IMG/VR virus record: IMGVR_UViG_3300042395_000266
Span: 1 to 55,906 of that record
From: a virus
DNA: 55,906 nucleotides
Strand: one strand, 5' to 3'
The translations under genes were made by a program, and so were the position numbers. The notes under the pieces are model-generated. The model was not told the origin of the DNA, ran no database searches, and saw only the letters and a list, made by a program, of their open reading frames with translations. Positions within the stretch are counted from its first letter, which is position 1. Each line of letters starts with the position of its first letter. Below are positions 1-55,906 of this stretch, in pieces.

Positions 1-247
1 TAGAGGCAGACGCGGCCGGCGGTTTGACCCTTTTGCTGGGTGAACCCGTGCGCGCGCTTTTCCGAACCCGTGCGCGCGCGTTGCCGGGCCTGTCCAGTGA
101 CTAGCAATGCACCTGTTCGGTGCATTGCCCCACATTTCCGTCGCGGCTGGAGGCTACGAGGATACCCCGTGGATGACCGAGGCCGGCTGTGGTACATCGC
201 CCTGACTCCTTTGCACGACCCCCGCGCCGAAGGCTACTCTACGAGCA
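1..247. other. Left-end non-coding leader
   Basis: No convincing gene lies here. The 16-base string GAACCCGTGCGCGCGC occurs twice (42-57 and 64-79). A copy of the recurrent GGCTAC element lies at 232, sixteen bases before the small-terminase start. A cos or pac site would be expected near a small terminase, but I cannot identify one. A long open frame at 40-708 is a shadow of the terminase gene. Confidence 0.5.
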
Positions 248-730
248 ATGGTTCGCGGCCCTGCCCCAACGCCGAAGCACATTCTGGCCCTTCGTGGGTC
301 GCCGGAAGCAAACTACCGCGAGGAGTTGGGCACCCCGCTGACCGATCTGCCGCCGCCGCCCGAGTGGCTGCGGCCCGCCGCGAAGACGATGTTCACCCAG
401 GTCTGCGAGCACACCCGTCGAATGGGCACGCTCGCGGAAAGCGACCTCCAAGTCATCGCCCGCTACGCCATCGTGTGGGACAAGTGGCAGACGGCCGAGC
501 GCGAATTGGCAAAGACAGGAGAGTGCTGGCGGGAAGTGCTCGCCCCCGACGGCACGCTTCGGTTCTGCCGGCCCACAAAGTGGCAGGCGCAGAGCGACCA
601 GTGCCACGAGCAACTCCGGCAACTGGAAACAGTCCTTGGCTTGACGCCCGCCGACAGGACGCGACTGGGGTATCACGCCGAGAAGGTCGTGCTCGACCCA
701 ATGGATGAGTTGCTGAAGAAGCGTGGTTGA
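248..730 (+). CDS. terS: Terminase small subunit, P27 family
   Basis: DNA-recognition subunit of the packaging motor; it binds phage DNA and brings it to the large subunit. The 160-residue length and two motifs fit the P27 family: a basic Pro-rich start (residues 1-18, GPAPTPKHILALRG) and the near-C-terminal LGLTPADRTRL motif (about 128-138). The ATG at 248 gives the conserved N-terminus, although no strong ribosome site precedes it. It overlaps the large subunit by 8 bases, so the two are probably translationally coupled. The family call is from motifs; DNA-binding specificity is unknown. Confidence 0.9.
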   Translation: MVRGPAPTPKHILALRGSPEANYREELGTPLTDLPPPPEWLRPAAKTMFTQVCEHTRRMGTLAESDLQVIARYAIVWDKWQTAERELAKTGECWREVLAPDGTLRFCRPTKWQAQSDQCHEQLRQLETVLGLTPADRTRLGYHAEKVVLDPMDELLKKRG

Positions 731-2225
731 CATACGCGACTTCGTGGGGTTGCTGAAGCACTCCCGCGGAGACTTTGCCGGGCAGCCGTTTGTGCTGCAA
801 CCCTGGCAGAGCGACTACTTCGACCGCTTGCTCAACACCCGCCGACCCGACGGGCTGCGGCAGTATCGTCGCTCTCTCTTGGCCCTGCCCCGCAAGATGG
901 GCAAGACGCAGATGGCGGCCGCGCTTGGCCTCTACATGACCTTCTGCGACGACATCGGGGCCGAGGTCATCGTCGCGGCCGGCGACCGCTCCCAGGCTTC
1001 GCTCCTGCACACGGCCGCCAAGCAGTTGCTGGAGTCCTGCCCTTCCCTCTCGCGTCGAGCAAAGGTCTACCGCAACTCCATTGTCCTGCCCGAGCGCAAT
1101 GCCTCAATGTTCTGCATTTCCAGCGAGGCCGGGACGAAGCACGGCTACAACCCCTCGTGCGTGCTGGTGGACGAGTATCACGTCTTCCCCGACCGCGAAC
1201 TGGTCGATGTGCTGGAAACAGGCATGGGAGCGCGATCCCAGCCCCTCACCATCTGGATCACGACGGCCGGCACGAACAAAAACGGCCCCTGCTACAAGGA
1301 TTGGGAGCGGGCCGTCCGCGTCCGCGACGGGCTAATCAAGGACGATTCATTCCTTCCCTGCATCTTTGCGGCCGAGCCGGAGGCCGACCCCTTTGTCGAG
1401 GAGACTTGGAAGGCTGCGAATCCGAACTACGGCGTCACCGTGAAGCCAGAATACTTCCGGCAGATGGCCGCCAGGGCGAAGGAATCGGCCAGCGAGGAGG
1501 TCGTTTTCCGCACCTTGCACCTCAACCAGTGGCAGTCGGTGACGACTCGTTGGCTGCGGCACGGTGCCTTTGAGTCGTGCGGCGATCCGCTGCGGCCGAC
1601 GACCGACCGCGTGGCCTACTGCGGCGTCGATTTGGCGAGCACGCAGGACACGACAGCGTTCGTGGCGGTGTGGCCCGACGAGGATGGCACGTTCGACATT
1701 CATGCCCACGTCTTCATCCCCGAGGAGCGCGCCGAAGCAGCATCGAAGACTGATCGCGTGCCGTATCTCCAATGGGCGAAAGAGGGTTTTGTTACACTGA
1801 CAGAAGGCGATATTTGCGATTACGACGCCGTTCGGGACTACGTTCTCTCGTTTTGCGAGAAGAATCGGGTTCGTGCCGTAGCCATCGACCGCTACAACGC
1901 GACCCACCTGACGACGCAGTTGGTGGCCGAGGGAATTGACGTAAGGCCGTATGGGCAGGGTTTTGTGTCGATGAGTTCGCCCAGCAAACTGCTGGAAACA
2001 CTCACAATCGGCAAAAAACTCAGGCACGCCGGCAACCCAGTGCTGACGTGGCAAATGTCGAACGTGCAAATCAAGGTCGATGACGCCGGCAACATCAAGC
2101 CGTCGAAGAAGCACAGCACGTCCACGTCCCGAATCGATAGCGCCGTAGCCCTCATCATGGCGCTTGGTATCGCCAGCGGCGAGGCCAGACAGGCCGACGA
2201 TGACCCACAACTGCTGGTGTTTTGA
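723..2225 (+). CDS. terL: Terminase large subunit (ATPase-nuclease)
   Basis: Motor ATPase and nuclease that pumps DNA into the prohead and cuts concatemers. The 500 residues show a Walker A-like loop (about 54-64, LPRKMGKTQ), Walker B (147-152, VLVDEY), a coupling motif (about 179-184, ITTAGTN), and nuclease acidic residues in GVDLAS (D303), AIDRY (D389) and RIDSAV (D472). This is the HK97-like Terminase_1 pattern. The start is GTG at 723, inside the terS end. Its stop overlaps the portal start as TGATG. Confidence 0.95.
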   Translation: MVDIRDFVGLLKHSRGDFAGQPFVLQPWQSDYFDRLLNTRRPDGLRQYRRSLLALPRKMGKTQMAAALGLYMTFCDDIGAEVIVAAGDRSQASLLHTAAKQLLESCPSLSRRAKVYRNSIVLPERNASMFCISSEAGTKHGYNPSCVLVDEYHVFPDRELVDVLETGMGARSQPLTIWITTAGTNKNGPCYKDWERAVRVRDGLIKDDSFLPCIFAAEPEADPFVEETWKAANPNYGVTVKPEYFRQMAARAKESASEEVVFRTLHLNQWQSVTTRWLRHGAFESCGDPLRPTTDRVAYCGVDLASTQDTTAFVAVWPDEDGTFDIHAHVFIPEERAEAASKTDRVPYLQWAKEGFVTLTEGDICDYDAVRDYVLSFCEKNRVRAVAIDRYNATHLTTQLVAEGIDVRPYGQGFVSMSSPSKLLETLTIGKKLRHAGNPVLTWQMSNVQIKVDDAGNIKPSKKHSTSTSRIDSAVALIMALGIASGEARQADDDPQLLVF

Positions 2226-3907
2226 TGGCTACCGACGCGGACAATGCCTACCCTGGCGACGTGCTTGAACTCCGCGGGAACATCTCCCGCATCTTTGAGG
2301 AGATCGTCAACACCCGGCGAACGGCGGCCGGCGTCACGGTCAGCCCCGAAACCGCCCTGGAGTGCAGTGCCGTCCTCGCCTGCGTCCGCGTCCTGTCGGA
2401 GTCGCTGGCGGCCATGCCGCTCAACGTCTACCGGCGGCTCCGCGACGGCGGCAAGGAGATCGCGGAAGAACAGCACTTGCAGGAAATCCTGGCCTACCAG
2501 CCCAACTCGTGGCAGACGGCGTTTGAGTTCAAGGAACTCATGCAGTCTTGGCTGCTGCTGTGGGGCAACGCCTACGCCTACATCAAGGGCAGCAGCACGC
2601 ACGGTGCCGTGTCCGAGTTGATCCCGCTTCATCCGTCGAGGATGGAGACGAAGCGGCTTTCCAACGGCAAACTCCGCTACTACTACACCGAGCCGACGAC
2701 GCCCACGCAGCCGGAAGTGAAGATCACCGAGTATCGGCAGGACGAAATTTTTCATATGAGGTGGCTCTCGTCTGACGGGGTGACAGGATTTGTGCCCACG
2801 ACCCTCTCCCGCGATGCCATCGCCCTCGCCAGGGCGACGGAACTGCACTCCAGCGCCTACTTCGGCAACGGCGCGAAGTCAGGCACGGTCATCGAAACCG
2901 ATCAGCCGCACAAGCCCGAAGCGCTGGCCCGCTTCAAGGCCCAGTGGGATGAGGCGCATCGCGGCCCCGACAAGGCATACAAGACGGTCGTGATGCCCTT
3001 CGGCTTCAAGAAGAAGGACGATCCCGTCAGGAACGATACGTCGCAACTCATTGAGACACGCCGCTACCAGTGCGAGGAGGTGGCGCGGGTCTACCGAGTT
3101 CCGGCCTCGCTTTTGGGCGATTTGACGAACGTGCGTTACAGCACGGTCGAGCAGTCGGCCATCGACTTCGTCACGTTCTCGCTGATTCCGTGGTGCCGGC
3201 GCTGGGAGCAAGCCTGCCGCCGCGACCTCGTGGTCGATGATAAGACCTATTTCGTGGCCTACGACGTGAATTCGCTGATGGCCGGCGACTACGCTGCTCG
3301 TTCGCAGTTCCTGCGGGAAATGTGGAACATGGGCGCCATCGACATCGATGAACTGCGGTCGCAGATCGGCTACAACCCGCTGCCGAACGGCGAGGGGAAG
3401 AAGCGATTCGTACAGGTCAACATGCAGTTGCTGTCGGCCTTTACCCCCGACAACCCGACCGCGGCCTCGACCACCGCCGCGGCCCCTCCAGACGCTGGCG
3501 GGCAACCGCCAAGGCCATCAGAGGGCGAAGACACGCCGACGGGCTTGGGCGACGTGCAGCCGTCCACTGGCGCCGCAAGCACAGAACCGCGGTCATCGGA
3601 GGCCGCCGAGGTCGTCTTCCGCACCGCCCTGCGTCGGATCGCCGCCGTCGAGGCCGACGGTGTCCTTGAGCGCCGCAAGAATCCCGAGAAGTTGGGCCAG
3701 TGGCTCGACCAGATTCAGTCTCGGATGCGAGAAGAACTGAAGGATGCTGCCCAGGCTACCGGCCGCGACATCGATGCGTTCGTGGTAACGTGGAATCAGC
3801 GATCCCGTGACCTCTTGCTGGACTGCCACCGGAGCGGCCAGAAGTACGAAACGGCCACCGAAGGATGGTGCGACAAGCACCTAGACGACCATGCCGCAGC
3901 CCGATAA
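2225..3907 (+). CDS. Portal protein, HK97 type
   Basis: Forms the dodecameric ring at the capsid vertex through which DNA enters and leaves. The 560-residue protein begins with an HK97-like portal core (SAVLACVRVLSESLAAMPLNVYRR, residues about 43-66; WGNAYAYI; VYRVPASLLGDL). It is followed by a Pro/Thr/Ala-rich linker (about 410-465) and an extra helical, charged C-terminal domain of about 95 residues. The ATG at 2225 overlaps the terL stop. The C-terminal domain is longer than in typical HK97 portals and its role is not known to me. Confidence 0.93.
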   Translation: MATDADNAYPGDVLELRGNISRIFEEIVNTRRTAAGVTVSPETALECSAVLACVRVLSESLAAMPLNVYRRLRDGGKEIAEEQHLQEILAYQPNSWQTAFEFKELMQSWLLLWGNAYAYIKGSSTHGAVSELIPLHPSRMETKRLSNGKLRYYYTEPTTPTQPEVKITEYRQDEIFHMRWLSSDGVTGFVPTTLSRDAIALARATELHSSAYFGNGAKSGTVIETDQPHKPEALARFKAQWDEAHRGPDKAYKTVVMPFGFKKKDDPVRNDTSQLIETRRYQCEEVARVYRVPASLLGDLTNVRYSTVEQSAIDFVTFSLIPWCRRWEQACRRDLVVDDKTYFVAYDVNSLMAGDYAARSQFLREMWNMGAIDIDELRSQIGYNPLPNGEGKKRFVQVNMQLLSAFTPDNPTAASTTAAAPPDAGGQPPRPSEGEDTPTGLGDVQPSTGAASTEPRSSEAAEVVFRTALRRIAAVEADGVLERRKNPEKLGQWLDQIQSRMREELKDAAQATGRDIDAFVVTWNQRSRDLLLDCHRSGQKYETATEGWCDKHLDDHAAAR

Positions 3908-5546
3908 CGAAGGTCTGACCACGAGTCGAACCGACATTGAGCGCCGGATCACGCTTTCCGAGGCGACTGTCGAGTATCGGGACGTTGACGGCGAGAAGCG
4001 GCCGGTTATTTCCGGCTACGCCGCCGTCTTCAACACCGAAAGCAGGGTTTTGAGCGGTTTTGTCGAGACAATCGCGCCGACTGCCTTCGATGACGTGCTC
4101 GCGACGAACCCCGACGTGATTGGGTGCTTCAATCACGACAAAAACATGCTCCTGGGCCGCACCGCCAATGGCACCATGACGCTGCGGAACGATGGATACG
4201 GCCTTCGCTACGAGATCACGCCCAACCCGAACACGTCAGTCGGCCGCGACGTTGTCGAATGGGTGAAAGATCGCACGGTCGTCGGCTCGTCCTTCGCGTT
4301 TTCGATCAAGAAAGACGGCACCGGCGACTCGTGGACGACCGATCCTCGCGGCTTTCGCAAGCGCGAGGTGCGTTCGGTGGCGATGCTGGAGGACTGCGGC
4401 CCCGTGGTCAGGCCCGCATACGCCTCATCCAGCGTCGTGGTGAGCCGCAGGGCCATCGAAATGGCCCTTGGGGACAACTATCGCCCGAACCAGACGATGG
4501 CGAACGCCGCCAAGCGCGGCCTGAAACTGGTCAGCAAGCACACCGAAATCGACGGCGTTTTGACCGGCATTGCCGAGCGGATCGCGGCCCGCGAGGTCGT
4601 GTGCGTCGAGGAAGCGCTGTATCTGGCCGGCGTTCACGAGCGCTGCGCGGCCGCCAAGGCCGACAACTGGGCCGGCACGCCCGCCTGGGTCGAGTATCAG
4701 TTGGCCGGCGGCGGCTCCGGCAGGAAGTGGCTTGAGCGTCGGACGCAGGGCGAGCAAGGGCACGCCGAGATCGCCGCGTCGGCCCCCGAGCCGGCCGCCG
4801 TCGAGACTCGCGACAGCGATGTGAACCTCCGGCCGACCGCCGGCATGGCTGCCGCCTGCCGCCGCGGCCTGAAACTCTACGAGGATGGCCGCGGAGGCGA
4901 CGGCCTCGTCTCGGCCACGGTCGCGTGGGCGCGAAAGATCGCCGCCAGAGAGCCGCTGACGAAGGAAAAAGTCGTCAAGATGGCCGCGTGGCACGCTCGC
5001 CACAAGGTGGACAAGAGGCCCGGCTGGGACAAACCCGGCGAGGAATCCCCCGGTTTCGTAGCGTTTTTGCTGTGGGCGGGCGCTGCCGGCCGGCGATGGA
5101 GTGCCTCCAAGGTGGCCGAACTTCGCCGTGCCGGCGAGGCTCGTGACATGGATGGCATGGACGACGACTACGAAGTGGGGCTATCGGAGCGCGACATCGC
5201 CACCGCCGAGTCCTACGAAGCAATCGCGGAGGAAATGGGCCAGTGGTCGCAGGCCGAGTCGCACTACATCGCAGAAAGCCCGTTCGGTCAGATCGCCTGC
5301 AAGAACTGCGTGTTCTTTGAAGGCGAGGGCCGCTGCTACATCGTGGCGGGAGACATCGCGCCTGACGCGGTGTGCAAGTTGTGGATCATCCCTGACGGCG
5401 CCCGCTCGCAGCCCGAGGCCGAAGCGGTCGAGCAGAAGTCGGCGCCCGAGTTGCCGGCGCCGGGGATCGACTACGCCGGCGCCGCAGCAGCGCTCAAGGC
5501 AAAATTGCTGACGACTTGGTTGCACGGCAGCACGTCAGCGTCGTAG
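3891..5546 (+). CDS. Prohead protease with added C-terminal domains
   Basis: Capsid-maturation serine protease of the HK97 (U35/S78) type. The protease domain covers about residues 15-195, with the likely catalytic His82 in FNHDKN and Ser133/134 in VGSSFAF. The rest, 551 residues in all, is unusual. Two related helical modules follow (about 203-285 and 318-415), each with an RGLKL start and a GRKW or GRRW end. A Cys motif (C470, C473, C482, C495) resembles a small metal- or FeS-binding fold. Ordinary proteases of this family are about 200 residues. It overlaps the portal gene by 17 bases. The stop codon TAG is the first triplet of a TAGGCTAC element. Confidence 0.88.
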   Translation: MPQPDNEGLTTSRTDIERRITLSEATVEYRDVDGEKRPVISGYAAVFNTESRVLSGFVETIAPTAFDDVLATNPDVIGCFNHDKNMLLGRTANGTMTLRNDGYGLRYEITPNPNTSVGRDVVEWVKDRTVVGSSFAFSIKKDGTGDSWTTDPRGFRKREVRSVAMLEDCGPVVRPAYASSSVVVSRRAIEMALGDNYRPNQTMANAAKRGLKLVSKHTEIDGVLTGIAERIAAREVVCVEEALYLAGVHERCAAAKADNWAGTPAWVEYQLAGGGSGRKWLERRTQGEQGHAEIAASAPEPAAVETRDSDVNLRPTAGMAAACRRGLKLYEDGRGGDGLVSATVAWARKIAAREPLTKEKVVKMAAWHARHKVDKRPGWDKPGEESPGFVAFLLWAGAAGRRWSASKVAELRRAGEARDMDGMDDDYEVGLSERDIATAESYEAIAEEMGQWSQAESHYIAESPFGQIACKNCVFFEGEGRCYIVAGDIAPDAVCKLWIIPDGARSQPEAEAVEQKSAPELPAPGIDYAGAAAALKAKLLTTWLHGSTSAS

Positions 5547-5564
5547 GCTACAAGAGTAGACATT
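5520..5564 (+). promoter_or_regulatory. Candidate promoter for the capsid gene
   Basis: TTGCAC (5520-5525), an 18-base spacer and TAGGCT (5544-5549) resemble a sigma-70 promoter. In the alternative reading shared with other copies, GGCTAC (5546) is followed 13 bases later by GACATT (5559-5564). A dedicated promoter before the most abundant structural protein makes sense. Confidence 0.5.
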
Positions 5565-5694
5565 GCCTTGCGACGGAAGTCGCAGGGAGCAGTGCGAGTG
5601 ACCAGGGGATTCTGGTCGCGGCGTGCTTGCGGGAATCACCCGCCGGCCGCCGCATTTGTTCGCGTTGGCCGGCTCAACAAGGAGCAGGGCCAAC

Positions 5695-7044
5695 ATGGCG
5701 AGCAATCTCAAGCGACTTCAGGATCGTGCCGCGGCCGTCGCCGCGCAGATGGCGGAACTGGCCGCTGTCGAGGAGCGTTCCGAGGCGCAGACCGCCGACC
5801 TCGTGCGGCTGTCGAAGGAGGCCGACGACCTCAAGGCGGGCCTCGACTTTGAGGCGAAGATCGCCGCCAAGGAAGCCGAACTCCGTTCGGTGACCGAGAA
5901 GGCCGCCCCGGCCCCGGCCCCCGTGGCCGAGGTGAAGGCCGAGGACAAGAAGCCCGTCGAGATTCGTTCGCTCTCCACCCATCACTCCCAGTTGACCGCG
6001 TTCAACGATGGCCCCGAGGCCGTCGAGAGCGCCTACCGCTGCGGCCGGTGGCTGCGGGCGCATGTGTTCAAGAACGCGGACGACCTGCGGTGGTGCAAAG
6101 ATCACGGCGTCGAAAGCCGTGCCCTTGGCGAGAACAGCAACTCGTCGGGTGGCGCTCTGGTGCCCGAGGAGTTCGCGAACCGCGTGATCCGGCTGGTCGA
6201 GAACTACGGCACGTTCGCCAATTCCAACGTCGAGAAGATCAACATGACGCGGGACACGATGGTGATCCCCAAGCGTATCACCGGAACGTCGGCCTACTTC
6301 GTGGGCGAAGGGACGGCAGTCAGCGAGTCGGAGCCGACCTACGCGAACGTGCAACTGGTCGCCAAGAAGTTGGCGGTCGGCACCCGCATGTCGAGCGAGG
6401 TGGTCGAGGATGCTCTGATTTCGCTGGCTGACGCTGTGGCGAACGAGTTCGCGACTTCGCTCAGTTACAAACAGGACTTGTGCGGCTGGAACGGCGACGG
6501 CACGAGCCAGTACGGCGGAATTCGCGGCCTCGTCACGCAGATCAACGACGGGACTCACACCGCCGCGGTGCAGACGGCTTCGGCCGGTGCCACCGGGTTT
6601 GAGACTCTGACCGTGACGGACTTCATCCGTCTGATCGGCAAGATGCCCCTCTACGCCCGCCAGGGTGCCGAGTGGTACATCAGCCCGGCCGGCTTCGCGG
6701 CCTCGATGGCCCGCCTCCGCTACGCGGCCGGCGGTAACACCATCGAAAGCCTGGGCGGTGGCGCCAGCGAGAGTTTCCTTGGCTTCAAGGTGAACCTCGT
6801 TCACGTCATGGACACGACGCTGGGCGCCGACGCCAGCAAGATCAAGGTGCTGTTCGGGAACCTGGGGCTGTCGAGCATCTACGCTCGTCGGCGTGACTTC
6901 TCGGTGCGGATGTACGACCAAGTGTACGCCACGACCGATCAGTTGCTCCTCCAGGGCACCATGCGTTTCGACATCGTTCACCACTCGCTTGGCGACAACA
7001 CGACGCCCGGCCCGGTGCTGGCCCTCAAGACCGCTGCCTCGTGA
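5695..7044 (+). CDS. Major capsid protein, HK97 fold
   Basis: Builds the icosahedral shell. The 449-residue protein has a scaffold-like N-terminal coiled coil (about 1-68), an Ala/Pro linker (about 70-85), then the HK97-type core (ALGENSNSSGGALVPEEFANRVI; SYKQDLCGWNGDGTSQYGGIRGL), as in phage_capsid family proteins whose delta domain is removed by the upstream protease. The ATG at 5695 is chosen because AAGGAG lies 10 bases upstream and the coiled coil begins directly; an in-frame GTG at 5623 would add an unlikely basic extension. Confidence 0.93.
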   Translation: MASNLKRLQDRAAAVAAQMAELAAVEERSEAQTADLVRLSKEADDLKAGLDFEAKIAAKEAELRSVTEKAAPAPAPVAEVKAEDKKPVEIRSLSTHHSQLTAFNDGPEAVESAYRCGRWLRAHVFKNADDLRWCKDHGVESRALGENSNSSGGALVPEEFANRVIRLVENYGTFANSNVEKINMTRDTMVIPKRITGTSAYFVGEGTAVSESEPTYANVQLVAKKLAVGTRMSSEVVEDALISLADAVANEFATSLSYKQDLCGWNGDGTSQYGGIRGLVTQINDGTHTAAVQTASAGATGFETLTVTDFIRLIGKMPLYARQGAEWYISPAGFAASMARLRYAAGGNTIESLGGGASESFLGFKVNLVHVMDTTLGADASKIKVLFGNLGLSSIYARRRDFSVRMYDQVYATTDQLLLQGTMRFDIVHHSLGDNTTPGPVLALKTAAS

Positions 7045-7077
7045 TCGTGAAGCCACCAACAAGGAGAAACTAGAACC

Positions 7078-7500
7078 ATGATTCATTCGCAGATGGAGAA
7101 AGTGGTGGCCGCTGTCCCCACGGCAGTCGGCACCAGCGCCGTGACCCTGACCATCGACACGCTGGGCTATGACTACGCCAGCGTGGCGGTGCTGCGGGCC
7201 AGCAACGCCAGCACGGTGTTCGCCAGCGTGCTCAAGATTGAGGAGTCAGACGACGACTCGTCCTACTCCGCGGTCGCCGGCATGACCGGCGGCACTGACT
7301 TCACGATCCCCACGGCTCCCACCGCCGTGGCGTCCATCGTGAAGTTGGACGTGGATGCGAAGTCGAAGAAGCGCTACCTCAAGGTCACGGCGACTCCGGC
7401 GGTGTCCGTCAACACGGCGGTCACGGCTCGTCTGTCCCGCGGCGAGAACGCTCCGTCGTCTGCGTCCGAGGCCGGCGTCATCGGCTGGGTCAAGGGCTGA
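7078..7500 (+). CDS. Probable head decoration or stabilising protein
   Basis: A 140-residue protein, rich in Ala, Thr, Ser and Val, predicted mostly beta strand, placed directly after the capsid gene. AAGGAG precedes the ATG at suitable distance. No family is recognised by motif. Its location and composition suggest a capsid-surface or capsid-associated protein. Confidence 0.6.
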   Translation: MIHSQMEKVVAAVPTAVGTSAVTLTIDTLGYDYASVAVLRASNASTVFASVLKIEESDDDSSYSAVAGMTGGTDFTIPTAPTAVASIVKLDVDAKSKKRYLKVTATPAVSVNTAVTARLSRGENAPSSASEAGVIGWVKG

Positions 7501-7501
7501 T

Positions 7502-7572
7502 CCCGTACAAGCGGGACGGCCATGACGGCCGACGAAGGCGCAAGGATGCGCGCCCGCTCCACACAAGGAGCG
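7502..7572 (+). promoter_or_regulatory. Leader with four hairpins, one CsrA-like
   Basis: The gap before the next gene folds into successive short hairpins. CCCG pairs with CGGG (7502-7515). GGCC pairs with GGCC (7518-7530). GCGC-AAGGAT-GCGC (7538-7551) has the six-base loop and GGA expected of a CsrA site. CGCTCC pairs with GGAGCG (7555-7572) and buries the Shine-Dalgarno sequence of the GTG start at 7577. Confidence 0.5.
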
Positions 7573-7576
7573 AAAC

Positions 7577-8305
7577 GTGCTGCTGCGTATTGGTGGTGTA
7601 GAAGCGGAGGTCAAGGTCGCGGCGGTGATGAGCACCCCGCGCCTGACCTTCTCTGACAACTTCTTCTGCGTGGCGGCCGCTCTGGCCCCGCACGGCATCG
7701 CGCCCACCAAAATCTGCGGGGCGTTTTGGGGGCAGACGCTTCAGAGAGTGATGGAAACCGTCATTGAGGAAAATGACGTGATCCTGACCTTTGATTACGA
7801 CACGATTTTCAACGCCCGCACGGTCGAGGCGCTTCTGGCCTTGCTCATGCACTCAGGCGTTGACGCCATCGCGCCGCTACAGACCAAGCGCGAGGCCAAC
7901 ACGGTGATGTTCGCCAAGGCGGGGGTGTCGCTGGAGGAACATTCCAGCGTCGAGGACAATTGGTTCGCCAAGCCCGTCCAGCGAGTCGAGACGGCTCACT
8001 TCGGCTGCACGTTCCTTCGCACCGAAGCCCTCAAGAAGATGCCGAAGCCGTGGTTTCTGGCCCAGCCCAACGAAAAGGGCATGTGGGACGGGGGCCACTG
8101 CGAAGAAGACATATTTTTCTGGCGCCAGTGGGCCAAGGCTGGCAACACGCTGGGCATCGCCACGAACATCAGCGTGGGCCACGCCGAACTGATGATTACT
8201 TGGCCCAGCCGCGCGAATCCGCAGTGCAAGGTGCATCAGCACACCACTGACTACTGGACGAACGGGCAGAAGTCGCCCGAGGACGCCTGGGGGCGGGTGA
8301 CATGA
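7577..8305 (+). CDS. GT-A-type glycosyltransferase-like protein
   Basis: A 242-residue protein with features of a nucleotide-sugar glycosyltransferase: a DYD motif after a hydrophobic strand (LTFDYDTIF, about residues 73-81) as metal-binding DxD, and a late acidic EEDIFFWRQW segment. It would transfer a sugar to a virion or host acceptor. The start is GTG at 7577 with AAGGAG upstream. It sits between head and connector genes and is coupled by ATGA to the next gene, so it may act on the particle itself. Substrate unknown. Confidence 0.65.
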   Translation: MLLRIGGVEAEVKVAAVMSTPRLTFSDNFFCVAAALAPHGIAPTKICGAFWGQTLQRVMETVIEENDVILTFDYDTIFNARTVEALLALLMHSGVDAIAPLQTKREANTVMFAKAGVSLEEHSSVEDNWFAKPVQRVETAHFGCTFLRTEALKKMPKPWFLAQPNEKGMWDGGHCEEDIFFWRQWAKAGNTLGIATNISVGHAELMITWPSRANPQCKVHQHTTDYWTNGQKSPEDAWGRVT

Positions 8306-8508
8306 AAATTCGCGTGCTCCACAACTTCGGGAACTACGAAGCCGGCCAAGTGTTTGAGGATTGGCCCGGCGGCATGTGCGACATCTTCATCCGCAAGGGG
8401 CTGATCGCGGCGGTTGACGAGCACGAGGAGCGTGCCGTCGAGACTGCGGACGAAGACAGGGACGTTGAGCGGGCGGATGCCGCTCCCAAACACAAGAGGA
8501 AGCGGTAG
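8302..8508 (+). CDS. Small head-region protein
   Basis: A 68-residue protein starting inside the previous stop (ATGA). The N-terminal half is compact (KIRVLHNFGNYEAGQVFEDWPGGMCDIFIRKGLI) and the last 30 residues are highly charged, ending KHKRKR. The fold of the first half resembles small neck-region proteins found beside connector genes, but I cannot assign a function. Confidence 0.6.
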   Translation: MKIRVLHNFGNYEAGQVFEDWPGGMCDIFIRKGLIAAVDEHEERAVETADEDRDVERADAAPKHKRKR

Positions 8509-8510
8509 TC

Positions 8511-9152
8511 ATGGATCAGATCGTTTTCGGAACGCCCCAGCGGCCCACGTCTTCGATCACCCCGTATCGAAGCCTCGTGAGGGTCAGCGGCCCGTCTGCC
8601 GAGCCGGTGACGCTCGCCCAGGCCAAGGCGCAGTGCCGCGTCGATACCACCGACTCCGACGACTACATCACCTCGCTCATTCAGTGCGGCAGGGTCTACG
8701 TCGAGGACGTGCTGGAACTAACGCTGATGACCAGCGTGTGGGAAGCACGCTACGACCTGTTTCCCGTGTGGGCCATCATCCTGCCCAGGATGCCGATGCT
8801 GAACGCCCCCGTCACGGTCACCTACCGGAACGGCGATGGCACACATTCGACGCTGACGAGCGCGGCCAATGACTTTCAGGTGGACTATCGCGTCATGCCC
8901 GGCCGTATCTATCCGCAGTGGGCCACGGCGTGGCCGCCGACTCGCGGCGACGAGAACTCCGTCACCGTGCAGTATTCAGCCGGATACGGCGCTACGGCCG
9001 CGGACGTGCCGCCGCCCGCCAAGTTGCTGATCCTCGCCCTCGTCGCCCACTGGTTCGACACGCGGCAGCCGGCAGTTGTCGGCAGTATGACTTCGACGCC
9101 TTACATGTTCGACACGCTGCTGGCCGCCTCCGGCCTGGGAGTCTACCGATGA
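8511..9152 (+). CDS. Head-tail connector protein (gp6-like)
   Basis: A 213-residue protein with the gp6-like connector signature near its N-terminus: VTLAQAKAQCRVDTTDSDDYITSLI and the following helix that packs under the portal. Such proteins form a ring extending the portal. The C-terminal half is longer than in minimal gp6 proteins and resembles PhiE125 gp8-type connectors. It ends in an ATGA overlap with the next gene. Confidence 0.8.
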   Translation: MDQIVFGTPQRPTSSITPYRSLVRVSGPSAEPVTLAQAKAQCRVDTTDSDDYITSLIQCGRVYVEDVLELTLMTSVWEARYDLFPVWAIILPRMPMLNAPVTVTYRNGDGTHSTLTSAANDFQVDYRVMPGRIYPQWATAWPPTRGDENSVTVQYSAGYGATAADVPPPAKLLILALVAHWFDTRQPAVVGSMTSTPYMFDTLLAASGLGVYR

Positions 9153-9478
9153 CCGTCCGTGCCCGCGTTGACGTTGACGTTGTATTTCAGGATGCCACAG
9201 CCACGACGCTGACCATCGGCACGCTGTCCGACCACGTTTCGACCTCTCCGCTGGCCGCGGTGGCCCTGACGGCGACGTGTACGACGGCTGCCGTGGCGAT
9301 CACCGGCCCGGCCACGCTCTCGACGCTCGTCATCAAGAACACAGGCGCCGGCCCGCTCCGCGTGGCCGGCGGCCTCGACGTGACCGCCGACAGGGTGGCC
9401 GTCCTGCCGACGACCGCCACGGTTACGGTCGCGGCCGTGGCCGGAACTGGATCGTACTCCTGCGTGTGGGTGGGCTAG
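9149..9478 (+). CDS. Small beta-rich neck-region protein
   Basis: A 109-residue protein composed almost entirely of Ala, Thr, Val and Gly, predicted beta. It starts in the stop of the connector gene and its own stop overlaps the next GTG start. Probably a virion component between the connector and the stopper. Not recognised as a family member. Confidence 0.6.
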   Translation: MTVRARVDVDVVFQDATATTLTIGTLSDHVSTSPLAAVALTATCTTAAVAITGPATLSTLVIKNTGAGPLRVAGGLDVTADRVAVLPTTATVTVAAVAGTGSYSCVWVG

Positions 9479-9798
9479 TGATCGTTTCCGGCCTCATGCG
9501 CGAGCGCGTGACCATCCTCGCCCCGGCGACGGACGAGCAGTCCACGCTGGGCGCGGCCGTGGTGCCGTTTGTGCCGGCCGGCACGGTATGGGCCAGCGTC
9601 CAGGGTCTTTCAGCCCGCGAAACCCTCCAGGCGCAGCAGGCCAACGCGATCATCACACACAAGGTACGGATTCGGTTCTTCCCCGGCATCACGCACCAGC
9701 ACCGCCTGTCCTGGCGGGGGCGGATGATGGAGATCGTGAGCGTCATGGAGCGGGAAGTTCGCACCGTGCACGAAATCATGGCGAGAGAGGTGGAGTGA
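9478..9798 (+). CDS. Head-tail adaptor / stopper
   Basis: A 106-residue protein of the phage head-tail joining type (SPP1 gp16 / HK97 gp9 analogue), recognised by size, position and the MRERVTIL...GTVWASVQGLSARE...RIRFFPGI...LSWRGRMMEIVSV pattern. It closes the neck after packaging. The start is taken as GTG 9478 overlapping the previous stop; ATG 9496 is the alternative. Confidence 0.8.
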   Translation: MIVSGLMRERVTILAPATDEQSTLGAAVVPFVPAGTVWASVQGLSARETLQAQQANAIITHKVRIRFFPGITHQHRLSWRGRMMEIVSVMEREVRTVHEIMAREVE

Positions 9799-10568
9799 TG
9801 AACGATCTCGGCCTCCCCAGCATCACACAGGGAGAGGGTGTCGCCCGCGACATTGGCGGCTCGACAGGAAAGTCTCTCGCGCAGGGCTTCGTCACGGTCA
9901 AGACGGCCGGCATCCGCGAGTTGGCGCTGAAACTGCAATCCTTGGCGGCCAAGATGGGTGAGCCGGCCGCGCTTGGCAACTGCGTCAAGGAGGCCGCCAA
10001 GCACATCGAAAATGGCTATCGCAGCCGCGTGGCCGACGTGACCGGGAATCTGCGCAAAAGCGTTCGCACGAAGGTCAAGTCGTATCCCGAAGACGGTGGC
10101 GTCATCGCCATCGTTGGCCCGCTTCAGACCGGCCCCGTCGGGGCCAACGACAAGCAGGCTTCGGGAAACCACGCATGGCTGGTGGAGTTCGGCACAGGCC
10201 GTCGGCGGCCGGGCACGCAGGGCCGACGGACCTACATCAACGTCCATCAAGCCATCAATGGCAAGATGAGCCGCCATTCATCGGCCAACGACCAGCAGTT
10301 CGCCAATATGTCGAAGGGCTATTACTTCCTCATGGGGTCGCGGGACGAACCGACCCGTCAGGCCCGGCGAGGCCGCGGCGGCAATCACGACTTCTACACC
10401 GACAAGAAAACAGGCCGCCAGCACCCCGTCACGCTTCACCCCGGCGATGAGTACGGCGAGATGAAGCCAACGAACGCCATGCAGAACACGATCACCCAAG
10501 AGCAGCAGGCCGTCTTGAGCACGCTGACGGCCGCCCTCAAGCGCAATCTGGAGAGGTTGTCCACATGA
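9798..10568 (+). CDS. HK97 gp10-like neck/tail completion protein
   Basis: A 256-residue protein. The N-terminal part has the gp10-like pattern (GIRELALKLQSLAAKMGEP...CVKEAAKHIENGYRSRVADVTGNLRKSVRTK), followed by a VEFGTG motif typical of the family. The middle (about 130-215) is an inserted Arg/Gly/His-rich loop segment that makes it longer than usual. It starts by TGATG overlap and ends in an ATGA overlap. Confidence 0.8.
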   Translation: MNDLGLPSITQGEGVARDIGGSTGKSLAQGFVTVKTAGIRELALKLQSLAAKMGEPAALGNCVKEAAKHIENGYRSRVADVTGNLRKSVRTKVKSYPEDGGVIAIVGPLQTGPVGANDKQASGNHAWLVEFGTGRRRPGTQGRRTYINVHQAINGKMSRHSSANDQQFANMSKGYYFLMGSRDEPTRQARRGRGGNHDFYTDKKTGRQHPVTLHPGDEYGEMKPTNAMQNTITQEQQAVLSTLTAALKRNLERLST

Positions 10569-10990
10569 TCATCTCGCCGGAGAAGCACGTTTTTCAGCGG
10601 CTTGTGACGACCCCAGGCGTGGCCCGGCTGGTCGGATTTCAAGTTTTCGCCATCGCAGTCCCGAAGACAGCGACCATGCCGTTCTGCGTCTACAAACGCC
10701 AAAACATCATCCGCGAATCGGCATTTACAGGGCCGGCGCACTTGCCGCTCGTAAGCCTCCAGATCGCCTCATGGGGAACCACCTACGACATGACGCGGAC
10801 CCTGGCCGACGAGGTGCGATTGGCCTTGGATGGTCACATCGGCACGCTCGCGGGGGCTACAATTAGTGATATGAGGCTGGTGTCGGAAACGGACGACTTT
10901 ATCGATCCGGCCGCGGTCGGGGCACAACTCCCGCCAGCGTACGAGGTTCGACAACTGTTTCAGATTCGTTGGTCAGAGGCTACCCAGTAA
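10565..10990 (+). CDS. Tail terminator-like protein (DUF3168 type)
   Basis: A 141-residue protein in the position of the tail terminator (gpU/gp17 analogue). The pattern VSLQIASWGTTYDMTRTLADEVRLAL matches the DUF3168 core, in which a strand precedes a helix. It would cap the growing tail tube and bind the neck. Confidence 0.75.
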   Translation: MIISPEKHVFQRLVTTPGVARLVGFQVFAIAVPKTATMPFCVYKRQNIIRESAFTGPAHLPLVSLQIASWGTTYDMTRTLADEVRLALDGHIGTLAGATISDMRLVSETDDFIDPAAVGAQLPPAYEVRQLFQIRWSEATQ

Positions 10991-10996
10991 TACTTT
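10978..10996 (+). promoter_or_regulatory. GGCTAC element with TACTTT
   Basis: GGCTAC (10978) is followed 13 bases later by TACTTT (10991-10996). A TTGGTC lies 16 bases before TACTTT (10969-10974). This is a candidate promoter for the tail genes, in one of the few gaps of the structural region. Confidence 0.45.
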
Positions 10997-11000
10997 TAGA

Positions 11001-11014
11001 GCGCAAGGAGGCGC
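11001..11014 (+). promoter_or_regulatory. RBS hairpin with AAGGAG hexaloop
   Basis: GCGC-AAGGAG-GCGC: the Shine-Dalgarno sequence of the gene at 11018 is exactly the six-base loop of a four-bp GC stem. GGA in a hexaloop is the classic CsrA/RsmA target geometry. Confidence 0.6.
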
Positions 11015-11017
11015 AAC

Positions 11018-11353
11018 ATGTCAGCGACAGCAGCACTTGGAGTTACCGCTTCTTTCAACGGAACTTCCTACTCCGCGACTTCCATTTCAGTCAACCAGAC
11101 GACGGACTTGATCGATGGTAGCCACATGGGCCTTGCGGTTGGCGCGAAACGGCCGTTTGTGGCTGGCCTTGCAGGTAACGCCGAGGTCACGATTGAGTTC
11201 CTTGGTGGCAGCCTTGCTTCCGTCGGCTCAAGCGGCAGCGTTTCGATCAGTGGCGGCGGCCTGTCGTACTCCGGCACCGGAACGTGCATGGCGTCCAGCA
11301 TCAGTGGCAGCGTGGGCGATCTCGCCAAGGGAAGCATTACTGTTCGGGTGTAG
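11018..11353 (+). CDS. Tail tube-like protein, first paralogue
   Basis: A 111-residue Ser/Gly/Thr-rich beta protein. It is clearly related to the next gene: both share a V-x-I/V-x-FLGGSLAS-like strand, a GLSYS strand and a final VGDLAKGSI-type segment. Position between the terminator and the gpG-like gene points to the tail tube. A separate promoter and a regulated RBS precede it. Confidence 0.65.
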   Translation: MSATAALGVTASFNGTSYSATSISVNQTTDLIDGSHMGLAVGAKRPFVAGLAGNAEVTIEFLGGSLASVGSSGSVSISGGGLSYSGTGTCMASSISGSVGDLAKGSITVRV

Positions 11354-11368
11354 CCCGCGCTGGGGTGA

Positions 11369-11734
11369 ATGGCGATGGCCGGCACCACCGCGCACGGCGC
11401 AACATTCTCGTTCAAGGGTGTCAGTTTCACGCTTACCGGGATTTCGGTGGAAACACCGACCGCGGGAGTTGTGGACATGACCCCTTGGAACGCGAGCGCC
11501 GCAACGTCCGTCATCGTCCCGACCGGCGAGTGGTCTGGCGGCAGCGTATCCGTCGATTACCTGGGCGGCGACATGTCCTCGCTTGTTAAGCAAGTGGGGA
11601 TGCTGACGTTCTCGTCTGCCGGATTCTCCTACAGCCGCAACGTGCTGCTGGAATCGGCCACCGTCGGCGCCACCGTCAATGACCTTGTTCGCGGGACGAT
11701 GAAATTCCGGCTAACGGATTACTACTCGTCCTAG
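11369..11734 (+). CDS. Tail tube-like protein, second paralogue
   Basis: A 121-residue beta protein homologous to the upstream gene over most of its length (YLGGDMSSL; GFSYS; VNDLVRGTMKFRL). The conserved gpG-like chaperone gene follows directly. One of the pair is probably the main tube protein; the other could be a variant tube subunit or a decoration. ATG 11369 or 11375 are both possible starts. Confidence 0.65.
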   Translation: MAMAGTTAHGATFSFKGVSFTLTGISVETPTAGVVDMTPWNASAATSVIVPTGEWSGGSVSVDYLGGDMSSLVKQVGMLTFSSAGFSYSRNVLLESATVGATVNDLVRGTMKFRLTDYYSS

Positions 11735-11762
11735 TCTTTTTTCACCCCACCAGTTGGAGCAC

Positions 11763-12146
11763 ATGAGCATGTCGTCTGATCTTCGCAAGCGGCTTTTCGG
11801 CGCCAAGGACATCCGCATCAAAAGCATTGACGTGCCGGAGTGGGGCGGCACCTACTACGTCCGCGTCATCAACGGCAAGGCCCGCGAGTCCTTTGAGGAA
11901 GCCCTGGCGGCCGAGCAGCGCATGAAGAACTTCCGCATGAAGTTTCTCATCCTGACGCTCTGCGACGAGGACGGTGCGACGATCCTGACCGACGCCGACA
12001 TCGACGCCTTGGGCGAGCGGTCGAGCGTGGTCATCAATCGCGTGTTCGACGCGGCCTGGGCCATCAATGGCTTCACCAAGGAGGCAGTTGATGCGATGGG
12101 GGAAGGTTCGGCGTCCGACCAGAACGCCGCTTCTACTTCCGCCTAG
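11763..12146 (+). CDS. Tail assembly chaperone, gpG-like
   Basis: A 127-residue acidic protein (KDIRIKSIDVPEWGGTYYVRVINGKARESFEE...) in the gpG position just before the tape measure gene. It would coat the tape measure protein during tail assembly. The first in-frame ATG with any upstream purines is 11763; a TTG at 11754 is possible. A second frame continues past its stop (next entry). Confidence 0.8.
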   Translation: MSMSSDLRKRLFGAKDIRIKSIDVPEWGGTYYVRVINGKARESFEEALAAEQRMKNFRMKFLILTLCDEDGATILTDADIDALGERSSVVINRVFDAAWAINGFTKEAVDAMGEGSASDQNAASTSA

Positions 12147-12427
12147 CCCTGGCCCTTGGCAAGACCGTCCGAGAACTTCTGGAGACTATCGACTCTGACG
12201 AGATAGCCGAATGGTACGCCTATGACCAGCGCTGGCCGATCAGCGACGGTTGGCAGCAAACCGCGAGGATTTGCAGGGTCATCATGGCGTCCTCCGGCAA
12301 CTACAAGAAGCACGATATTCCAGACGAGGCCGCGTTCATTCCGTCGTCGCACGCGCCGCCGCGGCCTCGACAGACTAAAGAGCAAATGGTTGCCGAGATA
12401 GAGAAGTTGATAAAGATGCAAGGATGA
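11763..12427 (+). CDS. Predicted gpG-T frameshift fusion
   Basis: After the gpG stop (12144-12146) the -1 frame stays open to 12427 and has no start codon of its own. It encodes KTVRELLETIDSDEIAEWYA, then a W/P-rich stretch, matching the gpT-type extension of tail chaperones. The -1 frame is open back through a run of five G (12098-12102, codons ATG GGG GAA). That is a plausible slip site because the P-site GGG re-pairs perfectly. The fusion is inferred from the lambda G/GT precedent; I did not find a standard heptamer. Confidence 0.7.
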
Positions 12428-12431
12428 GACT

Positions 12432-15400
12432 ATGGCAAACGGCTATCTCGGCAAAATATCGGCCGTAGTTTCGGCCAACACAAGCGACTTTCAGTCCAAA
12501 CTGAACGGCGCTGCGAAGGACGTGCAGAAGTTCGCGTCCTCCATGCAGTCGTCGCTCACGTCAGCGCAGACGAAAGCGACGGCCTCGCTGCGCGGCATCT
12601 ACACCGAAGCGCAGAAACTGGAGCGGGCGCTTCAGGCGGCGTCCACCGGGAAACTGTCCTTCAAGGGCTTCGCTGGGCCAGACCTCGCGTCGGCAGTTGG
12701 CCGGATGCGAGCGTTCGCGTCGGTGACGAAGGAGATCGGCGGCCCCCTGACCGCGGCGACCAAGTCGTTCAACCAGTTGTCGATGGAGGTGCAGGGCGAG
12801 TTCAGCCCCGCGCTCAGGCAGGCCCAAGTGTTGACCGAGCGGCTGGCTGACACGATTAACAAGACCGGCACTGTGTCGGAGGAGCGATTCCAGCGAGTCG
12901 CCGGTGCCGTCAGCGTGGCCGTCGATTCTATGAAGCGATTGAGCGAGGCCAGCAAACTCGTCGGCGGCCTCGCGACAGGGAAAGAACTGCGGTTCAGTAA
13001 CCCGCAGTTTGTAGCGGAAGCCACTCGCTCGCAGCGGCTTCAGCAGGAGGCGGCTGCCTTGTCGCCGTCCTCAATTTCGGCCGGCGGCATCGGCGGTCTG
13101 GTCGCGCAGATTTCCGCAGCGGCGAAAGAAGCAGAGCGACTTAACGCGGCCCTGGAGAACGAATCCCAACTCGTCAACGGCAACGTGCCTGCCGCTACAG
13201 CAAAACTCACGGCTCAACTAGCGGTGTGGCGTAGCCTAAACGAAGAACTGGAGCGCCGGAACGAGGTCGCCCAAAAGGCCGCCCTCGTAGGCACCGGCAA
13301 GAAGGCTGCCGAAAACGAAACCGCCGCCCTCGTCTACCGCGAGCGCGCCGAGAAGGAGTTGGAAGCCCGAAGGGTTGCGGCGGCGCAGAAGGTCGCTGAA
13401 AACGAGACTGCCGCCCTCGTCTACCGCGAGCGCGCCGAGAAGGAGTTGGAAGCCCGAAGGGTTGCGGCGGCGCAGAAGGTCGCTGAAAACGAGACTGCCG
13501 CCCTCGTCTACCGCGAGCGCGCCGAGAAGGAGTTGGAAGCCCGAAGGGTTGCGGCGGCGCAGAAGGTCGCTGACAGCGAGATGGCCGCACTTATAAACAG
13601 GGAGCGTGCAGCGAAAGAGTCTGAAGCGAGAAAGTCCGCGCCAGCGAGGGCCGCCGCCCAAAACTTCGGCACTCCGTTTGCCAGGGTGTTTGAGGCGGCA
13701 CAAATCGATTCGTACAAATCGAAGTTGCGGCTATTGCAGGAAATTCTTATCGGCGCCGGAGTGAGCGCAGGGGTCGCTGCCGACGAAGTGAATAACTTCG
13801 CCGCCGCGCTTCAGAACGCCTCCTCCAAGGAGGGCGGCCTAAAAGCCAACGCCGCTGTGATCGCTACCAGCCAGGACGCGGCGGTGGCGGCTGTCGCGGC
13901 CGCCGTTCCCAATGCCGGCGGCGTGAAAGGGATCAACAGACGGCTCGCCAGGGTGGGCGACGTGGGCCGCGGCGGCATAGACAAGTTCAGCCTGGGCCTC
14001 AATCAAGCGGCCTTCGCGATTGACGACTTTATGTCGTCAACGGGTGGCGTTGAGCAAAAATTGCGGGCAGTAAGCAACAACATAACGCAACTCGGATTTA
14101 TCGTCGGCGGCACGGCAGGACTGTTCACGTCCTTGGGTGCCGTGATCGCTGGGCAGGCTGCGGTCGCGCTGATGAAGTGGATCAACAATGGCGTTGACGC
14201 CGAGCACAAGACAAAGGCGCTCAACGACGCGCTGACTCGCCAGAAATCCCTGCTTGAAGAACTGAAGCAGGCGTTTGAGTCGCTAGGCGACTCGCTCTCA
14301 CGCTCTGCGTTCTCGGCTGCCGGCCAGAAGGCGCGGGAGTTCTCCAGAGAAATAGATGAGATCAAGAAGAAGCAACAGGAGCAGAGAGATGGCGCCGTCA
14401 CCGGCGCCAGCCCCGCCGTTCAGCGCGAGCGGGCGTTTCAGGCATCCCGCGCTGCTGCGCTTGAGGGCGAAACCGACGTCGGCCGCCGAATCTCGTTGCA
14501 GAAGGAGATTGACGAGTCCAAGCAGCGAGAGCGGGTTGCGAAAGCCGCCGCGATTCGCGCGGCCGCCACGTCGCCGGCTCCCGACAAAGAATCGCTCATA
14601 GCCACCATTCAGTCCACCATCCCTCGCAGCGTTGCCGGCATCGGAGGCCCAGGCGGCATGGCCTCGACGGCTGCGGCAGCCGTCGAGCAGGAACGCCGAC
14701 GGGCGCAAGCGCGGAGGGACGTTGAAGCAGCCGGCGCCGCGCTAAACGTACCTCAACTAGAGCAACTCGCCAAACGCTACCCAGCAGCCGCTGCGGCGAT
14801 TGATGAGATGATAAAGCGGCTCACGCTGGATGCCGCGACGAAGTTCGACAACATGACGACGGTGCTTCTGGAAAGCGCCGGCAAGGTTGCTCACGGCCTT
14901 GAGTCCGCAAACGCTGAATTGCAGGACGCTATTCGCGCTGGTATTCCAGGCGCCCGGCGGCTTCGCGCCGTGGCCGACGGCGTCGGGGATTCGCTGGAGA
15001 AGGCGCTTAAGGCCGTCCGGGCCGCAAACGAGATGCCGCAATCGACGGCGGCCGAGCGCAGCGCGAGGGAAAGCGCACTTCAGCGCGCTCAAGGTCAGAT
15101 GGAAGACGCGCAGGCCGCGCAGCAGGACTTGCTGCGGAACACCAACGAAGTTCGTCGCGTCCGCACGCTTGACCCACAGGCCACAGCCGAAGCAAGAATG
15201 GACGCCGCGCGAAGCGGCCTTTCGGCCGCCGGCCTTGGGTCGGGGCGGCTCGCCAGAAGGCTCCGCGAAATTGAGTTTGCGCAAGGCAGCATCAACGCAG
15301 CGTCTGACGTCAACAACAATCCTGAATCCGCACGGCGGTTTCAGATGGTTGAGGCAGCGCTGAAGCGAGAGGTGCAGGAGATAAATGCGGCTGCCTTGGC

Positions 15401-16259
15401 GTTGAGGCAGTTTTCAGAAGCCGTCCAGCAGTCGTCGCAGCAACTAAAGAGCAACGTCAGTTCTGCCGAGCAAGCATCTCAAGAGGCCCGGCGAAATGAC
15501 TTAGCCAGAAGCACGCCTGAAACCAGGGCCGCCAGGGCGCAGGCAGAACAGGACGAAAGGCAGGCGCGGCGGCTGGCGCGTAGAGCGCAAGACGAAATCG
15601 ACAACATGATGGCGCAGCGCGAGGAGTCGATGCTGACCGGGCCGAACGCCCCCGCCTTCCGCCGCATGTCGGAGATTAATCAGTCGCTTGAGTCTGGCAG
15701 CCTTTCTGCCGCACAGCAGCGGCAACTTCGCGAGGAACGATCTCGACTTCAGGATCAAGTTCAGCCAGAGATAGACGCGCAAGAGCAGGCCGCAAGGGCT
15801 GCCGTCACAGCAAGCACCAGGGAGGAAGAACGCAGAAGGTCGGCCGAGCGAGGCCGCGAACTGGCAAAGACTCCGGCGCAGAAGGCGGCCGATGAGGCCG
15901 CGAGAGGGCTGGCAGACATTGTTCAAGCCAGGAACGCCGGGCTGATTCCCCGAGGGCAGGCAAACGAAGCGGCCAGCCGCTTTGGCCGTGAGCAACTGGA
16001 GCAGGCCGCTCCGATGATCGCCAGCATGGCCGAGGAGGTGCAAAACGCCATTCTTCAAGGGCCGTCCAGGGCCGCGCTTGAGGTGTCCGACGTGTCTACC
16101 ACGCAGGGCCAGCGGGAACTTAGCCGCCTCCTGCGGGGCGACGACTCCGCGAAGAACGCCAACATCGTGGAACTGGAAAAGCAGAATCAGAAACTTGTGG
16201 AAGTCGTCAACGTCCTCAAAGACATTGCCCGAGCAAACGGAATCGTCCTCGACCTGTAA
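12432..16259 (+). CDS. Tape measure protein
   Basis: At 1,275 residues it is the longest gene; the protein sets tail length and is ejected with DNA. It is mostly long helices and coiled coil (Ala, Gln, Glu, Arg rich), with a hydrophobic segment near residues 530-590 (LGFIVGGTAGLFTSLGAVIAGQAAVALMKW) that could insert into a membrane. Residues about 293-379 are three almost identical 29-residue repeats followed by a diverged fourth. The ATG at 12432 has AAGGATGAG just upstream. Expected tail length, at about 1.5 angstrom per residue, is near 190 nm. Confidence 0.9.
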   Translation: MANGYLGKISAVVSANTSDFQSKLNGAAKDVQKFASSMQSSLTSAQTKATASLRGIYTEAQKLERALQAASTGKLSFKGFAGPDLASAVGRMRAFASVTKEIGGPLTAATKSFNQLSMEVQGEFSPALRQAQVLTERLADTINKTGTVSEERFQRVAGAVSVAVDSMKRLSEASKLVGGLATGKELRFSNPQFVAEATRSQRLQQEAAALSPSSISAGGIGGLVAQISAAAKEAERLNAALENESQLVNGNVPAATAKLTAQLAVWRSLNEELERRNEVAQKAALVGTGKKAAENETAALVYRERAEKELEARRVAAAQKVAENETAALVYRERAEKELEARRVAAAQKVAENETAALVYRERAEKELEARRVAAAQKVADSEMAALINRERAAKESEARKSAPARAAAQNFGTPFARVFEAAQIDSYKSKLRLLQEILIGAGVSAGVAADEVNNFAAALQNASSKEGGLKANAAVIATSQDAAVAAVAAAVPNAGGVKGINRRLARVGDVGRGGIDKFSLGLNQAAFAIDDFMSSTGGVEQKLRAVSNNITQLGFIVGGTAGLFTSLGAVIAGQAAVALMKWINNGVDAEHKTKALNDALTRQKSLLEELKQAFESLGDSLSRSAFSAAGQKAREFSREIDEIKKKQQEQRDGAVTGASPAVQRERAFQASRAAALEGETDVGRRISLQKEIDESKQRERVAKAAAIRAAATSPAPDKESLIATIQSTIPRSVAGIGGPGGMASTAAAAVEQERRRAQARRDVEAAGAALNVPQLEQLAKRYPAAAAAIDEMIKRLTLDAATKFDNMTTVLLESAGKVAHGLESANAELQDAIRAGIPGARRLRAVADGVGDSLEKALKAVRAANEMPQSTAAERSARESALQRAQGQMEDAQAAQQDLLRNTNEVRRVRTLDPQATAEARMDAARSGLSAAGLGSGRLARRLREIEFAQGSINAASDVNNNPESARRFQMVEAALKREVQEINAAALALRQFSEAVQQSSQQLKSNVSSAEQASQEARRNDLARSTPETRAARAQAEQDERQARRLARRAQDEIDNMMAQREESMLTGPNAPAFRRMSEINQSLESGSLSAAQQRQLREERSRLQDQVQPEIDAQEQAARAAVTASTREEERRRSAERGRELAKTPAQKAADEAARGLADIVQARNAGLIPRGQANEAASRFGREQLEQAAPMIASMAEEVQNAILQGPSRAALEVSDVSTTQGQRELSRLLRGDDSAKNANIVELEKQNQKLVEVVNVLKDIARANGIVLDL
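13308..13655 (+). repeat. 87-bp tandem repeats in tape measure gene
   Basis: Three nearly identical 87-bp units (13308-13394, 13395-13481, 13482-13568) encode a 29-residue unit starting AENETAALVYRERAEKELEA. A fourth, diverged unit lies at 13569-13655. Identity at the DNA level, not just protein, implies recent duplication. Confidence 0.9.
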
Positions 16260-16271
16260 GGAGTGCAGACA

Positions 16272-16646
16272 GTGGCCGACATCAACTACAGCATCAACGT
16301 CCAGATTTCAAAGGGCAACCTGTCCAATGCACTTGGCGCCAGCGGAACCGCCAGCATGGCACAGGTGGGTCTGCAAACGCAGACCATCACTGTGTCCACA
16401 AGTTCTTCCAGCGCGACGAGCATCTCGACCGCCAACCTGTCATCCGTCGGAATTGCGTTCCTACGCAACCTATCGACCGCGACCGCATCGACCGTGCAAG
16501 TCGGCATTTCCGCTTCCGGCACGTTCCATCCGTTCGCGACCCTGCGGGGCGGCGAGCCAGCGATGCTTCGCTTGGCTACCGGAGCCGCTTATAGGGCAAT
16601 CGGTGACGCGACGGCCCGGCTCCGCGTAGACGTTCTGGAGGGTTGA
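16272..16646 (+). CDS. Minor tail protein, small
   Basis: A 124-residue beta-rich, Ser/Thr/Ala-rich protein directly after the tape measure gene, where distal tail proteins are encoded. The start is taken as GTG 16272, eight bases after AAGGAG; GTG 16263 is inside that ribosome site. No family recognised. Confidence 0.6.
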   Translation: MADINYSINVQISKGNLSNALGASGTASMAQVGLQTQTITVSTSSSSATSISTANLSSVGIAFLRNLSTATASTVQVGISASGTFHPFATLRGGEPAMLRLATGAAYRAIGDATARLRVDVLEG

Positions 16647-16649
16647 TTC

Positions 16650-17732
16650 ATGCCGAAACTCGTCAGCGAAATATCCGCAGGCACGACGTTCAACTTCTCG
16701 TCAAGTCAGGGGCAGATCACGGCGTCGATGACGCGGGTGTTCCGCGTTCTCCTGAATTCTGCCGGCGAGGTGTTCGACATTCAGACGACGTGCAACGTCA
16801 GGATTGGCGACCAGCACCCGTACAACACGGACCTCTATTGCAGGACTTTTGCAGCGCAGTTTGAGGGCGACAGCCGCATGGTCGCCCTCTGCACGTTCAC
16901 CTACGAGTCCACCGCCGGCAGCACCGCAGAAGACCCAAACAGCAAGTCGCCGGAGATTCGGCCAGCGAACTGGTCAACGTCCACGAACCTCACCGAAGTC
17001 CCGGCGTATTCGTGGACGAAAGTAAACAATGACGGCACGCTGGATGGCGGTCCCGTTCCGGCAGCAAACAAGGCCGGCGACCGGCTGGACGGCGTGACGC
17101 GGTTCGCGCCGGTTGTGTCCATATCCGTCGAGCAATGGGAGATAAGTGACCCGACCAAGAACGTAACCAACTCTGGCTGCGTCAATCAAAACGAGTTCTG
17201 GATCGGCAGCCTGTGGTGCTTCCGCCGATCACTGATGTTTCGTGGCGTCACGTCGCGACCGGCTGTGGAGTCTTGGGGCGGCCTGCTCTATCGCGGCTGG
17301 CTTTGCACCTACGAGTTCGCCTTCCAGCAGAACCATGTAATGGGGCTGTGGGACGGCATCGGGACGTATGACGCGGACATCGGGTGGGACTTGGCGGTGC
17401 CGCACACGGGGTTCAACGTGATCGCGTTCAACCCAGCAGGCCCGGCGGCCGAAGAAGACGTGTACGGGCAGCCGCTCCAGCACAAGGAGCAGAAGATTTT
17501 CCAACCGCTCGCGCTGCCCGACAATATTGTGGCCGGCGACAAGGTTCGCGGCATGGTGCTCGTGCACGAGTACGAGGCCGGCGGCGCTTCACAGTTGCCG
17601 TGTGCGCAGCCGATCCCGCTCAACGACGACGGGCGACCTCGCAAGAACAGCGTAGACCCGCCGGTGCTGATTTACCGCCGAAACCCACACAAGGAATACG
17701 ACTTCAAGAACTTCAACCTGCGGCTGATCTAA
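16650..17732 (+). CDS. Probable distal tail / baseplate protein
   Basis: A 360-residue protein with many Trp, Tyr and Asn residues and predicted strands (TASMTRVFRVLLNSAGEVFDIQ; VESWGGLLYRGWLCTYEF). Position and size suit a distal tail or tail-tip protein. It contains no motif I can name. It couples to the next gene through TAATG. Confidence 0.55.
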   Translation: MPKLVSEISAGTTFNFSSSQGQITASMTRVFRVLLNSAGEVFDIQTTCNVRIGDQHPYNTDLYCRTFAAQFEGDSRMVALCTFTYESTAGSTAEDPNSKSPEIRPANWSTSTNLTEVPAYSWTKVNNDGTLDGGPVPAANKAGDRLDGVTRFAPVVSISVEQWEISDPTKNVTNSGCVNQNEFWIGSLWCFRRSLMFRGVTSRPAVESWGGLLYRGWLCTYEFAFQQNHVMGLWDGIGTYDADIGWDLAVPHTGFNVIAFNPAGPAAEEDVYGQPLQHKEQKIFQPLALPDNIVAGDKVRGMVLVHEYEAGGASQLPCAQPIPLNDDGRPRKNSVDPPVLIYRRNPHKEYDFKNFNLRLI

Positions 17733-18232
17733 TGTCTGAAAAGGAACGCTACCTCATCGGGCCTGGGTTGCGGAACAAACTCCGCGAAATCATCCGTCGC
17801 GTGGACGGGATGCCGCTGGGAAGCAGTGCGGAAATTCCGACGCGGCTTCAGGACATGCGGCGTGGCGGCGGCGGCGGAACCACTCTGAAAGTCGGGACGT
17901 TCACGGGGTCATGGCAGACCGGCACATTTAAGACCGTCACGATTACTGGATCGACCAACACGGTGTCGGTCTTCAACTGGTGCAACCCGTCCGTCGAGAG
18001 CGGCACTTCCGTCACCACGGCCACCAGATACGTTATTTTCGGAAATGCCAGCGGCACGCAGAGCGCGGTCGAAATTCAGGCCGCGACGGCAACGTGCTCA
18101 ATGGTCATCGGCGGTGTGAATTTCTCAAGCCTTCCCAGTTTCAACGCGACTTCAGTGCAGTTGCTGGGCCACGAGGCTGGCTGCATGAAGTGGTTTGACG
18201 TGACGGCCTGCTCGACGGCCACGGCGACGTGA
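17732..18232 (+). CDS. Minor tail protein
   Basis: A 166-residue protein: a helical basic N-terminus (residues 1-45), a Gly run (GGGGG about 46-50), then a Thr/Ser/Val-rich beta domain with scattered Cys. The helix plus glycine hinge plus beta domain looks like an attachment module with a surface domain. Function inferred only from location. Confidence 0.5.
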   Translation: MSEKERYLIGPGLRNKLREIIRRVDGMPLGSSAEIPTRLQDMRRGGGGGTTLKVGTFTGSWQTGTFKTVTITGSTNTVSVFNWCNPSVESGTSVTTATRYVIFGNASGTQSAVEIQAATATCSMVIGGVNFSSLPSFNATSVQLLGHEAGCMKWFDVTACSTATAT

Positions 18233-18235
18233 CGC

Positions 18236-18607
18236 ATGGTGGATATATCGATGAACGGCGGCAGGGTCGTCATGCGCGGCAGCGCCGTCGCCATAGGAAG
18301 CGGGTGCTGCTGCGAGTTGCCGTGTGGCCCTGAAAACCCCAGCGAGCCTGTTGTGCTGGTTAGGACGTACTGCGCAAACCCCGAGTCGTGGACTCAAGAG
18401 ATTCCGCCCGACCCTCGCCCAACGCCGGATTGGGTCACGTTTCTTCAGGAGACGTGGTACTACTACAACATCAGCGTGGTGGAAGAAATACCCGGCGCGC
18501 AATATGCTTGGTACGCCAGTTGTTGTGAGTACGGGCCTAGTGCGTGGATTTACTTGTGCGGCGTGCCCTACTACCTCCCAACTTGCCTGCTGAACATTTT
18601 CCCGTGA
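18236..18607 (+). CDS. Cys-rich tail-region protein
   Basis: A 123-residue protein with about 10 cysteines (GCCCELPCG; SCCEYG; LCGVPYYLPTC) and many aromatics. Such content suggests disulfide bonds or metal binding, unusual for a cytoplasmic assembly protein and compatible with an exposed tail-tip role. Unrecognised. Confidence 0.5.
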   Translation: MVDISMNGGRVVMRGSAVAIGSGCCCELPCGPENPSEPVVLVRTYCANPESWTQEIPPDPRPTPDWVTFLQETWYYYNISVVEEIPGAQYAWYASCCEYGPSAWIYLCGVPYYLPTCLLNIFP

Positions 18608-19047
18608 TTACAGGCCCACGAAAACTGTTTGAGTTTGTTTGTCAGTCTCGCGGCTACACGGCCGATGAGGTGCGGCCGTGCATCGTGTCGCAGGACGCCG
18701 ACACGGTGACGGTGGACGAGCATCACCCGTCATACCCTCGCAAGAGACAGTCGCCAGCCGCTGCTAGATCGGGGCCGCCATCACCGCCGCCTCCACTTGG
18801 CCCAGGCGGCCACATGAAGGCCATGCTGGCAGGCTGGCCCTTCAGGATCGTCGCCACGCCAACGTGCCCCTGTAACGCCCACGCCCGGCAGATGGACGCC
18901 TGGGGTCCAGACGAGTGCATTGCCAGGATGGACGAGATCGTCGGCTGGCTGCGGGCCGAGGCCGAGCGCAGGGGGCTACCGTTTTCAGACACGGCAGCGA
19001 GGCTTCTGGTAAGGCGGGCAATCTGGAAGGCCCGAAAATCGCATTGA
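18604..19047 (+). CDS. Conserved tail-region protein with CPC motif
   Basis: A 147-residue protein beginning at GTG 18604, overlapping the previous stop (GTGA). A Pro-rich hinge (about 62-78) separates an N-terminal helical part from a C-terminal domain with TPTCPCNAHARQMDAWGPDEC and a helical LRAEAERRGLPFSDTAARLLVRRAI end. The four cysteine/histidine residues could bind metal. Unrecognised. Confidence 0.55.
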   Translation: MITGPRKLFEFVCQSRGYTADEVRPCIVSQDADTVTVDEHHPSYPRKRQSPAAARSGPPSPPPPLGPGGHMKAMLAGWPFRIVATPTCPCNAHARQMDAWGPDECIARMDEIVGWLRAEAERRGLPFSDTAARLLVRRAIWKARKSH

Positions 19048-19072
19048 CTGCCGTAGGCTACCGAACGACAAT
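19044..19072 (+). promoter_or_regulatory. Candidate promoter, possibly leaderless
   Basis: TTGACT (19044-19049), a 17-base spacer and GACAAT (19067-19072), with TAGGCTACCG inside the spacer. The predicted start point falls on or next to the ATG at 19079, so the transcript may lack a leader. Confidence 0.5.
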
Positions 19073-19078
19073 CTGCCA

Positions 19079-19372
19079 ATGCCCAAAGACCACCACTTTA
19101 TCATCTGCGGGCTTCGATACCTCCTGCGTTTCACGCGGCTGAAGGGCAGCGCCGCCGGCTGGGCCTACGTTCCAGACCACAAGAACCCGCAGATGCAGCG
19201 GAAAATCCTTGTGGACGAGCGGCTCAAGTCGCGATCCAGGCTGGAGACGATCTGCCACGAAGTCCTCCATGTCTGCTTCCCGACCGTTGGCGAGTCGCAC
19301 ATCACCGAGTCGGCCCGAGACTTGGCCCGCGTGTTGTGGGCGCTGGGCTACCGCGACCACGAAAAGGAGTGA
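19079..19372 (+). CDS. HExxH zinc-peptidase-like protein
   Basis: A 97-residue protein with ETICHEVLHVCFP (HEVLH near residues 60-64), the zinc-binding motif of ImmA/IrrE and SprT-like peptidases, followed by glutamates that could be the third ligand. ImmA-type enzymes cleave phage repressors, so a role in the lysis-lysogeny switch is possible. The protein is short and lacks an obvious substrate domain. It opens a new transcription unit. Confidence 0.6.
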   Translation: MPKDHHFIICGLRYLLRFTRLKGSAAGWAYVPDHKNPQMQRKILVDERLKSRSRLETICHEVLHVCFPTVGESHITESARDLARVLWALGYRDHEKE

Positions 19373-19375
19373 CAG

Positions 19376-19636
19376 ATGCCGAAGGCCCAGGATCGCAGCA
19401 TCCGCGACGAAATATACGCTGCTGCCGCGGAGGAACCGCCGAGGGTGGATTGGCTGCGGCAAATGAGCGAAGCCGACAGGCAAGAGATTCTCGCCATCAA
19501 GTCGGAGTGGAAGGAGGGCAAGTTCGCTGGCACGGGCCGCGGTGTCGCGAGGGCGATTCACAGGGTCTGCAAATCGCGAGGGATCGCGGTCATCAGCGTG
19601 GAAGGAATCCGAAATTGGCTCAACAAAGACCTATGA
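19376..19636 (+). CDS. Small helical, HTH-like protein
   Basis: An 86-residue protein with a conserved-looking stretch PPRVDWLRQMSEADRQEILAIKSEWKEGKF and a C-terminal segment (RGIAVISVEGIRNWL) that could be a recognition helix. AAAAGGAG precedes the ATG. It lies between a peptidase-like gene and the phosphoesterase, to which it couples. Function not known. Confidence 0.55.
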   Translation: MPKAQDRSIRDEIYAAAAEEPPRVDWLRQMSEADRQEILAIKSEWKEGKFAGTGRGVARAIHRVCKSRGIAVISVEGIRNWLNKDL

Positions 19637-20637
19637 AGAACGAGGTCATCGCCATCGCGGCCGACGCGGAGGCCGCTCGCCTTCGCGACGAACTGTCCGC
19701 GATGAAGAAGAAATACCTCGCCGCGCTCAAGCAGTTGGACACAGAGCAGGCGGCAGTCAGGAACCTGACGTCACTTGCCGGCGTCAGGGCCAAGCGGATT
19801 CCGCGGGCCAAGGCCGCAGGCAAGCGACCAGAGGCGACGGTGGTGCTCGTGGTGTCTGATTGGCACGTCGAGGAGACTGTAGACCCCTCTACCTGTCGCT
19901 CGCTCAACCAGTTCTCGCTGGAGATTGCCGACCGCCGCATCAAGCAACTGGTGCAGCGAGCGTCGATGCTCATAGAGCACGAGCGAGGGCTGACGAACAT
20001 TCGCCGCGTCGTCGTGGCCTGCCTTGGTGACCTCATTACGGGCCATATCCACGAAGACTTGGTCGAAATCACGTCGCTGGCCCCGCTGGCGGCGACCCGC
20101 TGGGCCGGCGAGCGGCTGGCCGGCGTGATCGACGCCATGCACGAGATCGCCCCGGTGCTCGTGGCGACGGCCTGCGGCAACCACGGCCGCGTCGGCAAGC
20201 CCAGGATGGCTACCGAGCAGGAACATTCGTTTGAACAGCATCTCTACTTGACGATGGCCCAGGCCGAGAAGCGGCCCACCGTCAAGTGGCAGATCGGCCG
20301 GGGCTACCTCAACATCGTTGACCTCGACGGCTTCGTGCTTCGCGCCCACCACGGTCACGCCATCCGGTTTGCGGGCGGCATCGGCGGCCTGACGATCCCG
20401 ATGAACAAGGCTATCGCCAACTGGAACCAAGCCCAGCGCGCCGATTTAGACGTGCTGGGGCACTGGCACTCGTTTTCCTGGCTGCCCTATCGGTTCGTCG
20501 CGAACGGGTGCCTAATCGGCCACAACGCCTTTGCCGACCGGATCAAGGCCGAGTACCAGCCGCCCAGCCAAAGCCTCATCGTCATCGATCACGAGCACAG
20601 CCGGGTCACGAAGGTTCTCCCGATCTTCCTCACATGA
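19633..20637 (+). CDS. Calcineurin-like phosphoesterase
   Basis: A 334-residue protein with an N-terminal coiled coil (about 1-45) and a metallophosphatase domain whose motifs are in the correct order: SDWH, LGDLITG, CGNHGR, HHGHAI and GHWH. These bind two metals and hydrolyse phosphoesters. Phage members are often found near structural or nucleotide genes; some process nucleic acids. The GNHGR version and length match a group common in environmental phages. Substrate unknown. Confidence 0.85.
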   Translation: MKNEVIAIAADAEAARLRDELSAMKKKYLAALKQLDTEQAAVRNLTSLAGVRAKRIPRAKAAGKRPEATVVLVVSDWHVEETVDPSTCRSLNQFSLEIADRRIKQLVQRASMLIEHERGLTNIRRVVVACLGDLITGHIHEDLVEITSLAPLAATRWAGERLAGVIDAMHEIAPVLVATACGNHGRVGKPRMATEQEHSFEQHLYLTMAQAEKRPTVKWQIGRGYLNIVDLDGFVLRAHHGHAIRFAGGIGGLTIPMNKAIANWNQAQRADLDVLGHWHSFSWLPYRFVANGCLIGHNAFADRIKAEYQPPSQSLIVIDHEHSRVTKVLPIFLT

Positions 20638-21122
20638 CCGAAAAAGACCTCCTCCGCACGGCGGCGTTCGCGGCGGCGAGGCGGTCGCACGACCCCCGCA
20701 CGCAAAACGGGGCCGTGCTGGTGCCTTCCGGTGGTTGGATGCCGGTGGCGGTCGCCGCCAACCACTACCCCGTTCGTTGGTGGGCGGCCGGCAGCCGCCT
20801 GGAGGCGCCGGAGAAGTACCGATACATCGAACACGCCGAGCGCGCCGTGATCTACAAGGCGGCGGCCTGCGGGCAGGCGACCGAGGGATCGACCCTCTAC
20901 TGCCCGTGGTTCGCCTGCACTGACTGCGCCAGGGCGATCATCTGCGCTGGCGTGGCGGCCGTCGTGGGGCATGAGGCCGCCAGGGCGCGCACGCCCTCGC
21001 GGTGGGCAGGCGAGGTCGCGGCGGCCGAGTCGATGCTGACGGATGCCGGAGTCGCCATGCGGTGGCTTGGGGGCACGCTGGGCGTATCCATCCTGTTCGA
21101 CGGCGAGAAACTGGAGTTGTGA
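20634..21122 (+). CDS. Deoxycytidylate deaminase-like enzyme
   Basis: A 162-residue zinc-dependent deaminase: HAERAVI supplies the His ligand and catalytic Glu, and CPWFACTDC supplies the two Cys ligands. The size and spacing fit dCMP deaminases, which make dUMP for dTTP synthesis. It sits immediately before a dNMP kinase, as in phage nucleotide modules. ATGA overlap with the phosphoesterase gene. Confidence 0.85.
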   Translation: MTEKDLLRTAAFAAARRSHDPRTQNGAVLVPSGGWMPVAVAANHYPVRWWAAGSRLEAPEKYRYIEHAERAVIYKAAACGQATEGSTLYCPWFACTDCARAIICAGVAAVVGHEAARARTPSRWAGEVAAAESMLTDAGVAMRWLGGTLGVSILFDGEKLEL

Positions 21123-21124
21123 CC

Positions 21125-21670
21125 ATGCGACTGATTGGGCTGTGCGGAGCCGCCGGGGCCGGGAAGGGTTCTGTCGCGACGATCTTGCGGAGCCTGGGCT
21201 TCGTGGAGGTGTCGTTTGCCGACCCTTTGTACGCTGCCGTGGCGGCCATCACGGGCATCACAACCGACCGGCTACACGACCGAGCCGTGAAGGAGGCGGT
21301 GATTCCGTGGATCGGAAAGTCGCCTCGGCAACTGCTTCAGACGCTTGGGACGGAATGGGGGCGGCAGATGGTGTGCGACGACCTGTGGGTGCTGTCGGCA
21401 CTGCGGGCCGCCAGCCGGCACGACAGGGTGGTGGTTCCAGACGTGCGGTTCGACAACGAGGCCAGGGCCATCCGCGAGCGCGGTGGTGTCGTCCTGCGGG
21501 TCGTTCGGCCGGGCGTCTCGTGCCTGACAGCCGACACGTCGTCGCACGAAAGCGAGGCCGGAATCAGCGACTACTTGATCGACGGCGAGATCGTGAACGA
21601 CGGCGACCTGACGTGCCTGCCGGGGAAGGTCGATGCGGCCATTCTAAGGCTACCGACCCATATAATGTAA
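21125..21670 (+). CDS. Deoxynucleoside monophosphate kinase
   Basis: A 181-residue P-loop kinase: GLCGAAGAGKGSVA (residues 5-18), a following FADPL segment, LQTLGTEWGR motif (about 73-82) and PDVRFDNEA. The LGTExGR and DVRF motifs are typical of phage dNMP kinases (T4 gp1 type), which phosphorylate dGMP, dTMP and related nucleotides. Confidence 0.85.
   Translation: MRLIGLCGAAGAGKGSVATILRSLGFVEVSFADPLYAAVAAITGITTDRLHDRAVKEAVIPWIGKSPRQLLQTLGTEWGRQMVCDDLWVLSALRAASRHDRVVVPDVRFDNEARAIRERGGVVLRVVRPGVSCLTADTSSHESEAGISDYLIDGEIVNDGDLTCLPGKVDAAILRLPTHIM
21648..21666 (+). promoter_or_regulatory. GGCTAC element with perfect TATAAT
   Basis: AAGGCTACCG ends in the previous gene and TATAAT (21661-21666) begins 13 bases after its GG. 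No good -35 hexamer is present. The predicted transcript would start near 21673, just before a GGA hairpin. Confidence 0.55.
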
Positions 21671-21684
21671 GCAGGACACGTTGT

Positions 21685-21700
21685 CTCGCATGGAGGCGAG
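21685..21700 (+). promoter_or_regulatory. RBS hairpin with ATGGAG hexaloop
   Basis: CTCGC-ATGGAG-GCGAG: a five-bp stem with GGA in a six-base loop, seven bases before the ATG at 21707. GGAGG, the likely Shine-Dalgarno sequence, is shared by loop and stem. It fits a CsrA-repressible leader. Confidence 0.55.
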
Positions 21701-21706
21701 GATGGC

Positions 21707-22006
21707 ATGACTGCCGACGAATTCAAGCAGGGCACAATCGATACGTTTCTCCGTATCGCTGACCGTTTCGGCGTCCCCTGCGTGATCTTGGCAGCGGTTG
21801 TGTATTTCGGCCGCGAGGCCGCCGTTGCGATTCACAGCACGGTCGTTCAGCCGGTCGTGAAAAGCCACGTTGAGTTCCTTGAGACAACGTCAGAAGTGCA
21901 ACAGCAGCAGGCCAGAACGCTTGAGGAACTTGCGACCGGGCAGATCGAAATCAAGGCCGCTCTCACGCGACGGGACGCGGTGACCAACATTGAGGGGAGA
22001 AACTAG
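21707..22006 (+). CDS. Small membrane protein, holin candidate
   Basis: A 99-residue protein with one hydrophobic segment (about residues 22-38, FGVPCVILAAVVYFG), then an amphipathic helix (about 50-80) and a charged end. It could be a holin or a tail-associated membrane protein. Start of a unit under its own promoter and hairpin, followed by fibre genes. Confidence 0.55.
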   Translation: MTADEFKQGTIDTFLRIADRFGVPCVILAAVVYFGREAAVAIHSTVVQPVVKSHVEFLETTSEVQQQQARTLEELATGQIEIKAALTRRDAVTNIEGRN

Positions 22007-22008
22007 AC

Positions 22009-22299
22009 ATGGCAGCAGTGGTTTTCACGTCAGTGAGCGTAGGGACAACCGCGACGAGCGTCTTGGCCGCTGCCAGCGGCAACAACTACCAGTTCATCGC
22101 CATCGCCAACAACGGTTCGTCCACAGCCTACCTCAAGTTGGTGCCGACGACGAGCGCCCTGACGACGAGCAACGGCGTCCCCCTGGCCGCCGGCGCTTCG
22201 CTGCTGCTCGACCAAGACCTGACGCCAATCTTCACCAGTGGCATTTCCGCGATCTGCGACACCGGCGCTTCAACGACACTGGCAGTCCAAGCGTACTGA
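22009..22299 (+). CDS. Small virion-associated protein
   Basis: A 96-residue Ala/Thr/Ser-rich beta protein (NNYQFIAIANNGSSTAYLKLVPTTSALTTSNGVPLAAGASL). Similar proteins often lie among tail-fibre genes as adhesion or structural modules. Not recognised. Confidence 0.5.
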   Translation: MAAVVFTSVSVGTTATSVLAAASGNNYQFIAIANNGSSTAYLKLVPTTSALTTSNGVPLAAGASLLLDQDLTPIFTSGISAICDTGASTTLAVQAY

Positions 22300-22300
22300 C

Positions 22301-23233
22301 ATGGCGTTCCTGAACACCAGCGGAGCGTTTCGATTCATCGGCGGCGCCATCTCTCTGGCAAAGCCGGCCGCTGGGCCGACGTACCACCCAGAGGCGTTGG
22401 CGTGGCGTACGGCAGCACTGGCGAATGGTGGGACAGTGTCTGCCACAACCATGCAGGCGGTCAGCGACCTGTGCCAAGCCGTTGACGACAATTCGCTGCG
22501 GGACAGGTTTATACGCCTGAACCTTTGTTGCGGCAGCAACGTGCAGGCGGCCGTGGTTCCTTTGTATCGCGGTCCTTCTCCAACTGGCACGCAGTACGGT
22601 GACGCCGTGGACGGAAACATCGGGCCATTCGTGACCGGCATTGGATACACGCAGACCACAGGCTTTGTTACAGACTCTTCCAGTTACCTAGACACAGGAA
22701 TGCCCATATCAAACATGCTGGCCGCTGCGGCCAACTATGACGAGGTGCATGTGTCGATGTGGCTGAAGACTGTGGGCACCGGCTCTTCCGCAGAGATGGG
22801 CGGTCTCGACTACTACGCGTGCGCCGGCGACGGCGGCGATGGGCTTTATTTGTCAGCAAGCACTTCGGGCTACATGCAGTCTGTGCCTAACGGCGGCGAT
22901 TACGACATTTCTGCCGCTTCCCAGGGTGCTGGCCTGCACCTAGCCGTGCGGTCATCTGGCTCGCCTTTCTACACGCGAAACGGCATTGACCAAACAATCA
23001 CCTCCAACAGCGGCGGTGGATTCGCTTGGTCGTCCGCAGCCACTGTGGTTTCGCTGCTTGTCCTGGGATACGCCTACACGGACGAGGCGTGCGACATCTA
23101 CAGCCTGCCAAGCGGCTCTGGCCATCAGGTTGGCGGGTACTCATACGGACTGGGCATGAGCACAAGCGGCATGAGGGAGACTTGGTATGACATCTTGCTT
23201 GCGTTTCAGCAGGCTATTGGGAGGGCCGCGTAA
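22301..23233 (+). CDS. Receptor-binding/tail fibre protein
   Basis: A 310-residue protein related to the C-terminal half of the fibre at 23487. Both contain an ...RFIRLNLCCGSN-like/KIWRANVFAGN segment, a VPLYRGPSPTGTQYG or VPIYRGPSRSGTQYG motif, and a closing ILLAFQQAIGRAA / LRLQQELGRA helix. The core is predicted as a jelly-roll, lectin-like domain. A short N-terminal anchor replaces the long shaft of the other fibre. Confidence 0.65.
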   Translation: MAFLNTSGAFRFIGGAISLAKPAAGPTYHPEALAWRTAALANGGTVSATTMQAVSDLCQAVDDNSLRDRFIRLNLCCGSNVQAAVVPLYRGPSPTGTQYGDAVDGNIGPFVTGIGYTQTTGFVTDSSSYLDTGMPISNMLAAAANYDEVHVSMWLKTVGTGSSAEMGGLDYYACAGDGGDGLYLSASTSGYMQSVPNGGDYDISAASQGAGLHLAVRSSGSPFYTRNGIDQTITSNSGGGFAWSSAATVVSLLVLGYAYTDEACDIYSLPSGSGHQVGGYSYGLGMSTSGMRETWYDILLAFQQAIGRAA

Positions 23234-23475
23234 TGGGATGGCTCGCAGTAACAGAATCGCAACGGGGCGGGCTTGAGTCGCTGAATGCGGTGTCTCCAGA
23301 AGTGCGAGTCAATGTCGTTCGCGGATCGCAGGGCGGTTGGCTGGCAAATGACTCCGCACTAAGCGAGGCCGTAGCAGGCGGGTACTTGCAGCATTTCGCC
23401 GCTTGGTACGCAGCCCTGACGCCCAGCGATGACGTGCCGGCACCGCGGCCGCCCAGGCCCGAGCGCCGGAAGTAA
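23233..23475 (+). CDS. Small fibre-region protein
   Basis: An 80-residue protein starting in the previous stop (TAATG), ending in a Pro/Arg tail (PAPRPPRPERRK). Lies between the two related fibre genes; could be an assembly factor. Unrecognised. Confidence 0.5.
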   Translation: MGWLAVTESQRGGLESLNAVSPEVRVNVVRGSQGGWLANDSALSEAVAGGYLQHFAAWYAALTPSDDVPAPRPPRPERRK

Positions 23476-23486
23476 GGACTGACCAG

Positions 23487-25136
23487 ATGGCCGACAAGAA
23501 AATCAGCGAGTTGACAAGCGGTTCCGCTGTCTCGACAAGCGTCGTGCCGGTGAGCGATGCGGCCGGCACGGCGACGACGAAAGTGACGCTGGCCGCTATC
23601 GCAGCCTTGGGCGGCGGCCCGCCGTCAGCCCATGCCAGCACTCACGGCGCAGGCGGCTCCGACGAGGTCACGCCGGCTGCCATCGGTGCTGCCGAAGCCA
23701 CCCACTCGCACGCGGCCGGCGACATCACCAGTGGAGTCCTTGCGGCCGCGAGGCTCCCATCCGCGACGACGACCGCCGCCGGAGCCGTTGTTGTCGGCAG
23801 CGGAATCAACGTCAGCAGCGGGACGATTTCGGCAACAGCGGCCAGCGTCGGCGCCGCGGCAACGGCACACACGCACACGCTGGCAGCAATCACCGATGCC
23901 GGCACGGCCGCAGCCAAGTCTGTGCCGGCCGCCGGAAATGCGAGTTCCACCGAGGTCGTGCTTGGCTCCGACACGAGGCTTTCGGATGCGAGGACGCCAG
24001 CAAGCCATTCGCACGGGAACTTGTCCAACGCTGGCGCCATCGGCGCGGCCGCCGACCAGATCGTCGTGACGACCACGGGAGGTGCGCTGACGACGGTCGG
24101 CACGCTGACGGAGGTTCAGACCTATGTCTCCGATCTATTCACTGTAAATATCGCGACAGACGACTACCTGGGGAATGTCATCACCAGCATCGATGGAGCG
24201 TTCTCCTACACAAACGGCCAAGTCAGCAGCATCAGCACGACAGTCTCGTCGTTGAACAGCAGCGTCTCGTCGCTCCAGACTGCCGACACCTATACCCCAG
24301 GCTACGACGGGGTTGCAGACGCGGACGATTGGGTGAGCCGCGTGAGCGCGCAGGGTGCTTCTGTTTCAACGGCTACACGCGCCGCGGTGACCAGATTTTG
24401 CGTGGCTGTCGCGGCTGCTGGCCTGCGCAGCAAAATCTGGCGAGCGAACGTCTTCGCGGGGAACACCATCGCCGCTGCGATGGTGCCGATCTACCGCGGC
24501 CCGAGCCGAAGCGGCACGCAGTATGGCGGCACCATTGACACGAACAATAATTTCTCCTCCGCGTCGTGGACTGAGGCCAGCGGCCTCGTCGGCAACGGCT
24601 CGACGCGGTACCTGACGCTGGGCACGTTTGCGGAGTTGCGAACTGATTGGGCGACGGGGCATTTTGGGATCGACTACACGGGCGCGGATGCGACGGATCG
24701 GATGCTCTTGGGCGGGTTTTTCAACGAAAGCCTGACCTCGCCGCGAGGCTGGTATCGGATATGGGGTGGCACGACCTACGGCATTAACGGCGTTTTCGGC
24801 AACCCGACGAAGTCCGGGTTCACGCAAAACGCAAACCTGAAGATCGTCAACCGATCCTCGTCCACGTCGCTGTGGTTCTACGAGAGCGGTGAGCGGGTAT
24901 CGACCGAGACGACGACCGCAAATACATCGACGCAGCAGCCGCTGTCCCAGTTTTGCGTGATGGCAGCAGGCTACACGAACGTGAGCGGCGGCTCCGCGAC
25001 GACGAGCGTGAACGGGTACGCGCCAGCCGTCGGCACATGCCGAGGCTACACGATTGGCGACCCCCTGACGCAGTTTCAGGCTTATGCGTTTGGGACGGCG
25101 TGGCTGAGACTCCAGCAGGAATTGGGACGCGCATGA
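23487..25136 (+). CDS. Tail fibre with lectin-like tip
   Basis: A 549-residue protein. Residues 1-215 are a repetitive Ala/Gly/Thr/Ser shaft with HASTHGAGGSDEVTPAAIGAA, THSHAAGDI and SHSHGNL motifs typical of phage fibres. A short coiled coil follows (about 235-270). Residues 280-549 form a domain shared with the protein at 22301 (VPIYRGPSRSGTQYG). It is probably the main host-recognition fibre. Confidence 0.75.
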   Translation: MADKKISELTSGSAVSTSVVPVSDAAGTATTKVTLAAIAALGGGPPSAHASTHGAGGSDEVTPAAIGAAEATHSHAAGDITSGVLAAARLPSATTTAAGAVVVGSGINVSSGTISATAASVGAAATAHTHTLAAITDAGTAAAKSVPAAGNASSTEVVLGSDTRLSDARTPASHSHGNLSNAGAIGAAADQIVVTTTGGALTTVGTLTEVQTYVSDLFTVNIATDDYLGNVITSIDGAFSYTNGQVSSISTTVSSLNSSVSSLQTADTYTPGYDGVADADDWVSRVSAQGASVSTATRAAVTRFCVAVAAAGLRSKIWRANVFAGNTIAAAMVPIYRGPSRSGTQYGGTIDTNNNFSSASWTEASGLVGNGSTRYLTLGTFAELRTDWATGHFGIDYTGADATDRMLLGGFFNESLTSPRGWYRIWGGTTYGINGVFGNPTKSGFTQNANLKIVNRSSSTSLWFYESGERVSTETTTANTSTQQPLSQFCVMAAGYTNVSGGSATTSVNGYAPAVGTCRGYTIGDPLTQFQAYAFGTAWLRLQQELGRA

Positions 25137-25450
25137 CGCTTCAAGATTTAGCGGGCCAATTGCCGCTTGCATACGCCGAATCGCTGGAGATCGCACTGGT
25201 CTTCGGTGATTCGCTGGCGGTGCGGCTGGACGAGATTCAGCAAGCGCACGGATGCCCGTGGCTCCGCGTGTCGCCGGTTCGGCTGACAGACGGCCGCTGG
25301 ATGGTGGCAGGCGACATGCTGACTGAAGTCGGGCCTGGGGGTCTTCTGGCGGAAGGCTTCTCACACCTCGACGCGACCAGATTCTCGGAAATAGAGATCG
25401 TGCCGATGGCCGAGGCTGTCGCGATGATCCAGCGGCCCGCAGGCGAATGA
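25133..25450 (+). CDS. Fibre-region protein, unrecognised
   Basis: A 105-residue mixed alpha/beta protein starting in the fibre stop (ATGA). It contains WLRVSPVRLTDGRWMVAGDML and a closing helix. The coupling suggests a fibre chaperone or attachment protein. Confidence 0.5.
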   Translation: MTLQDLAGQLPLAYAESLEIALVFGDSLAVRLDEIQQAHGCPWLRVSPVRLTDGRWMVAGDMLTEVGPGGLLAEGFSHLDATRFSEIEIVPMAEAVAMIQRPAGE

Positions 25451-25465
25451 CCGGAGGAGGACATC

Positions 25466-25822
25466 ATGGCTGAATTTTCGCAACTTCCAGGCACTCTCAA
25501 TATCACCGCGGCCGTCGGTGACACCGTGTCGATCCCGATCCAACTCACTGGGCTGAACATCACCGGATACACGGTCACGGCCGACATTTTCGCGGTGAAG
25601 GCGTCGTCTTCTTCGGCCGACATACTTCAGGAAATCGACACATCGGTCGCGACTGTGCCGCTCTCGGTCACAGTGACAACCGCAACCACGGGCGACCTCA
25701 CCATTGCCTACGAAAACTTCTCTTACGTTTCAGCGAGCAGGAGGTGGAGGCTGCAACTGACGGCGCCGTCTGGCGCGAAGCGGTGCGCGGTCAGCGGCTC
25801 ATTCTCCGCAGCGCTGCCATGA
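25466..25822 (+). CDS. Ig-like baseplate-type protein
   Basis: A 118-residue protein with alternating strands and an N-terminal GDTVSIPIQLTGLNITGYTVTADIFAVKA pattern as in BppU-type baseplate N-terminal domains. Probable virion protein. GGAGGAGG lies before the ATG. Confidence 0.5.
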   Translation: MAEFSQLPGTLNITAAVGDTVSIPIQLTGLNITGYTVTADIFAVKASSSSADILQEIDTSVATVPLSVTVTTATTGDLTIAYENFSYVSASRRWRLQLTAPSGAKRCAVSGSFSAALP

Positions 25823-26118
25823 CCTTTGCCTTCTCTTTCACGCAGGCTGCGACTATTGTGCCGGCGGCAACGGCGGCAACGTCTGTGGTGCCGGCGTTCG
25901 TCCATGCGGCCGCCATCGCCTTGGCCGCTACACCGGCCGCATCTGTGCCATTCTCGGCCACGCAGCAGGCCGCCGTCGCGGTAGTGGACGCTGGCGCTGT
26001 CGTCAGCGTCACTGTGCCCCCGCTGATCGCCCCCCCGTCGTTCTACTCGCTGCTGACAGAGGCCGGCGAAAGGCTGCTGACGCAGGGCGGCGACACTCTT
26101 TCGCAGGAGCGAGCCTAG
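25819..26118 (+). CDS. Low-complexity Ala/Val protein
   Basis: A 99-residue protein dominated by Ala, Val, Thr and Pro up to residue 70, then a short polar end (FYSLLTEAGERLLTQGGDTLSQ). The composition resembles fibre linker regions; it starts in the previous stop (ATGA). Function unknown. Confidence 0.45.
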   Translation: MTFAFSFTQAATIVPAATAATSVVPAFVHAAAIALAATPAASVPFSATQQAAVAVVDAGAVVSVTVPPLIAPPSFYSLLTEAGERLLTQGGDTLSQERA

Positions 26119-26486
26119 TGTTTTGGTGGCTACGGAGGCGGGCCGGCGAACTGTTCGGTGCCCCCAGGTCAGGCCGGTGGCCCAAGGTTCGGGCCGAGGC
26201 CATCCGTCGGCAGCCCTTCTGTGAGGCGTGCGGGCGGGCCAAAGACCTTGAGGTGCATCACGTCATCCCCGTCCACGTCGCCAAAGAGATCGGGCGGCCG
26301 GAATTGGAACTCGACCCCTCCAATCTGGTCGTACTCTGCGGCGACCCGTGCCACTTAGTCCACGGGCACCTCATGTCGTGGAGCCGGCACAACCCCGTCG
26401 TCCGCGAAGACTGCCGCCGCTACCGGCAGCAGATCGAGGCCGCCAAGCCCGCAAAGGCCGCTACCCAACCTTCGGCAGAACGCTGA
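26118..26486 (+). CDS. HNH nuclease
   Basis: A 122-residue HNH protein: CEACG, the core EVHHVIPVHVA, NLVVLCGDPCH and a final HGH. Four Cys form a zinc site and HH/N/H the active site. HNH proteins near phage genes may assist terminase cutting or act as homing nucleases. The start is GTG at 26118 overlapping the previous TAG. Its 3' end overlaps the convergent integrase by 26 bases. Confidence 0.85.
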   Translation: MFWWLRRRAGELFGAPRSGRWPKVRAEAIRRQPFCEACGRAKDLEVHHVIPVHVAKEIGRPELELDPSNLVVLCGDPCHLVHGHLMSWSRHNPVVREDCRRYRQQIEAAKPAKAATQPSAER

Positions 26487-27324
26487 TCGCGGAAGGGGGC
26501 TTCACGATCCTGGGGTCGAGGTACTTCCGCGTCGTCTTTGGATCGGCGTGGTCGAGCACGTCCTGCGCCGAGACTCCACCGGCTTGCGAGTAACTCGCGC
26601 AGGTCTTACGAATTTTGTGAAACTTGTCCTTGCGGCCGCTTGGCAGCCCCGCTCGCTTGAGGATGATCGCCAGCCGCCGCCAGATGTATTTCGGATTCTT
26701 GTCCCACAGGAACACGGCGTCATCCGGCGTCCGACTCCCCTTGATTGCCTGCATGGCTTCGGCGGTCTGCTCTGTGATCTCTCGCAGTAGGTCGCGCCGC
26801 TTGCCCTTGCGATCTTCTGCCTCGTAGAGAACCGTGAGGCCACGCACGTTGCGCCATCGCAGCGCGAGCACAGACGATATGCGCTCCCCCGTGTCGTAGC
26901 ACACGAGTAGGATCGCACGCCAAAAAAGCGCGGCCGGAGTGCCCGAGATGGTCACCGTTTCCTTGCTGGCTTCTGTCAGGAGCCTTTGAAACTCCTCCGT
27001 AAACCACGCCTCCGGCACCCGCTCTGGCACGTTGACGGGCTGGATGCGGGGCCATGTATCGACCATCTTGCCTCGCGCCGCCCACTCCCATAATGCGCGT
27101 AACTGTGCCCTATCCTTGGCGGCCGTGGCCGGCTCGCGAGTGCGAATCCTGTGCGCCAAGAACCTCGCGACCACGAGTTCGTCAAGGTCAGCGACCGTCG
27201 GCTCGCGCCCAAGGAAGTCGCCAAAACTCTTGATCGTGTATCCGTAGAGTTCAATTGTCCGATCAGAGATGCGGCGCATCGGAGCGTAGAAGTCGTGGAG
27301 CAATTCGGTGAGTTTCATTTTCAT
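26461..27324 (-). CDS. int: Tyrosine recombinase (integrase)
   Basis: Site-specific integrase of the tyrosine recombinase family. From ATG 27324 it has 287 residues: a SAM-like N-terminal domain (about 1-85), then a catalytic domain with Arg in DTGERISSVL, Lys in DRKGKRRD, HKIRK (H-x-x-R), a His in LDHADPKTT and the nucleophile Tyr in RKYLDP. The C-terminal insertion of integron integrases is not evident. GTG 27342 would add six residues. It follows the small gene at 27347-27583 in one leftward unit. Confidence 0.9.
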   Translation of the reverse strand: MKMKLTELLHDFYAPMRRISDRTIELYGYTIKSFGDFLGREPTVADLDELVVARFLAHRIRTREPATAAKDRAQLRALWEWAARGKMVDTWPRIQPVNVPERVPEAWFTEEFQRLLTEASKETVTISGTPAALFWRAILLVCYDTGERISSVLALRWRNVRGLTVLYEAEDRKGKRRDLLREITEQTAEAMQAIKGSRTPDDAVFLWDKNPKYIWRRLAIILKRAGLPSGRKDKFHKIRKTCASYSQAGGVSAQDVLDHADPKTTRKYLDPRIVKPPSAISVLPKVG

Positions 27325-27346
27325 GAAGGAAACATTCCCCACACAA

Positions 27347-27583
27347 TCAGCAGGAGCACCCCCCCCGACTACCTAACTGGGGGGGGGGGGGGTGGGTTCC
27401 GCTAGTCGCAATCTCTACGTTCGTCAACTTGCACGCAGGCCACTCCGCACCGATGGTCAACCTCCACGCTTTTTTGGCTGCCGCGACGGCCGCCGACGGC
27501 GTTGCTGCCGTGACCACCACCTCGTCAGTGTCCTCCACTGGGCCATCCGTCCAATCAACCAGCACCGTCCACCGTCGTGTCAT
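27347..27583 (-). CDS. Small leftward gene upstream of integrase
   Basis: A 78-residue protein: an alpha/beta N-terminus (MTRRWTVLVDWTDGPVEDTDEVVVTAATPSAAVAAAKKAW) and a Pro-rich end encoded by the G14 run. AAAGGAG lies before the ATG. The stop is four bases from the integrase frame, so they are probably co-transcribed. Because its 3' end crosses the homopolymer, its true C-terminus is uncertain. Could be an excisionase-like accessory, but no motif shows it. Confidence 0.6.
   Translation of the reverse strand: MTRRWTVLVDWTDGPVEDTDEVVVTAATPSAAVAAAKKAWRLTIGAEWPACKLTNVEIATSGTHPPPPQLGSRGGCSC
27359..27396. repeat. C8...G14 homopolymer inverted repeat
   Basis: Eight C (27359-27366), a 12-base spacer, then fourteen G (27379-27392), T and three G. 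It can form a hairpin, or a G-rich structure on the plus strand. Length may vary or be misassembled. Confidence 0.8.
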
Positions 27584-27633
27584 CTGGGCACTCCTTTGCG
27601 TGTCCTTGCGGATCATTCCGCCGATGACATATG

Positions 27634-27684
27634 ACTGTTGCCGCCTCCAGTTGAATTGTCAATCTCAACCGATTGAGCGATGAT
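27634..27684. promoter_or_regulatory. Divergent promoters with operator-like palindrome
   Basis: Rightward: TTGTCA (27656-27661), 17 bases, GATGAT (27679-27684). Leftward: TTGACA (27662-27657), 17 bases, AACAGT (27639-27634). The two -35 boxes overlap. A palindrome, TCAATC-6-GATTGA (27659-27676), fills the rightward spacer and covers both -35 boxes, so one bound protein could control both directions. Confidence 0.6.
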
Positions 27685-27685
27685 T

Positions 27686-27718
27686 TCCACGGGTGCCGGA
27701 TGCGCCGGCGCCCGTGGA
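27686..27718 (+). other. Strong hairpin before regulator gene
   Basis: A stem of about 14 bp with one G-T pair and loop ATGCG: TCCACGGGTGCCGG against CCGGCGCCCGTGGA. It overlaps the expected rightward start point and lies 22 bases before the ATG. It could stabilise the mRNA or stop leftward read-through. Confidence 0.6.
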
Positions 27719-27740
27719 CATTTAGGCAAGAGAGGTTGAG

Positions 27741-28277
27741 ATGGCGAGGCAAGACGTTGCTCTCGGCTCGTATGAGGCCGCGGCGCTGATGGGCGTGCAT
27801 TTCACGCGGCCCGGCCGCATGTTCGACGCGGGGGTGCTGACGGGCCGGCTTCTCGACCCCGTCGCCGCCACGAAAAGCGACCGCTCGTTCGCGATCTTCT
27901 CGTCACTTTCCTGTCAGGAAAACTTTGCGGACTACGAGATCGCGCAGGCCGGCAAGGCCGGCAGGACGTACAGACCGCGGGCGTGGCTGGACGACCGGCC
28001 AGCGATGCTCAAGCGGCTGGCGGCCATGACGCCGAAGATCGACTACGGAGACGCCATCGGGACGGCCGAGGCCGCCAAACTACTAGGTGTCCACATTTCG
28101 CTGGTGCCCAGGCTGGTCACGCAGGGCAAAATTAGCGGGCGGGTGCCGTGGAATCCCCGGCACAGCGGGGGCAGTCGCTGCATCATCATCAGCCGGCGGT
28201 CGTGCGAGGCCAACCGCCGGGAGGTCGCCGCCGCAGAGAAGGCCGGCAAAAAACGGGGCAAAGCCCGCTACGCCTGA
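27741..28277 (+). CDS. Putative DNA-binding regulator, two HTH-like repeats
   Basis: A 178-residue protein with two excisionase/MerR-like helix-turn-helix segments: GSYEAAALMGVHFTRPGRMFDAGVLTGRL (about 8-36) and GTAEAAKLLGVHISLVPRLVTQGKISGRV (about 106-134). The two halves look duplicated. Opposed to the integrase unit across an operator-like palindrome, it is the best candidate here for a repressor, Cro or excisionase-type switch protein. The tail is Lys/Arg-rich. Confidence 0.6.
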   Translation: MARQDVALGSYEAAALMGVHFTRPGRMFDAGVLTGRLLDPVAATKSDRSFAIFSSLSCQENFADYEIAQAGKAGRTYRPRAWLDDRPAMLKRLAAMTPKIDYGDAIGTAEAAKLLGVHISLVPRLVTQGKISGRVPWNPRHSGGSRCIIISRRSCEANRREVAAAEKAGKKRGKARYA

Positions 28278-28288
28278 CGGGCCTCGTT
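28263..28288 (+). terminator. Weak intrinsic terminator
   Basis: GCCCG (28263-28267) pairs with CGGGC (28278-28282), followed by CTCGTTTT. It lies at the end of the regulator gene and just before the helicase promoter. Confidence 0.4.
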
Positions 28289-28295
28289 TTGTGTC

Positions 28296-28324
28296 TTGAC
28301 GGGTAGCCTGCCAACCCCTATCCT
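28296..28324 (+). promoter_or_regulatory. Promoter of the replication genes
   Basis: TTGACG (28296-28301), 17 bases, TATCCT (28319-28324). The spacer holds GGTAGCCTGCC, an inverted copy of the GGCTACC element. A good sigma-70-like promoter 26 bases before the helicase ATG. Confidence 0.6.
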
Positions 28325-28331
28325 CCCCTCC

Positions 28332-28347
28332 CGCTCAAGGAGGAGTG
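28332..28347 (+). promoter_or_regulatory. RBS hairpin with AAGGAG hexaloop
   Basis: CGCTC-AAGGAG-GAGTG, a five-bp stem with one G-T pair and the Shine-Dalgarno sequence as hexaloop, directly before ATG 28350. The loop is identical to those at 11001 and 35400. Confidence 0.55.
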
Positions 28348-28349
28348 CG

Positions 28350-29771
28350 ATGAGTTGGTTGTGGCAGCACCAGCAGGACGCGATCAAATACGCAATGGGG
28401 CGCAGGGACGTTCTGCTCCACTGCGGTATGGGGACGGGGAAAACCCGTGTCGCCCTGGAGGTCGCCCGACTGCTCATTGAGGAGTGCAGGCTGGAAGGGA
28501 AGCCGGCCCGCATCCTCGTGGGCTGCCCCAAGGCGGTGATGCCGGCCTGGGCGAAGCAGGCGGGCCTGTGGCTGCCGGGCGTCAGGGTTCTCGTGCTCGA
28601 CAAGGGCACGGCCCGCGACAAGGAGGCCCGCATCGTGGCGGCCCTCTGCGACACGTCGCCGCTCATCATCGTTGGCAACTACGAGAGCCTGCGGCTGATG
28701 CCGACGCTTGACCGAGTGCCGTGGGCCTGTCTTGTGTGGGACGAGGTTCACCGGCTCAAGAGCGCGACGGGCGCCGCCAGCAAGTGGGCCGCGAAACTCT
28801 GCAAAAGGAACCCGACAGCCAAGCGGATCGGCATGTCTGGCACGCTCCTGGCTCATTCTCCCCTAGACGCGCTGGGGACGTGGCGAGCCGTCGAGTCGCC
28901 GGAGTGCCCGACGTTCGGGTCGCTCGTGACCATGTTCAAGGCGAAATACTTCGCCATCCATCCGCATATCCGCGGCGCCGTCCTGGGCCTGCGGCGCGAC
29001 ATGGAACAGGAGTTTGCCGAGAAGGTCGCCGCCACGACGTTTCTCCGTAAAAGCGAAGACGTGCTCGACCTCCCGCCGCTGATGGTCGAGGACGTGCCCG
29101 TCGAACTTACGCCCGCAGAAGCCTCGCTCTACATGGAGGTGGAGCGAGAATTCTGCGCGGTGTGCGAGGCAGGCACCGTCACGCCGGCCAACGCGATGGT
29201 CGCGGTGCTGCGGCTTCAGCAGATTTGCGGCGGCTACGTCAAGTACGACGAGCAACTGGCGGCCAAGAGGATCGATGAGCGGCCGAGCAAGCAGGCGGCG
29301 CTGGAGGATCGGCTGGCCGACCTCTCCCCCGACGAGCAGGCGGTCGTGTTCTGCCGGTTTCGTTCCGACCTCGACTCAGGCATCGACGCAGCGAAGCGCG
29401 TTGGCCGCAGCGTGAGCGAACTGTCGGGTAGAATGAACGACTTTGCCGAGTGGCAGGCCGGTCGGACGAATCTCCTCGTGGCGCAGATTGCCAGCGGCGG
29501 CGTGGGCGTAGACATGTCGATGTGCGCCTACGGTTTTTTCTATTCGCTGGGCTACAGCCTCGCGGAATACCTCCAGGCCGTAGCGAGGCTGCACCGCCCC
29601 GGCCAGACGAAGACCACGCATTTCTACCACCTAATCGCTACGCTACCGAACGCGCGAAAGACCGTGGATGGTCGTGTCTATGAAGCCCTGTCCCAACGAA
29701 AGGAAGTGATCGATGCAGTCATCGCAGGCTACCGAACCCGAGACAACGGGGTTGCAGGCGTACCTTTCTGA
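28350..29771 (+). CDS. SNF2/DEAD-like helicase
   Basis: A 473-residue superfamily 2 ATPase: HCGMGTGKT (Walker A, about 24-32), VWDEVHR (Walker B), GMSGTLL (motif III), GGVGVDMS (motif V) and QAVARLHRPGQ (motif VI). The SNF2-like motif VI and compact size match phage helicases encoded next to primase-polymerase genes. Likely used in replication or recombination. An in-frame ATG upstream is excluded because AAGGAG precedes 28350. Confidence 0.88.
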   Translation: MSWLWQHQQDAIKYAMGRRDVLLHCGMGTGKTRVALEVARLLIEECRLEGKPARILVGCPKAVMPAWAKQAGLWLPGVRVLVLDKGTARDKEARIVAALCDTSPLIIVGNYESLRLMPTLDRVPWACLVWDEVHRLKSATGAASKWAAKLCKRNPTAKRIGMSGTLLAHSPLDALGTWRAVESPECPTFGSLVTMFKAKYFAIHPHIRGAVLGLRRDMEQEFAEKVAATTFLRKSEDVLDLPPLMVEDVPVELTPAEASLYMEVEREFCAVCEAGTVTPANAMVAVLRLQQICGGYVKYDEQLAAKRIDERPSKQAALEDRLADLSPDEQAVVFCRFRSDLDSGIDAAKRVGRSVSELSGRMNDFAEWQAGRTNLLVAQIASGGVGVDMSMCAYGFFYSLGYSLAEYLQAVARLHRPGQTKTTHFYHLIATLPNARKTVDGRVYEALSQRKEVIDAVIAGYRTRDNGVAGVPF

Positions 29772-30174
29772 AATCGCAGAGATCGACCGCAAGACCCGCG
29801 AACTGGAAGACGAGGCCGACCGCCTGGGGAAGCGCCGCCAGCATCTGGAGCGGCTGGCGGTCGAGGAAATGCTGGAACAGCGGCTCGACGGCGTCCGCGT
29901 GGCAGGCCGCTCGTGGCGCGTCGAATACGACCACTCCATGAGCGTGAGTCAGGAGCGGCGAGATGCCGTGCTCGCGGCCGCCAAGGCCGAGGGCGTGGAG
30001 AAAGAGGTCGCGATGGTCAACACCGCGCGGCTCAAGGCCATCCTCAAGGAAAAGGCCAAGGCCGCCGGCAAGCCCGCGCACGCCGAGCACTCCGCGGGGA
30101 CGGCGTTTGAGGGGCTGGTTGGCGAGTTCGTTCAGCCACGCATCCGGCATGTGACCCTGCCGCGCAAGGACTAG
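29713..30174 (+). CDS. Gp157-like coiled-coil protein
   Basis: A 153-residue protein. Residues 12-55 form a coiled coil (EIAEIDRKTRELEDEADRLGKRRQHLERLAVEEML), followed by a strand (VRVAGRSWRVEYDH) and a helical Lys/Ala-rich end. This order resembles siphovirus Gp157 proteins found in replication modules, but the match is by eye. It overlaps the helicase end by 59 bases. A GGCTACCGAACC element lies inside its first codons. Confidence 0.55.
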   Translation: MQSSQATEPETTGLQAYLSEIAEIDRKTRELEDEADRLGKRRQHLERLAVEEMLEQRLDGVRVAGRSWRVEYDHSMSVSQERRDAVLAAAKAEGVEKEVAMVNTARLKAILKEKAKAAGKPAHAEHSAGTAFEGLVGEFVQPRIRHVTLPRKD

Positions 30175-30242
30175 CAGACGTGCCGGGCCGCGCGTTGCGG
30201 TGCCGGCGTTGATGGATCGGAAAGTGCGCTCAAGGAGAAACT

Positions 30243-31019
30243 ATGAGCACAGCAATCAGTACGGACGTGAAGACTCTCGACTACCCGGCGCTTGGCGCGA
30301 ACAGCAAGCAGGCGCTCATCATCCAGGCAAACCTCGACGGCGAGCCGATGCGGGAGCAGGACTTGGTTCGTGTCCCGACGCCGGCCGGCGGGGCGACGAA
30401 GTGGAACGTGGACGTGAACGGCAACGTCGAGAGCACCGACGAGTTGGTCGGCCTCCTTGTCGCCGTCGGCAAGCGTGGGGTGCTGTGGCCGAAGGCCGAC
30501 CCCAGCGACATGCGGCCCGTGATCGTGACGCACGACCTCATCATTGGCTACCGAGTGAGTGATGAGTTGGGCGAAATCGATCCCAAGAGCCTGGAGAAGT
30601 ACCGCCTGGGTGACCGCCGGTACGATTGGGCGTCCATCTCCACGTCGCCTGAGTTCGGCTGGGGCGCGGGCAAGGGGTCGAGCGCCGGCAAGAAGGTCAA
30701 GGAGAGCCGCATCCTGGCGATTCTTCGTCAGGGCGACACATGGCCGATCCTCGTGACCGTCGGGCCGGGGTCGCTCGCAATCTTTGAGCCGTGGCGGAAG
30801 CGTCTTCCCGACTTCCACTACGCCTGCGTGATCGGCTTGAAACTCCAGAAGGCCAAGTCCACCGGAGGCCAGCCGTACTCGCAGATCGTGCCGCGAGTCA
30901 TCGGCACGATCAGCGACGAGCAGGCCGAGGTCGCCCGAAAGACCTACACGGTGCCGCTGAAGGCCATGTTCAACGCGCCGCCGGCCGGCTCCCCGGTCGT
31001 CAGCCACGAGGACGAGTGA
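30243..31019 (+). CDS. Replication-module protein, unrecognised
   Basis: A 258-residue soluble alpha/beta protein between helicase and primase-polymerase. A Gly/Ser/Lys segment (WGAGKGSSAGKKVKESRILAIL, about 140-161) separates two domains. Position suggests ssDNA binding, annealing or loading, but no motif supports a specific call. AAGGAG precedes the ATG. Confidence 0.6.
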   Translation: MSTAISTDVKTLDYPALGANSKQALIIQANLDGEPMREQDLVRVPTPAGGATKWNVDVNGNVESTDELVGLLVAVGKRGVLWPKADPSDMRPVIVTHDLIIGYRVSDELGEIDPKSLEKYRLGDRRYDWASISTSPEFGWGAGKGSSAGKKVKESRILAILRQGDTWPILVTVGPGSLAIFEPWRKRLPDFHYACVIGLKLQKAKSTGGQPYSQIVPRVIGTISDEQAEVARKTYTVPLKAMFNAPPAGSPVVSHEDE

Positions 31020-31167
31020 CCTACCCGGCCGGGCCGGCGGCGGAAACCCGCCTTACGTCATCGGTGGCGGGCCGGTCGCCTAGCCGCGTCGTGGCGTCGT
31101 AACAGCGGAAGTTTGCCGAGGGCACTGGTGTCACCTTTCCCACCATCTCCGGCGAGCGAATGGCCTG

Positions 31168-31205
31168 CCGCGGGGCCGGCATGACGCCGGCCCCGCGGGG
31201 GCTTT
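31168..31205 (+). terminator. Strong hairpin with T tract
   Basis: A perfect 13-bp stem (CCGCGGGGCCGGC, loop ATGAC, GCCGGCCCCGCGG) followed by GGGCTTTTCC. It could end the upstream transcript or, being 20 bases before the next ribosome site, act as a leader attenuator. The rest of the 208-base gap (31020-31227) shows no gene. Confidence 0.65.
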
Positions 31206-31227
31206 TCCAACACACAAGGAGGTTCTC

Positions 31228-33012
31228 ATGGCATACGAATGGAATCCTGACGTTCTCTTTCGCGCCGCCGCCCTGGCGATCAGCAAGGGCATCCACATCG
31301 CGCGGCTGTACGGCATCACACCAGAGGGTCACTGCACCTGCGCGAACCCCGACCACCGCGTCGGTGGGCCAGCCGAACTCCAGTGCGGCAAGCACCCTCG
31401 CGGCAAGGATTGGGCGAACCGCGCCGCCACCACCGAGGACGAAATCCTGGCGTGGCTGGAGGAGGGTATCCCGTTCAACATCGGCGCCGTGCTGGGGCCG
31501 CGCAGCGGCATCATCGACATGGAGTGGGACGACGAGCGGGCAAAGGCTTACGCCGAGACGCTGGGCCTCTGCGACATAGAAACGCCGACCTACGTCTCCG
31601 GCCGCTCCGAGCACCGCCTGTTCCTGTGGGACGACAGGCTCTCCGAGTGCAAGGCGGTCGTGCATCCCGGCGGCCTGGAGGTTCGCCTGGGCACTGGCGA
31701 GAAAGCCAGCCAGAGCGTGCTGCCGCCGTCTTGGCATTGGTCTGGAATCCAGTACCGCTGGAAGCCGGGTTTTTCGATGGAGGAGTTGCCGTTTGCACCC
31801 CTGCCCGACGTGCTCCTGCGTGCCATCGTCAACGATGCCGACCTGTCTGCCGGCGGCAAGAACGCGGGCGGCGTGTCGTCGCGGGCCGTGCTCCACGGCG
31901 ACGTGGGCAAGGGCAACAGGCATCCGTCGCTGCTCTCCTATGTCACCAGCAAGGTGTTCGCGCACCCCCGGTATCTGCGCGACAGCGTGCAGGCCGACAT
32001 GCTGGTTGAGATCGGCTTGGTCAACCAGCACCGCTGCAAGCCGCCGAAGACCAGCGACGAGGTCAGGGCGATGTTCTACAGCGTGGTCGAGTACCGGCGA
32101 AAAATGGAGGCCCGCAGCGAGGACGTGCCGGAGGACGACGAGGAGATCGCCAAGGTCGCTGCGAAGATTGAGGAACGCGAGAACGAGACGCAGCAAGTGC
32201 CGGTCAGCGGCTACTCGCTCCAGGGGCTGAAGTGGGCGCCGGTCGAGGGCTGGCCGCCGGGCGAGTGGCTCCCCGGAGATTGGTCGATTCAGGTCGTCCA
32301 CGGTGACCCGGCCGAGGTTGTGCTGTGCGTGCCGGCATGGAAGAACACGCCGTGCAAGGGCCGGGTGGCGTTCAACTTCAACGACTTTCGGTCTGCCAAA
32401 CTGGTGGCGGCCAAGGTCTTTGAGGCCACCCGGCGCGTGATCCTCGACGGGGACGGCAAACTCTGGCAAGTCGTGTGGCGAGGCCAGGAAGGCAACAGCA
32501 AGCGGCCGCGGCTGGCGGGGCTGATTGAGAAACTGCTGCTCGCCAAGCAGAAGGAAGACGACATTCACGTCGGGGCGTCGAGCCTGCGGTACGCCACGCT
32601 GGCAGCGTACCTCCTAGAAGCCCTCGCGAGGGCCAAGCCGCCGTCCGAGGAGAAGCCGGAACCAGAGAAGTCAGGGAGGCCCAGGTGGGTCACCAGCCGG
32701 GAGTTGTGGCTGGGATGGGCCAAGACCTGGGAGGAGATCGGCCGGGCGCACGACGTGGCGGCCGGGGAGCGGCTGCGGATCAAGCGGATGCTCTGCGACC
32801 GCCTGGGGGTCAAGGACTTCGTGGAGAAGCGGCACACGTTCGGCGGCCACAAGCAGTCCTACGTCGTGTTCGCGCCCGAGTGGGTCGAGGCCATCCAGCA
32901 TCTGGCCGAGGGCGGCCTGGAGGCGCCGAAGCCCGCGGACGCAATTCCGCCTAATACGGGGATGAGCGAAAAAAATTGTGGCAAAAAAATCTGCCAAACG
33001 ACGCGGCTTTAG
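31228..33012 (+). CDS. Primase-polymerase (PrimPol, AEP superfamily)
   Basis: A 594-residue protein whose first 240 residues carry bifunctional primase/polymerase motifs. There is a Cys/His zinc knuckle (C36, C38, H43, C53, H56). The acidic site GIIDMEWDD (about 94-102) would bind catalytic metals. SGRSEHRLF and the PPSWHWSGIQYRW signature (about 171-183) follow. The middle is unassigned. The C-terminal 90 residues look like a winged-helix domain (ELWLGWAKTWEEIGRAH...RIKRMLCDRLG). It would prime, and perhaps extend, phage DNA; no replicative DNA polymerase was found. Confidence 0.85.
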   Translation: MAYEWNPDVLFRAAALAISKGIHIARLYGITPEGHCTCANPDHRVGGPAELQCGKHPRGKDWANRAATTEDEILAWLEEGIPFNIGAVLGPRSGIIDMEWDDERAKAYAETLGLCDIETPTYVSGRSEHRLFLWDDRLSECKAVVHPGGLEVRLGTGEKASQSVLPPSWHWSGIQYRWKPGFSMEELPFAPLPDVLLRAIVNDADLSAGGKNAGGVSSRAVLHGDVGKGNRHPSLLSYVTSKVFAHPRYLRDSVQADMLVEIGLVNQHRCKPPKTSDEVRAMFYSVVEYRRKMEARSEDVPEDDEEIAKVAAKIEERENETQQVPVSGYSLQGLKWAPVEGWPPGEWLPGDWSIQVVHGDPAEVVLCVPAWKNTPCKGRVAFNFNDFRSAKLVAAKVFEATRRVILDGDGKLWQVVWRGQEGNSKRPRLAGLIEKLLLAKQKEDDIHVGASSLRYATLAAYLLEALARAKPPSEEKPEPEKSGRPRWVTSRELWLGWAKTWEEIGRAHDVAAGERLRIKRMLCDRLGVKDFVEKRHTFGGHKQSYVVFAPEWVEAIQHLAEGGLEAPKPADAIPPNTGMSEKNCGKKICQTTRL

Positions 33013-33189
33013 CGGATTTTGACGTAAGTCGTTGCTGGTAAAGGAGATGCGTTGGACGGGAAAAAATGATTTGGACGGAGAATCGGCGTCCAAGCCTCAT
33101 TTTTTCCACAAGTGAAGCGGTTTTTGTGGACGGAAAAAGTTTTTGACGACTCAAAAACATCAAAAAAGCCCTATTTTGGAGATCAGCAA
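33013..33189. other. AT-rich palindromic region, origin candidate
   Basis: The most AT-rich stretch of the window. An outer palindrome GGAAAAAATGA/TCATTTTTTCC (33059-33069 and 33097-33107) encloses a second, TTGGACG/CGTCCAA (33071-33077 and 33087-33093). Another, TCCACAA/TTGTGGA, follows. TGGACGG occurs four times. It lies between primase-polymerase and helicase, a common place for a phage origin. Confidence 0.55.
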
Positions 33190-34875
33190 ATGGACGGCGT
33201 GAAGGTGCTTCGGGCGATTGGCGGCGCGGGGACGGGAAAAACGCGGCTGATGATATCGACCGCCGAGAAGGCGTTGGCCCGACCCGAGGTGGGCGGCAAC
33301 CCGTTCGCCATCGGGTTCTCCAGTTTCACCCGCGCGGCCAGGGCCGAGGCCGCCGGCCGAGCCGCCCAGGCGTGGGGCATGGCCCAAGCCGAACTGGAGC
33401 GCGACGGGTGGTTCAGGACGTGCCACAGCGTGGCCTACCGGCAGTTGGGCGTCAGCAAGGGGGAAGTGCTTGGCGGCAGCAAGGCCGACGACAAATGGGT
33501 GTCTGAAGCCTTGGGGAGCGACGTGGCGTATTCGGTGGAGGAGGACGGCGGATACGCGGTCTACACGGGCGACCCGGTGGCGGCGGCGGCGCTGAACTAC
33601 TGGTCGCTGGCCCGGTCGATGGTCGTGCCCCTGCGGGAGATCGCGGAATCTGCCTACGAGTGGGAGGACGACGCTCCGTCCGCGGAGGAGGTGATCCGCC
33701 GCATTGAGATGTACGAGACGGCCAAGCGGCTCGACGGCCGCGTGGACTTCACCGACCTCCTCTGCCGGTTCGTTGGCGTGAGCAACGACCCGGCCGGCGG
33801 CCCCGACTTCGTCGCCCCCGAAGGGAAGGTGCCGGATGGGGTCGTGGGCTGGATTTTTGACGAGGCCCAGGACGCATCAAAACTCCTCGACATGGCCTGC
33901 CGGCGGCTCGTGTCTGGCGACTCGTGCAAGTGGGCGTGGATCGTAGGCGACCCGTTTCAAGTGCTCTACTCGTGGGCGGGGGCGTCGAGCGAGTTCTTCA
34001 TGGGCTGGCCGGTCGTCAGGCAGGAAATCATGCCCAAGTCTTACCGCTGCGCGGCCCCCATCCTCCAGTTGGGCGAGGATTGCCTTCAGCGACTCCACAA
34101 AGGCTACTGGAACAGAGGAATCGCGGCGGCCGACCATGACGGCGAGGTGGTCGAGAGCGGCAACTACGAAGACGATTTGAGCGACCTCACGCCCGACCGG
34201 GAGACGCTCGTGATTGCCAGGACGAACCGCAACGTCGGCAGGATCGCCAGCATCTTGGAGGACTGCGGCGTTCCGTACCGCCGGATCAAGGCCAAGGACG
34301 GCGCCCACAACGCCGACATCGGCATGGCGGGGCTGTGGAAGTTAGAGCACGGGCAGCACGCCACCCGCGAGGAGTGGACGCAGGCCATCGACCTCCTGCC
34401 GAGTCAGACGATCCGCCGCGAGGCCGGCGTCGAGCACAAGGAGACGCTGCTGGCCCGCGGGTCGAAGGCCCAGTGGAGTCGAGGGCTGGCCGAGCGGCAC
34501 GACATTCTGTTCCCCGAGGACTTGGCCGGCGTCGGCGCGACCGAGCACCTCCGCGGCATGATCGCGGACGGCCGCTGGTGCGAACTGGTGGACGGCGGCA
34601 TCAAGTGGCACCGGGCGGCCAAGAAGTTCGGCCTGGAGGTCGTCGCCAGCCCGAAGATTCGCATCGGCACGATCCACGCGGCCAAGGGCATGGAGGCAGA
34701 CAACGTGATCGTGCTTTCCAGCGTCGGCCGCCGCATCCGCGACGGGGAGGAGCGGAGCGATGAGCGGCACGACGAGGAGCGGCGGATCGAATACGTCGCC
34801 GTTACCAGGGCCAGGAAGCGGCTGGTGGTCGCGCACGACCCCCGCGAGAAGTACCGAATGGAATTGCCCCTCTGA
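33190..34875 (+). CDS. UvrD/Rep-like superfamily 1 helicase
   Basis: A 561-residue helicase: GGAGTGKTRLM (Walker A, about 11-21), FDEAQDASKLL (motif II), WIVGDPFQVLYSWAGAS (motif III), IGTIHAAKGMEADNVIVLS (motif V) and VAVTRARKRLVV (motif VI). It unwinds DNA 3'-5' in this family. ATG 33190 is preferred because GGAGAT lies eight bases upstream and Walker A then has normal spacing; GTG 33112 would start inside the palindromic region. Confidence 0.9.
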   Translation: MDGVKVLRAIGGAGTGKTRLMISTAEKALARPEVGGNPFAIGFSSFTRAARAEAAGRAAQAWGMAQAELERDGWFRTCHSVAYRQLGVSKGEVLGGSKADDKWVSEALGSDVAYSVEEDGGYAVYTGDPVAAAALNYWSLARSMVVPLREIAESAYEWEDDAPSAEEVIRRIEMYETAKRLDGRVDFTDLLCRFVGVSNDPAGGPDFVAPEGKVPDGVVGWIFDEAQDASKLLDMACRRLVSGDSCKWAWIVGDPFQVLYSWAGASSEFFMGWPVVRQEIMPKSYRCAAPILQLGEDCLQRLHKGYWNRGIAAADHDGEVVESGNYEDDLSDLTPDRETLVIARTNRNVGRIASILEDCGVPYRRIKAKDGAHNADIGMAGLWKLEHGQHATREEWTQAIDLLPSQTIRREAGVEHKETLLARGSKAQWSRGLAERHDILFPEDLAGVGATEHLRGMIADGRWCELVDGGIKWHRAAKKFGLEVVASPKIRIGTIHAAKGMEADNVIVLSSVGRRIRDGEERSDERHDEERRIEYVAVTRARKRLVVAHDPREKYRMELPL

Positions 34876-34909
34876 CGCAGGCTACCTAACCCCACAAAGG
34901 AGAGCGCCA

Positions 34910-35380
34910 ATGCTGTTTGATATTTCGCCCGACGAGCCGCAGCCGAAGAAGAAGGGTGGAAAGTCCCGCGCGCGCGCAAAGGCCGCACCCCCTCCAGCCG
35001 AAGTCGTCGCACCCGTTTTGGCCCCTTATTTTATAGGGGAAAGGCCCATCCCGGCCCTTGGCACCATCGATGGCGAGTACGTCTGCGCTGACGACTCGTG
35101 CGCGGCCGGCTCGCAAGACATTCTCGCGGAGTTCGACGGCGAGTGGACGGTCGAGTGTGCGCTGTGCGGCACCCGGCAGCGAGTCGCCGCCATCCAAGAC
35201 CACCTCAAGCCCAAGGGGGACGTGTTCGTTGTGTCCGACGGCCGGTTCGCCGGCATGACGTTGGACGAGATTAGCAGGCAGCCGCGAGGGCCGGAGTGGC
35301 TGGCCTGGGCCGTCGCGGAGCACCCCCGGCAGTTCGTCAGAGAGGCCGTCCAGAAACACGCATTGACCGTCGCCAGATAG
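34910..35380 (+). CDS. Zinc-ribbon protein with ExoX-like C-terminus
   Basis: A 156-residue protein. Residues 1-45 are Lys/Arg/Ala/Pro-rich. Residues 60-95 contain C-x5-C and C-x2-C pairs (VCADDSCAAG; VECALCGTRQR), a possible zinc ribbon. The C-terminal part (GRFAGMTLDEISRQPRGPEWLAWAVAEH) resembles the small domain found after ExoX-like exonucleases. Preceded by CAGGCTACC and AAGGAG. Confidence 0.6.
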   Translation: MLFDISPDEPQPKKKGGKSRARAKAAPPPAEVVAPVLAPYFIGERPIPALGTIDGEYVCADDSCAAGSQDILAEFDGEWTVECALCGTRQRVAAIQDHLKPKGDVFVVSDGRFAGMTLDEISRQPRGPEWLAWAVAEHPRQFVREAVQKHALTVAR

Positions 35381-35391
35381 CCCGTTAGGCT
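35363..35391 (+). promoter_or_regulatory. csrA promoter candidate
   Basis: TTGACC (35363-35368), 17 bases, TAGGCT (35386-35391), the latter being part of TAGGCTACCC. An inverted TAGCC lies five bases upstream, giving TAGCC-CGTTA-GGCTA. Confidence 0.55.
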
Positions 35392-35399
35392 ACCCACCA

Positions 35400-35415
35400 C
35401 GCAAAAGGAGTTGCG
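35400..35415 (+). promoter_or_regulatory. csrA RBS hairpin, AAGGAG hexaloop
   Basis: CGCAA-AAGGAG-TTGCG: a five-bp stem whose six-base loop is the Shine-Dalgarno sequence of csrA. CsrA binding here would block its own translation. Confidence 0.65.
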
Positions 35416-35418
35416 ACC

Positions 35419-35610
35419 ATGCTCGTCATCACACGAAAAGCCGGTCAAAGGATTTGGATCGGGAACGACGTGGAGGTCACGGTCGGCCGTGTCCTGCCCG
35501 ACGGCCGCGTGCGGCTGTGCATTACCGCACCCAAGCACGTCACGGTCGTCCGCGACGAACTGCTGACCCGAGCCGACGCGGCAGCGCGGGAGGAGAGGGT
35601 CGCCCGATGA
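35419..35610 (+). CDS. csrA: CsrA/RsmA translational regulator
   Basis: RNA-binding dimer that recognises GGA in hairpin loops and blocks or stabilises mRNAs. The 63 residues fit the family along their length: MLVITRKAGQRIWIG, VEVTVGRV, VRLCITAPKHVTVVRDEL, including the RNA-contacting N-terminal Leu2-Thr5-Arg6-type residues and the conserved Arg in VVRDE. Phage-borne csrA genes are uncommon. Its leader has its own candidate site, implying autoregulation. It heads a set of small genes overlapping by ATGA. Confidence 0.92.
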   Translation: MLVITRKAGQRIWIGNDVEVTVGRVLPDGRVRLCITAPKHVTVVRDELLTRADAAAREERVAR

Positions 35611-35879
35611 GCAAGAAGAAGCCCGTACAGAAGCCCGCGACTACGCACGACGAGATCATGCGGCAGATCGCCGTCTTGGCGGCGAGGATTTCAGAGGTTG
35701 AAAGCGGCCTCGTCTCCGTTCGCCAGCACAGCGAGGTCGCTGTCGAGGAAATGATCCAGACGCGGGACACCTTCCGCGAGTTGCGATCATTAGTCAACGT
35801 CAAGTTCTTGCTGCTTGAGAAGCCGGCCAGCAAGCAGTCGTGGTTCTCGTGGCTGCGAGGCGCCGGGGCCGGGCGATGA
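35607..35879 (+). CDS. Small coiled-coil protein
   Basis: A 90-residue protein coupled to csrA by ATGA. A basic start (KKKPVQKPATTHDEI) leads to a long helix (about 15-70) likely to be a coiled coil. It ends with W/R/G residues (FSWLRGAGAGR). Unrecognised. Confidence 0.55.
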   Translation: MSKKKPVQKPATTHDEIMRQIAVLAARISEVESGLVSVRQHSEVAVEEMIQTRDTFRELRSLVNVKFLLLEKPASKQSWFSWLRGAGAGR

Positions 35880-35962
35880 CAAACCTGTGGCTAAACGTGT
35901 TCGCGGTGCTCGTGCTTGTCGGCGCTGTGTGCTACCTGACCCTCGTCCCCTACATGGATTGA
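35876..35962 (+). CDS. 28-residue membrane peptide
   Basis: Reading ATG 35876, overlapping the previous stop, gives 28 residues that are almost all hydrophobic (NLWLNVFAVLVLVGAVCYL), i.e. one transmembrane helix. The overlap and full-length hydrophobic segment support a real gene. Confidence 0.5.
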   Translation: MTNLWLNVFAVLVLVGAVCYLTLVPYMD

Positions 35963-35970
35963 GTAATCGC

Positions 35971-36189
35971 ATGAAGCGGCCTCCAGAATTTCGCGTTGAT
36001 GACGAGCAGTTCGTCATGGAGTGCATCGATGAATTGACGGCTCCGTATGTTGACGTGCGTATCGACACGATCCCGCAGGAGTCGGATGACGCCGACTATT
36101 CGGAACGCCCCGAGTTGCTCCGCAAGGCCGCCGCGTGGCTCGTGAAGGCCGCCGAGTGGCTGGAGCAGGAGCAGGCAAAATGTCTGTGA
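35971..36189 (+). CDS. Small acidic protein
   Basis: A 72-residue protein with an acidic core and an amphipathic C-terminal helix (ELLRKAAAWLVKAAEWLEQEQ). Overlaps the methyltransferase start by 10 bases. Unrecognised. Confidence 0.55.
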   Translation: MKRPPEFRVDDEQFVMECIDELTAPYVDVRIDTIPQESDDADYSERPELLRKAAAWLVKAAEWLEQEQAKCL

Positions 36190-37037
36190 TGATCCGCGAG
36201 GGCGACTGCATCGACGTTCTCAAGACGTTCGCAGATCAGAGCGTCCACTGCGTCGTCACGTCGCCGCCCTACTGGAAGGCCCGCAACTACGGCGGCGGCG
36301 CCGGAGAACTGGGGGCCGAGCGCGATCCGATGATGTTCGTAGAGCGTCTTCTGCTGATTTTTGACGAGGTGCGCCGCGTCCTCCGCGACGACGGGACGTG
36401 CTGGGTCAACCTGGGCGACACTATGCACGGCGGCTCGCTGGCCGGCATCCCCTGGTCGCTCGCGTCGGCCATGTCTCTTTCGGCACCTGGGTACGCCCGC
36501 CGCTGGTTCCTGCGGTCAGCCGCTCCGTGGATCAAGCGCAGCCCAATGCCCGAGGCCGTCACCAACCGGCCGTCGAACGGCCTGGAATACTTCTTCCTTT
36601 TCACAAAGAAGGCTACCGGCTACCACTATGACGCCGACGCTGTGCGGCTGCCGGTCTGTCCATCGACGCTGGCCCGCGACCAATACACCCGAATCTCGGC
36701 CGGCAAGGACGGCCCCTACGCCGTTCGGCACGATCACGAGACGCCCAGCAACCCCAAGGGCAGGAACCGCCGGAACACCGATTGGTGGACGGAGAGCCTT
36801 GGCTACGTCGTGGCGTCAGCAAGTTACGGCGGGAATCACTACGCCGTCATGCCTCCCAAGTTGGTCGAGCCGGCCATCAGCGCCGGATGCCCGGCCGGCG
36901 GCGTGGTGCTCGACCCGTTCATGGGCACCGGCACCACCCTTGAGGTCGCCGTGTCGCTTGGCCGCAGCGCCATCGGCATCGAACTGAACCCCGACTACGT
37001 CAGGCTGGCAGAGGAGCGGATGGCCGCCTGCGCATGA
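36180..37037 (+). CDS. DNA methyltransferase (N4/N6, beta-type)
   Basis: A 285-residue AdoMet-dependent amino-methyltransferase. The catalytic motif TSPPYW (about 27-32) precedes the AdoMet motif DPFMGTGTTLEVA (about 241-253), the order of the beta class; SPPYW is commonly linked with N4-cytosine or N6-adenine methylation. No cognate restriction enzyme lies nearby, so it is probably protective against host restriction. Confidence 0.88.
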   Translation: MSVMIREGDCIDVLKTFADQSVHCVVTSPPYWKARNYGGGAGELGAERDPMMFVERLLLIFDEVRRVLRDDGTCWVNLGDTMHGGSLAGIPWSLASAMSLSAPGYARRWFLRSAAPWIKRSPMPEAVTNRPSNGLEYFFLFTKKATGYHYDADAVRLPVCPSTLARDQYTRISAGKDGPYAVRHDHETPSNPKGRNRRNTDWWTESLGYVVASASYGGNHYAVMPPKLVEPAISAGCPAGGVVLDPFMGTGTTLEVAVSLGRSAIGIELNPDYVRLAEERMAACA

Positions 37038-37246
37038 ACCAAGCGGAGAAGGACGCCGCCCTGCGGCGACTGATGCTGGCAAATGAGGTTTTCCGCGACT
37101 TGCGAGTGTCTGTAGAGGACGCGGCCGAGATGGCAAAGCAAACCAACGCATCCGCGCTCGCTTTCGCGGCGTTCCACCTGTCCGACTCTCTGCGAGCCTA
37201 CGCCCACGAAATGACCAAGTACGTTCTGGAGGTCATCAATGAATGA
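37034..37246 (+). CDS. Small helical protein
   Basis: A 70-residue, mainly helical protein (AEKDAALRRLMLANEVFRDLRVSVEDAAEMAKQ) overlapping both neighbours by a few bases. Unrecognised. Confidence 0.55.
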   Translation: MNQAEKDAALRRLMLANEVFRDLRVSVEDAAEMAKQTNASALAFAAFHLSDSLRAYAHEMTKYVLEVINE

Positions 37247-37496
37247 CTTCTCGTGGACTACCGCCGCGATGATTTTTGTGACCTACGTCGCCATCGACAT
37301 GCTCTACGCATGGTACGTCATCTGCGTGGGCGAGCGACGGGCCGTCACGGCCGCGCTCCTGACCTCTGTCATCTACAGCCTGCTGGCGTTCGGCGTCGTC
37401 AGTTATTCAAAAAACATCTTCTACCTCGTGCCCCTTGCCAGCGGCGCGTTCTTTGGCACCTATGTGATGGTGCGGCTCAAGAAGGTGGGCCAGTGA
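37239..37496 (+). CDS. Small three-helix membrane protein
   Basis: An 85-residue protein with three hydrophobic segments (about 7-30, 38-56, 60-78) and a short Lys end. Similar small membrane proteins occur in many environmental phages. Function unknown. Confidence 0.6.
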   Translation: MNDFSWTTAAMIFVTYVAIDMLYAWYVICVGERRAVTAALLTSVIYSLLAFGVVSYSKNIFYLVPLASGAFFGTYVMVRLKKVGQ

Positions 37497-37804
37497 CAAC
37501 AAACGACGAAGTTTTTACCGACGCCTGCGACGAATCGCTCGCTCGCCAGCGAAAACGATTTGCAGCGAAGTGTGCGCGAGCAGCCAAGGCGGCCAGGAAG
37601 AAGTTCGGCAAGTGGATTCCGATGGCGAAGCAGCGGCCGCCGGATGCCAGGGTGCTGGTCGTGCGAGAGGTCGCCAACGGCAACCGCTACATCGATATGG
37701 CCGCGTGGTGGCACGACGAGCCGTGCGGCCTGCCGGCCATCTCGTCGCTTCAGAACGTCACGCACTGGATGCCGCTGCCAGAGTTGCCGGAGGCCAGCAA
37801 ATGA
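37493..37804 (+). CDS. DUF551 domain protein, first copy
   Basis: A 103-residue protein from GTG 37493 (GTGA overlap). Residues 41-97 show the DUF551 pattern: WIPMAKQRPPDARVLVV at the start and VTHWMPLPELP at the end. Function of the family is unknown. A second, separate copy is in the cassette array (39463). Confidence 0.75.
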   Translation: MTTNDEVFTDACDESLARQRKRFAAKCARAAKAARKKFGKWIPMAKQRPPDARVLVVREVANGNRYIDMAAWWHDEPCGLPAISSLQNVTHWMPLPELPEASK

Positions 37805-38043
37805 GCGACGAGGTGGCGCACGAGTGCGTGGGCGGCCCGCTCGACGGCGAAATGCGGTCGTTCGGCAGGCCAAATTGCATGACCGTCTGCGTGCCGGAGT
37901 GGAGCATGGCCGGCATCGTGAGTCACTATTACTGCTTGACCATTTCCGTCTGGCCGCAGGGGCAAAAGACGTGGTGGTCGTACCGAGGCACAAATCAAAA
38001 CCGCATCAAAGACTACCCGGTGGTGGAACCCGCCTGGGAATGA
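37801..38043 (+). CDS. Small protein, unrecognised
   Basis: An 80-residue protein with a GGPLDGE motif near the start, as in many small phage proteins, and a Trp/Tyr-rich C-terminal half. ATGA overlap with the previous gene. Confidence 0.55.
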   Translation: MSDEVAHECVGGPLDGEMRSFGRPNCMTVCVPEWSMAGIVSHYYCLTISVWPQGQKTWWSYRGTNQNRIKDYPVVEPAWE

Positions 38044-38089
38044 CGGCCGCGCGTGCGGTCGTGGATCGATGGACTCTGGAGACTCTGAT

Positions 38090-38395
38090 ATGCGACGGAT
38101 CGCATTGTTTCTCGCCCTCGCCGTGACGTGCGGTGCGGCCCAGGCAGAACGCTACTACTCCCGCACGGTCGTGCGGACGAGTGCCCAGGACGACGCCAAC
38201 GAGATGGCCCGCACTGGCTGCTTCCGCCACCGCGGCACATGCGGCTGCCGGGAGGGAATAGGTATGGGCAGCACGCCAGCCCAGGCTCTGGACAATTGCT
38301 GTTACAGCCGCGACAGCCGCTACGTCGTCCGCGAGCGGGCCGTGGCCCGCGGTGCGAACGGCCGGTGGTACGCCGTGACCCGGTACAGCAACTGA
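38090..38395 (+). CDS. Exported Cys-rich protein
   Basis: A 101-residue protein with a signal peptide (MRRIALFLALAVTCGAAQA, cut expected after residue 19) and six cysteines after it, probably forming disulfides. GGAG lies before ATG 38090. It could alter the host envelope or act outside. Unrecognised. Confidence 0.6.
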   Translation: MRRIALFLALAVTCGAAQAERYYSRTVVRTSAQDDANEMARTGCFRHRGTCGCREGIGMGSTPAQALDNCCYSRDSRYVVRERAVARGANGRWYAVTRYSN

Positions 38396-38462
38396 CCAAG
38401 ACATGCCTGTTCGCGGGGCACAGGACACACAAAACCCCGCCCTCAATACATCAGAGCGAGCC

Positions 38463-38747
38463 ATGAACATCGACCAATTCGTCCGCACTGGTTCTCAATG
38501 CGGAGACGCCGAAATCGCGCGGCTGCGGCTTCAATCGGCGCACGCGGAAATGGAACTGCTCCGCACAGCCATCCGCCGCCTCGCGGATCAGGACGCCACG
38601 CTGTCGGTGTGCGATGGTGCGGTGACGGTGACGATGGACGCCACGCTTACCGACGAGGAGCGTGAGGCGGTGAAGTTGGCGGCTGAATGGTTCGCAGCGG
38701 TTCCCCTTGGCGACACGCTCCGCGCGTTGCTGGGGCGGCTGAAGTGA
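38463..38747 (+). CDS. Cassette gene 1
   Basis: A 94-residue helical protein. The ATG lies upstream of the GTTCTCA boundary, so the first ten codons come from the recombination site. The C-terminal part (LTDEEREAVKLAAEWFAA...LRALLGRLK) is similar to that of the gene at 41185. Unrecognised. Confidence 0.6.
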   Translation: MNIDQFVRTGSQCGDAEIARLRLQSAHAEMELLRTAIRRLADQDATLSVCDGAVTVTMDATLTDEEREAVKLAAEWFAAVPLGDTLRALLGRLK

Positions 38748-38770
38748 GAACACGGAAGATCAACAGCCGC
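38745..38770 (+). repeat. attC-like left arm, partial
   Basis: TGAGAAC followed by ACGGAAGATCAACAGCC, matching the left arms of complete sites. No clear right arm follows, so this site seems truncated or fused. Confidence 0.5.
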
Positions 38771-38786
38771 GAACAAAGGAGGCGGC
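38766..38786 (+). promoter_or_regulatory. RBS in hairpin loop
   Basis: GCCGC and GCGGC pair around an 11-base loop containing AAAGGAG, the ribosome site for ATG 38791. Confidence 0.45.
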
Positions 38787-38790
38787 AAAC

Positions 38791-39060
38791 ATGAGGGACG
38801 TTGTGACACGCATCAACCGATGGCTGGAGGGCGAGGACGCTGCCGACGCAGACGAGACGCTGCATGACGCCCGCGACGAGATCGTCGCCCTTCGGGCGTT
38901 GCTGACGCGGCAGAGCGAGTCTGCGAGCGAGGCGGTGCGACTCATGGCAGACAACGCCAGCCGATACGGATTTCTGCTCGGCGGGCTGGAGATGGTCGCG
39001 GCCGGGCATACGACGGCGGATAAGGTGCTGGCGGCGGCGAAGGCAAAATACGGTGACTGA
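38791..39060 (+). CDS. Cassette gene 2
   Basis: An 89-residue acidic helical protein (TRINRWLEGEDAADADETLHDARDEIVALRALLTRQ). Its stop runs into the left arm of the next site. Unrecognised. Confidence 0.6.
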   Translation: MRDVVTRINRWLEGEDAADADETLHDARDEIVALRALLTRQSESASEAVRLMADNASRYGFLLGGLEMVAAGHTTADKVLAAAKAKYGD

Positions 39061-39147
39061 GAACACGCAGGATCAGGAGCGGCGAACAATGAGCGATGAC
39101 AACACCAAAGAGCCGGCCGAGCCGTCTCCTGCATCCGCTGGTTATGC
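39058..39147 (+). repeat. attC-like site A
   Basis: Outer ends TGAGAAC and GTTATGC. Inner arms AGGATCAGGAG and CTCCTGcATCC pair with one unpaired base on the right arm, as in attC folded strands. A start codon (39089) lies inside it. Confidence 0.65.
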
Positions 39148-39400
39148 CGATGCTCGCCTAGTCGAGCGGGCGTTCAGAGAAGTGCTAGAGAGCGTAAACG
39201 AGGTGAGCCGCGCTCACGCCATGAACTACGCGGGGCTGCTGCACTCGCTGCTGGAAAAAGGCGTGATTACAGCGGAAGAACTCGAAGCAGGGCGAGAGAA
39301 AGCAAGGCCGGCAGTTGACAAGCATTTTGGGCCGACACCGGACGAAAGGAAGGCGAAGGATTTAGTTGAACTGCTTCGGGGACTCAAGGGCAAGGCATAA
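39089..39400 (+). CDS. Cassette gene 3
   Basis: A 103-residue protein. Its first 18 codons come from the attC-like site (ending PSPASAGYA). The cassette-borne part is helical (VERAFREVLESVNEVSRAHAMNYAGLLHSLLEKG). TAA of the stop begins the next site. Unrecognised. Confidence 0.6.
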   Translation: MSDDNTKEPAEPSPASAGYADARLVERAFREVLESVNEVSRAHAMNYAGLLHSLLEKGVITAEELEAGREKARPAVDKHFGPTPDERKAKDLVELLRGLKGKA

Positions 39401-39443
39401 CGCCAGCGATCAGCGGCTCGTCCGCTGCATCGCGTGGTTCTGT
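39395..39443 (+). repeat. attC-like site B
   Basis: Outer ends GCATAAC and GTTCTGT. AGCGATCAGCGG pairs with CCGCTGcATCGCgT across a five-base loop; the lower-case bases are unpaired. At 49 bp it is short for an attC site. Confidence 0.7.
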
Positions 39444-39462
39444 GGGCGTGGAGGATCAGACC

Positions 39463-39705
39463 GTGAAATGGATCAGCGTGAAAAAGCAATTGCCTGAGTG
39501 GGGTGAGCAAGTCATCGTCGCTCACCGTCGCTACGATTGGTCAAACGCCCGGCACAAGTGGACACGGCTCAAAAGGCTGGGCGTGAAGCCAGCCACGTTT
39601 TGGAGGCAGGACGAGAACGGGCCGCGATTTACTGATGGTGAAGATGTTGTGGCCGAGCCGGTGGCATGGATGCCGCTCCCGGCCCCGCCGAGCGACGGCA
39701 AGTAG
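39463..39705 (+). CDS. DUF551 protein, cassette gene 4
   Basis: An 80-residue protein matching DUF551 (WISVKKQLPEWGEQVIVAHR; VAWMPLPAPP). The start is GTG 39463, eight bases after GGAGGA; GTG 39442 is also in frame. The cassette ends match over nine bases, the best in the array. Confidence 0.75.
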   Translation: MKWISVKKQLPEWGEQVIVAHRRYDWSNARHKWTRLKRLGVKPATFWRQDENGPRFTDGEDVVAEPVAWMPLPAPPSDGK

Positions 39706-39707
39706 CC

Positions 39708-39797
39708 ACAGAACACGGAAGATCAACGGCGGCGGACGCAAGGCATGACAACACCAAACGACATTGACCCGCCGTCCGTTGCATCGCTTGGTTCTGC
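39708..39797 (+). repeat. attC-like site C
   Basis: Outer ends ACAGAAC and GTTCTGC. GATCAACGG pairs with CCGTTGcATC, with GGC/GCC extension. An internal ATG (39745) opens a 28-codon frame through the right arm, reading PPSVASLGSA. Confidence 0.65.
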
Positions 39798-39820
39798 TGC
39801 GTTGGCCTCGGAGATGGGCA

Positions 39821-40696
39821 ATGCCTGAGCACCACTTCCTCAATCTCGGCGCTGGCGTCCAATCGACGGCGCTCTACCTCTTGAGTATCGACGGCGACGA
39901 GCCGGAAGTGCCGCGATTCGATGCCGCCATCTTCGCGGACACGCAGGAGGAGCCGGACGAGGTATACCGGCACCTGGAATGGCTGGAAAAGCAGGGCGGC
40001 CCGCCGATTGTGAGGACGACAGCGGGGCGGCTGGGCGCTGCCTTGGAGCAAGGCAGCGATGCGTCTGGCAATACCCGCACTGACGGCGGCCACTACGTTT
40101 CGATCCCGGCATTCACGGTGCATCCGCAGACCGGACAGAAGGGCATCATCCAGCGGCAATGCACAGCCGACTTCAAGGTCAAGCCGATTGAGCGACTGAT
40201 CCGCGAGCACTGCGGCGGGCAGTTCGGCAGGCCGCTGCCGAAAGAGGTCATCGTTCACCAATACATGGGGCTGTCGTTCGACGAGCCGAAGCGGGTCATC
40301 CGCGTCAAGGAACGATTCCTCGCCAAGCCGTCAAACTGGAAGGTTCATTTCCCGCTCTGGGAGATGCAATGGGATCGCGGCGACTGCAAATCGTACCTAC
40401 GCGAGCGTATGCCATACGAGGTGCCACGCTCGGCCTGCGTGTTCTGCCCGTTCAAGTCAGACGAGGAGTGGCGTCGGCTGAAGGCCGACGATCCCAAGGG
40501 CTGGGAGCGTGCCGTGCACATCGACAAGGTGTGCCGCACCGGCACCGGGCTGGACGCTCACCGATACTTGCACAAGGCGTGCGTGCCGCTGGACGAGGTT
40601 GACCTACGGCCCGCCGACGAGAAGAGCGGGCAGATGAACATGTTCCGGCACCTGCGCGGGTTTCAGGACGAGTGCGAAGGGTACTGCGGGAACTAG
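39821..40696 (+). CDS. PAPS reductase-like protein, cassette gene 5
   Basis: A 291-residue PP-loop ATP pyrophosphatase-like protein: GAGVQSTALYLL (about 9-20) as PP-loop, FADTQEEPDEVY, QCTADFKVKPIERLI and ACVFCPFKSDEEWRRL. This phage and prophage group is related to PAPS reductases and DndC. It might act in sulfur transfer, for example to DNA or tRNA, but no dnd partners are here. GGAG precedes the ATG. It is large for an integron cassette gene. Confidence 0.75.
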   Translation: MPEHHFLNLGAGVQSTALYLLSIDGDEPEVPRFDAAIFADTQEEPDEVYRHLEWLEKQGGPPIVRTTAGRLGAALEQGSDASGNTRTDGGHYVSIPAFTVHPQTGQKGIIQRQCTADFKVKPIERLIREHCGGQFGRPLPKEVIVHQYMGLSFDEPKRVIRVKERFLAKPSNWKVHFPLWEMQWDRGDCKSYLRERMPYEVPRSACVFCPFKSDEEWRRLKADDPKGWERAVHIDKVCRTGTGLDAHRYLHKACVPLDEVDLRPADEKSGQMNMFRHLRGFQDECEGYCGN

Positions 40697-40784
40697 CAGA
40701 ACGCCAGCGATCAGCGGCATCGAACACAGGAGATTGACACATGAGCGACGTTGATGAGATGTCCGCTGCATCGCGTGGTTCTGC
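40696..40784 (+). repeat. attC-like site D
   Basis: Outer ends GCAGAAC and GTTCTGC, exact complements. CCAGCGATCAGCGG pairs with CCGCTGcATCGCgTGG. An internal ATG (40741) opens a 21-codon frame (SAASRGSAN) ending at the next gene start. Confidence 0.7.
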
Positions 40785-40802
40785 AAACGGAGGAGACAAG
40801 AC

Positions 40803-41162
40803 GTGAGCGATAGTTGGTTCGACACGCTGGTCGCAAAGTGGATCGAACTTTGCGAACTTGCCAATATCGAAGTGGACAACATTGAACGGGCGAGGTCGTT
40901 CATTGACGGCGGCGCATACGAGTCGAAGGAATGGACGAAGCCGCCGTCGCTGCAAGCCTTGCAGGCGTGGTATCTCGCGGCCAGAGATTTGTCGGAGCAG
41001 CAGGATGACGGCGACGAACTGATGAGCAGCGAACTGTGGCGGATTTTGACGCTCACGGAGAAGGCGTACCAAATGGGCCTTGCCGATGCGGCGGCCAGAA
41101 CGGCGGATAACGCGCCGAGAATTCACGTCGAACGGCCGCGAAACAGCATGGCCCGTGATTAA
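40803..41162 (+). CDS. Cassette gene 6
   Basis: A 119-residue acidic helical protein (IELCELANIEVDNIERARSFI; PSLQALQAWYLAARDLSEQQDDGDELMSS). GTG start with GGAGGAG before it. Unrecognised. Confidence 0.6.
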   Translation: MSDSWFDTLVAKWIELCELANIEVDNIERARSFIDGGAYESKEWTKPPSLQALQAWYLAARDLSEQQDDGDELMSSELWRILTLTEKAYQMGLADAAARTADNAPRIHVERPRNSMARD

Positions 41163-41177
41163 CACGCAGGATAAGGC
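41157..41177 (+). repeat. attC-like left arm, partial
   Basis: GATTAAC plus ACGCAGGATAAGGC resembles the left arms, but the outer end does not complement the unit's start (GTTCTGC) and no right arm is seen. Confidence 0.4.
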
Positions 41178-41184
41178 AACCGAA

Positions 41185-41406
41185 ATGGCACACGTCGAGG
41201 CCGGAACGTCGTTTCTTACTCCAGAGGAACGCGAGGCGTTGATCGTCGCCTCAATCGAACTGAACGCCCTTCATTGCTGGGAGGAAAATCATTCTGCCGC
41301 GCTGCGTGGCCTTCTGGCGAGGCTGTCGCCGCCCGCCGACAGGCCCGACGTGCTGCCGTTCCCCACAGAACCTCCGCAGCCCTACGACATCGACGGTGAC
41401 TCGTGA
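41185..41406 (+). CDS. Small protein related to cassette gene 1
   Basis: A 73-residue protein with [19 protein letters not shown]...LRGLLARLS, similar to the end of the 38463 gene. GTG 41155 would add ten residues. It couples to the dehydratase by GTGA. Function unknown. Confidence 0.55.
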
Positions 41407-42398
41407 CCAAGCGTGCCCTCATCACCGGCATCACGGGACAGGACGGTTCCTACTTGGCAGAGTTCCTGCTCGCCAAGGGGTACGCGGTGCATGGCGTCAT
41501 GCGACGGTCGAGTACGTTCCCGACCGCCAGGATCGACCACCTCTACGACCAACTCAAACTGCACTATGGCGACGTGGCAGACGGCACGGCGATGAGCCGC
41601 ATCGTCCGCGACGTGGCGCCGCACGAGGTCTACCATCTGGCCGCGCAGTCGCACGTCCGCGTCAGTTTCGACCAGCCTGTCTACACGGCCGACGCCACCG
41701 GGATCGGCGCGCTGCGGATGCTGGAGGCCATCCGCGACTACGAGGACGCCACTGGCAACCGCTGCCGCTACTACCAAGCCTCCAGTTCCGAGATGTTCGG
41801 CTCGACGCCGCCCCCGCAGGGCGAGGCCACGCCGTTTCACCCCCGGTCGCCCTACGGGTGCGCCAAGGTCTACGCCCACTGGATCACGGCGAACTACCGC
41901 GAGTCCTACGGCCTGCACGCCTCGTGCGGCATCCTTTTCAACCACGAGAGTCCTCGCCGCGGTGAGACGTTCGTGACGAGGAAGATCACGAGGGCAGTGG
42001 GCCGGATCAAGGCGGGCCTGCAATCGACGCTCCACCTGGGCAACCTCGACGCCCGCCGGGATTGGGGGTTCGCCGGGGACTACGTCCGCGCCATGTGGCT
42101 CATGCTCCAGCAGGAGACGCCCGGCGACTACGTCGTGGCGACGGGGCAGGCGCACACGGTGCGGGAGTTCTGCGAGCGGGCCTTTGCCCACGCGGGCCTT
42201 GACTACGAGGACTTCGTCGTCATCGACCCACGCTATTACCGGCCCGCGGAGGTCGATTTCCTGCTGGGCGACCCCGACAAGGCCCGCAGCGATTTGCTGT
42301 GGTGGCCGGCGGTCGATTTCGACGGCCTCGTGCGGATGATGGTCGATTCCGACGTGGAATTGGCCCGCCGCGAGAAGGCGCTACAAGGAGCAGCGTGA
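41403..42398 (+). CDS. gmd: GDP-mannose 4,6-dehydratase
   Basis: Converts GDP-mannose to GDP-4-keto-6-deoxymannose, precursor of fucose, rhamnose and related deoxy-sugars. The 331 residues contain the NAD(P)-binding [15 protein letters not shown] (about 8-22), the RRSS motif, catalytic-site ASSSEMFG, the Y-x3-K in [26 protein letters not shown] and [16 protein letters not shown]. All are characteristic of Gmd. It suggests the phage redirects sugars for surface glycan change. Start is GTG 41403. Confidence 0.93.
42379..42395 (+). promoter_or_regulatory. RBS in hairpin loop
   Basis: CGCT and AGCG pair around a nine-base loop ACAAGGAGC holding the ribosome site for ATG 42398. Confidence 0.4.
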
Positions 42399-42556
42399 TG
42401 CCACTCAAAAAAGGCGGCAAGACCGAGAAGGCGATCAAGGCCAACCTCGCGGCGAATATCTCGGCCGAAGTGAAGGCCGGAACGCCGCATCCCCAGGCGG
42501 TCGCCATCGCGATGGACATCGCGGAGAAGGCCCGCGCGAAGGCGAGGAAGAAATGA
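42398..42556 (+). CDS. Small Lys-rich phage protein
   Basis: A 52-residue protein of a widespread small phage type: [18 protein letters not shown]...GTPHPQAVAIAMDIAEKA. Function unknown. Ends in ATGA overlap. Confidence 0.65.
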   Translation: MPLKKGGKTEKAIKANLAANISAEVKAGTPHPQAVAIAMDIAEKARAKARKK

Positions 42557-42726
42557 CCTGCGCAGACTGCCTGTTTTTCCGCCCGGCCGGCGACGGTGTC
42601 GGGGAGTGTCGGCGGCTGCCGCCCTGCCGGCCGGGGAATTTCCCCGACGAGCCGTGGCGGTTCCCGGTCGTGTCGAGCGAGGCCGGCTGCGGCGAGCACG
42701 AGCCGAAAAAAGACCTTGACCAGTAG
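42553..42726 (+). CDS. Small CxxC protein
   Basis: A 57-residue protein, start ATG 42553. CADC near the N-terminus, then C, C and C (GECRRLPPC; GCGEH), a likely zinc or FeS site. Similar CxxCxFF small proteins are frequent in phages. The stop TAG begins a TAGGCTACCG element. Confidence 0.6.
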   Translation: MTCADCLFFRPAGDGVGECRRLPPCRPGNFPDEPWRFPVVSSEAGCGEHEPKKDLDQ

Positions 42727-42744
42727 GCTACCGTCCGCGACACT
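42716..42744 (+). promoter_or_regulatory. Candidate promoter with TAGGCTACCG
   Basis: TTGACC (42716-42721), 17 bases, GACACT (42739-42744); TAGGCTACCG lies in the spacer with GG 13 bases before GACACT. Confidence 0.45.
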
Positions 42745-42773
42745 ATTGACCCCCGCAGGAATGGAGTCTTGCC

Positions 42774-42935
42774 GTGATTCGCCGCGACCTGTTCACGATG
42801 ATCGCCGTTGCCGCTACCGCTGCCGGCATTGTCGCGGCCTCGCGCCTGGGCAGCCGCCATGCCGACTCCGGTCGTCGCCTGCCGCCCGTGAACCACGTTG
42901 ACGGGCCTCGCCCGTCCCGCTTGTCGATTGCTTGA
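42774..42935 (+). CDS. Small exported peptide
   Basis: A 53-residue frame from GTG 42774 with a signal-like start (IRRDLFTMIAVAATAAGIVAAS) and a basic, Pro-rich rest. The codons near its end form a perfect hairpin (GACGGGC-CTC-GCCCGTC, 42900-42916). Moderately supported by the promoter upstream. Confidence 0.45.
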   Translation: MIRRDLFTMIAVAATAAGIVAASRLGSRHADSGRRLPPVNHVDGPRPSRLSIA

Positions 42936-42959
42936 TCTGGTTGGCTACTTATTCCGCAA

Positions 42960-42975
42960 CACCAAGGAGAAGGTG
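42960..42975 (+). promoter_or_regulatory. RBS in hairpin loop
   Basis: CACC-AAGGAGAA-GGTG places the ribosome site for ATG 42979 in an eight-base loop. Confidence 0.45.
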
Positions 42976-42978
42976 AGC

Positions 42979-43299
42979 ATGAACTTCACACGCGAAAAAC
43001 TGTACGAACTGTGGTACGACGAAACGAAGACAAACACGCAAGTCGCAAAGGAACTGGGCGTCACGCTCGTGCGGCTGTGGAAGTTAGGGCGAGCGTATTC
43101 GCTACCGCGCCGCGTCAAGCGTCAAAACCAGCCCGACCCCTCAATCGAAGAAATTCACGACCGCGCGGCAGCGATTCGCGCGACATGGAGTCCAGAGGAG
43201 CGCGAGCAGAGGCGCGTCGGGCTGCGGCGTCAGAGGTGGACGCCGCCGGAGTTCCGGTTCACGCCGTGCGGGTATCTGGTGCCGGCCGGAAGCCGCTAG
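42979..43299 (+). CDS. HTH protein, GcrA-like start
   Basis: A 106-residue protein: an N-terminal helix-turn-helix (KLYELWYDETKTNTQVAKELGVTLVRLWKLGRAYSLPRR) and a second motif, SIEEIHDRAAAIRATWSPEEREQRRVG. The second motif is shared with the gene at 45105. Probably DNA binding. Preceded by a GGCTAC element and AAGGAG. Confidence 0.6.
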   Translation: MNFTREKLYELWYDETKTNTQVAKELGVTLVRLWKLGRAYSLPRRVKRQNQPDPSIEEIHDRAAAIRATWSPEEREQRRVGLRRQRWTPPEFRFTPCGYLVPAGSR

Positions 43300-43577
43300 A
43301 GAAGACAATCGTCGCCAAGGGAATGGCGGCGGCCAAGGAGATGGGGTGGTTCGCGATCAAGTTGCACGGCGGCGCGTACCAGATGACCGGGCTGCCCGAC
43401 GTGCTGGCGATCAAGAACGGACGGGCGGCGTGGATGGAATTCAAGCGGCCTGGGGAGCACCCAACAAAGATTCAACAGCACCGTCTGCGTCAGTTGGCTG
43501 ACGCAGGGTGCGACACCGCGGTGTGTTACTCCGCGGGGGACGTGCGAGCGTTTCTTTCACAATGCGAGGCACAGTGA
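43266..43577 (+). CDS. VRR-NUC-type nuclease
   Basis: A 103-residue PD-(D/E)xK nuclease of the VRR-NUC type: EKTIVAKGMAAAKEMGWFAIKL, GLPDVLAIKNGRAAWMEFKRPG (catalytic D, E and K) and QQHRLRQLADAGCDTAVCY. Such phage enzymes process branched DNA. GTG 43266 is chosen so the first helix is complete; ATG 43323 would cut it off. Confidence 0.8.
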   Translation: MRVSGAGRKPLEKTIVAKGMAAAKEMGWFAIKLHGGAYQMTGLPDVLAIKNGRAAWMEFKRPGEHPTKIQQHRLRQLADAGCDTAVCYSAGDVRAFLSQCEAQ

Positions 43578-44248
43578 TGGAAGAAGAATTTCTGGCCGAG
43601 TTCGCGGATCGTGCGGTCGCCGGTCGCTGCCGCGTGGCAATCGACATCGGCGCGAATACCGGCGAGTGGACTCGCTGGCTGGCGAACCAGTTCGACCACG
43701 TCCTGGCGATTGAGCCTGACCCGCGAGCATACGGAGAACTGCTGAACGGGCTTCCCGGCAACGTCCATCACATGATGGTGGCGGCCGGCGAGAAGCACGC
43801 CGTGGCCGACTTCCATCTTCGACCGGACACGCGGCAGTCGTCGCTTCTGGCCGAGCATCCAATCGGTGGCGCCGGCCAGGAGGATGCTCCGGTCGCGCAG
43901 ACCGTCAGCGTCACGACACTGTCGCTCGACGTGCTCCGCGACGTGTGCCGGCAGTATTTCGGCACCGACGAGATCGACTTCGTCAAGATCGACGTGGAGG
44001 GCGCGGAGGCGGCCGTTCTTTCCGGCGCATCGCCTGAGCACTTTGCCGGCACGCGGTTCCTCGTGGAGATTCACGACACGAGGGAGGCTGTGGGCGCGCA
44101 ACTGCGGCGCCTTGGGCGTGACGAGGTGCGGGTCATTCGCCACCCGGCGGAAAACGCCCACCCGCAGCACTTCTGGATGTTCGCTCCCTCCATCGTGGCG
44201 GAAGCCGTTGAGCCGGAATCCGACGAAAGCGCGGACTCCGACGAATGA
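43577..44248 (+). CDS. FkbM-family methyltransferase
   Basis: A 223-residue AdoMet-dependent methyltransferase: DIGANTGEWTRWL (about 21-33), VLAIEPDPRAY and the FkbM motif IDFVKIDVEGAEAAVL. FkbM enzymes methylate hydroxyls of sugars or polyketides. Between gmd and a glycosyltransferase, a glycan substrate is likely. Acidic C-terminal tail. Confidence 0.85.
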   Translation: MEEEFLAEFADRAVAGRCRVAIDIGANTGEWTRWLANQFDHVLAIEPDPRAYGELLNGLPGNVHHMMVAAGEKHAVADFHLRPDTRQSSLLAEHPIGGAGQEDAPVAQTVSVTTLSLDVLRDVCRQYFGTDEIDFVKIDVEGAEAAVLSGASPEHFAGTRFLVEIHDTREAVGAQLRRLGRDEVRVIRHPAENAHPQHFWMFAPSIVAEAVEPESDESADSDE

Positions 44249-45108
44249 CAACTGCCGACTCCATCTGGCCGGTCGAGGACAAGTACCTTGACGGCTACGA
44301 GCGCCACGTCGCGGTGGGCCGCGACGTGGCGCTTCGGACGAAGGTCGTGTTTCTTGCGATTGCGAGAGATGCGATGCCGCACCTGACCAACACCCTGGCG
44401 TTGGTCGAGGAGTCGGCGGCCATGTTTCGCGAGGCGGTCTTCTACGTCTTTGAGAACGATTCGACCGACGGGACAGACGCTGTTCTCAAGGAGTTCGCCG
44501 CCTCGCGGCCGTGGGTGACGACCGAGCACGCCACGCTCGACCGCCCCGACGTTCGTGGATTTGAGCCGGAGCGGACGGTGCGGCTGGCGGAATACCGAAA
44601 CCGCTGCCGGGATTGGGCGATCAAGAACCACCCCGACGCCGACTACGTCATCGTGCTCGACCTCGACCCGCACGGAGGGTTCAGCACCGCCGGAATCCTG
44701 AACTCCATCGGACTGCTGTGTGAACTGCGGTCTAGCACTCTCCAGCCAGCCCTGGCCGGCGCTATGGCGAGCATGTCGCTGTTTGTCAGCAAAGGCCGCG
44801 ACGGCAGTCCTGGGGTTGCCCAGTACGACGCCTGGGCCGCGCGGATGAACTTTTGGGAGGATCGCAGGGGCGGGCCGGGCGGAATGGCGTGGTTTCACAT
44901 GCTCCTGCTGCCGATTGGCTCGCCGCCCGTGCCGATGAATTCGGCGTTTGGCGGCTTGTGCGTTTACGCGGCCGATGCGTTCTACGCCCTTGGCGTCCGG
45001 TACGAGGGTAGCGATTGCGAGCACGTCTTGTTGCACAAGAACATGAGGGCGGCCGGATACCAACTCTATCTCAATCCTGGGAGCAGATACGTCGCCATTC
45101 TTCCATGA
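44245..45108 (+). CDS. Glycosyltransferase (CAP59/GT69-like)
   Basis: A 287-residue GT-A-type enzyme: VVFLAIARDAMPHL, YVFENDSTDGTDAVL (nucleotide-sugar binding) and VIVLDLDPHGG (DxD). The ENDSTDGT plus LDLD combination resembles GT69/alpha-mannosyltransferase-like proteins. It overlaps the FkbM gene (ATGA) and likely acts in the same glycan pathway. Confidence 0.75.
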   Translation: MTTADSIWPVEDKYLDGYERHVAVGRDVALRTKVVFLAIARDAMPHLTNTLALVEESAAMFREAVFYVFENDSTDGTDAVLKEFAASRPWVTTEHATLDRPDVRGFEPERTVRLAEYRNRCRDWAIKNHPDADYVIVLDLDPHGGFSTAGILNSIGLLCELRSSTLQPALAGAMASMSLFVSKGRDGSPGVAQYDAWAARMNFWEDRRGGPGGMAWFHMLLLPIGSPPVPMNSAFGGLCVYAADAFYALGVRYEGSDCEHVLLHKNMRAAGYQLYLNPGSRYVAILP

Positions 45109-45458
45109 CGCTCACCCCCAACCAGAAGCGGGCTATACGCCACCTATGGAAAGGGGAACTCACGATGGAGGAGATCGCGGAGGAGATGGGCTTCACGTCG
45201 GCCGAGTTGGAGGCCGCTGCCGCCAGCCTGGGCCTGCCCGCCCGACTTGAGTCAGACGTGTATCTGCCGACTCGCGACGAGATACGCCGAGAGGCCGCCA
45301 AAATCCGCGCTGAATGGACTCCGGCCGAGCGGGAAGCCCGCCTCGCTGGGGCGTGGCGTGCTAGGATAGATAAGGCTACCGAGCGCGACATGGATGCTGG
45401 CAGAAATACGACTACTGGTGGCGCCGCGGGAAGCCCGCCTCATGGTGAGGCAGGGTGA
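45105..45458 (+). CDS. HTH protein, paralogue of 42979 gene
   Basis: A 117-residue protein: LTPNQKRAIRHLWKGELTMEEIAEEMGFTSAELEAAAASLGL is an HTH, and TRDEIRREAAKIRAEWTPAEREARLAG repeats the second motif of the 42979 gene. The last 25 residues are low-complexity. Confidence 0.6.
   Translation: MTLTPNQKRAIRHLWKGELTMEEIAEEMGFTSAELEAAAASLGLPARLESDVYLPTRDEIRREAAKIRAEWTPAEREARLAGAWRARIDKATERDMDAGRNTTTGGAAGSPPHGEAG
45374..45392 (+). promoter_or_regulatory. GGCTACCG element inside 3' end
   Basis: GGCTACCGAGCGC followed by GACATG (45387-45392) at the standard 13-base offset, inside the end of the 45105 gene and before the next gene. Confidence 0.35.
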
Positions 45459-45588
45459 CGACGTGACATCGGACGAGTTGTGGAAGTTTGGCCGCGCCAT
45501 GAGTCGGACGGAGGCCAAGGAGATCGTGGAGGCCGCGTTTTCTGACTGCTACGACCTTATGAATTTCGTCGTACATGGCACCGATTGA
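45442..45588 (+). CDS. Small protein, unrecognised
   Basis: A 48-residue protein from ATG 45442 (VRQGDDVTSDELWKFGRAMSRTEAKEIVEAAFSDC); ATG 45394 would lengthen it by 16 residues within the previous gene. Overlaps the next start. Confidence 0.5.
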   Translation: MVRQGDDVTSDELWKFGRAMSRTEAKEIVEAAFSDCYDLMNFVVHGTD

Positions 45589-45769
45589 CGACGACGAAAT
45601 CGACCAGAGGGATTTTCCTCGCCACGGGGACGACAGCCCGCCGCTGTTCTCCAGCGTCCGAGACACGCCCTACTGTCGGGGCTGTCTGACCAGCGAGGCC
45701 CGAACCGCAAGCCTGGAGTACCAGCGGTTTCTGAACCGCCACAAGGAGGATCGCGATGGACGAAAATGA
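45575..45769 (+). CDS. Small charged protein
   Basis: A 64-residue protein, acidic start then YCRGCLTSEARTASLEYQRFLNRHKEDRDGRK. Overlaps both neighbours. Unrecognised. Confidence 0.5.
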   Translation: MAPIDDDEIDQRDFPRHGDDSPPLFSSVRDTPYCRGCLTSEARTASLEYQRFLNRHKEDRDGRK

Positions 45770-46037
45770 AGTCTACGGGGCCGGAATGCCGCTGCTCGAC
45801 AAACTGAAGATGTTCGCGGAGTGGGCGCCGATGATTGGTCGCCTCCAGGCCATCGCGGAGGCCGCCGACCCGCACTCGCGAGCCGTCGCCATCTGCGCCG
45901 CGCTCAAGTGGGCGGCAGGGAAGTCGAGCACCGAACTGGACGACGAAGCCCTCGACCACGTCGAGGCCATCTTGCAGACGCCGGAGGGCAAAGCGGCCTT
46001 CGATTGGGTCGTCGCCACGCTGGAGGGCCGCAAGTGA
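45756..46037 (+). CDS. Small helical protein
   Basis: A 93-residue acidic helical protein (LLDKLKMFAEWAPMIGRLQAIAEAADPHSRAVAICAALKWAAG). GTGA overlap with the next, membrane-protein gene. Unrecognised. Confidence 0.5.
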   Translation: MDENEVYGAGMPLLDKLKMFAEWAPMIGRLQAIAEAADPHSRAVAICAALKWAAGKSSTELDDEALDHVEAILQTPEGKAAFDWVVATLEGRK

Positions 46038-46294
46038 CCATCGACTCCATCGCCATCGGCGTCCTCGGCACCGGAGCCGCCGCCCTGGTTGGGCTGTGGC
46101 CGAAGGTCGCCCCGCTCCTCAAGCGGCTGCCTGCCCCCGCTGTCCCGGCCCGTACCGGCGTGACCTACCAAGCCGCGATGGTCGCCTTGGCGAGCGTGCG
46201 TGCCCGGCTCGTGGAGACGGGCGGCGTCAGCGACGAGGCTGGCAAGGCCATCGAAGCGATCACTCACGCCCTCGTCCAAGGGTCAGACCAGTGA
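46034..46294 (+). CDS. Small membrane protein, holin candidate
   Basis: An 86-residue protein with one N-terminal hydrophobic segment (about 5-22, SIAIGVLGTGAAALVGLW), a Pro/Ala hinge and a helical cytoplasmic part. With the two membrane proteins and peptidase that follow, it may be a holin. Confidence 0.5.
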   Translation: MTIDSIAIGVLGTGAAALVGLWPKVAPLLKRLPAPAVPARTGVTYQAAMVALASVRARLVETGGVSDEAGKAIEAITHALVQGSDQ

Positions 46295-46764
46295 AGCCCC
46301 GCTACATCGTGGCCGCCATGCTGCTGTTCTTCGCCTGGAAGGGCGCCGTGCTGGAGATGGAGTGGCCGCCCTCGCCGGTCAAGGTTCTCGCGCCCGCCCC
46401 GCCGCCGGAGTCGCTCAAGTGGGCCGCAAGCCTGCGACCCATCGCGAGCAAGATGACGCCCCGCGACCGGGCCTATCTCGCGAACTTCTACGAGGCCATC
46501 GCCTTCGTGCTTTTGCGCGACGGCGACCGGCCGACTCCGATCATCACCGACACGAACAAGTTTGAAGCGTTCCACGCCGGCAGCCTCGACCTCGCCATCG
46601 ACCGTAAGGACGTGGGGAAGTACGACGGCCTGGGGCCGGCGATTGACGAGGTGTTCGTGGCCGCGAACGGCGCCGACATCAAGACGCTCGACGCCGACGC
46701 TCGCGGAAAGATGGTCGCGGCCTGCGGTGTCCTCTCATGGACGTTCACGATTCATGGCGAGTGA
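46291..46764 (+). CDS. Membrane-anchored protein
   Basis: A 157-residue protein with an N-terminal membrane anchor (about 6-20) and a Pro-rich stretch, then a soluble domain of about 115 residues. Coupled by GTGA and overlapping the peptidase start. It could be part of the lysis set. Unrecognised. Confidence 0.5.
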   Translation: MKPRYIVAAMLLFFAWKGAVLEMEWPPSPVKVLAPAPPPESLKWAASLRPIASKMTPRDRAYLANFYEAIAFVLLRDGDRPTPIITDTNKFEAFHAGSLDLAIDRKDVGKYDGLGPAIDEVFVAANGADIKTLDADARGKMVAACGVLSWTFTIHGE

Positions 46765-47755
46765 CTTTGATCCGCGTTCGGCTTACGGCGCCGGCCTTGT
46801 CGGCTGCCGAAAGAATCCTCGCTCCGACGAGATTTTTGCCGACTACATCATTCGCGGCGGCGGCAACCCCGTTGGCGAAGACGTGGCCCATGAGTGGGAG
46901 TTCGCCGGGGCCGGGGCCGGGAAACTGACGCTCCTGTTCCCTGCGGTGATGAAGGTGTTCCCCGACTGCTGGCCTGGGCCAGCGCAACTCACTGGCGACT
47001 GCGTATCGAAGGCAAGCGCGAACTGCCTTCTCACGTCGCTGGGCATGGAGATCGCGAACGGCCTTCCCGACGAGGTATCGGGCCACGTCGAGGTGGCCCC
47101 CGACCTTCCGCCGGAGGGCGTCCGCAACTCCGTCATCGCCAGCGAGAGCCTGTGGGCGTGGCGCGGGTATGACGGCGACGGGTGGGTGTGCAGCGAGGCC
47201 GCCAAGGTCGCCTGCGAGAAGGGCTTCCTGCTTCGCAAGCCCTACCCTGACCTCAAGATCGACCTCACCAACTACACCACCGCCACGCTGCGGCTGGGCG
47301 GCTCCCGCGCCCCCGGCGCCGAGTGGCTCGCGGAGTCGAAGCAGCACGTCGCTCGCACCGCCACGTTCCTGAAGGGCCGCGAGCAAGTCCGCGACTTCCT
47401 GGCCGCCGGCTTCGGCGTGTTCAATTGCTCCGGCCTTGGGTTCTCAAGCACCCGCAACGAGGACGGCGTGGCCGACCAGAACGCCCGTTGGGCGCACGCG
47501 GAATCCTGGCTGGGCTACGACGACCGGCCCGACACCGTGAAGAAGTACGGGCAGGCGCTCGTGCTCTGGAACAACTCGTGGAGCAAGTGGAATCGCGGCC
47601 CTCGTCGCGTCCGCGGAACGGACATCGACATTCCAGATGGTTCGTTTTGGGCGTTGGCCGACACGATTGACCGCTGCTCGTGCATCGCGCTGTCGAGCGT
47701 TGCCGGCTGGCCTCGCCGGAAGCACACCACGTTTGGCGCTACGGGGCACATCTGA
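46754..47755 (+). CDS. Papain-like cysteine peptidase, endolysin candidate
   Basis: A 333-residue protein with a papain-type triad pattern: QLTGDCVSKASANCL (oxyanion Gln and catalytic Cys, about 76-90), His in RWAHAESWLGY and Asn in LWNNSWSKW. This order and the NSW motif are those of C1-like peptidases. It lies between membrane proteins and a lipoprotein, so it may cleave peptide cross-links of the wall. No signal peptide, so export would need a holin. Confidence 0.7.
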   Translation: MASDFDPRSAYGAGLVGCRKNPRSDEIFADYIIRGGGNPVGEDVAHEWEFAGAGAGKLTLLFPAVMKVFPDCWPGPAQLTGDCVSKASANCLLTSLGMEIANGLPDEVSGHVEVAPDLPPEGVRNSVIASESLWAWRGYDGDGWVCSEAAKVACEKGFLLRKPYPDLKIDLTNYTTATLRLGGSRAPGAEWLAESKQHVARTATFLKGREQVRDFLAAGFGVFNCSGLGFSSTRNEDGVADQNARWAHAESWLGYDDRPDTVKKYGQALVLWNNSWSKWNRGPRRVRGTDIDIPDGSFWALADTIDRCSCIALSSVAGWPRRKHTTFGATGHI

Positions 47756-48099
47756 TGCGACTCGCAATACTCGACGCGCTGGCGTGCTGCGGCGTGCTGG
47801 CCGTCATTTCCCTACCGCTGGCCTGCTCGCCGGCGCCCACCGTCGATGACATTCAGGCGTTCGTGGCGCCGACGGGGCTGTATTCGATCATGGCCGCGCC
47901 GGCCCCCGCGCCGCCGGCCCCGGCTCCGAAGCCTGGGGACACATGCCCAACGTGCCGCGGCGCCGGAGTCGTTGGTGACGGAGTCGTGCGCATGACCTGT
48001 CAGGATTGCGGCGGAACGGGGAAGGTGCCCAAGAGCGTGCTCGTGGCGCCAACATGCAAGGACGGCAGATGCCAGAACAAGTCAGGTACGGCTCGCTAA
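47755..48099 (+). CDS. Lipoprotein with DnaJ-type zinc motifs
   Basis: A 114-residue protein with a lipoprotein signal (ISLPLAC, Cys24), a Pro/Ala linker and two CxxCxGxG repeats (CPTCRGAGVV; CQDCGGTGKV) as in the DnaJ zinc domain. It could be an outer-membrane spanin-like factor or an envelope protein. Confidence 0.6.
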   Translation: MRLAILDALACCGVLAVISLPLACSPAPTVDDIQAFVAPTGLYSIMAAPAPAPPAPAPKPGDTCPTCRGAGVVGDGVVRMTCQDCGGTGKVPKSVLVAPTCKDGRCQNKSGTAR

Positions 48100-48431
48100 A
48101 GGAGTTCGTCGCGAAGCGCGGCGGCCTCCGGCTCGCGATCCACGGCGGCCTACGCGACCAACTGGTCGAGATGGCGGTCGAGGACTATCCGCTCGACGCG
48201 CCCCCTGACCGCATGGAGGAGGTGCTGGCGGCACGGCTGCGGCTGCGCTGCCGCAAGAAATACGGCACCGTTGTCGCGATGCTGCTGATCTCCATCCTCG
48301 CCAACTTGGTCGCAAGGGCTGTGTGGGAGTGGTGGAAGAACCGTCACGTTCATCGCGTCCTTATGACAGGCTGGCAATATGCCGCGAAAAATCCCGACCT
48401 TCCGCCCGAAGTGGCTGGCCCGCCCGCGTGA
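48069..48431 (+). CDS. Single-pass membrane protein
   Basis: A 120-residue protein: soluble helical N-terminus, a transmembrane helix (about 67-82, VAMLLISILANLVARAVW) and a short tail. It overlaps the lipoprotein gene by 31 bases, as inner and outer spanin genes often overlap. Only suggestive. Confidence 0.55.
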   Translation: MPEQVRYGSLKEFVAKRGGLRLAIHGGLRDQLVEMAVEDYPLDAPPDRMEEVLAARLRLRCRKKYGTVVAMLLISILANLVARAVWEWWKNRHVHRVLMTGWQYAAKNPDLPPEVAGPPA

Positions 48432-48681
48432 GGCACGCCCGTCCTCGACGGCCCGCGGGTACGGGTCTGCCGCGTGGCAGCGCACGAGGCTCGCGGTCAT
48501 TGCGCGGGACGGAGGTCAGTGCCAACTCTGCGGAATGATCGTCCGCGAGAAGGCGCAGATCGACCACATTCACGAGAAGGCTGCCGGCGGCAGCGACTCG
48601 CTGTCTAATTTGCGCCTGCTGTGCCTGCCTTGCCACTCGCGGCGGCACGCATCGTCGCCGCGGCCGCGATTCAACGAATAG
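48379..48681 (+). CDS. HNH endonuclease
   Basis: A 100-residue HNH nuclease with CQLCG, QIDHIHEKAAGGSD, NLRLLCLPCHSRRH, and a basic start. This compact type is normally next to terS and cooperates with terminase in cos cleavage. Here it is the last rightward gene; it would be next to terS only if the leftward operon were absent or the genome circularised differently. Convergent with the following gene by 11 bases. Confidence 0.85.
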   Translation: MPRKIPTFRPKWLARPREARPSSTARGYGSAAWQRTRLAVIARDGGQCQLCGMIVREKAQIDHIHEKAAGGSDSLSNLRLLCLPCHSRRHASSPRPRFNE

Positions 48682-48796
48682 CCTGGAGCAGCGTGTCGAT
48701 CAGCCCGTGAATCGACCGGGCCAGCGGGCTGTCGGTGCCTAGTTCCTGACCCAGCCGCACGAGCAGCAGGCCGCGAACGAGTTCGTTCCACGTCAC
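48671..48796 (-). CDS. Small leftward gene
   Basis: A 41-residue protein from GTG (WNELVRGLLLVRLGQELG...IHGLIDTLLQAI), overlapping the upstream stop as GTGA and the HNH gene at its 3' end. Amphipathic helices. Last gene of the leftward operon. Confidence 0.5.
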   Translation of the reverse strand: MTWNELVRGLLLVRLGQELGTDSPLARSIHGLIDTLLQAIR

Positions 48797-49089
48797 TGCG
48801 GCACCGCCTTCCCGACTTGCAATTGTGCGGCCTTGCGGCTGCACTCGTCAATTTTTTGCTGTATCGTGCTCACGAATCCGCCCAGCATTGCCGCGCATGC
48901 CTGCCATCCCTCGGCCTCGCACTCGCAGACTCGCTCAAACGGATAGACAGCCCTGACTATGCCTCCGGTTTCCACGATCCGGTGCTGCGCCGAAATGACC
49001 GTTCCGCGATGGACAAACGCCTTCGCCGTGCCATCGGGCTCCGCGACCGCGAAGGCCAGCCACACCTTGTCTCCATCATGCAGTTCCAT
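48793..49089 (-). CDS. Leftward gene, unrecognised
   Basis: A 98-residue protein: strand-rich N-terminal half (KVWLAFAVAEPDGTAKAFVHRGTV), C-terminal helix with Cys. AAGGAGG precedes the ATG and a GGCTAC/TAAACT element lies just upstream. Confidence 0.6.
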   Translation of the reverse strand: MELHDGDKVWLAFAVAEPDGTAKAFVHRGTVISAQHRIVETGGIVRAVYPFERVCECEAEGWQACAAMLGGFVSTIQQKIDECSRKAAQLQVGKAVPQ

Positions 49090-49115
49090 TGCCCCCTCCT
49101 TGTTTCTTGCTGGGT

Positions 49116-49134
49116 AGTTTATCGACCAGTAGCC
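49116..49134 (-). promoter_or_regulatory. GGCTAC element with TAAACT
   Basis: On the minus strand TAGGCTAC (its TAG is the previous stop) is followed by TAAACT 13 bases after GG. Confidence 0.45.
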
Positions 49135-49328
49135 TACTCGTCCTCGCGTTTTTTCCGCTTCTTCTTGCGAACGTACTTCTCCGCTTCGCGGCGGGCGTTC
49201 AGTTCATCGATGGCAGCCTGGGCCACGCGGTGCATGGCCGCCTGGGCGTCCCCCCTCGTGCATATCCCCTGCTCTATCAGCATGGTCAGCCAGCCGGCCT
49301 CGTAGGGGGAGAGTCGGTTCGTTCTCAC
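49134..49328 (-). CDS. Small basic protein
   Basis: A 64-residue protein from GTG 49328 (GTGA overlap). Helical, ending in a Lys/Arg cluster (YVRKKKRKKRE). Possibly nucleic-acid binding. Confidence 0.55.
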   Translation of the reverse strand: MRTNRLSPYEAGWLTMLIEQGICTRGDAQAAMHRVAQAAIDELNARREAEKYVRKKKRKKREDE

Positions 49329-49627
49329 GTTCGGGTGCTCCTGGGTTTGGTTTTCTTGACCGCCTTCTTCGCCGCCGCCTTGGCCTTGCCGCCGCGGCTC
49401 CCCCACTCCTTCACCTTACTCTGGTGGGCCTCGCTGTAGTACGGATAGTAGTGCTCTTTGAGCACCGCCAGCGCCGACTTCTTGACGAGCGTCCGGTCAA
49501 GAAACCGGATGCAGACCTTGTCCCTGCCGGCCCGGCTGATCGCCCGCCAGATTCCTCGCTGGCTGGCGCCGAGAGCCTCGCGGGCCTCGGCCACCGTCAT
49601 GTAATCGCCCAGGTTGATTTTCTCCAT
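49325..49627 (-). CDS. HTH DNA-binding protein
   Basis: A 100-residue protein with an excisionase/MerR-like HTH: MTVAEAREALGASQRGIWRAISRAG (about 10-34), and a Lys/Ala basic tail. Possible regulator of the leftward operon. Confidence 0.6.
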   Translation of the reverse strand: MEKINLGDYMTVAEAREALGASQRGIWRAISRAGRDKVCIRFLDRTLVKKSALAVLKEHYYPYYSEAHQSKVKEWGSRGGKAKAAAKKAVKKTKPRSTRT

Positions 49628-49630
49628 GAT

Positions 49631-50020
49631 CTAGTTCTCCTCGCCTTCACCGATCCAAATGTTCGCCACGTCCACGCTGATCCGCAGGGCATCCTGCGGT
49701 GAATCTTCGGGCTGGAGCGTCAGGACGATCCTCCCGACCTCCACATCGGCCTCGTAGCCGATGCCGATGGTCTTGCCGGCCCAAGCCCGCTCGACAGCAT
49801 CCAGACCCTTCGACACCCGCATGACCATCGCCTCGGAGGTCTTCCGCTTCCGGCCGTGGGTTTCCACGATCCGAGTGTGGACGCCGGCCGTCAGGAGTTC
49901 CTCCTGCCGCACCTTTGCCGCGTCGTGGTCGAATCGCTCCGCGTCATCCAGGCTCTCGCTCCACATGCCGTCGGCGCACCGATAGTTCTCGCCGGCAACG
50001 TCTGACAGGACGTATTTCAT
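49631..50020 (-). CDS. Leftward gene, unrecognised
   Basis: A 129-residue acidic protein, alpha then beta (VRQEELLTAGVHTRIVETHGRKRKTSEAMVMRVSKG). Leader repeat variants lie upstream. Confidence 0.6.
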   Translation of the reverse strand: MKYVLSDVAGENYRCADGMWSESLDDAERFDHDAAKVRQEELLTAGVHTRIVETHGRKRKTSEAMVMRVSKGLDAVERAWAGKTIGIGYEADVEVGRIVLTLQPEDSPQDALRISVDVANIWIGEGEEN

Positions 50021-50092
50021 CGCGTCTCTCCTCGTTCCGCCGCACGGGGTTTCTACGCTCGGGGGCTGCGGCGGCCCGCCGGGGCGTGTGTG

Positions 50093-50722
50093 TCAGGAAA
50101 TCGCGTTGGCGTAAAGGCTGATCGTGTTCTCGACCGGGTAGCCCAGGATGAGGCCCGTCACCCAGGCCGGGCACTCTGGAATGTCCCAGTTGCCTCCCAG
50201 GAACGACTTGAGTTTCCGTCGCGAATAGATGGCGAACTCTTTGCACAGCCCGTCCACGTCCGCGTCACCAAAGGCGCCGCTTTCGATGTAGTCGCTCACG
50301 AGGTCGCCCAGGTCGCCAATCTCACCCACGCGAATGTCGTGGCAGGCTTCCACGAACTGCTGGCCTGACCGCCACCCTCGCAGCGTCCGCACCACGAGGC
50401 CGGCGGCCTTGAGCCGCGTCACGCACTCCTTCGCCGCGGTCGCGTCCTCGTCCCAAAACACCATGACGCCCAGCGGCTTGCGGCCCGCGATCAACTGCTT
50501 TTCGATCTGCCGGTTGATATCGTCGCCCGTGGCACCGTCCATGAACCATCCGCCGCAGAGGTTCTGGTTCGCGTCGTTGACCATCCTCGACTTGAACCGG
50601 ATTCGCAGCGGCTGCCGGCGGTACGTCACCATGCGATGCCCGCGGTTCCAGATCGTTTTCGTCCTGTGCGTCTTGCCGGCCGTGACGATCACGCCGTGCT
50701 TTTTCTTCGTCGCCGTCTTCAT
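50093..50722 (-). CDS. Leftward gene, unrecognised, 209 aa
   Basis: A basic N-terminus (residues 1-40) and an alpha/beta domain with PLGVMVFWDEDATAAKECVTRLKAAGLVVRTLRGW (about 83-117), which has the shape of a nucleotide- or toprim-like fold. No catalytic motif can be assigned. Confidence 0.6.
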   Translation of the reverse strand: MKTATKKKHGVIVTAGKTHRTKTIWNRGHRMVTYRRQPLRIRFKSRMVNDANQNLCGGWFMDGATGDDINRQIEKQLIAGRKPLGVMVFWDEDATAAKECVTRLKAAGLVVRTLRGWRSGQQFVEACHDIRVGEIGDLGDLVSDYIESGAFGDADVDGLCKEFAIYSRRKLKSFLGGNWDIPECPAWVTGLILGYPVENTISLYANAIS

Positions 50723-50791
50723 CGTTCTCTCCTCTGGTTTCGCCGGCCGGGGCCGGCGGGGTAATCGGTCGCTAATTGTCTCGTTGCTGCG

Positions 50792-51028
50792 TCATCCGTT
50801 GATGGTCGCCCACTGCTCGACTGCCTGCCAAGTCTCCTCGGGGATCGTCGGCCGCGTGCGCTCGTTTGCCATGAGTCGCACATGCTCGGCCGCCTCAAAC
50901 ATTGCCAGCCTGACGGTCTGATGATTGCCGATCAGTTTCCCGTCCACGCCAACGGAGATGTAGCCGCTGGTCGGGATCAGTTTGAACTCGACCGTGTGAT
51001 CCAGCACCGTGCATTTGCTGTATGTCAT
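50792..51028 (-). CDS. Leftward gene, unrecognised, 78 aa
   Basis: Strands at the start, helix at the end (QTVRLAMFEAAEHVRLMANE). Leader GTGGAAAC and GAGGAGA lie before the ATG. Confidence 0.55.
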   Translation of the reverse strand: MTYSKCTVLDHTVEFKLIPTSGYISVGVDGKLIGNHQTVRLAMFEAAEHVRLMANERTRPTIPEETWQAVEQWATING

Positions 51029-51130
51029 CGTTCTCTCCTCGTCTCTAGGTTTCCACGTTCCAGGCCGCCGCGGTGGCGGCCCGCTCCATGCCCCCGCGCG
51101 TTTCCGCGTTCGGGGGTCAGGGGCGGGCCG

Positions 51131-51370
51131 TCATCGCCTGCCGTACCACGCCTCGTCGGTCACGGGGTCGTTCGTGATGCACCGGCAGGCGGCGTCCCGA
51201 AGGCCGGCGGCCCGCTGCCGCATGTCCGCGGCCCCCGCGTCGTCGCCGCCGATCCACCGCGACCCGTTCAGGTCGGAGAGGTAGTGAACGCACCTCCCCA
51301 GCATCGCGAGCAACCGCTGCTCGCGGTCGGTCAGGCTCGCCGCCGCGTCGTTGTCCATCAGATTGACCAT
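51131..51370 (-). CDS. Leftward gene, unrecognised, 79 aa
   Basis: Helical (DREQRLLAMLGRCVHYLSDLNGSRWIGG). ATG 51370 follows GAGGAGAGAACG. Confidence 0.55.
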   Translation of the reverse strand: MVNLMDNDAAASLTDREQRLLAMLGRCVHYLSDLNGSRWIGGDDAGAADMRQRAAGLRDAACRCITNDPVTDEAWYGRR

Positions 51371-51460
51371 CGTTCTCTCCTCGTGCTTAGGTTCCCCCGT
51401 TCGGGGGTCTGGTGAATCATCCTCTAATCGCACCGCCGCGGCAACGAGCCGCGGGCGGCA

Positions 51461-51793
51461 TCACTTCTTCCTTCGCCGCTCGAAAGCCTCGGCCGCTGCG
51501 GCCTCCTTGTGGGCGTAGTCCACGATGAACCCCTCCAGGGCCGCCTGCGCCTCGTCCACGATCATCGCCGGAGTCGAGAACTGGGAGACAGTCCCCTCGG
51601 CCTGCGCCTCGCCGTCGTGGACGCGCCGCTCGCACTCGATGTATGCGAGAACGTCCGCGATCAGATCGGCCGCCGCCTCGCAGATTCCGTCATAGGCCGG
51701 CATCTTAACCATGTAGTAGTCGAGGATCAGTTCGCCGCGGTTGGCCGCGGGGCCGATGCCGTCGCCGGTCGGGTATTCGCTGGGCTGTCTCAT
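51461..51793 (-). CDS. Leftward gene, unrecognised, 110 aa
   Basis: Acidic helical protein (YDGICEAAADLIADVLAYIECERRV). Start ATG 51793 after the leader repeat variant GAACGGAGAAACG. Confidence 0.55.
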   Translation of the reverse strand: MRQPSEYPTGDGIGPAANRGELILDYYMVKMPAYDGICEAAADLIADVLAYIECERRVHDGEAQAEGTVSQFSTPAMIVDEAQAALEGFIVDYAHKEAAAAEAFERRRKK

Positions 51794-51824
51794 CGTCGCG
51801 TTTCTCCGTTCTGGGTTGTTGGGA

Positions 51825-52172
51825 TCACTGGCAGTTGGCACAGAACCGCTCACCGTGGCGGCTCACTAGGGCAATCGGCTCCGCGTGGCCGCACCCGTCG
51901 CACGGGCGGAAGCAGTCTCCAAAGCACTCCACGAACGACACGATCTCATCGTTCGCCAGCCCCTCGGCCACGAGCCGCCGGGCCGACTCCATCGTGATGC
52001 AATCCTGCGTGCAGACCATGCCGTTGACGGCGGTGTAGTCATGCTCGCAGTAGCCGATCCAATCCAGTTGACGCCCGCACTCCACGTCATCCAAGCAGTC
52101 AAGAGTCTCGGCCGTCACCGGACAGCGGCCGGCTTCCGCGCACTCTTCGTAAAATCGCTTCACGGCTCCCAT
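51825..52172 (-). CDS. Cys-rich leftward protein
   Basis: A 115-residue protein with ten or more Cys, including CFRPCDGCG and FCANC at the end, consistent with a zinc ribbon. Two leader repeats precede it. Confidence 0.6.
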   Translation of the reverse strand: MGAVKRFYEECAEAGRCPVTAETLDCLDDVECGRQLDWIGYCEHDYTAVNGMVCTQDCITMESARRLVAEGLANDEIVSFVECFGDCFRPCDGCGHAEPIALVSRHGERFCANCQ

Positions 52173-52233
52173 GATCTCGTCTCCTCGTTCGGGGTTCTCT
52201 CGTTTCCACGTTCGGGGCTACGCTGCCCCTGCC

Positions 52234-52252
52234 TGTATCTCGTTCAGTAGCC
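52234..52252 (-). promoter_or_regulatory. GGCTAC element with GATACA
   Basis: Minus strand GGCTACTGAACGA then GATACA, the standard 13-base offset, followed by hairpin GGGGC-AGCGTA-GCCCC and two leader repeats. Confidence 0.5.
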
Positions 52253-52256
52253 AACT

Positions 52257-52592
52257 CTAAGCATCGGCACGGCGAGGGTCAAGCCTTTTGTTTTTCCTCC
52301 CGCCGCCAGCCCTTTTCACCCGGTACGGACGGGCCACGAGGCCCGGCACCCGCGACCGCCGCCGGCCGGCAACGTGCAGGGCGGCGTACCCGTCCCGCCC
52401 GTAGGCCAGGAGCGTGACGCGGCCCCGCCGCTGCTCGACCGCCAGGAGGACGAACGTGCCGCGGGCGGCCATGCTCACCTTCGTGCCGTCGGCCAGCCGG
52501 TAGTACGGGCCGGCGGCCACCTTGAAGCGGTCGCCGGGCCGCAGCACGACCCGCGGGGATACTCGGTATTCCGTTGTCACGGTCGGGGTCAT
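52257..52592 (-). CDS. Leftward gene, beta-rich, unrecognised
   Basis: A 111-residue basic, strand-rich protein (YRVSPRVVLRPGDRFKVAAGPYYRLADGTKVSMAARGTFVLL), SH3-like in pattern, ending with Arg/Lys. ATGA overlap with the upstream gene. Confidence 0.55.
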   Translation of the reverse strand: MTPTVTTEYRVSPRVVLRPGDRFKVAAGPYYRLADGTKVSMAARGTFVLLAVEQRRGRVTLLAYGRDGYAALHVAGRRRSRVPGLVARPYRVKRAGGGRKNKRLDPRRADA

Positions 52593-52972
52593 CGGGCAGC
52601 CCTCCGCATGGCCGCCAGCCGCCGCGAGTCGTGCCCCTTCGGCGGCACCCAGGCTCCGCGTTTCCGCTCGCACCAGCGCAGGTAGGTTTCGACACACCGG
52701 GCTGCCAGCCGCGCCATGCCATCCGTCCATTCGACGGCGTTGGCCTCGGCCCATCGCCATGCCTGCGCCTCCTTGTCCAGCCGCCGGCCGCGCTGCGGGC
52801 CGACAACATGGCCGATTTCGTGGAGGGCCACAGCGTAGGTGCTGGCGCCCCTCACCCGCTCCAGCCGCACCCGTCTGCTTCGCCTCCACGACCGTGCGGC
52901 GGTGCGATCCCGCCAATCGACGGCGATGCCATGCTGGGCGACGAGCGCCTCTATATGCTCCGCGTATGTCAT
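52589..52972 (-). CDS. HExxH metalloprotease-like protein
   Basis: A 127-residue protein with YAVALHEIGHVVG (HEIGH), a zincin motif, and a downstream Glu-rich helix (KEAQAWRWAEANAVEW) like ImmA/IrrE enzymes. A second candidate besides 19079 for repressor cleavage or host targeting. Confidence 0.6.
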   Translation of the reverse strand: MTYAEHIEALVAQHGIAVDWRDRTAARSWRRSRRVRLERVRGASTYAVALHEIGHVVGPQRGRRLDKEAQAWRWAEANAVEWTDGMARLAARCVETYLRWCERKRGAWVPPKGHDSRRLAAMRRAAR

Positions 52973-53084
52973 CGTTTCCACCCTCGGGGTTCTCGTTCTC
53001 ACGAGCGGGGTCACCCGCTCGCACGCCTCTATTGTCCCACGCTCGTCAACATACGAAATACAGTCGGCGCCGCCTGCGCCAACC

Positions 53085-53366
53085 CTACAGGTTGTGGTGA
53101 ACGGGTGTTCTTTTCTGCTGCCGCAAAAACTCCGCGGCCGCCTCAATCGCCTCGTCACGAGCCTGCGCCGCCGCCTCGTATCGGTCGTGCGGGATCATGC
53201 CCAGGCTCACGAGGTCGTTCGCCTCCATCGCGGCGGCATCGGCCTCCACGATGCGGGAGAGCAGCACCGCGGCGGTCGTTGGCACGGTCGGGGGCACAGT
53301 CCAGCCGGCCGCCGTTACCAGGGCGAACGCGGCAATCGTCGGGCGGGGGTCAGTTGCAAGGTTCAT
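53085..53366 (-). CDS. Leftward gene, unrecognised, 93 aa
   Basis: Ala-rich N-terminal hydrophobic segment (IAAFALVTAAGW, about 11-22) and helical rest. The leader has repeats with GGAGGAACG. The 112-base gap downstream (52973-53084) holds leader-type sequence. Confidence 0.5.
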   Translation of the reverse strand: MNLATDPRPTIAAFALVTAAGWTVPPTVPTTAAVLLSRIVEADAAAMEANDLVSLGMIPHDRYEAAAQARDEAIEAAAEFLRQQKRTPVHHNL

Positions 53367-53470
53367 CGGATCGTTCCTCCGGTCGGGGGTTCTCGTTCTC
53401 ACGGTCGGGGCCACGACGGCCGCCGGCTCGACCCCGCCCGCGGGCGACGGGGCCGTGCCGGGTGCCGGCA

Positions 53471-53884
53471 TCACTCCCAGGCCCGCACCGTGACCTTCTC
53501 GGGCACGTTGCCATGCTCTCCCCAAGCCTCTCGGGCATCGTACTCTGCCGCCTCGGGACTGTCGGCGCGGGAGTAGTGGTCAAGAACGATCTCGTCAAAG
53601 TCCCCTGCCATCGCGTTCCACTGCGCGATGGTCGCCTCGCAGTACCAGACGCGGGTCGCAGCGGGGGGCACGGCGCCGCGGGCAATCCGCAGCAGCGCGT
53701 CGGCGTAGCACGTCGAGCCGGGCATCGTGCGCCACAGCGCGCGAATGCTGGCGTCTTCCTCTCGCGTGATCCCGTCGGGGTCGATGCTGTGGGCATCGGT
53801 ATCGCGGCGGCGGAACGCCATCGGCAGGCTGCCCAGGCGGCAGCGGGAGTAGACGTATTGGGCACGTTCGGGGGTCATGGTCAT
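53471..53884 (-). CDS. Leftward gene, unrecognised, 137 aa
   Basis: Helical protein (RAQYVYSRCRLGSLPMAFRRRDTD...ATIAQWNAMAGDFDEIVLDHYS). Start ATG 53884 after GAGGAGAGC; the GTGGAAAC leader element is just upstream. Confidence 0.55.
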   Translation of the reverse strand: MTMTPERAQYVYSRCRLGSLPMAFRRRDTDAHSIDPDGITREEDASIRALWRTMPGSTCYADALLRIARGAVPPAATRVWYCEATIAQWNAMAGDFDEIVLDHYSRADSPEAAEYDAREAWGEHGNVPEKVTVRAWE

Positions 53885-53909
53885 GCTCTCCTCGGGTTTC
53901 CACGCTCCA

Positions 53910-53936
53910 GGGCCGCCGGCAACGCGCCGGCGGCCC
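53910..53936 (-). other. Perfect leader hairpin
   Basis: An 11-bp stem, GGGCCGCCGGC and GCCGGCGGCCC with a five-base loop, between the GGCTAC/GATACG element and the GTGGAAAC element. It would sit at or near the 5' end of the transcript. Confidence 0.7.
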
Positions 53937-53954
53937 GTATCGTCATCGGTAGCC
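53936..53954 (-). promoter_or_regulatory. GGCTAC element with GATACG
   Basis: TAGGCTACCGATGAC (TAG is the previous stop) followed by GATACG at the 13-base offset. Confidence 0.5.
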
Positions 53955-54826
53955 TATTCGGGCATCCGGCCCAGGCCGCAGGCCACGCGGACCGCCTCGG
54001 CCACCGCCCGCGGCGACGGCAGCGCCTCGTGCCCCATCACCTCGCGGTACACCTCGCGGTTGTTCGCGTGAATCTGCGCCACGGCCAGCCATAGGCCGCG
54101 CCGCATCCGCACGGGCAGCCGCCGCGTGCCGAACCGGCCCAGGCGGCGGCGGATGCCGCGGGCCGCCTCCAGAAGGCTTGTGGAGACGTGGATGCTGCCC
54201 AGGCGGTTGCGCAGGGCGGCGAGGTTGTCACCTACAGGCATCTCCACGAGGCGGTCGCGGTTGACGTGGCCGATCATGCGGTGGCCGGGCACGCCGACGG
54301 GCCGGATCGCCGGGCCGCCGAAGCCGCCCTCCCGCCCGGCGCGAGCGATATCGGCCCAGGTCGTGTAGGTTGGCATGGACGGGGCATGCGCGAGCGCCCG
54401 CAGGATTGCCGCGCGGGCATCCTCGCGGGCACCCTCGCCGGGCAGGCGAGCCATCCACGCGGCGGCATGATCCCGCAGCCCCTCGGCCGTCCAGGGCGGC
54501 GTGAACTCCTGCGCGGCCCGATGGTAAACCTCCAGCGCCGCCTCGGCCGCTGCCTGCTGCTGCCGGGCCGCGCGGGCCTGCTTCCGCCGGGCCTCGGCCA
54601 CCGCCGTGCGACTCTCGGGCACCGCGGTGCCGGGCACGGGCCGCAGCCGGGCCGCGCCCGCGGTGATCTCCCGGCCCGTGTCGCCCGTGCGGCAGACGAA
54701 CACCGTCTTCGCGCGGTCGCTGCCCCAGGTGCGCTTCGTCTGCTGCCGCAGCACCGTGACGGGCGCCAGCCGGTCACCGACTCGCACGATGTAGTTGCCA
54801 CCGATTTCGATTTGATCTTGTCGCAT
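53954..54826 (-). CDS. Largest leftward-operon protein, 290 aa
   Basis: Start ATG 54826 after a GAGGAAAC site. N-terminal SH3-like strands (IEIGGNYIVRVGDRLAPVTVL), an Arg/Ala/Gln coiled coil (about 77-105), then a basic helical C-terminal half (RGIRRRLGRFGTRRLPVRMRRGLWLAV). Possibly nucleic-acid binding. Unrecognised. Confidence 0.6.
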   Translation of the reverse strand: MRQDQIEIGGNYIVRVGDRLAPVTVLRQQTKRTWGSDRAKTVFVCRTGDTGREITAGAARLRPVPGTAVPESRTAVAEARRKQARAARQQQAAAEAALEVYHRAAQEFTPPWTAEGLRDHAAAWMARLPGEGAREDARAAILRALAHAPSMPTYTTWADIARAGREGGFGGPAIRPVGVPGHRMIGHVNRDRLVEMPVGDNLAALRNRLGSIHVSTSLLEAARGIRRRLGRFGTRRLPVRMRRGLWLAVAQIHANNREVYREVMGHEALPSPRAVAEAVRVACGLGRMPE

Positions 54827-54882
54827 GATCTTGTTTCCTCGTTCGGGGTTGTCGTTTCCACGCTCCAGGCCACGCGGCCAGG

Positions 54883-54901
54883 AGTATCTCGTTCGGGAGC
54901 C
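54883..54901 (-). promoter_or_regulatory. GGCTCC element with GATACT
   Basis: TAGGCTCCCGAACGA (one mismatch) followed by GATACT at the 13-base offset, then a GGCC hairpin and two leader repeats. Confidence 0.5.
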
Positions 54902-55218
54902 TAATTGCCAACATCGGCCCGCATGGCCGCCGCGGTGCCGCCGCCGGAGCAGAATGCGAATCCGTCGGGATCGCGAGCCTGCGCGCAGACGAGCCAAGTG
55001 TCGTGGCCGTTCTCGCGAATCAGCGCACGGGCCTCCAGAATCCACCGCGCCGCCTGCGCCCGCTGCTGGCTGTGGCGCTCGTGCGGGGTCGTGGAGAGCC
55101 AGCGCCACTCCACCATGCCGTGATGCTTCACGACGTGTCGGCGCGTTTCCTGCAACCCTTCGGCATGCGCCATGCGGCGCTCGAATTCCTGCATCACGCT
55201 ATCGGGGATCGGGTTCAT
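54901..55218 (-). CDS. First gene of the leftward operon
   Basis: A 105-residue helical protein (QEFERRMAHAEGLQETRRHVVKHHG...AARWILEARALIRENGHDTWLVCAQARDPDG). ATG 55218 follows GGAGAGACGAGACG. Being promoter-proximal, it should be among the earliest products. Unrecognised. Confidence 0.55.
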   Translation of the reverse strand: MNPIPDSVMQEFERRMAHAEGLQETRRHVVKHHGMVEWRWLSTTPHERHSQQRAQAARWILEARALIRENGHDTWLVCAQARDPDGFAFCSGGGTAAAMRADVGN

Positions 55219-55272
55219 CGTCTCGTCTCTCCGTTCGGGGTTGTTACGGTCGGGGTTCAATCGCCACGGGTA

Positions 55273-55301
55273 AATCTAGGTATCGGCACTAGCAGTGTCA
55301 A
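55273..55301 (-). promoter_or_regulatory. Strong promoter of the leftward operon
   Basis: TTGACA (55301-55296), exactly 17 bases, TAGATT (55278-55273). It is the best sigma-70-like promoter in the window, 55 bases before the first leftward gene. GATACC lies in the spacer. Confidence 0.7.
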
Positions 55302-55359
55302 GTCTACAAGGATTACGCCGGGGAATCGAGAATCTTGCGCGCGGGCGGAAAATTTTCCA

Positions 55360-55480
55360 CGGACGGGGGCTGCGGGTTTCCACGGTCGGGGCTGTCGTTT
55401 CCACGGTCGGGGTTCCCGCGCACGGGTGCCGCCGGTTTCCACGGACGGGGGCCGCTGGTTTCCACGGTCGGGGCGCCAGC
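55360..55480 (-). repeat. Leader repeats without genes
   Basis: Five near-tandem copies (minus strand CCCCGACCGTGGAAAC-like), the same unit that precedes each leftward gene, here upstream of the operon promoter and with no gene attached. Confidence 0.7.
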
Positions 55481-55906
55481 CCTCGCCAGGGCGGTGCCTG
55501 CGGTCGTGCCAGCCCTCGCCAGGGCGGCGCCTGACGTCGTGCGGTCGTGCGGTCGTGCGGTCGTGCGGTCGTGCGGTCGTGCGGTCGTGCCAGCCCTCGC
55601 CAGGGCGGCACCTGACGTCGTGCGGTCGTGCCAGCCCTCGCCAGGGCGGTGCCTGCGGTCGTGCCAGCCCTCGCCAGGGCGGTGCCTGCGGTCGTGCGGT
55701 CGTGCGGTCGTGCGGTCGTGCGGTCGTGCGGTCGTGCGGTGCCTGCGGTCGTGCCAGCCCTCGCCAGGGCGGCACCTGACGTCGTGCGGTCGTGCCAGCC
55801 CTCGCCAGGGCGGCACCTGACGTCGTGCGGTCGTGCCAGCCCTCGCCAGGGCGGTGCCTGCGGTCGTGCGCTCGCCAGGGCGGCGCCTGACGTCGTGCGG
55901 TCGTGC
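55476..55906. repeat. Right-end tandem repeat array
   Basis: About nine copies of a 33-bp unit holding the hairpin GCCCT-CGCC-AGGGC, in two versions that continue as GGTGCCTGCGG or GGCACCTGACG. They are mixed with runs of the 8-mer GTCGTGCG (seven from 55536, six from 55691). The array runs off the window end. Open frames across it are repeat artefacts. Confidence 0.9.

What the first reader, a model, noticed from the sequence alone, without database searches (positions are those of the whole stretch)
35400..35610. Phage-encoded CsrA with a probable autoregulatory hairpin
A complete csrA (63 residues) is preceded by CGCAA-AAGGAG-TTGCG, in which its own Shine-Dalgarno sequence is the hexaloop. 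CsrA is known to bind GGA in hexaloops and to repress by covering the ribosome site. The phage thus seems to carry its own post-transcriptional regulator.
Basis: partly seen in the sequence, partly recalled or inferred. Interest (0 to 1): 0.82.

Follow-up and report, generated by a model that had tools for sequence, protein, structure and literature searches.

The report
Phage CsrA gene with self-regulating hairpin
A group of uncultivated, mostly environmental phages carries its own copy of the bacterial translation regulator CsrA, and the start of that gene's message is a tiny hairpin, kept by evolution through many paired base changes, that shows the ribosome site in exactly the shape CsrA prefers to bind, so the protein most likely shuts off its own production.

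Summary
csrA (35419-35610, 63 aa) matches Pfam CsrA (E 5.8e-17), and its model matches solved RsmA/CsrA structures. The 5-bp stem at 35400-35415 holds the Shine-Dalgarno AAGGAG as a hexaloop, the published high-affinity ANGGAX form. In this one sequence the hairpin is not thermodynamically unusual. csrA lies downstream of the UvrD-like helicase in all 52 related viral loci with at least 40% helicase identity and enough sequence. In 29 of 30 distinct csrA leaders GGA sits in a predicted hairpin loop (44% in other genes). The stem covaries strongly (score 0.59; shuffles 0.19; slid versions at most 0.22) and has been rebuilt into about ten different sequences. A TTGnnn-N17-TA(G/A)GCT promoter precedes most leaders, so the hairpin probably forms the very 5' end of the mRNA. 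Ten csrA leaders of other phages and 12 bacterial csrA leaders lack the hairpin. The primase-polymerase leaders of the same group show a weaker covarying version, hinting at a small phage regulon. Phage csrA genes are already known; what appears new is this conserved, minimal autoregulatory leader in a whole phage lineage. Binding is untested and the host is unknown.

The parts
35363..35368 (+). probable -35 box TTGACC of the csrA promoter
   Evidence: TTGnnn (or TGG) lies exactly 17 nt before the -10-like TA(G/A)GCT in every relative with the motif
35386..35391 (+). probable -10 box TAGGCT, followed by conserved AC
   Evidence: motif found in 33 of 41 distinct upstream regions; transcription start about 35398-35400 is inferred, not shown
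35400..35415 (+). covarying RNA hairpin CGCAA-AAGGAG-TTGCG, probable CsrA site and ribosome site in one
35405..35410 (+). hexaloop AAGGAG = Shine-Dalgarno = ANGGAX CsrA consensus (GGA at 35407-35409)
   Evidence: consensus from PMC4005645
35419..35610 (+). csrA, 63 aa, CsrA/RsmA family
   Evidence: PF02599 5.8e-17, phrog_9500 CsrA-like regulator 2.3e-15, PDB CsrA/RsmE/RsmA by sequence and by fold
34910..35380 (+). 156-aa gene of unknown function between helicase and csrA, with a CAGGCTAC motif but no SD hairpin
33112..34875 (+). UvrD-like helicase, syntenic marker used to find relatives
   Evidence: PF00580 3.8e-16; 57 related viral loci
31228..33012 (+). Prim-Pol primase-polymerase; leaders of its relatives show a weaker covarying GGA hexaloop, the window copy has only 2 pairs
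   Evidence: PF09250 5e-14
28332..28347 (+). possible second CsrA hairpin CGCTC-AAGGAG-GAGTG (one G-U) before the SNF2-like helicase gene at 28350, behind TTGACG-N17-TATCCT (28296-28324)
   Evidence: family signal weak

Best explanation
The phage makes its own CsrA dimer from a dedicated sigma-70-type promoter. The mRNA begins with, or within a few bases of, a 16-nt hairpin whose loop is both the Shine-Dalgarno sequence and an ANGGAX CsrA site. While CsrA is scarce the exposed loop lets ribosomes start; when CsrA accumulates it occupies the loop and blocks the 30S subunit, capping its own level (negative autoregulation). Free CsrA then acts on other mRNAs: host messages, and probably a few phage replication messages in some members. 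Shown here: gene identity, synteny, conserved promoter spacing, hairpin covariation, loop consensus. Inferred: binding, repression, transcription start, downstream targets.
For: CsrA family membership, with the family's RNA-contact arginines R6 and R44 (R45 here) invariant across 13 phage CsrAs. Stem covariation: 77% of cells paired, 43 cells changed on both sides, all five pairs with double changes, score 0.590 against 0.189 +/- 0.034 shuffled (0/500) and at most 0.222 slid. csrA ranks first (z 10.1) of 17 gene families in the same loci under one identical test. 29/30 distinct leaders have GGA in an MFE hairpin loop, against 250/567 controls; A at loop position 1 in 27/30 against 221/567. Eleven stem types need at least 10 changes, 20 on the helicase tree. 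Exact 17-nt promoter spacing, and a -10-to-GGA distance of 15 or 18-22 nt. Published: ANGGAX hexaloop on a stem is the high-affinity site (PMC4005645); E. coli CsrA represses its own translation through four leader sites, one over the SD (PMC7652899).
Against: No binding or expression data. The leader of this window alone folds no better than shuffles. One relative (L034) has lost the hairpin and a few have 3-bp, 7-nt-loop, 4-nt-loop or bulged versions. There is only one leader site and no conserved second GGA within the first 75 nt of the gene, so the two-site bridging seen in E. coli glgC is not evident. On the sequence alone the site could equally be read by a host CsrA.
Confidence: 0.77

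Rival explanations
1. The hairpin is a CsrA site, but the intended reader is the host's CsrA, so that phage csrA is switched by host physiology rather than mainly by itself.
For: CsrA proteins share one RNA consensus; published work reports that csrA-bearing phages tend to infect csrA-bearing hosts (PMC8450108).
Against: The host is unknown here; the hairpin and the gene always occur together in this group, while csrA genes of sampled phages of Pseudomonas, Vibrio and Xanthomonas lack it.
Confidence: 0.25
2. The stem only presents the ribosome site or protects the 5' end of an mRNA with a very short leader; CsrA does not read it.
For: The hairpin lies at the predicted 5' end, where stabilising stems are common (general knowledge).
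Against: The loop is mostly held at six bases with A first and a variable second base, the CsrA rule rather than the ribosome's; the neighbouring gene 34910 with a similar promoter-like motif lacks it.
Confidence: 0.15
3. Chance: SD-rich leaders often form weak hairpins, and relatedness inflates the covariation.
For: 44% of control ribosome sites also lie in some predicted loop; the single leader has z 0.39; shuffles do not correct for relatedness.
Against: Sixteen other gene families from the same loci give z from -1.7 to 6.4 against 10.1 for csrA; a similar-looking hairpin at 21707 is not conserved in its relatives, showing that the test can fail.
Confidence: 0.03

Closest known systems
E. 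coli csrA translational autoregulation (Yakhnin et al. 2011, as reviewed in PMC7652899)
   Same: CsrA represses its own translation through a leader site that overlaps the Shine-Dalgarno sequence
   Different: E. coli uses four leader sites; here one compact, apparently 5'-terminal hexaloop does both jobs, in a phage, and it covaries across the lineage
RsmE bound to the hcnA Shine-Dalgarno sequence (PDB 2jpp) and RsmZ ANGGAX loops (PMC4005645)
   Same: ANGGAX hexaloop on a stem; the Shine-Dalgarno sequence lies within the recognised element
   Different: there the regulated gene is a metabolic target, or the RNA is a sponge; here it is the regulator's own gene
Phage-encoded CsrA/RsmA (Pseudomonas F116 and AUS531phi, Vibrio phages, Burkholderia Bcep22-like JC1; PMC7366521, PMC8450108, PMC9144972)
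   Same: a csrA gene carried by a phage
   Different: the sampled known phage csrA leaders have no SD hexaloop stem (0-1 pair; JC1 itself not fetched); those are described as scattered or moron genes, whereas here csrA is a syntenic gene in every evaluable member
Plasmid RsmQ of pQBR103 (PMC9928087) and Legionella ICE CsrT
   Same: CsrA homologue on a mobile element
   Different: their own leader regulation was not described in the passages read

Membership tests
CsrA/RsmA protein family (PF02599) | profile match over the family cut-off | tested here: met
   61.8 bits against a cut-off of 27, positions 1-50 of 53
CsrA/RsmA protein family (PF02599) | conserved RNA-contact residues (R6 and R44 in E. 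coli numbering; named from memory) | tested here: met
   R6 and R45 invariant in 13 phage CsrAs; position 7 is K in the window and R or K in the others
CsrA/RsmA protein family (PF02599) | CsrA fold | tested here: met
   monomer model pLDDT 84.6; the top ten PDB hits are all RsmA/CsrA/RsmE, the first eight with TM 0.66-0.70
CsrA/RsmA protein family (PF02599) | intertwined homodimer that binds two GGA sites | not testable with these tools
   only a single chain was modelled
High-affinity CsrA target (ANGGAX hexaloop on a stem) | six-base loop ANGGAX directly on a stem | tested here: met
   AAGGAG on five pairs in the window; hexaloop in 20 of 30 distinct leaders by MFE
CsrA autoregulatory leader | site overlaps the ribosome site of csrA itself | tested here: met
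   GGA 9 nt before the ATG
CsrA autoregulatory leader | site maintained by selection | tested here: met
   covariation score 0.590, 0/500 shuffles, slid versions at most 0.222
CsrA autoregulatory leader | CsrA binds and represses | not testable with these tools
   needs gel shift and reporter
CsrB/RsmZ sponge RNA | Rfam match in the same genome | tested here: not met
   no Rfam family at gathering threshold in the window

The most novel reading that the evidence does not exclude
The phage CsrA is a lineage-wide translational clock for the phage's own genes: besides capping itself, it represses or times the replication module (Prim-Pol and helicases) through ANGGAX hairpins over their ribosome sites, a phage-internal Csr regulon rather than only a tool against the host.
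Probability: 0.3. Interest if true: 0.72.

Novelty: new variant of a known kind. Interest (0 to 1): 0.55.

Why it matters
Phage csrA genes are usually listed as accessory genes without a circuit. Here a whole uncultivated phage lineage keeps csrA as a syntenic gene, mostly with its own promoter, and a minimal leader in which one 16-nt hairpin is both ribosome site and regulator site. That makes phage CsrA function directly testable, offers a natural set of stem variants for CsrA-RNA specificity, and gives a search signature (covarying ANGGAX over the Shine-Dalgarno sequence) to find further phage targets.

Tried and rejected
(1) Other hairpins of the same form in the window: 21707 (stem TCTCGC/GCGAGG) is not conserved in its relatives and is rejected as a conserved site. 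11018 had only three near-identical relatives, so it is undecided. 42774 and 38105 were not followed. (2) A second bridging GGA inside csrA: no conserved position. (3) A CsrB-like sponge: no Rfam hit. (4) Host by CsrA similarity: best bacterial matches 42-55% identity spread over Oscillospiraceae, Acidobacteria, Verrucomicrobia and Planctomycetes, so undecided. (5) A database of isolate phages: no nucleotide-level relative apart from a 45-nt methylase match, helicase relatives at 24-28% identity. (6) The generic promoter scan missed the csrA promoter because its -10 is TAGGCT; the comparative spacing test found it. (7) A genome scan with the CsrA alignment failed for lack of conserved stretches.

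Full report
Observation. The hairpin is in the sequence as stated: 35400-35415, CGCAA-AAGGAG-TTGCG, with the ATG of a 63-aa ORF at 35419. The ORF is a CsrA protein by Pfam, PHROGs, PDB sequence and predicted fold. The window is a tailed-phage contig of about 64% GC with portal, prohead protease, terminase and major head protein. On its own the leader folds no better than shuffles (z 0.39), so a single sequence could not settle the matter.

Related phages. A scan of IMG/VR with the neighbouring UvrD-like helicase gave 57 loci. A CsrA profile found csrA downstream of the helicase in 52 of them (L028 recovered). The five without it are two contigs that end too early (L027, L052) and three distant helicases at 23-36% identity, whose whole contigs also lack csrA. 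csrA is therefore kept in all 52 evaluable loci with at least 40% helicase identity. No isolate phage in the GenBank set is a close relative.

The hairpin is conserved by covariation. Thirty distinct csrA leaders were aligned on the GGA. In 29, GGA lies in the loop of the predicted hairpin; among 567 distinct control ribosome sites from conserved genes in the same loci, 250 (44%) do. Hexaloop stems of at least 4 WC pairs occur in 18/29 csrA leaders against 21/1158 other sites. On 29 distinct leaders, 77% of pair cells are standard, 43 cells are changed on both sides, every pair shows double changes, and the covariation score is 0.590 against 0.189 +/- 0.034 in shuffles and at most 0.222 for slid partners. 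Stems include CGCAA/TTGCG, GCTGA/TCAGC, ACGG/CCGT, AGTGA/TCACT, AGCAA/TTGCT, TCCGA/TCGGA, GAGG/CCTC and GCGA/TCGC. On the helicase tree 20 changes of stem type are needed (a quick tree, stem types assigned by eye); some of these reflect csrA with its leader moving together, as L031 and L055 share leader and nearly the same csrA but have distant helicases. Because shuffles do not correct for relatedness, the same test was run on 17 gene families of the same loci: csrA is first (z 10.1), Prim-Pol second (6.4), UvrD third (4.0), and the rest range from -1.7 to 3.6.

The loop follows the CsrA rule. A is at loop position 1 in 27/30 leaders (controls 221/567), while position 2 can be A, T or C. Duss et al. 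2014 define the high-affinity site as an ANGGAX hexaloop directly on a stem (PMC4005645), and the review PMC7652899 reports that most SELEX winners had six-base loops.

Promoter and 5' end. Where the TA(G/A)GCT-like motif is present, a TTGnnn or TGG hexamer lies exactly 17 nt upstream (in the window TTGACC 35363-35368 and TAGGCT 35386-35391), and the distance from the -10 to GGA is 15 or 18-22 nt. A start 6-8 nt after the -10 would put the hairpin at or near the first bases of the mRNA. This is inference: no transcript data were available. Eight of 41 distinct upstream regions lack the motif, several of them because an extra 53-aa gene with its own motif lies in front.

Mechanism. Most likely negative translational autoregulation: low CsrA leaves the loop free for ribosomes; accumulating CsrA covers it. 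Only one site is present and no second GGA is conserved in the first 75 nt of the gene, so a single-site blockade (or a dimer bridging to another RNA) is more likely than the two-site bridging of E. coli glgC. Rival: a host CsrA reads the same site; sequence cannot exclude this.

Wider targets. Prim-Pol leaders show a covarying hexaloop in part of the group (score 0.473 against 0.191 shuffled and at most 0.213 slid), but the window's Prim-Pol leader has only two pairs. The SNF2-like helicase gene at 28350 has a promoter of the same spacing and a 5-pair hexaloop with one G-U; its family signal is weak because an extended Shine-Dalgarno sequence pairs easily with CTC. A 53-aa gene just upstream of csrA in one clade (for example L006:8292, L044:8176, L014:3947) has its own hairpin with GACA/TGTC or GGCG/CGCC stems. 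A look-alike hairpin at 21707 failed the conservation test. The regulon idea is therefore a lead, not a result.

Comparison with known cases. Phage csrA is known (30 of 2517 phage genomes in PMC7366521; GenBank and IMG/VR in PMC8450108; JC1 in PMC9144972). E. coli csrA autoregulation is known (PMC7652899). Ten csrA leaders from named or fecal phages (Pseudomonas, Vibrio, Xanthomonas and two fecal phages) and twelve bacterial csrA leaders have no SD hexaloop stem beyond 1 pair. The searches made here found no report of a conserved autoregulatory csrA leader in phages; this covers open-access text only. Verdict: a new variant of a known kind.

Noticed in passing
window, 45 places, e.g. 5544, 19054, 35386, 42724: TAGGCTAC with up to one mismatch occurs 45 times where 10.5 are expected; before csrA it is the probable -10 box, elsewhere it may mark other phage promoters.
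   Followed up: partly
window 28296-28347: SNF2-like helicase gene: TTGACG-N17-TATCCT promoter and SD hexaloop; relatives also carry CCTCC before the GGAGG ribosome site, which could form an SD-hiding stem exclusive with the hexaloop.
   Followed up: partly
L006:8292, L044:8176, L054:8141, L014:3947, L047:4857: 53-aa gene (SLKENLGHRGG...) of unknown function directly before csrA in one clade, with its own GGA hexaloop whose stem switches between GACA/TGTC and GGCG/CGCC.
   Followed up: partly
window 31228 and relatives: Prim-Pol leaders show the second strongest SD-hexaloop covariation (z 6.4), e.g. TCGAA-ATGGAG-TTCGA in L054 and CTAA-ACGGAG-TTAG in L019; the window copy lacks the stem.
   Followed up: partly
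window 21680-21702: Hairpin with ATGGAG loop before a 99-aa small gene (21707); not conserved in its relatives.
   Followed up: yes
window 11018 and 42774: Further ANGGA hexaloop stems before a 111-aa gene (possibly a tail protein, by eye only) and a 53-aa ORF; too few relatives found or not examined.
   Followed up: no
L031 and L055: Nearly the same csrA and leader but distant helicases: csrA with its leader seems to recombine between phages as one unit.
   Followed up: partly
window 29713-30174: 153-aa gene matches DUF7307, Pam3 gp33-like protein, named after a cyanophage; together with a distant Pseudanabaena phage helicase match this is a weak host hint only.
   Followed up: no

Follow-up and report, generated by a model that had tools for sequence, protein, structure and literature searches.

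Arrays of integron gene cassettes without an integrase have been found inside phage genomes before. Qi et al. (2023) described 17 CALINs, that is, arrays of at least two attC sites with no intI nearby, among the 10,705 isolate genomes which they surveyed (PMC9892861). Virulent phages were among the carriers, and several of the phage attC sites recombined with IntI1 in vivo; planctomycetes are not mentioned in the text and the arrays showed the typical orientation or divergent sites (PMC9892861). A short reading frame at a recombination site is known from class 1 integrons, where ORF-11 in attI1 and short ORFs in attC aid the translation of the next cassette by coupling (PMC8876359).

Here we analysed a complete IMG/VR record of 55,906 bp (G000), referred to as the window, which carries a cassette array. 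Like the phage CALINs of Qi et al. it is an attC array without IntI inside a phage genome, but it belongs to a large phage group in which the genes are inverted, start codons lie inside attC and cassettes are shared with a bacterial chromosome. The attC core and geometry are shared with the sedentary chromosomal integrons of Planctomycetes, as judged from the hosts' sites beside IntI, whereas in these integrons the cassettes are canonical (the gene is followed by attC at its 3' end) and an in-frame loop ATG is present in only 6/117 sites. As in class 1 integrons a short frame is located at the recombination site; there it lies in attI or in the attC of the preceding cassette and is separate from the gene, whereas in the phages it is part of the cassette whose gene it precedes and in most cases extends into the protein as its N-terminus. 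The window array had no match among the 50,697 records of an isolate phage collection. In open papers, a scope that excludes subscription journals and preprints, we found no report of planctomycete phage integrons or of start codons inside the attC of phage cassettes. Phage integron cassettes are already known; inverted, self-initiating ones appear to be new.

Results

The window is a genuine tailed phage. It encodes a large terminase (723-2225) and a portal protein (2222-3907), and PHROGs matches further comprise a major head protein, a protease for head maturation, a neck protein and a head-tail adaptor as well as an exonuclease, primase, helicases and a DNA methyltransferase. Neither a tRNA nor IntI was found in the 55.9 kb. 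The array is located between the gene for this methyltransferase (36135-37037) and that for a GDP-mannose 4,6-dehydratase (41403-42398). Planctomycete bacteria are the most likely hosts because of the type of the sites and because a TerL relative at 68% was found in one bin of the planctomycete family Planctomycetaceae.

The first-pass annotation had proposed four attC-like sites between small genes and a search with a covariance model. Our model R1 was built from 37 non-window sites, five host sites included (alignment A1), and found exactly four strong matches in the window, between 39057 and 40785, with E values from 2e-13 to 2e-22; the next-best match in the 55.9 kb had an E value of 0.027. 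The paired arms of A1 covary, with 75 double-change cells compared to 26 in shuffles and none of 500 shuffles as high. Moreover, 93.2% of cells were paired and the covariation score was 0.303 versus 0.094 in shuffles, and all slid versions of the alignment scored far lower. Covariation and model matches thus support the imperfect R''-L''/L'-R' palindrome with paired inner arms. A search of the window against Rfam found nothing, so that the assignment to attC depends on the model built in this analysis.

Extrahelical bases of attC are found on one arm, the inner one being a T at about 6-8 nt from the outer (PMC2727003). In the window sites two unpaired bases, C and T with the T as the inner one, are located 6 bp apart on the right arm of the + strand. 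The unpaired bases of a class 1 attC, found at 98% under catB3 in plasmids, are equally spaced. An outer G on the folding strand is particularly conserved in described attC sites, although it is not called invariant (PMC2727003). In our sites this base is a C. Planctomycete host sites beside IntI also carry the C, and therefore it is probably a lineage feature. Folding of the + strand, taken as the canonical bottom strand, yielded the attC inner stem at all four sites, and this fits the strand assignment. Minus-strand folding was not clean for every site, with end points that differed from those of the + strand run, and as DNA the site s0 was no more stable than its own shuffles. By structure and covariation, then, we regard the sites as attC-type.

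All features of the array lie on the + strand. The left border is a right-half remnant of attC (38472-38497, GTCCGC-ACTGGTTCTCA) in which, compared with GTCCGCTGCATCGC..GGTT, an internal stretch is deleted. The small ORF of unit 1 (38463-38747) has nucleotide matches of 76-88% in array-bearing phage loci (among them L115, L124, L127 and L341) and no Pfam or PHROG match. It is followed by a damaged attC (38743-38800) which, judged against intact sites such as L115:8746-8837, kept the left half, the Shine-Dalgarno sequence and the ATG and lost the right half; the ORF of its cassette (38791-39060) is 89% identical in nucleotides to L284:7083-7351. The first intact site, s0 (39057-39148; 76.2 bits, E 3.4e-20), is predicted to form the attC inner stem, and its loop ATG at 39089 opens an ORF (39089-39400) fused in frame to an attC-encoded N-terminus (MSDDNTKEPAEPSPASAG...), the predicted cassette being 39064-39400. 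Site s1 (39394-39444; 53.5 bits, E 1.9e-13) has a three-base loop and a DNA fold of z = -3.5 on the + strand. Its gene uses its own start, a GTG behind its own Shine-Dalgarno sequence, and encodes a DUF551 protein (39463-39705; PF04448, Pfam 3.5e-7); the gene of this cassette (predicted 39401-39713) shares 95% nucleotide identity with L214:2738-2963. Site s2 (39707-39798; 77.8 bits, E 1.1e-20) encodes the leader peptide MTTPNDIDPPSVASLGSAALASEMGNA, ended by a stop, and precedes a phosphoadenosine phosphosulfate reductase-like gene (39821-40696; phrog_424, PHROGs 8.9e-40). Site s3 (40695-40785; 84.0 bits, E 1.8e-22; RNA fold z about -3) encodes the leader MSDVDEMSAASRGSANGGDKT and its stop within and past the loop. 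The last cassette ORF (40803-41162, 119 aa) has no Pfam or PHROG match, and by its sequence a left-half remnant (41161-41187) forms the right border. The three damaged half-sites that flank or interrupt the array were read by eye and are not found by R1. With four sites and no IntI in the window the array is a CALIN; a complete integron has intI and attI in cis, and IntI was found neither in the window nor in the 44 related array-carrying viral records (0/44), 23 of which match the terminase phrog_9.

Integration of a circular cassette, which holds a single complete attC, must leave the two ends of the unit complementary to each other. The two halves of one site in an array derive from different cassettes. 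Such complementary ends had been claimed for four successive units. They hold for the three units between intact sites (GTTATGCC/GGCATAAC, GTTCTGTGG/CCACAGAAC and GTTCTGCT/AGCAGAAC). The first unit (38491, GTTCTCA/TGAGAAC) begins at the damaged right-half remnant, and its pairing is ambiguous because TGAGAAC is present twice, at about 38745 and 39058. The interpretation of the complementarity as a cassette signature was borne out on 156 non-redundant viral units, as the exact complementary run beyond GTT/AAC had a mean of 4.31 bp between the ends of one unit, 2.01 bp between the halves of one site and 1.93 bp in shuffles, the highest mean of 1000 shuffles being 2.29. The Wilcoxon p value of 1.6e-16 for within-unit versus across-site runs, like the Fisher p values below, overstates certainty, since related sequences are not independent. 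Runs of at least four extra bases occurred in 115/156 units compared to 31 for the halves of one site. By their ends, these units are gene cassettes.

On the bottom strand of attC, the exchange point in the R' box separates A from C (PMC2727003). Because the unpaired bases are on the right arm, the + strand corresponds to the canonical bottom strand, with the expected cut at AA^C on the left edge. The breakpoints found by comparison lie there and not at the right-edge G/TT that had been suggested. Pairs of sites sharing only the downstream gene had a mean attC core identity of 0.88, with 15/50 above 0.95 and 40/50 of the same length. For pairs sharing only the upstream gene, core identity was 0.73, equal to random pairs, with 0/40 above 0.95 and 11/40 of the same length (Fisher p = 8e-5 for identity >0.95 and 6e-7 for length). 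In planctomycete genomes such sites occur beside IntI, with the canonical direction pointing away from it. The edge and orientation are therefore supported by three independent results that agree: the host arrays, the core which follows the downstream gene, and matches bounded by AAC.

Phage genes run along the + strand and thus have attC at their 5' end, opposite to the canonical direction. Attachment of attC to the 3' end of the gene, a usual but not strictly defining cassette trait, is lacking in the phages and present in the hosts. Confident calls for attC 5' of the gene versus canonical were 83:6 in phages and 4:45 in host arrays (p = 6e-25), the calls being based on ORF length and GC3 in phages and host arrays alike. 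Read in this way, phage cassette genes are inverted relative to the canonical attC orientation.

The comparison of related phages for whole units, which had been recommended earlier, revealed clean breaks at site edges. The window cassette at 39710-40702 is present entire in viral contig L232 at 97.8% identity, broken at the attC edges (AA^C), and the sequence of L232 beyond it is unrelated and free of attC. Single cassettes also occur in differing contexts at up to about 98-100% identity. These matches support an exchange of whole units between phages. Besides, some near-identical shared genes differ in the left arm and loop of attC (window, L232 and L233). As loops were swapped between nearly identical genes, a second exchange route acts as well, either homologous recombination in the right arm or loop replacement.

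The first-pass annotation considered cassette arrays in phages to be rare at best. This does not hold for the present phage group, in which at least 133 fetched viral loci have one site or more and 74 have two or more; the sites were partly gathered by the right-half motif (65 stretches with GTCCGCTGCATCGCGTGGTTCTG and 116 with GTCTCYTGCATCCGCTGGTTCT), so that 133 is a minimum and the sample is weighted towards window-like sites. Yet only 5/38 long relatives chosen by other genes carry arrays, which are accessory and patchy in these relatives. In L224, a record without the array, about 1.7 kb separates the methyltransferase from the following shared stretch, compared to 5.4 kb with it.

A loop ATG that stays open across the junction in one frame was found in 188/229 long phage sites versus 6/117 host sites (p = 2e-47), with a Shine-Dalgarno-like motif just upstream in 179/188. 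The frame runs at least 150 nt past GTT in 160/188, versus 26/86 in the second frame and none in the third. Most of these cassette proteins would accordingly start with an attC-encoded stretch, e.g. M..EPSPASAGS or M..SAASRGS. Of the 256 cassette ORFs, which form 199 clusters, 147 have their start within attC; where the unit is complete, there are usually 0-10 nt between the stop codon and the next AAC. The short leaders of s2 and s3 terminate at the start codon of the next gene, that of s2 with a stop overlapping it, which suggests translational coupling. In predicted folds the Shine-Dalgarno sequence and ATG lie in or near the apical loop. We infer that the attC loop drives translation of the cassette gene, supplying its ribosome-binding site and start codon as a predicted second role of the recombination site. 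Most of the 60 representative cassette proteins scanned had no Pfam match; the matches were DUF551 (5), DNA methylases, HNH endonucleases, a Mom-family protein and a recombinase. The methylase, HNH and Mom content may point to a part in the conflict with host restriction.

Only two genomes in the collection contain the exact site motif, one of them being the Planctomycetaceae bin G001, where IntI (454 bits) is encoded on the contig that also carries the matching array. In this family 27/72 genomes have IntI above the cut-off and 52/72 have R1 attC sites. In the planctomycete genome G039, contig C23 contains two adjoining short-loop cassettes of the phage type within a host array and with unrelated flanks. 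The first matches a cassette of phage contig L320 at 97.9%, with the identity extending exactly from AAC to AAC, and the second matches one of phage contig L202 at 93.9%. As C23 also encodes methionyl-tRNA synthetase (metG) and a carbohydrate kinase, it is chromosomal. These matches support an exchange of cassettes between phages and a bacterial chromosome, in one direction or the other.

Discussion

The attC structure, the complementary unit ends, the AA^C breakpoints of whole-cassette exchange, the inversion and the presence of phage-type cassettes in a chromosomal array of a planctomycete can all be read from sequence. Together with the probable host they lead to our main reading, to which we give a probability of roughly 0.86: a CALIN-type array in a tailed phage, most likely of planctomycetes, composed of inverted attC-plus-gene cassettes that are moved by host IntI. 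During infection, host IntI would bind the folded + strand of the window, the canonical bottom strand, and cut between A and C of the left box. Recombination of attC with attC would then move cassettes between phage genomes and the host integron. The gene would bring its own translation start via the attC loop and need only read-through transcription of the phage. In the host array a phage-type cassette would lie antisense to the usual cassette direction and probably be silent. The earlier proposal that the phage acquired, and may still exchange, cassettes by a host integrase is upheld by sequence as far as exchange is concerned; for the enzyme, host IntI is the best candidate, favoured since IntI is encoded by the probable hosts and was not found in the phages.

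The recombining enzyme could instead be the phage's own tyrosine recombinase (26464-27342, minus strand). A PF00589 recombinase is encoded by the window and by 32/44 array-carrying records, and that of the window has Xer-like proteins as its best NCBIfam matches, with only a trace to IntI (E 0.007). However, it matches ordinary phage integrases (phrog_1, E 1e-30), reaches 15.7 bits against an IntI cut-off of 265 and does not track the arrays, as a tyrosine recombinase is present in 27/33 related records without attC. Moreover, the cassettes are common to chromosomal integrons of hosts from a family with IntI. We judge the phage recombinase, being of the phage-integrase type and equally present in attC-free relatives, to be an unlikely cassette enzyme.

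Even less probable is that the phage picked up a piece of a host's chromosomal integron, now dead, which was kept by descent and not exchanged. This would account for the missing IntI in the window and the three damaged half-sites in and around the array, and the borders of phage CALINs have been attributed to illegitimate or off-target recombination (PMC9892861). However, the array-bearing phages differ systematically from host arrays in what the loops contain and how the genes are oriented, and neither the single cassettes in differing contexts at near identity nor the patchy arrays (5/38) fit descent. The whole-cassette exchange seen in the comparisons already disfavours this explanation.

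Equally improbable are mere translation-start hairpins, with units shuffled by homologous recombination between them: the strongly maintained Shine-Dalgarno sequence and ATG, cores alike enough for homologous exchange and loops swapped independently of genes would fit, but exchange within cores predicts neither complementarity between the two variable ends of one unit nor AAC-edge breaks with the whole core following the downstream gene, nor extrahelical bases or such sites beside IntI in bacteria, and loops without ATG exist in host sites and short phage sites.

Movement of inverted cassettes by host IntI leads to predictions, namely inverted attC, AA^C junctions and dependence on host IntI, that are testable in standard integron assays. 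Integron cassettes act as a modular pool of accessory genes for an entire group of phages, and the sequence evidence for cassette transfer between phage and chromosome is direct. A recombination site that doubles as a translation-start module suggests that promoterless cassettes may be expressed anywhere in a phage operon. On balance we lean towards the view that planctomycete phages keep a shared cassette pool of their own, suited to phage transcription through inverted genes and through a ribosome-binding site, start codon and N-terminal codons within the attC loop, and that this pool is reshuffled by host IntI in the course of infection and stored silent in host integrons.

Discussion

In the window the PAPS-reductase-like cassette gene (39821-40696, plus strand) is preceded by its attC site. 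Comparison of three phages, namely the window (39714-39810) and the viral loci L232 and L233, revealed that the gene and the right arm of this site are near-identical, while the left arm and the loop differ among them. Therefore, the sequences indicate that the attC loop of this cassette was replaced by a route other than exchange of the whole cassette. Many cassettes in many viral loci (e.g. L081, L095 and L132) open with a common stretch, GTTCTGTGAGCGT, which is possibly a shared 5' leader.

The array is adjoined by genes for a GDP-mannose 4,6-dehydratase, a methyltransferase and a family 2 glycosyltransferase (41403-45105), possibly a surface sugar module. Just upstream of the array, 37253-37804 encodes a second protein, the C-terminal part of which matches the PHROG families of the DUF551 cassette protein.

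The window also encodes a tyrosine recombinase of the phage integrase type (26464-27342, minus strand; PF00589, phrog_1), which suggests temperate ancestry. This recombinase was found in most relatives, with arrays present or absent. A terminase with 68% identity to that of the window is encoded at 10690-12183 of a 14-kb contig (C20) in the planctomycete bin G066, and this contig is a piece of a phage or prophage from the group to which the window belongs. A planctomycete chromosomal array (positions 1-800 of L407, a stretch of contig C23 of genome G039) carries two adjacent phage-type cassettes, both in phage orientation, i.e. with the attC site 5' of the gene.

The same attC motifs were also found in virus records of 118-204 kb (L271, L297, L335 and L111). 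Thus, this type of array may not be restricted to phages of the window's size.
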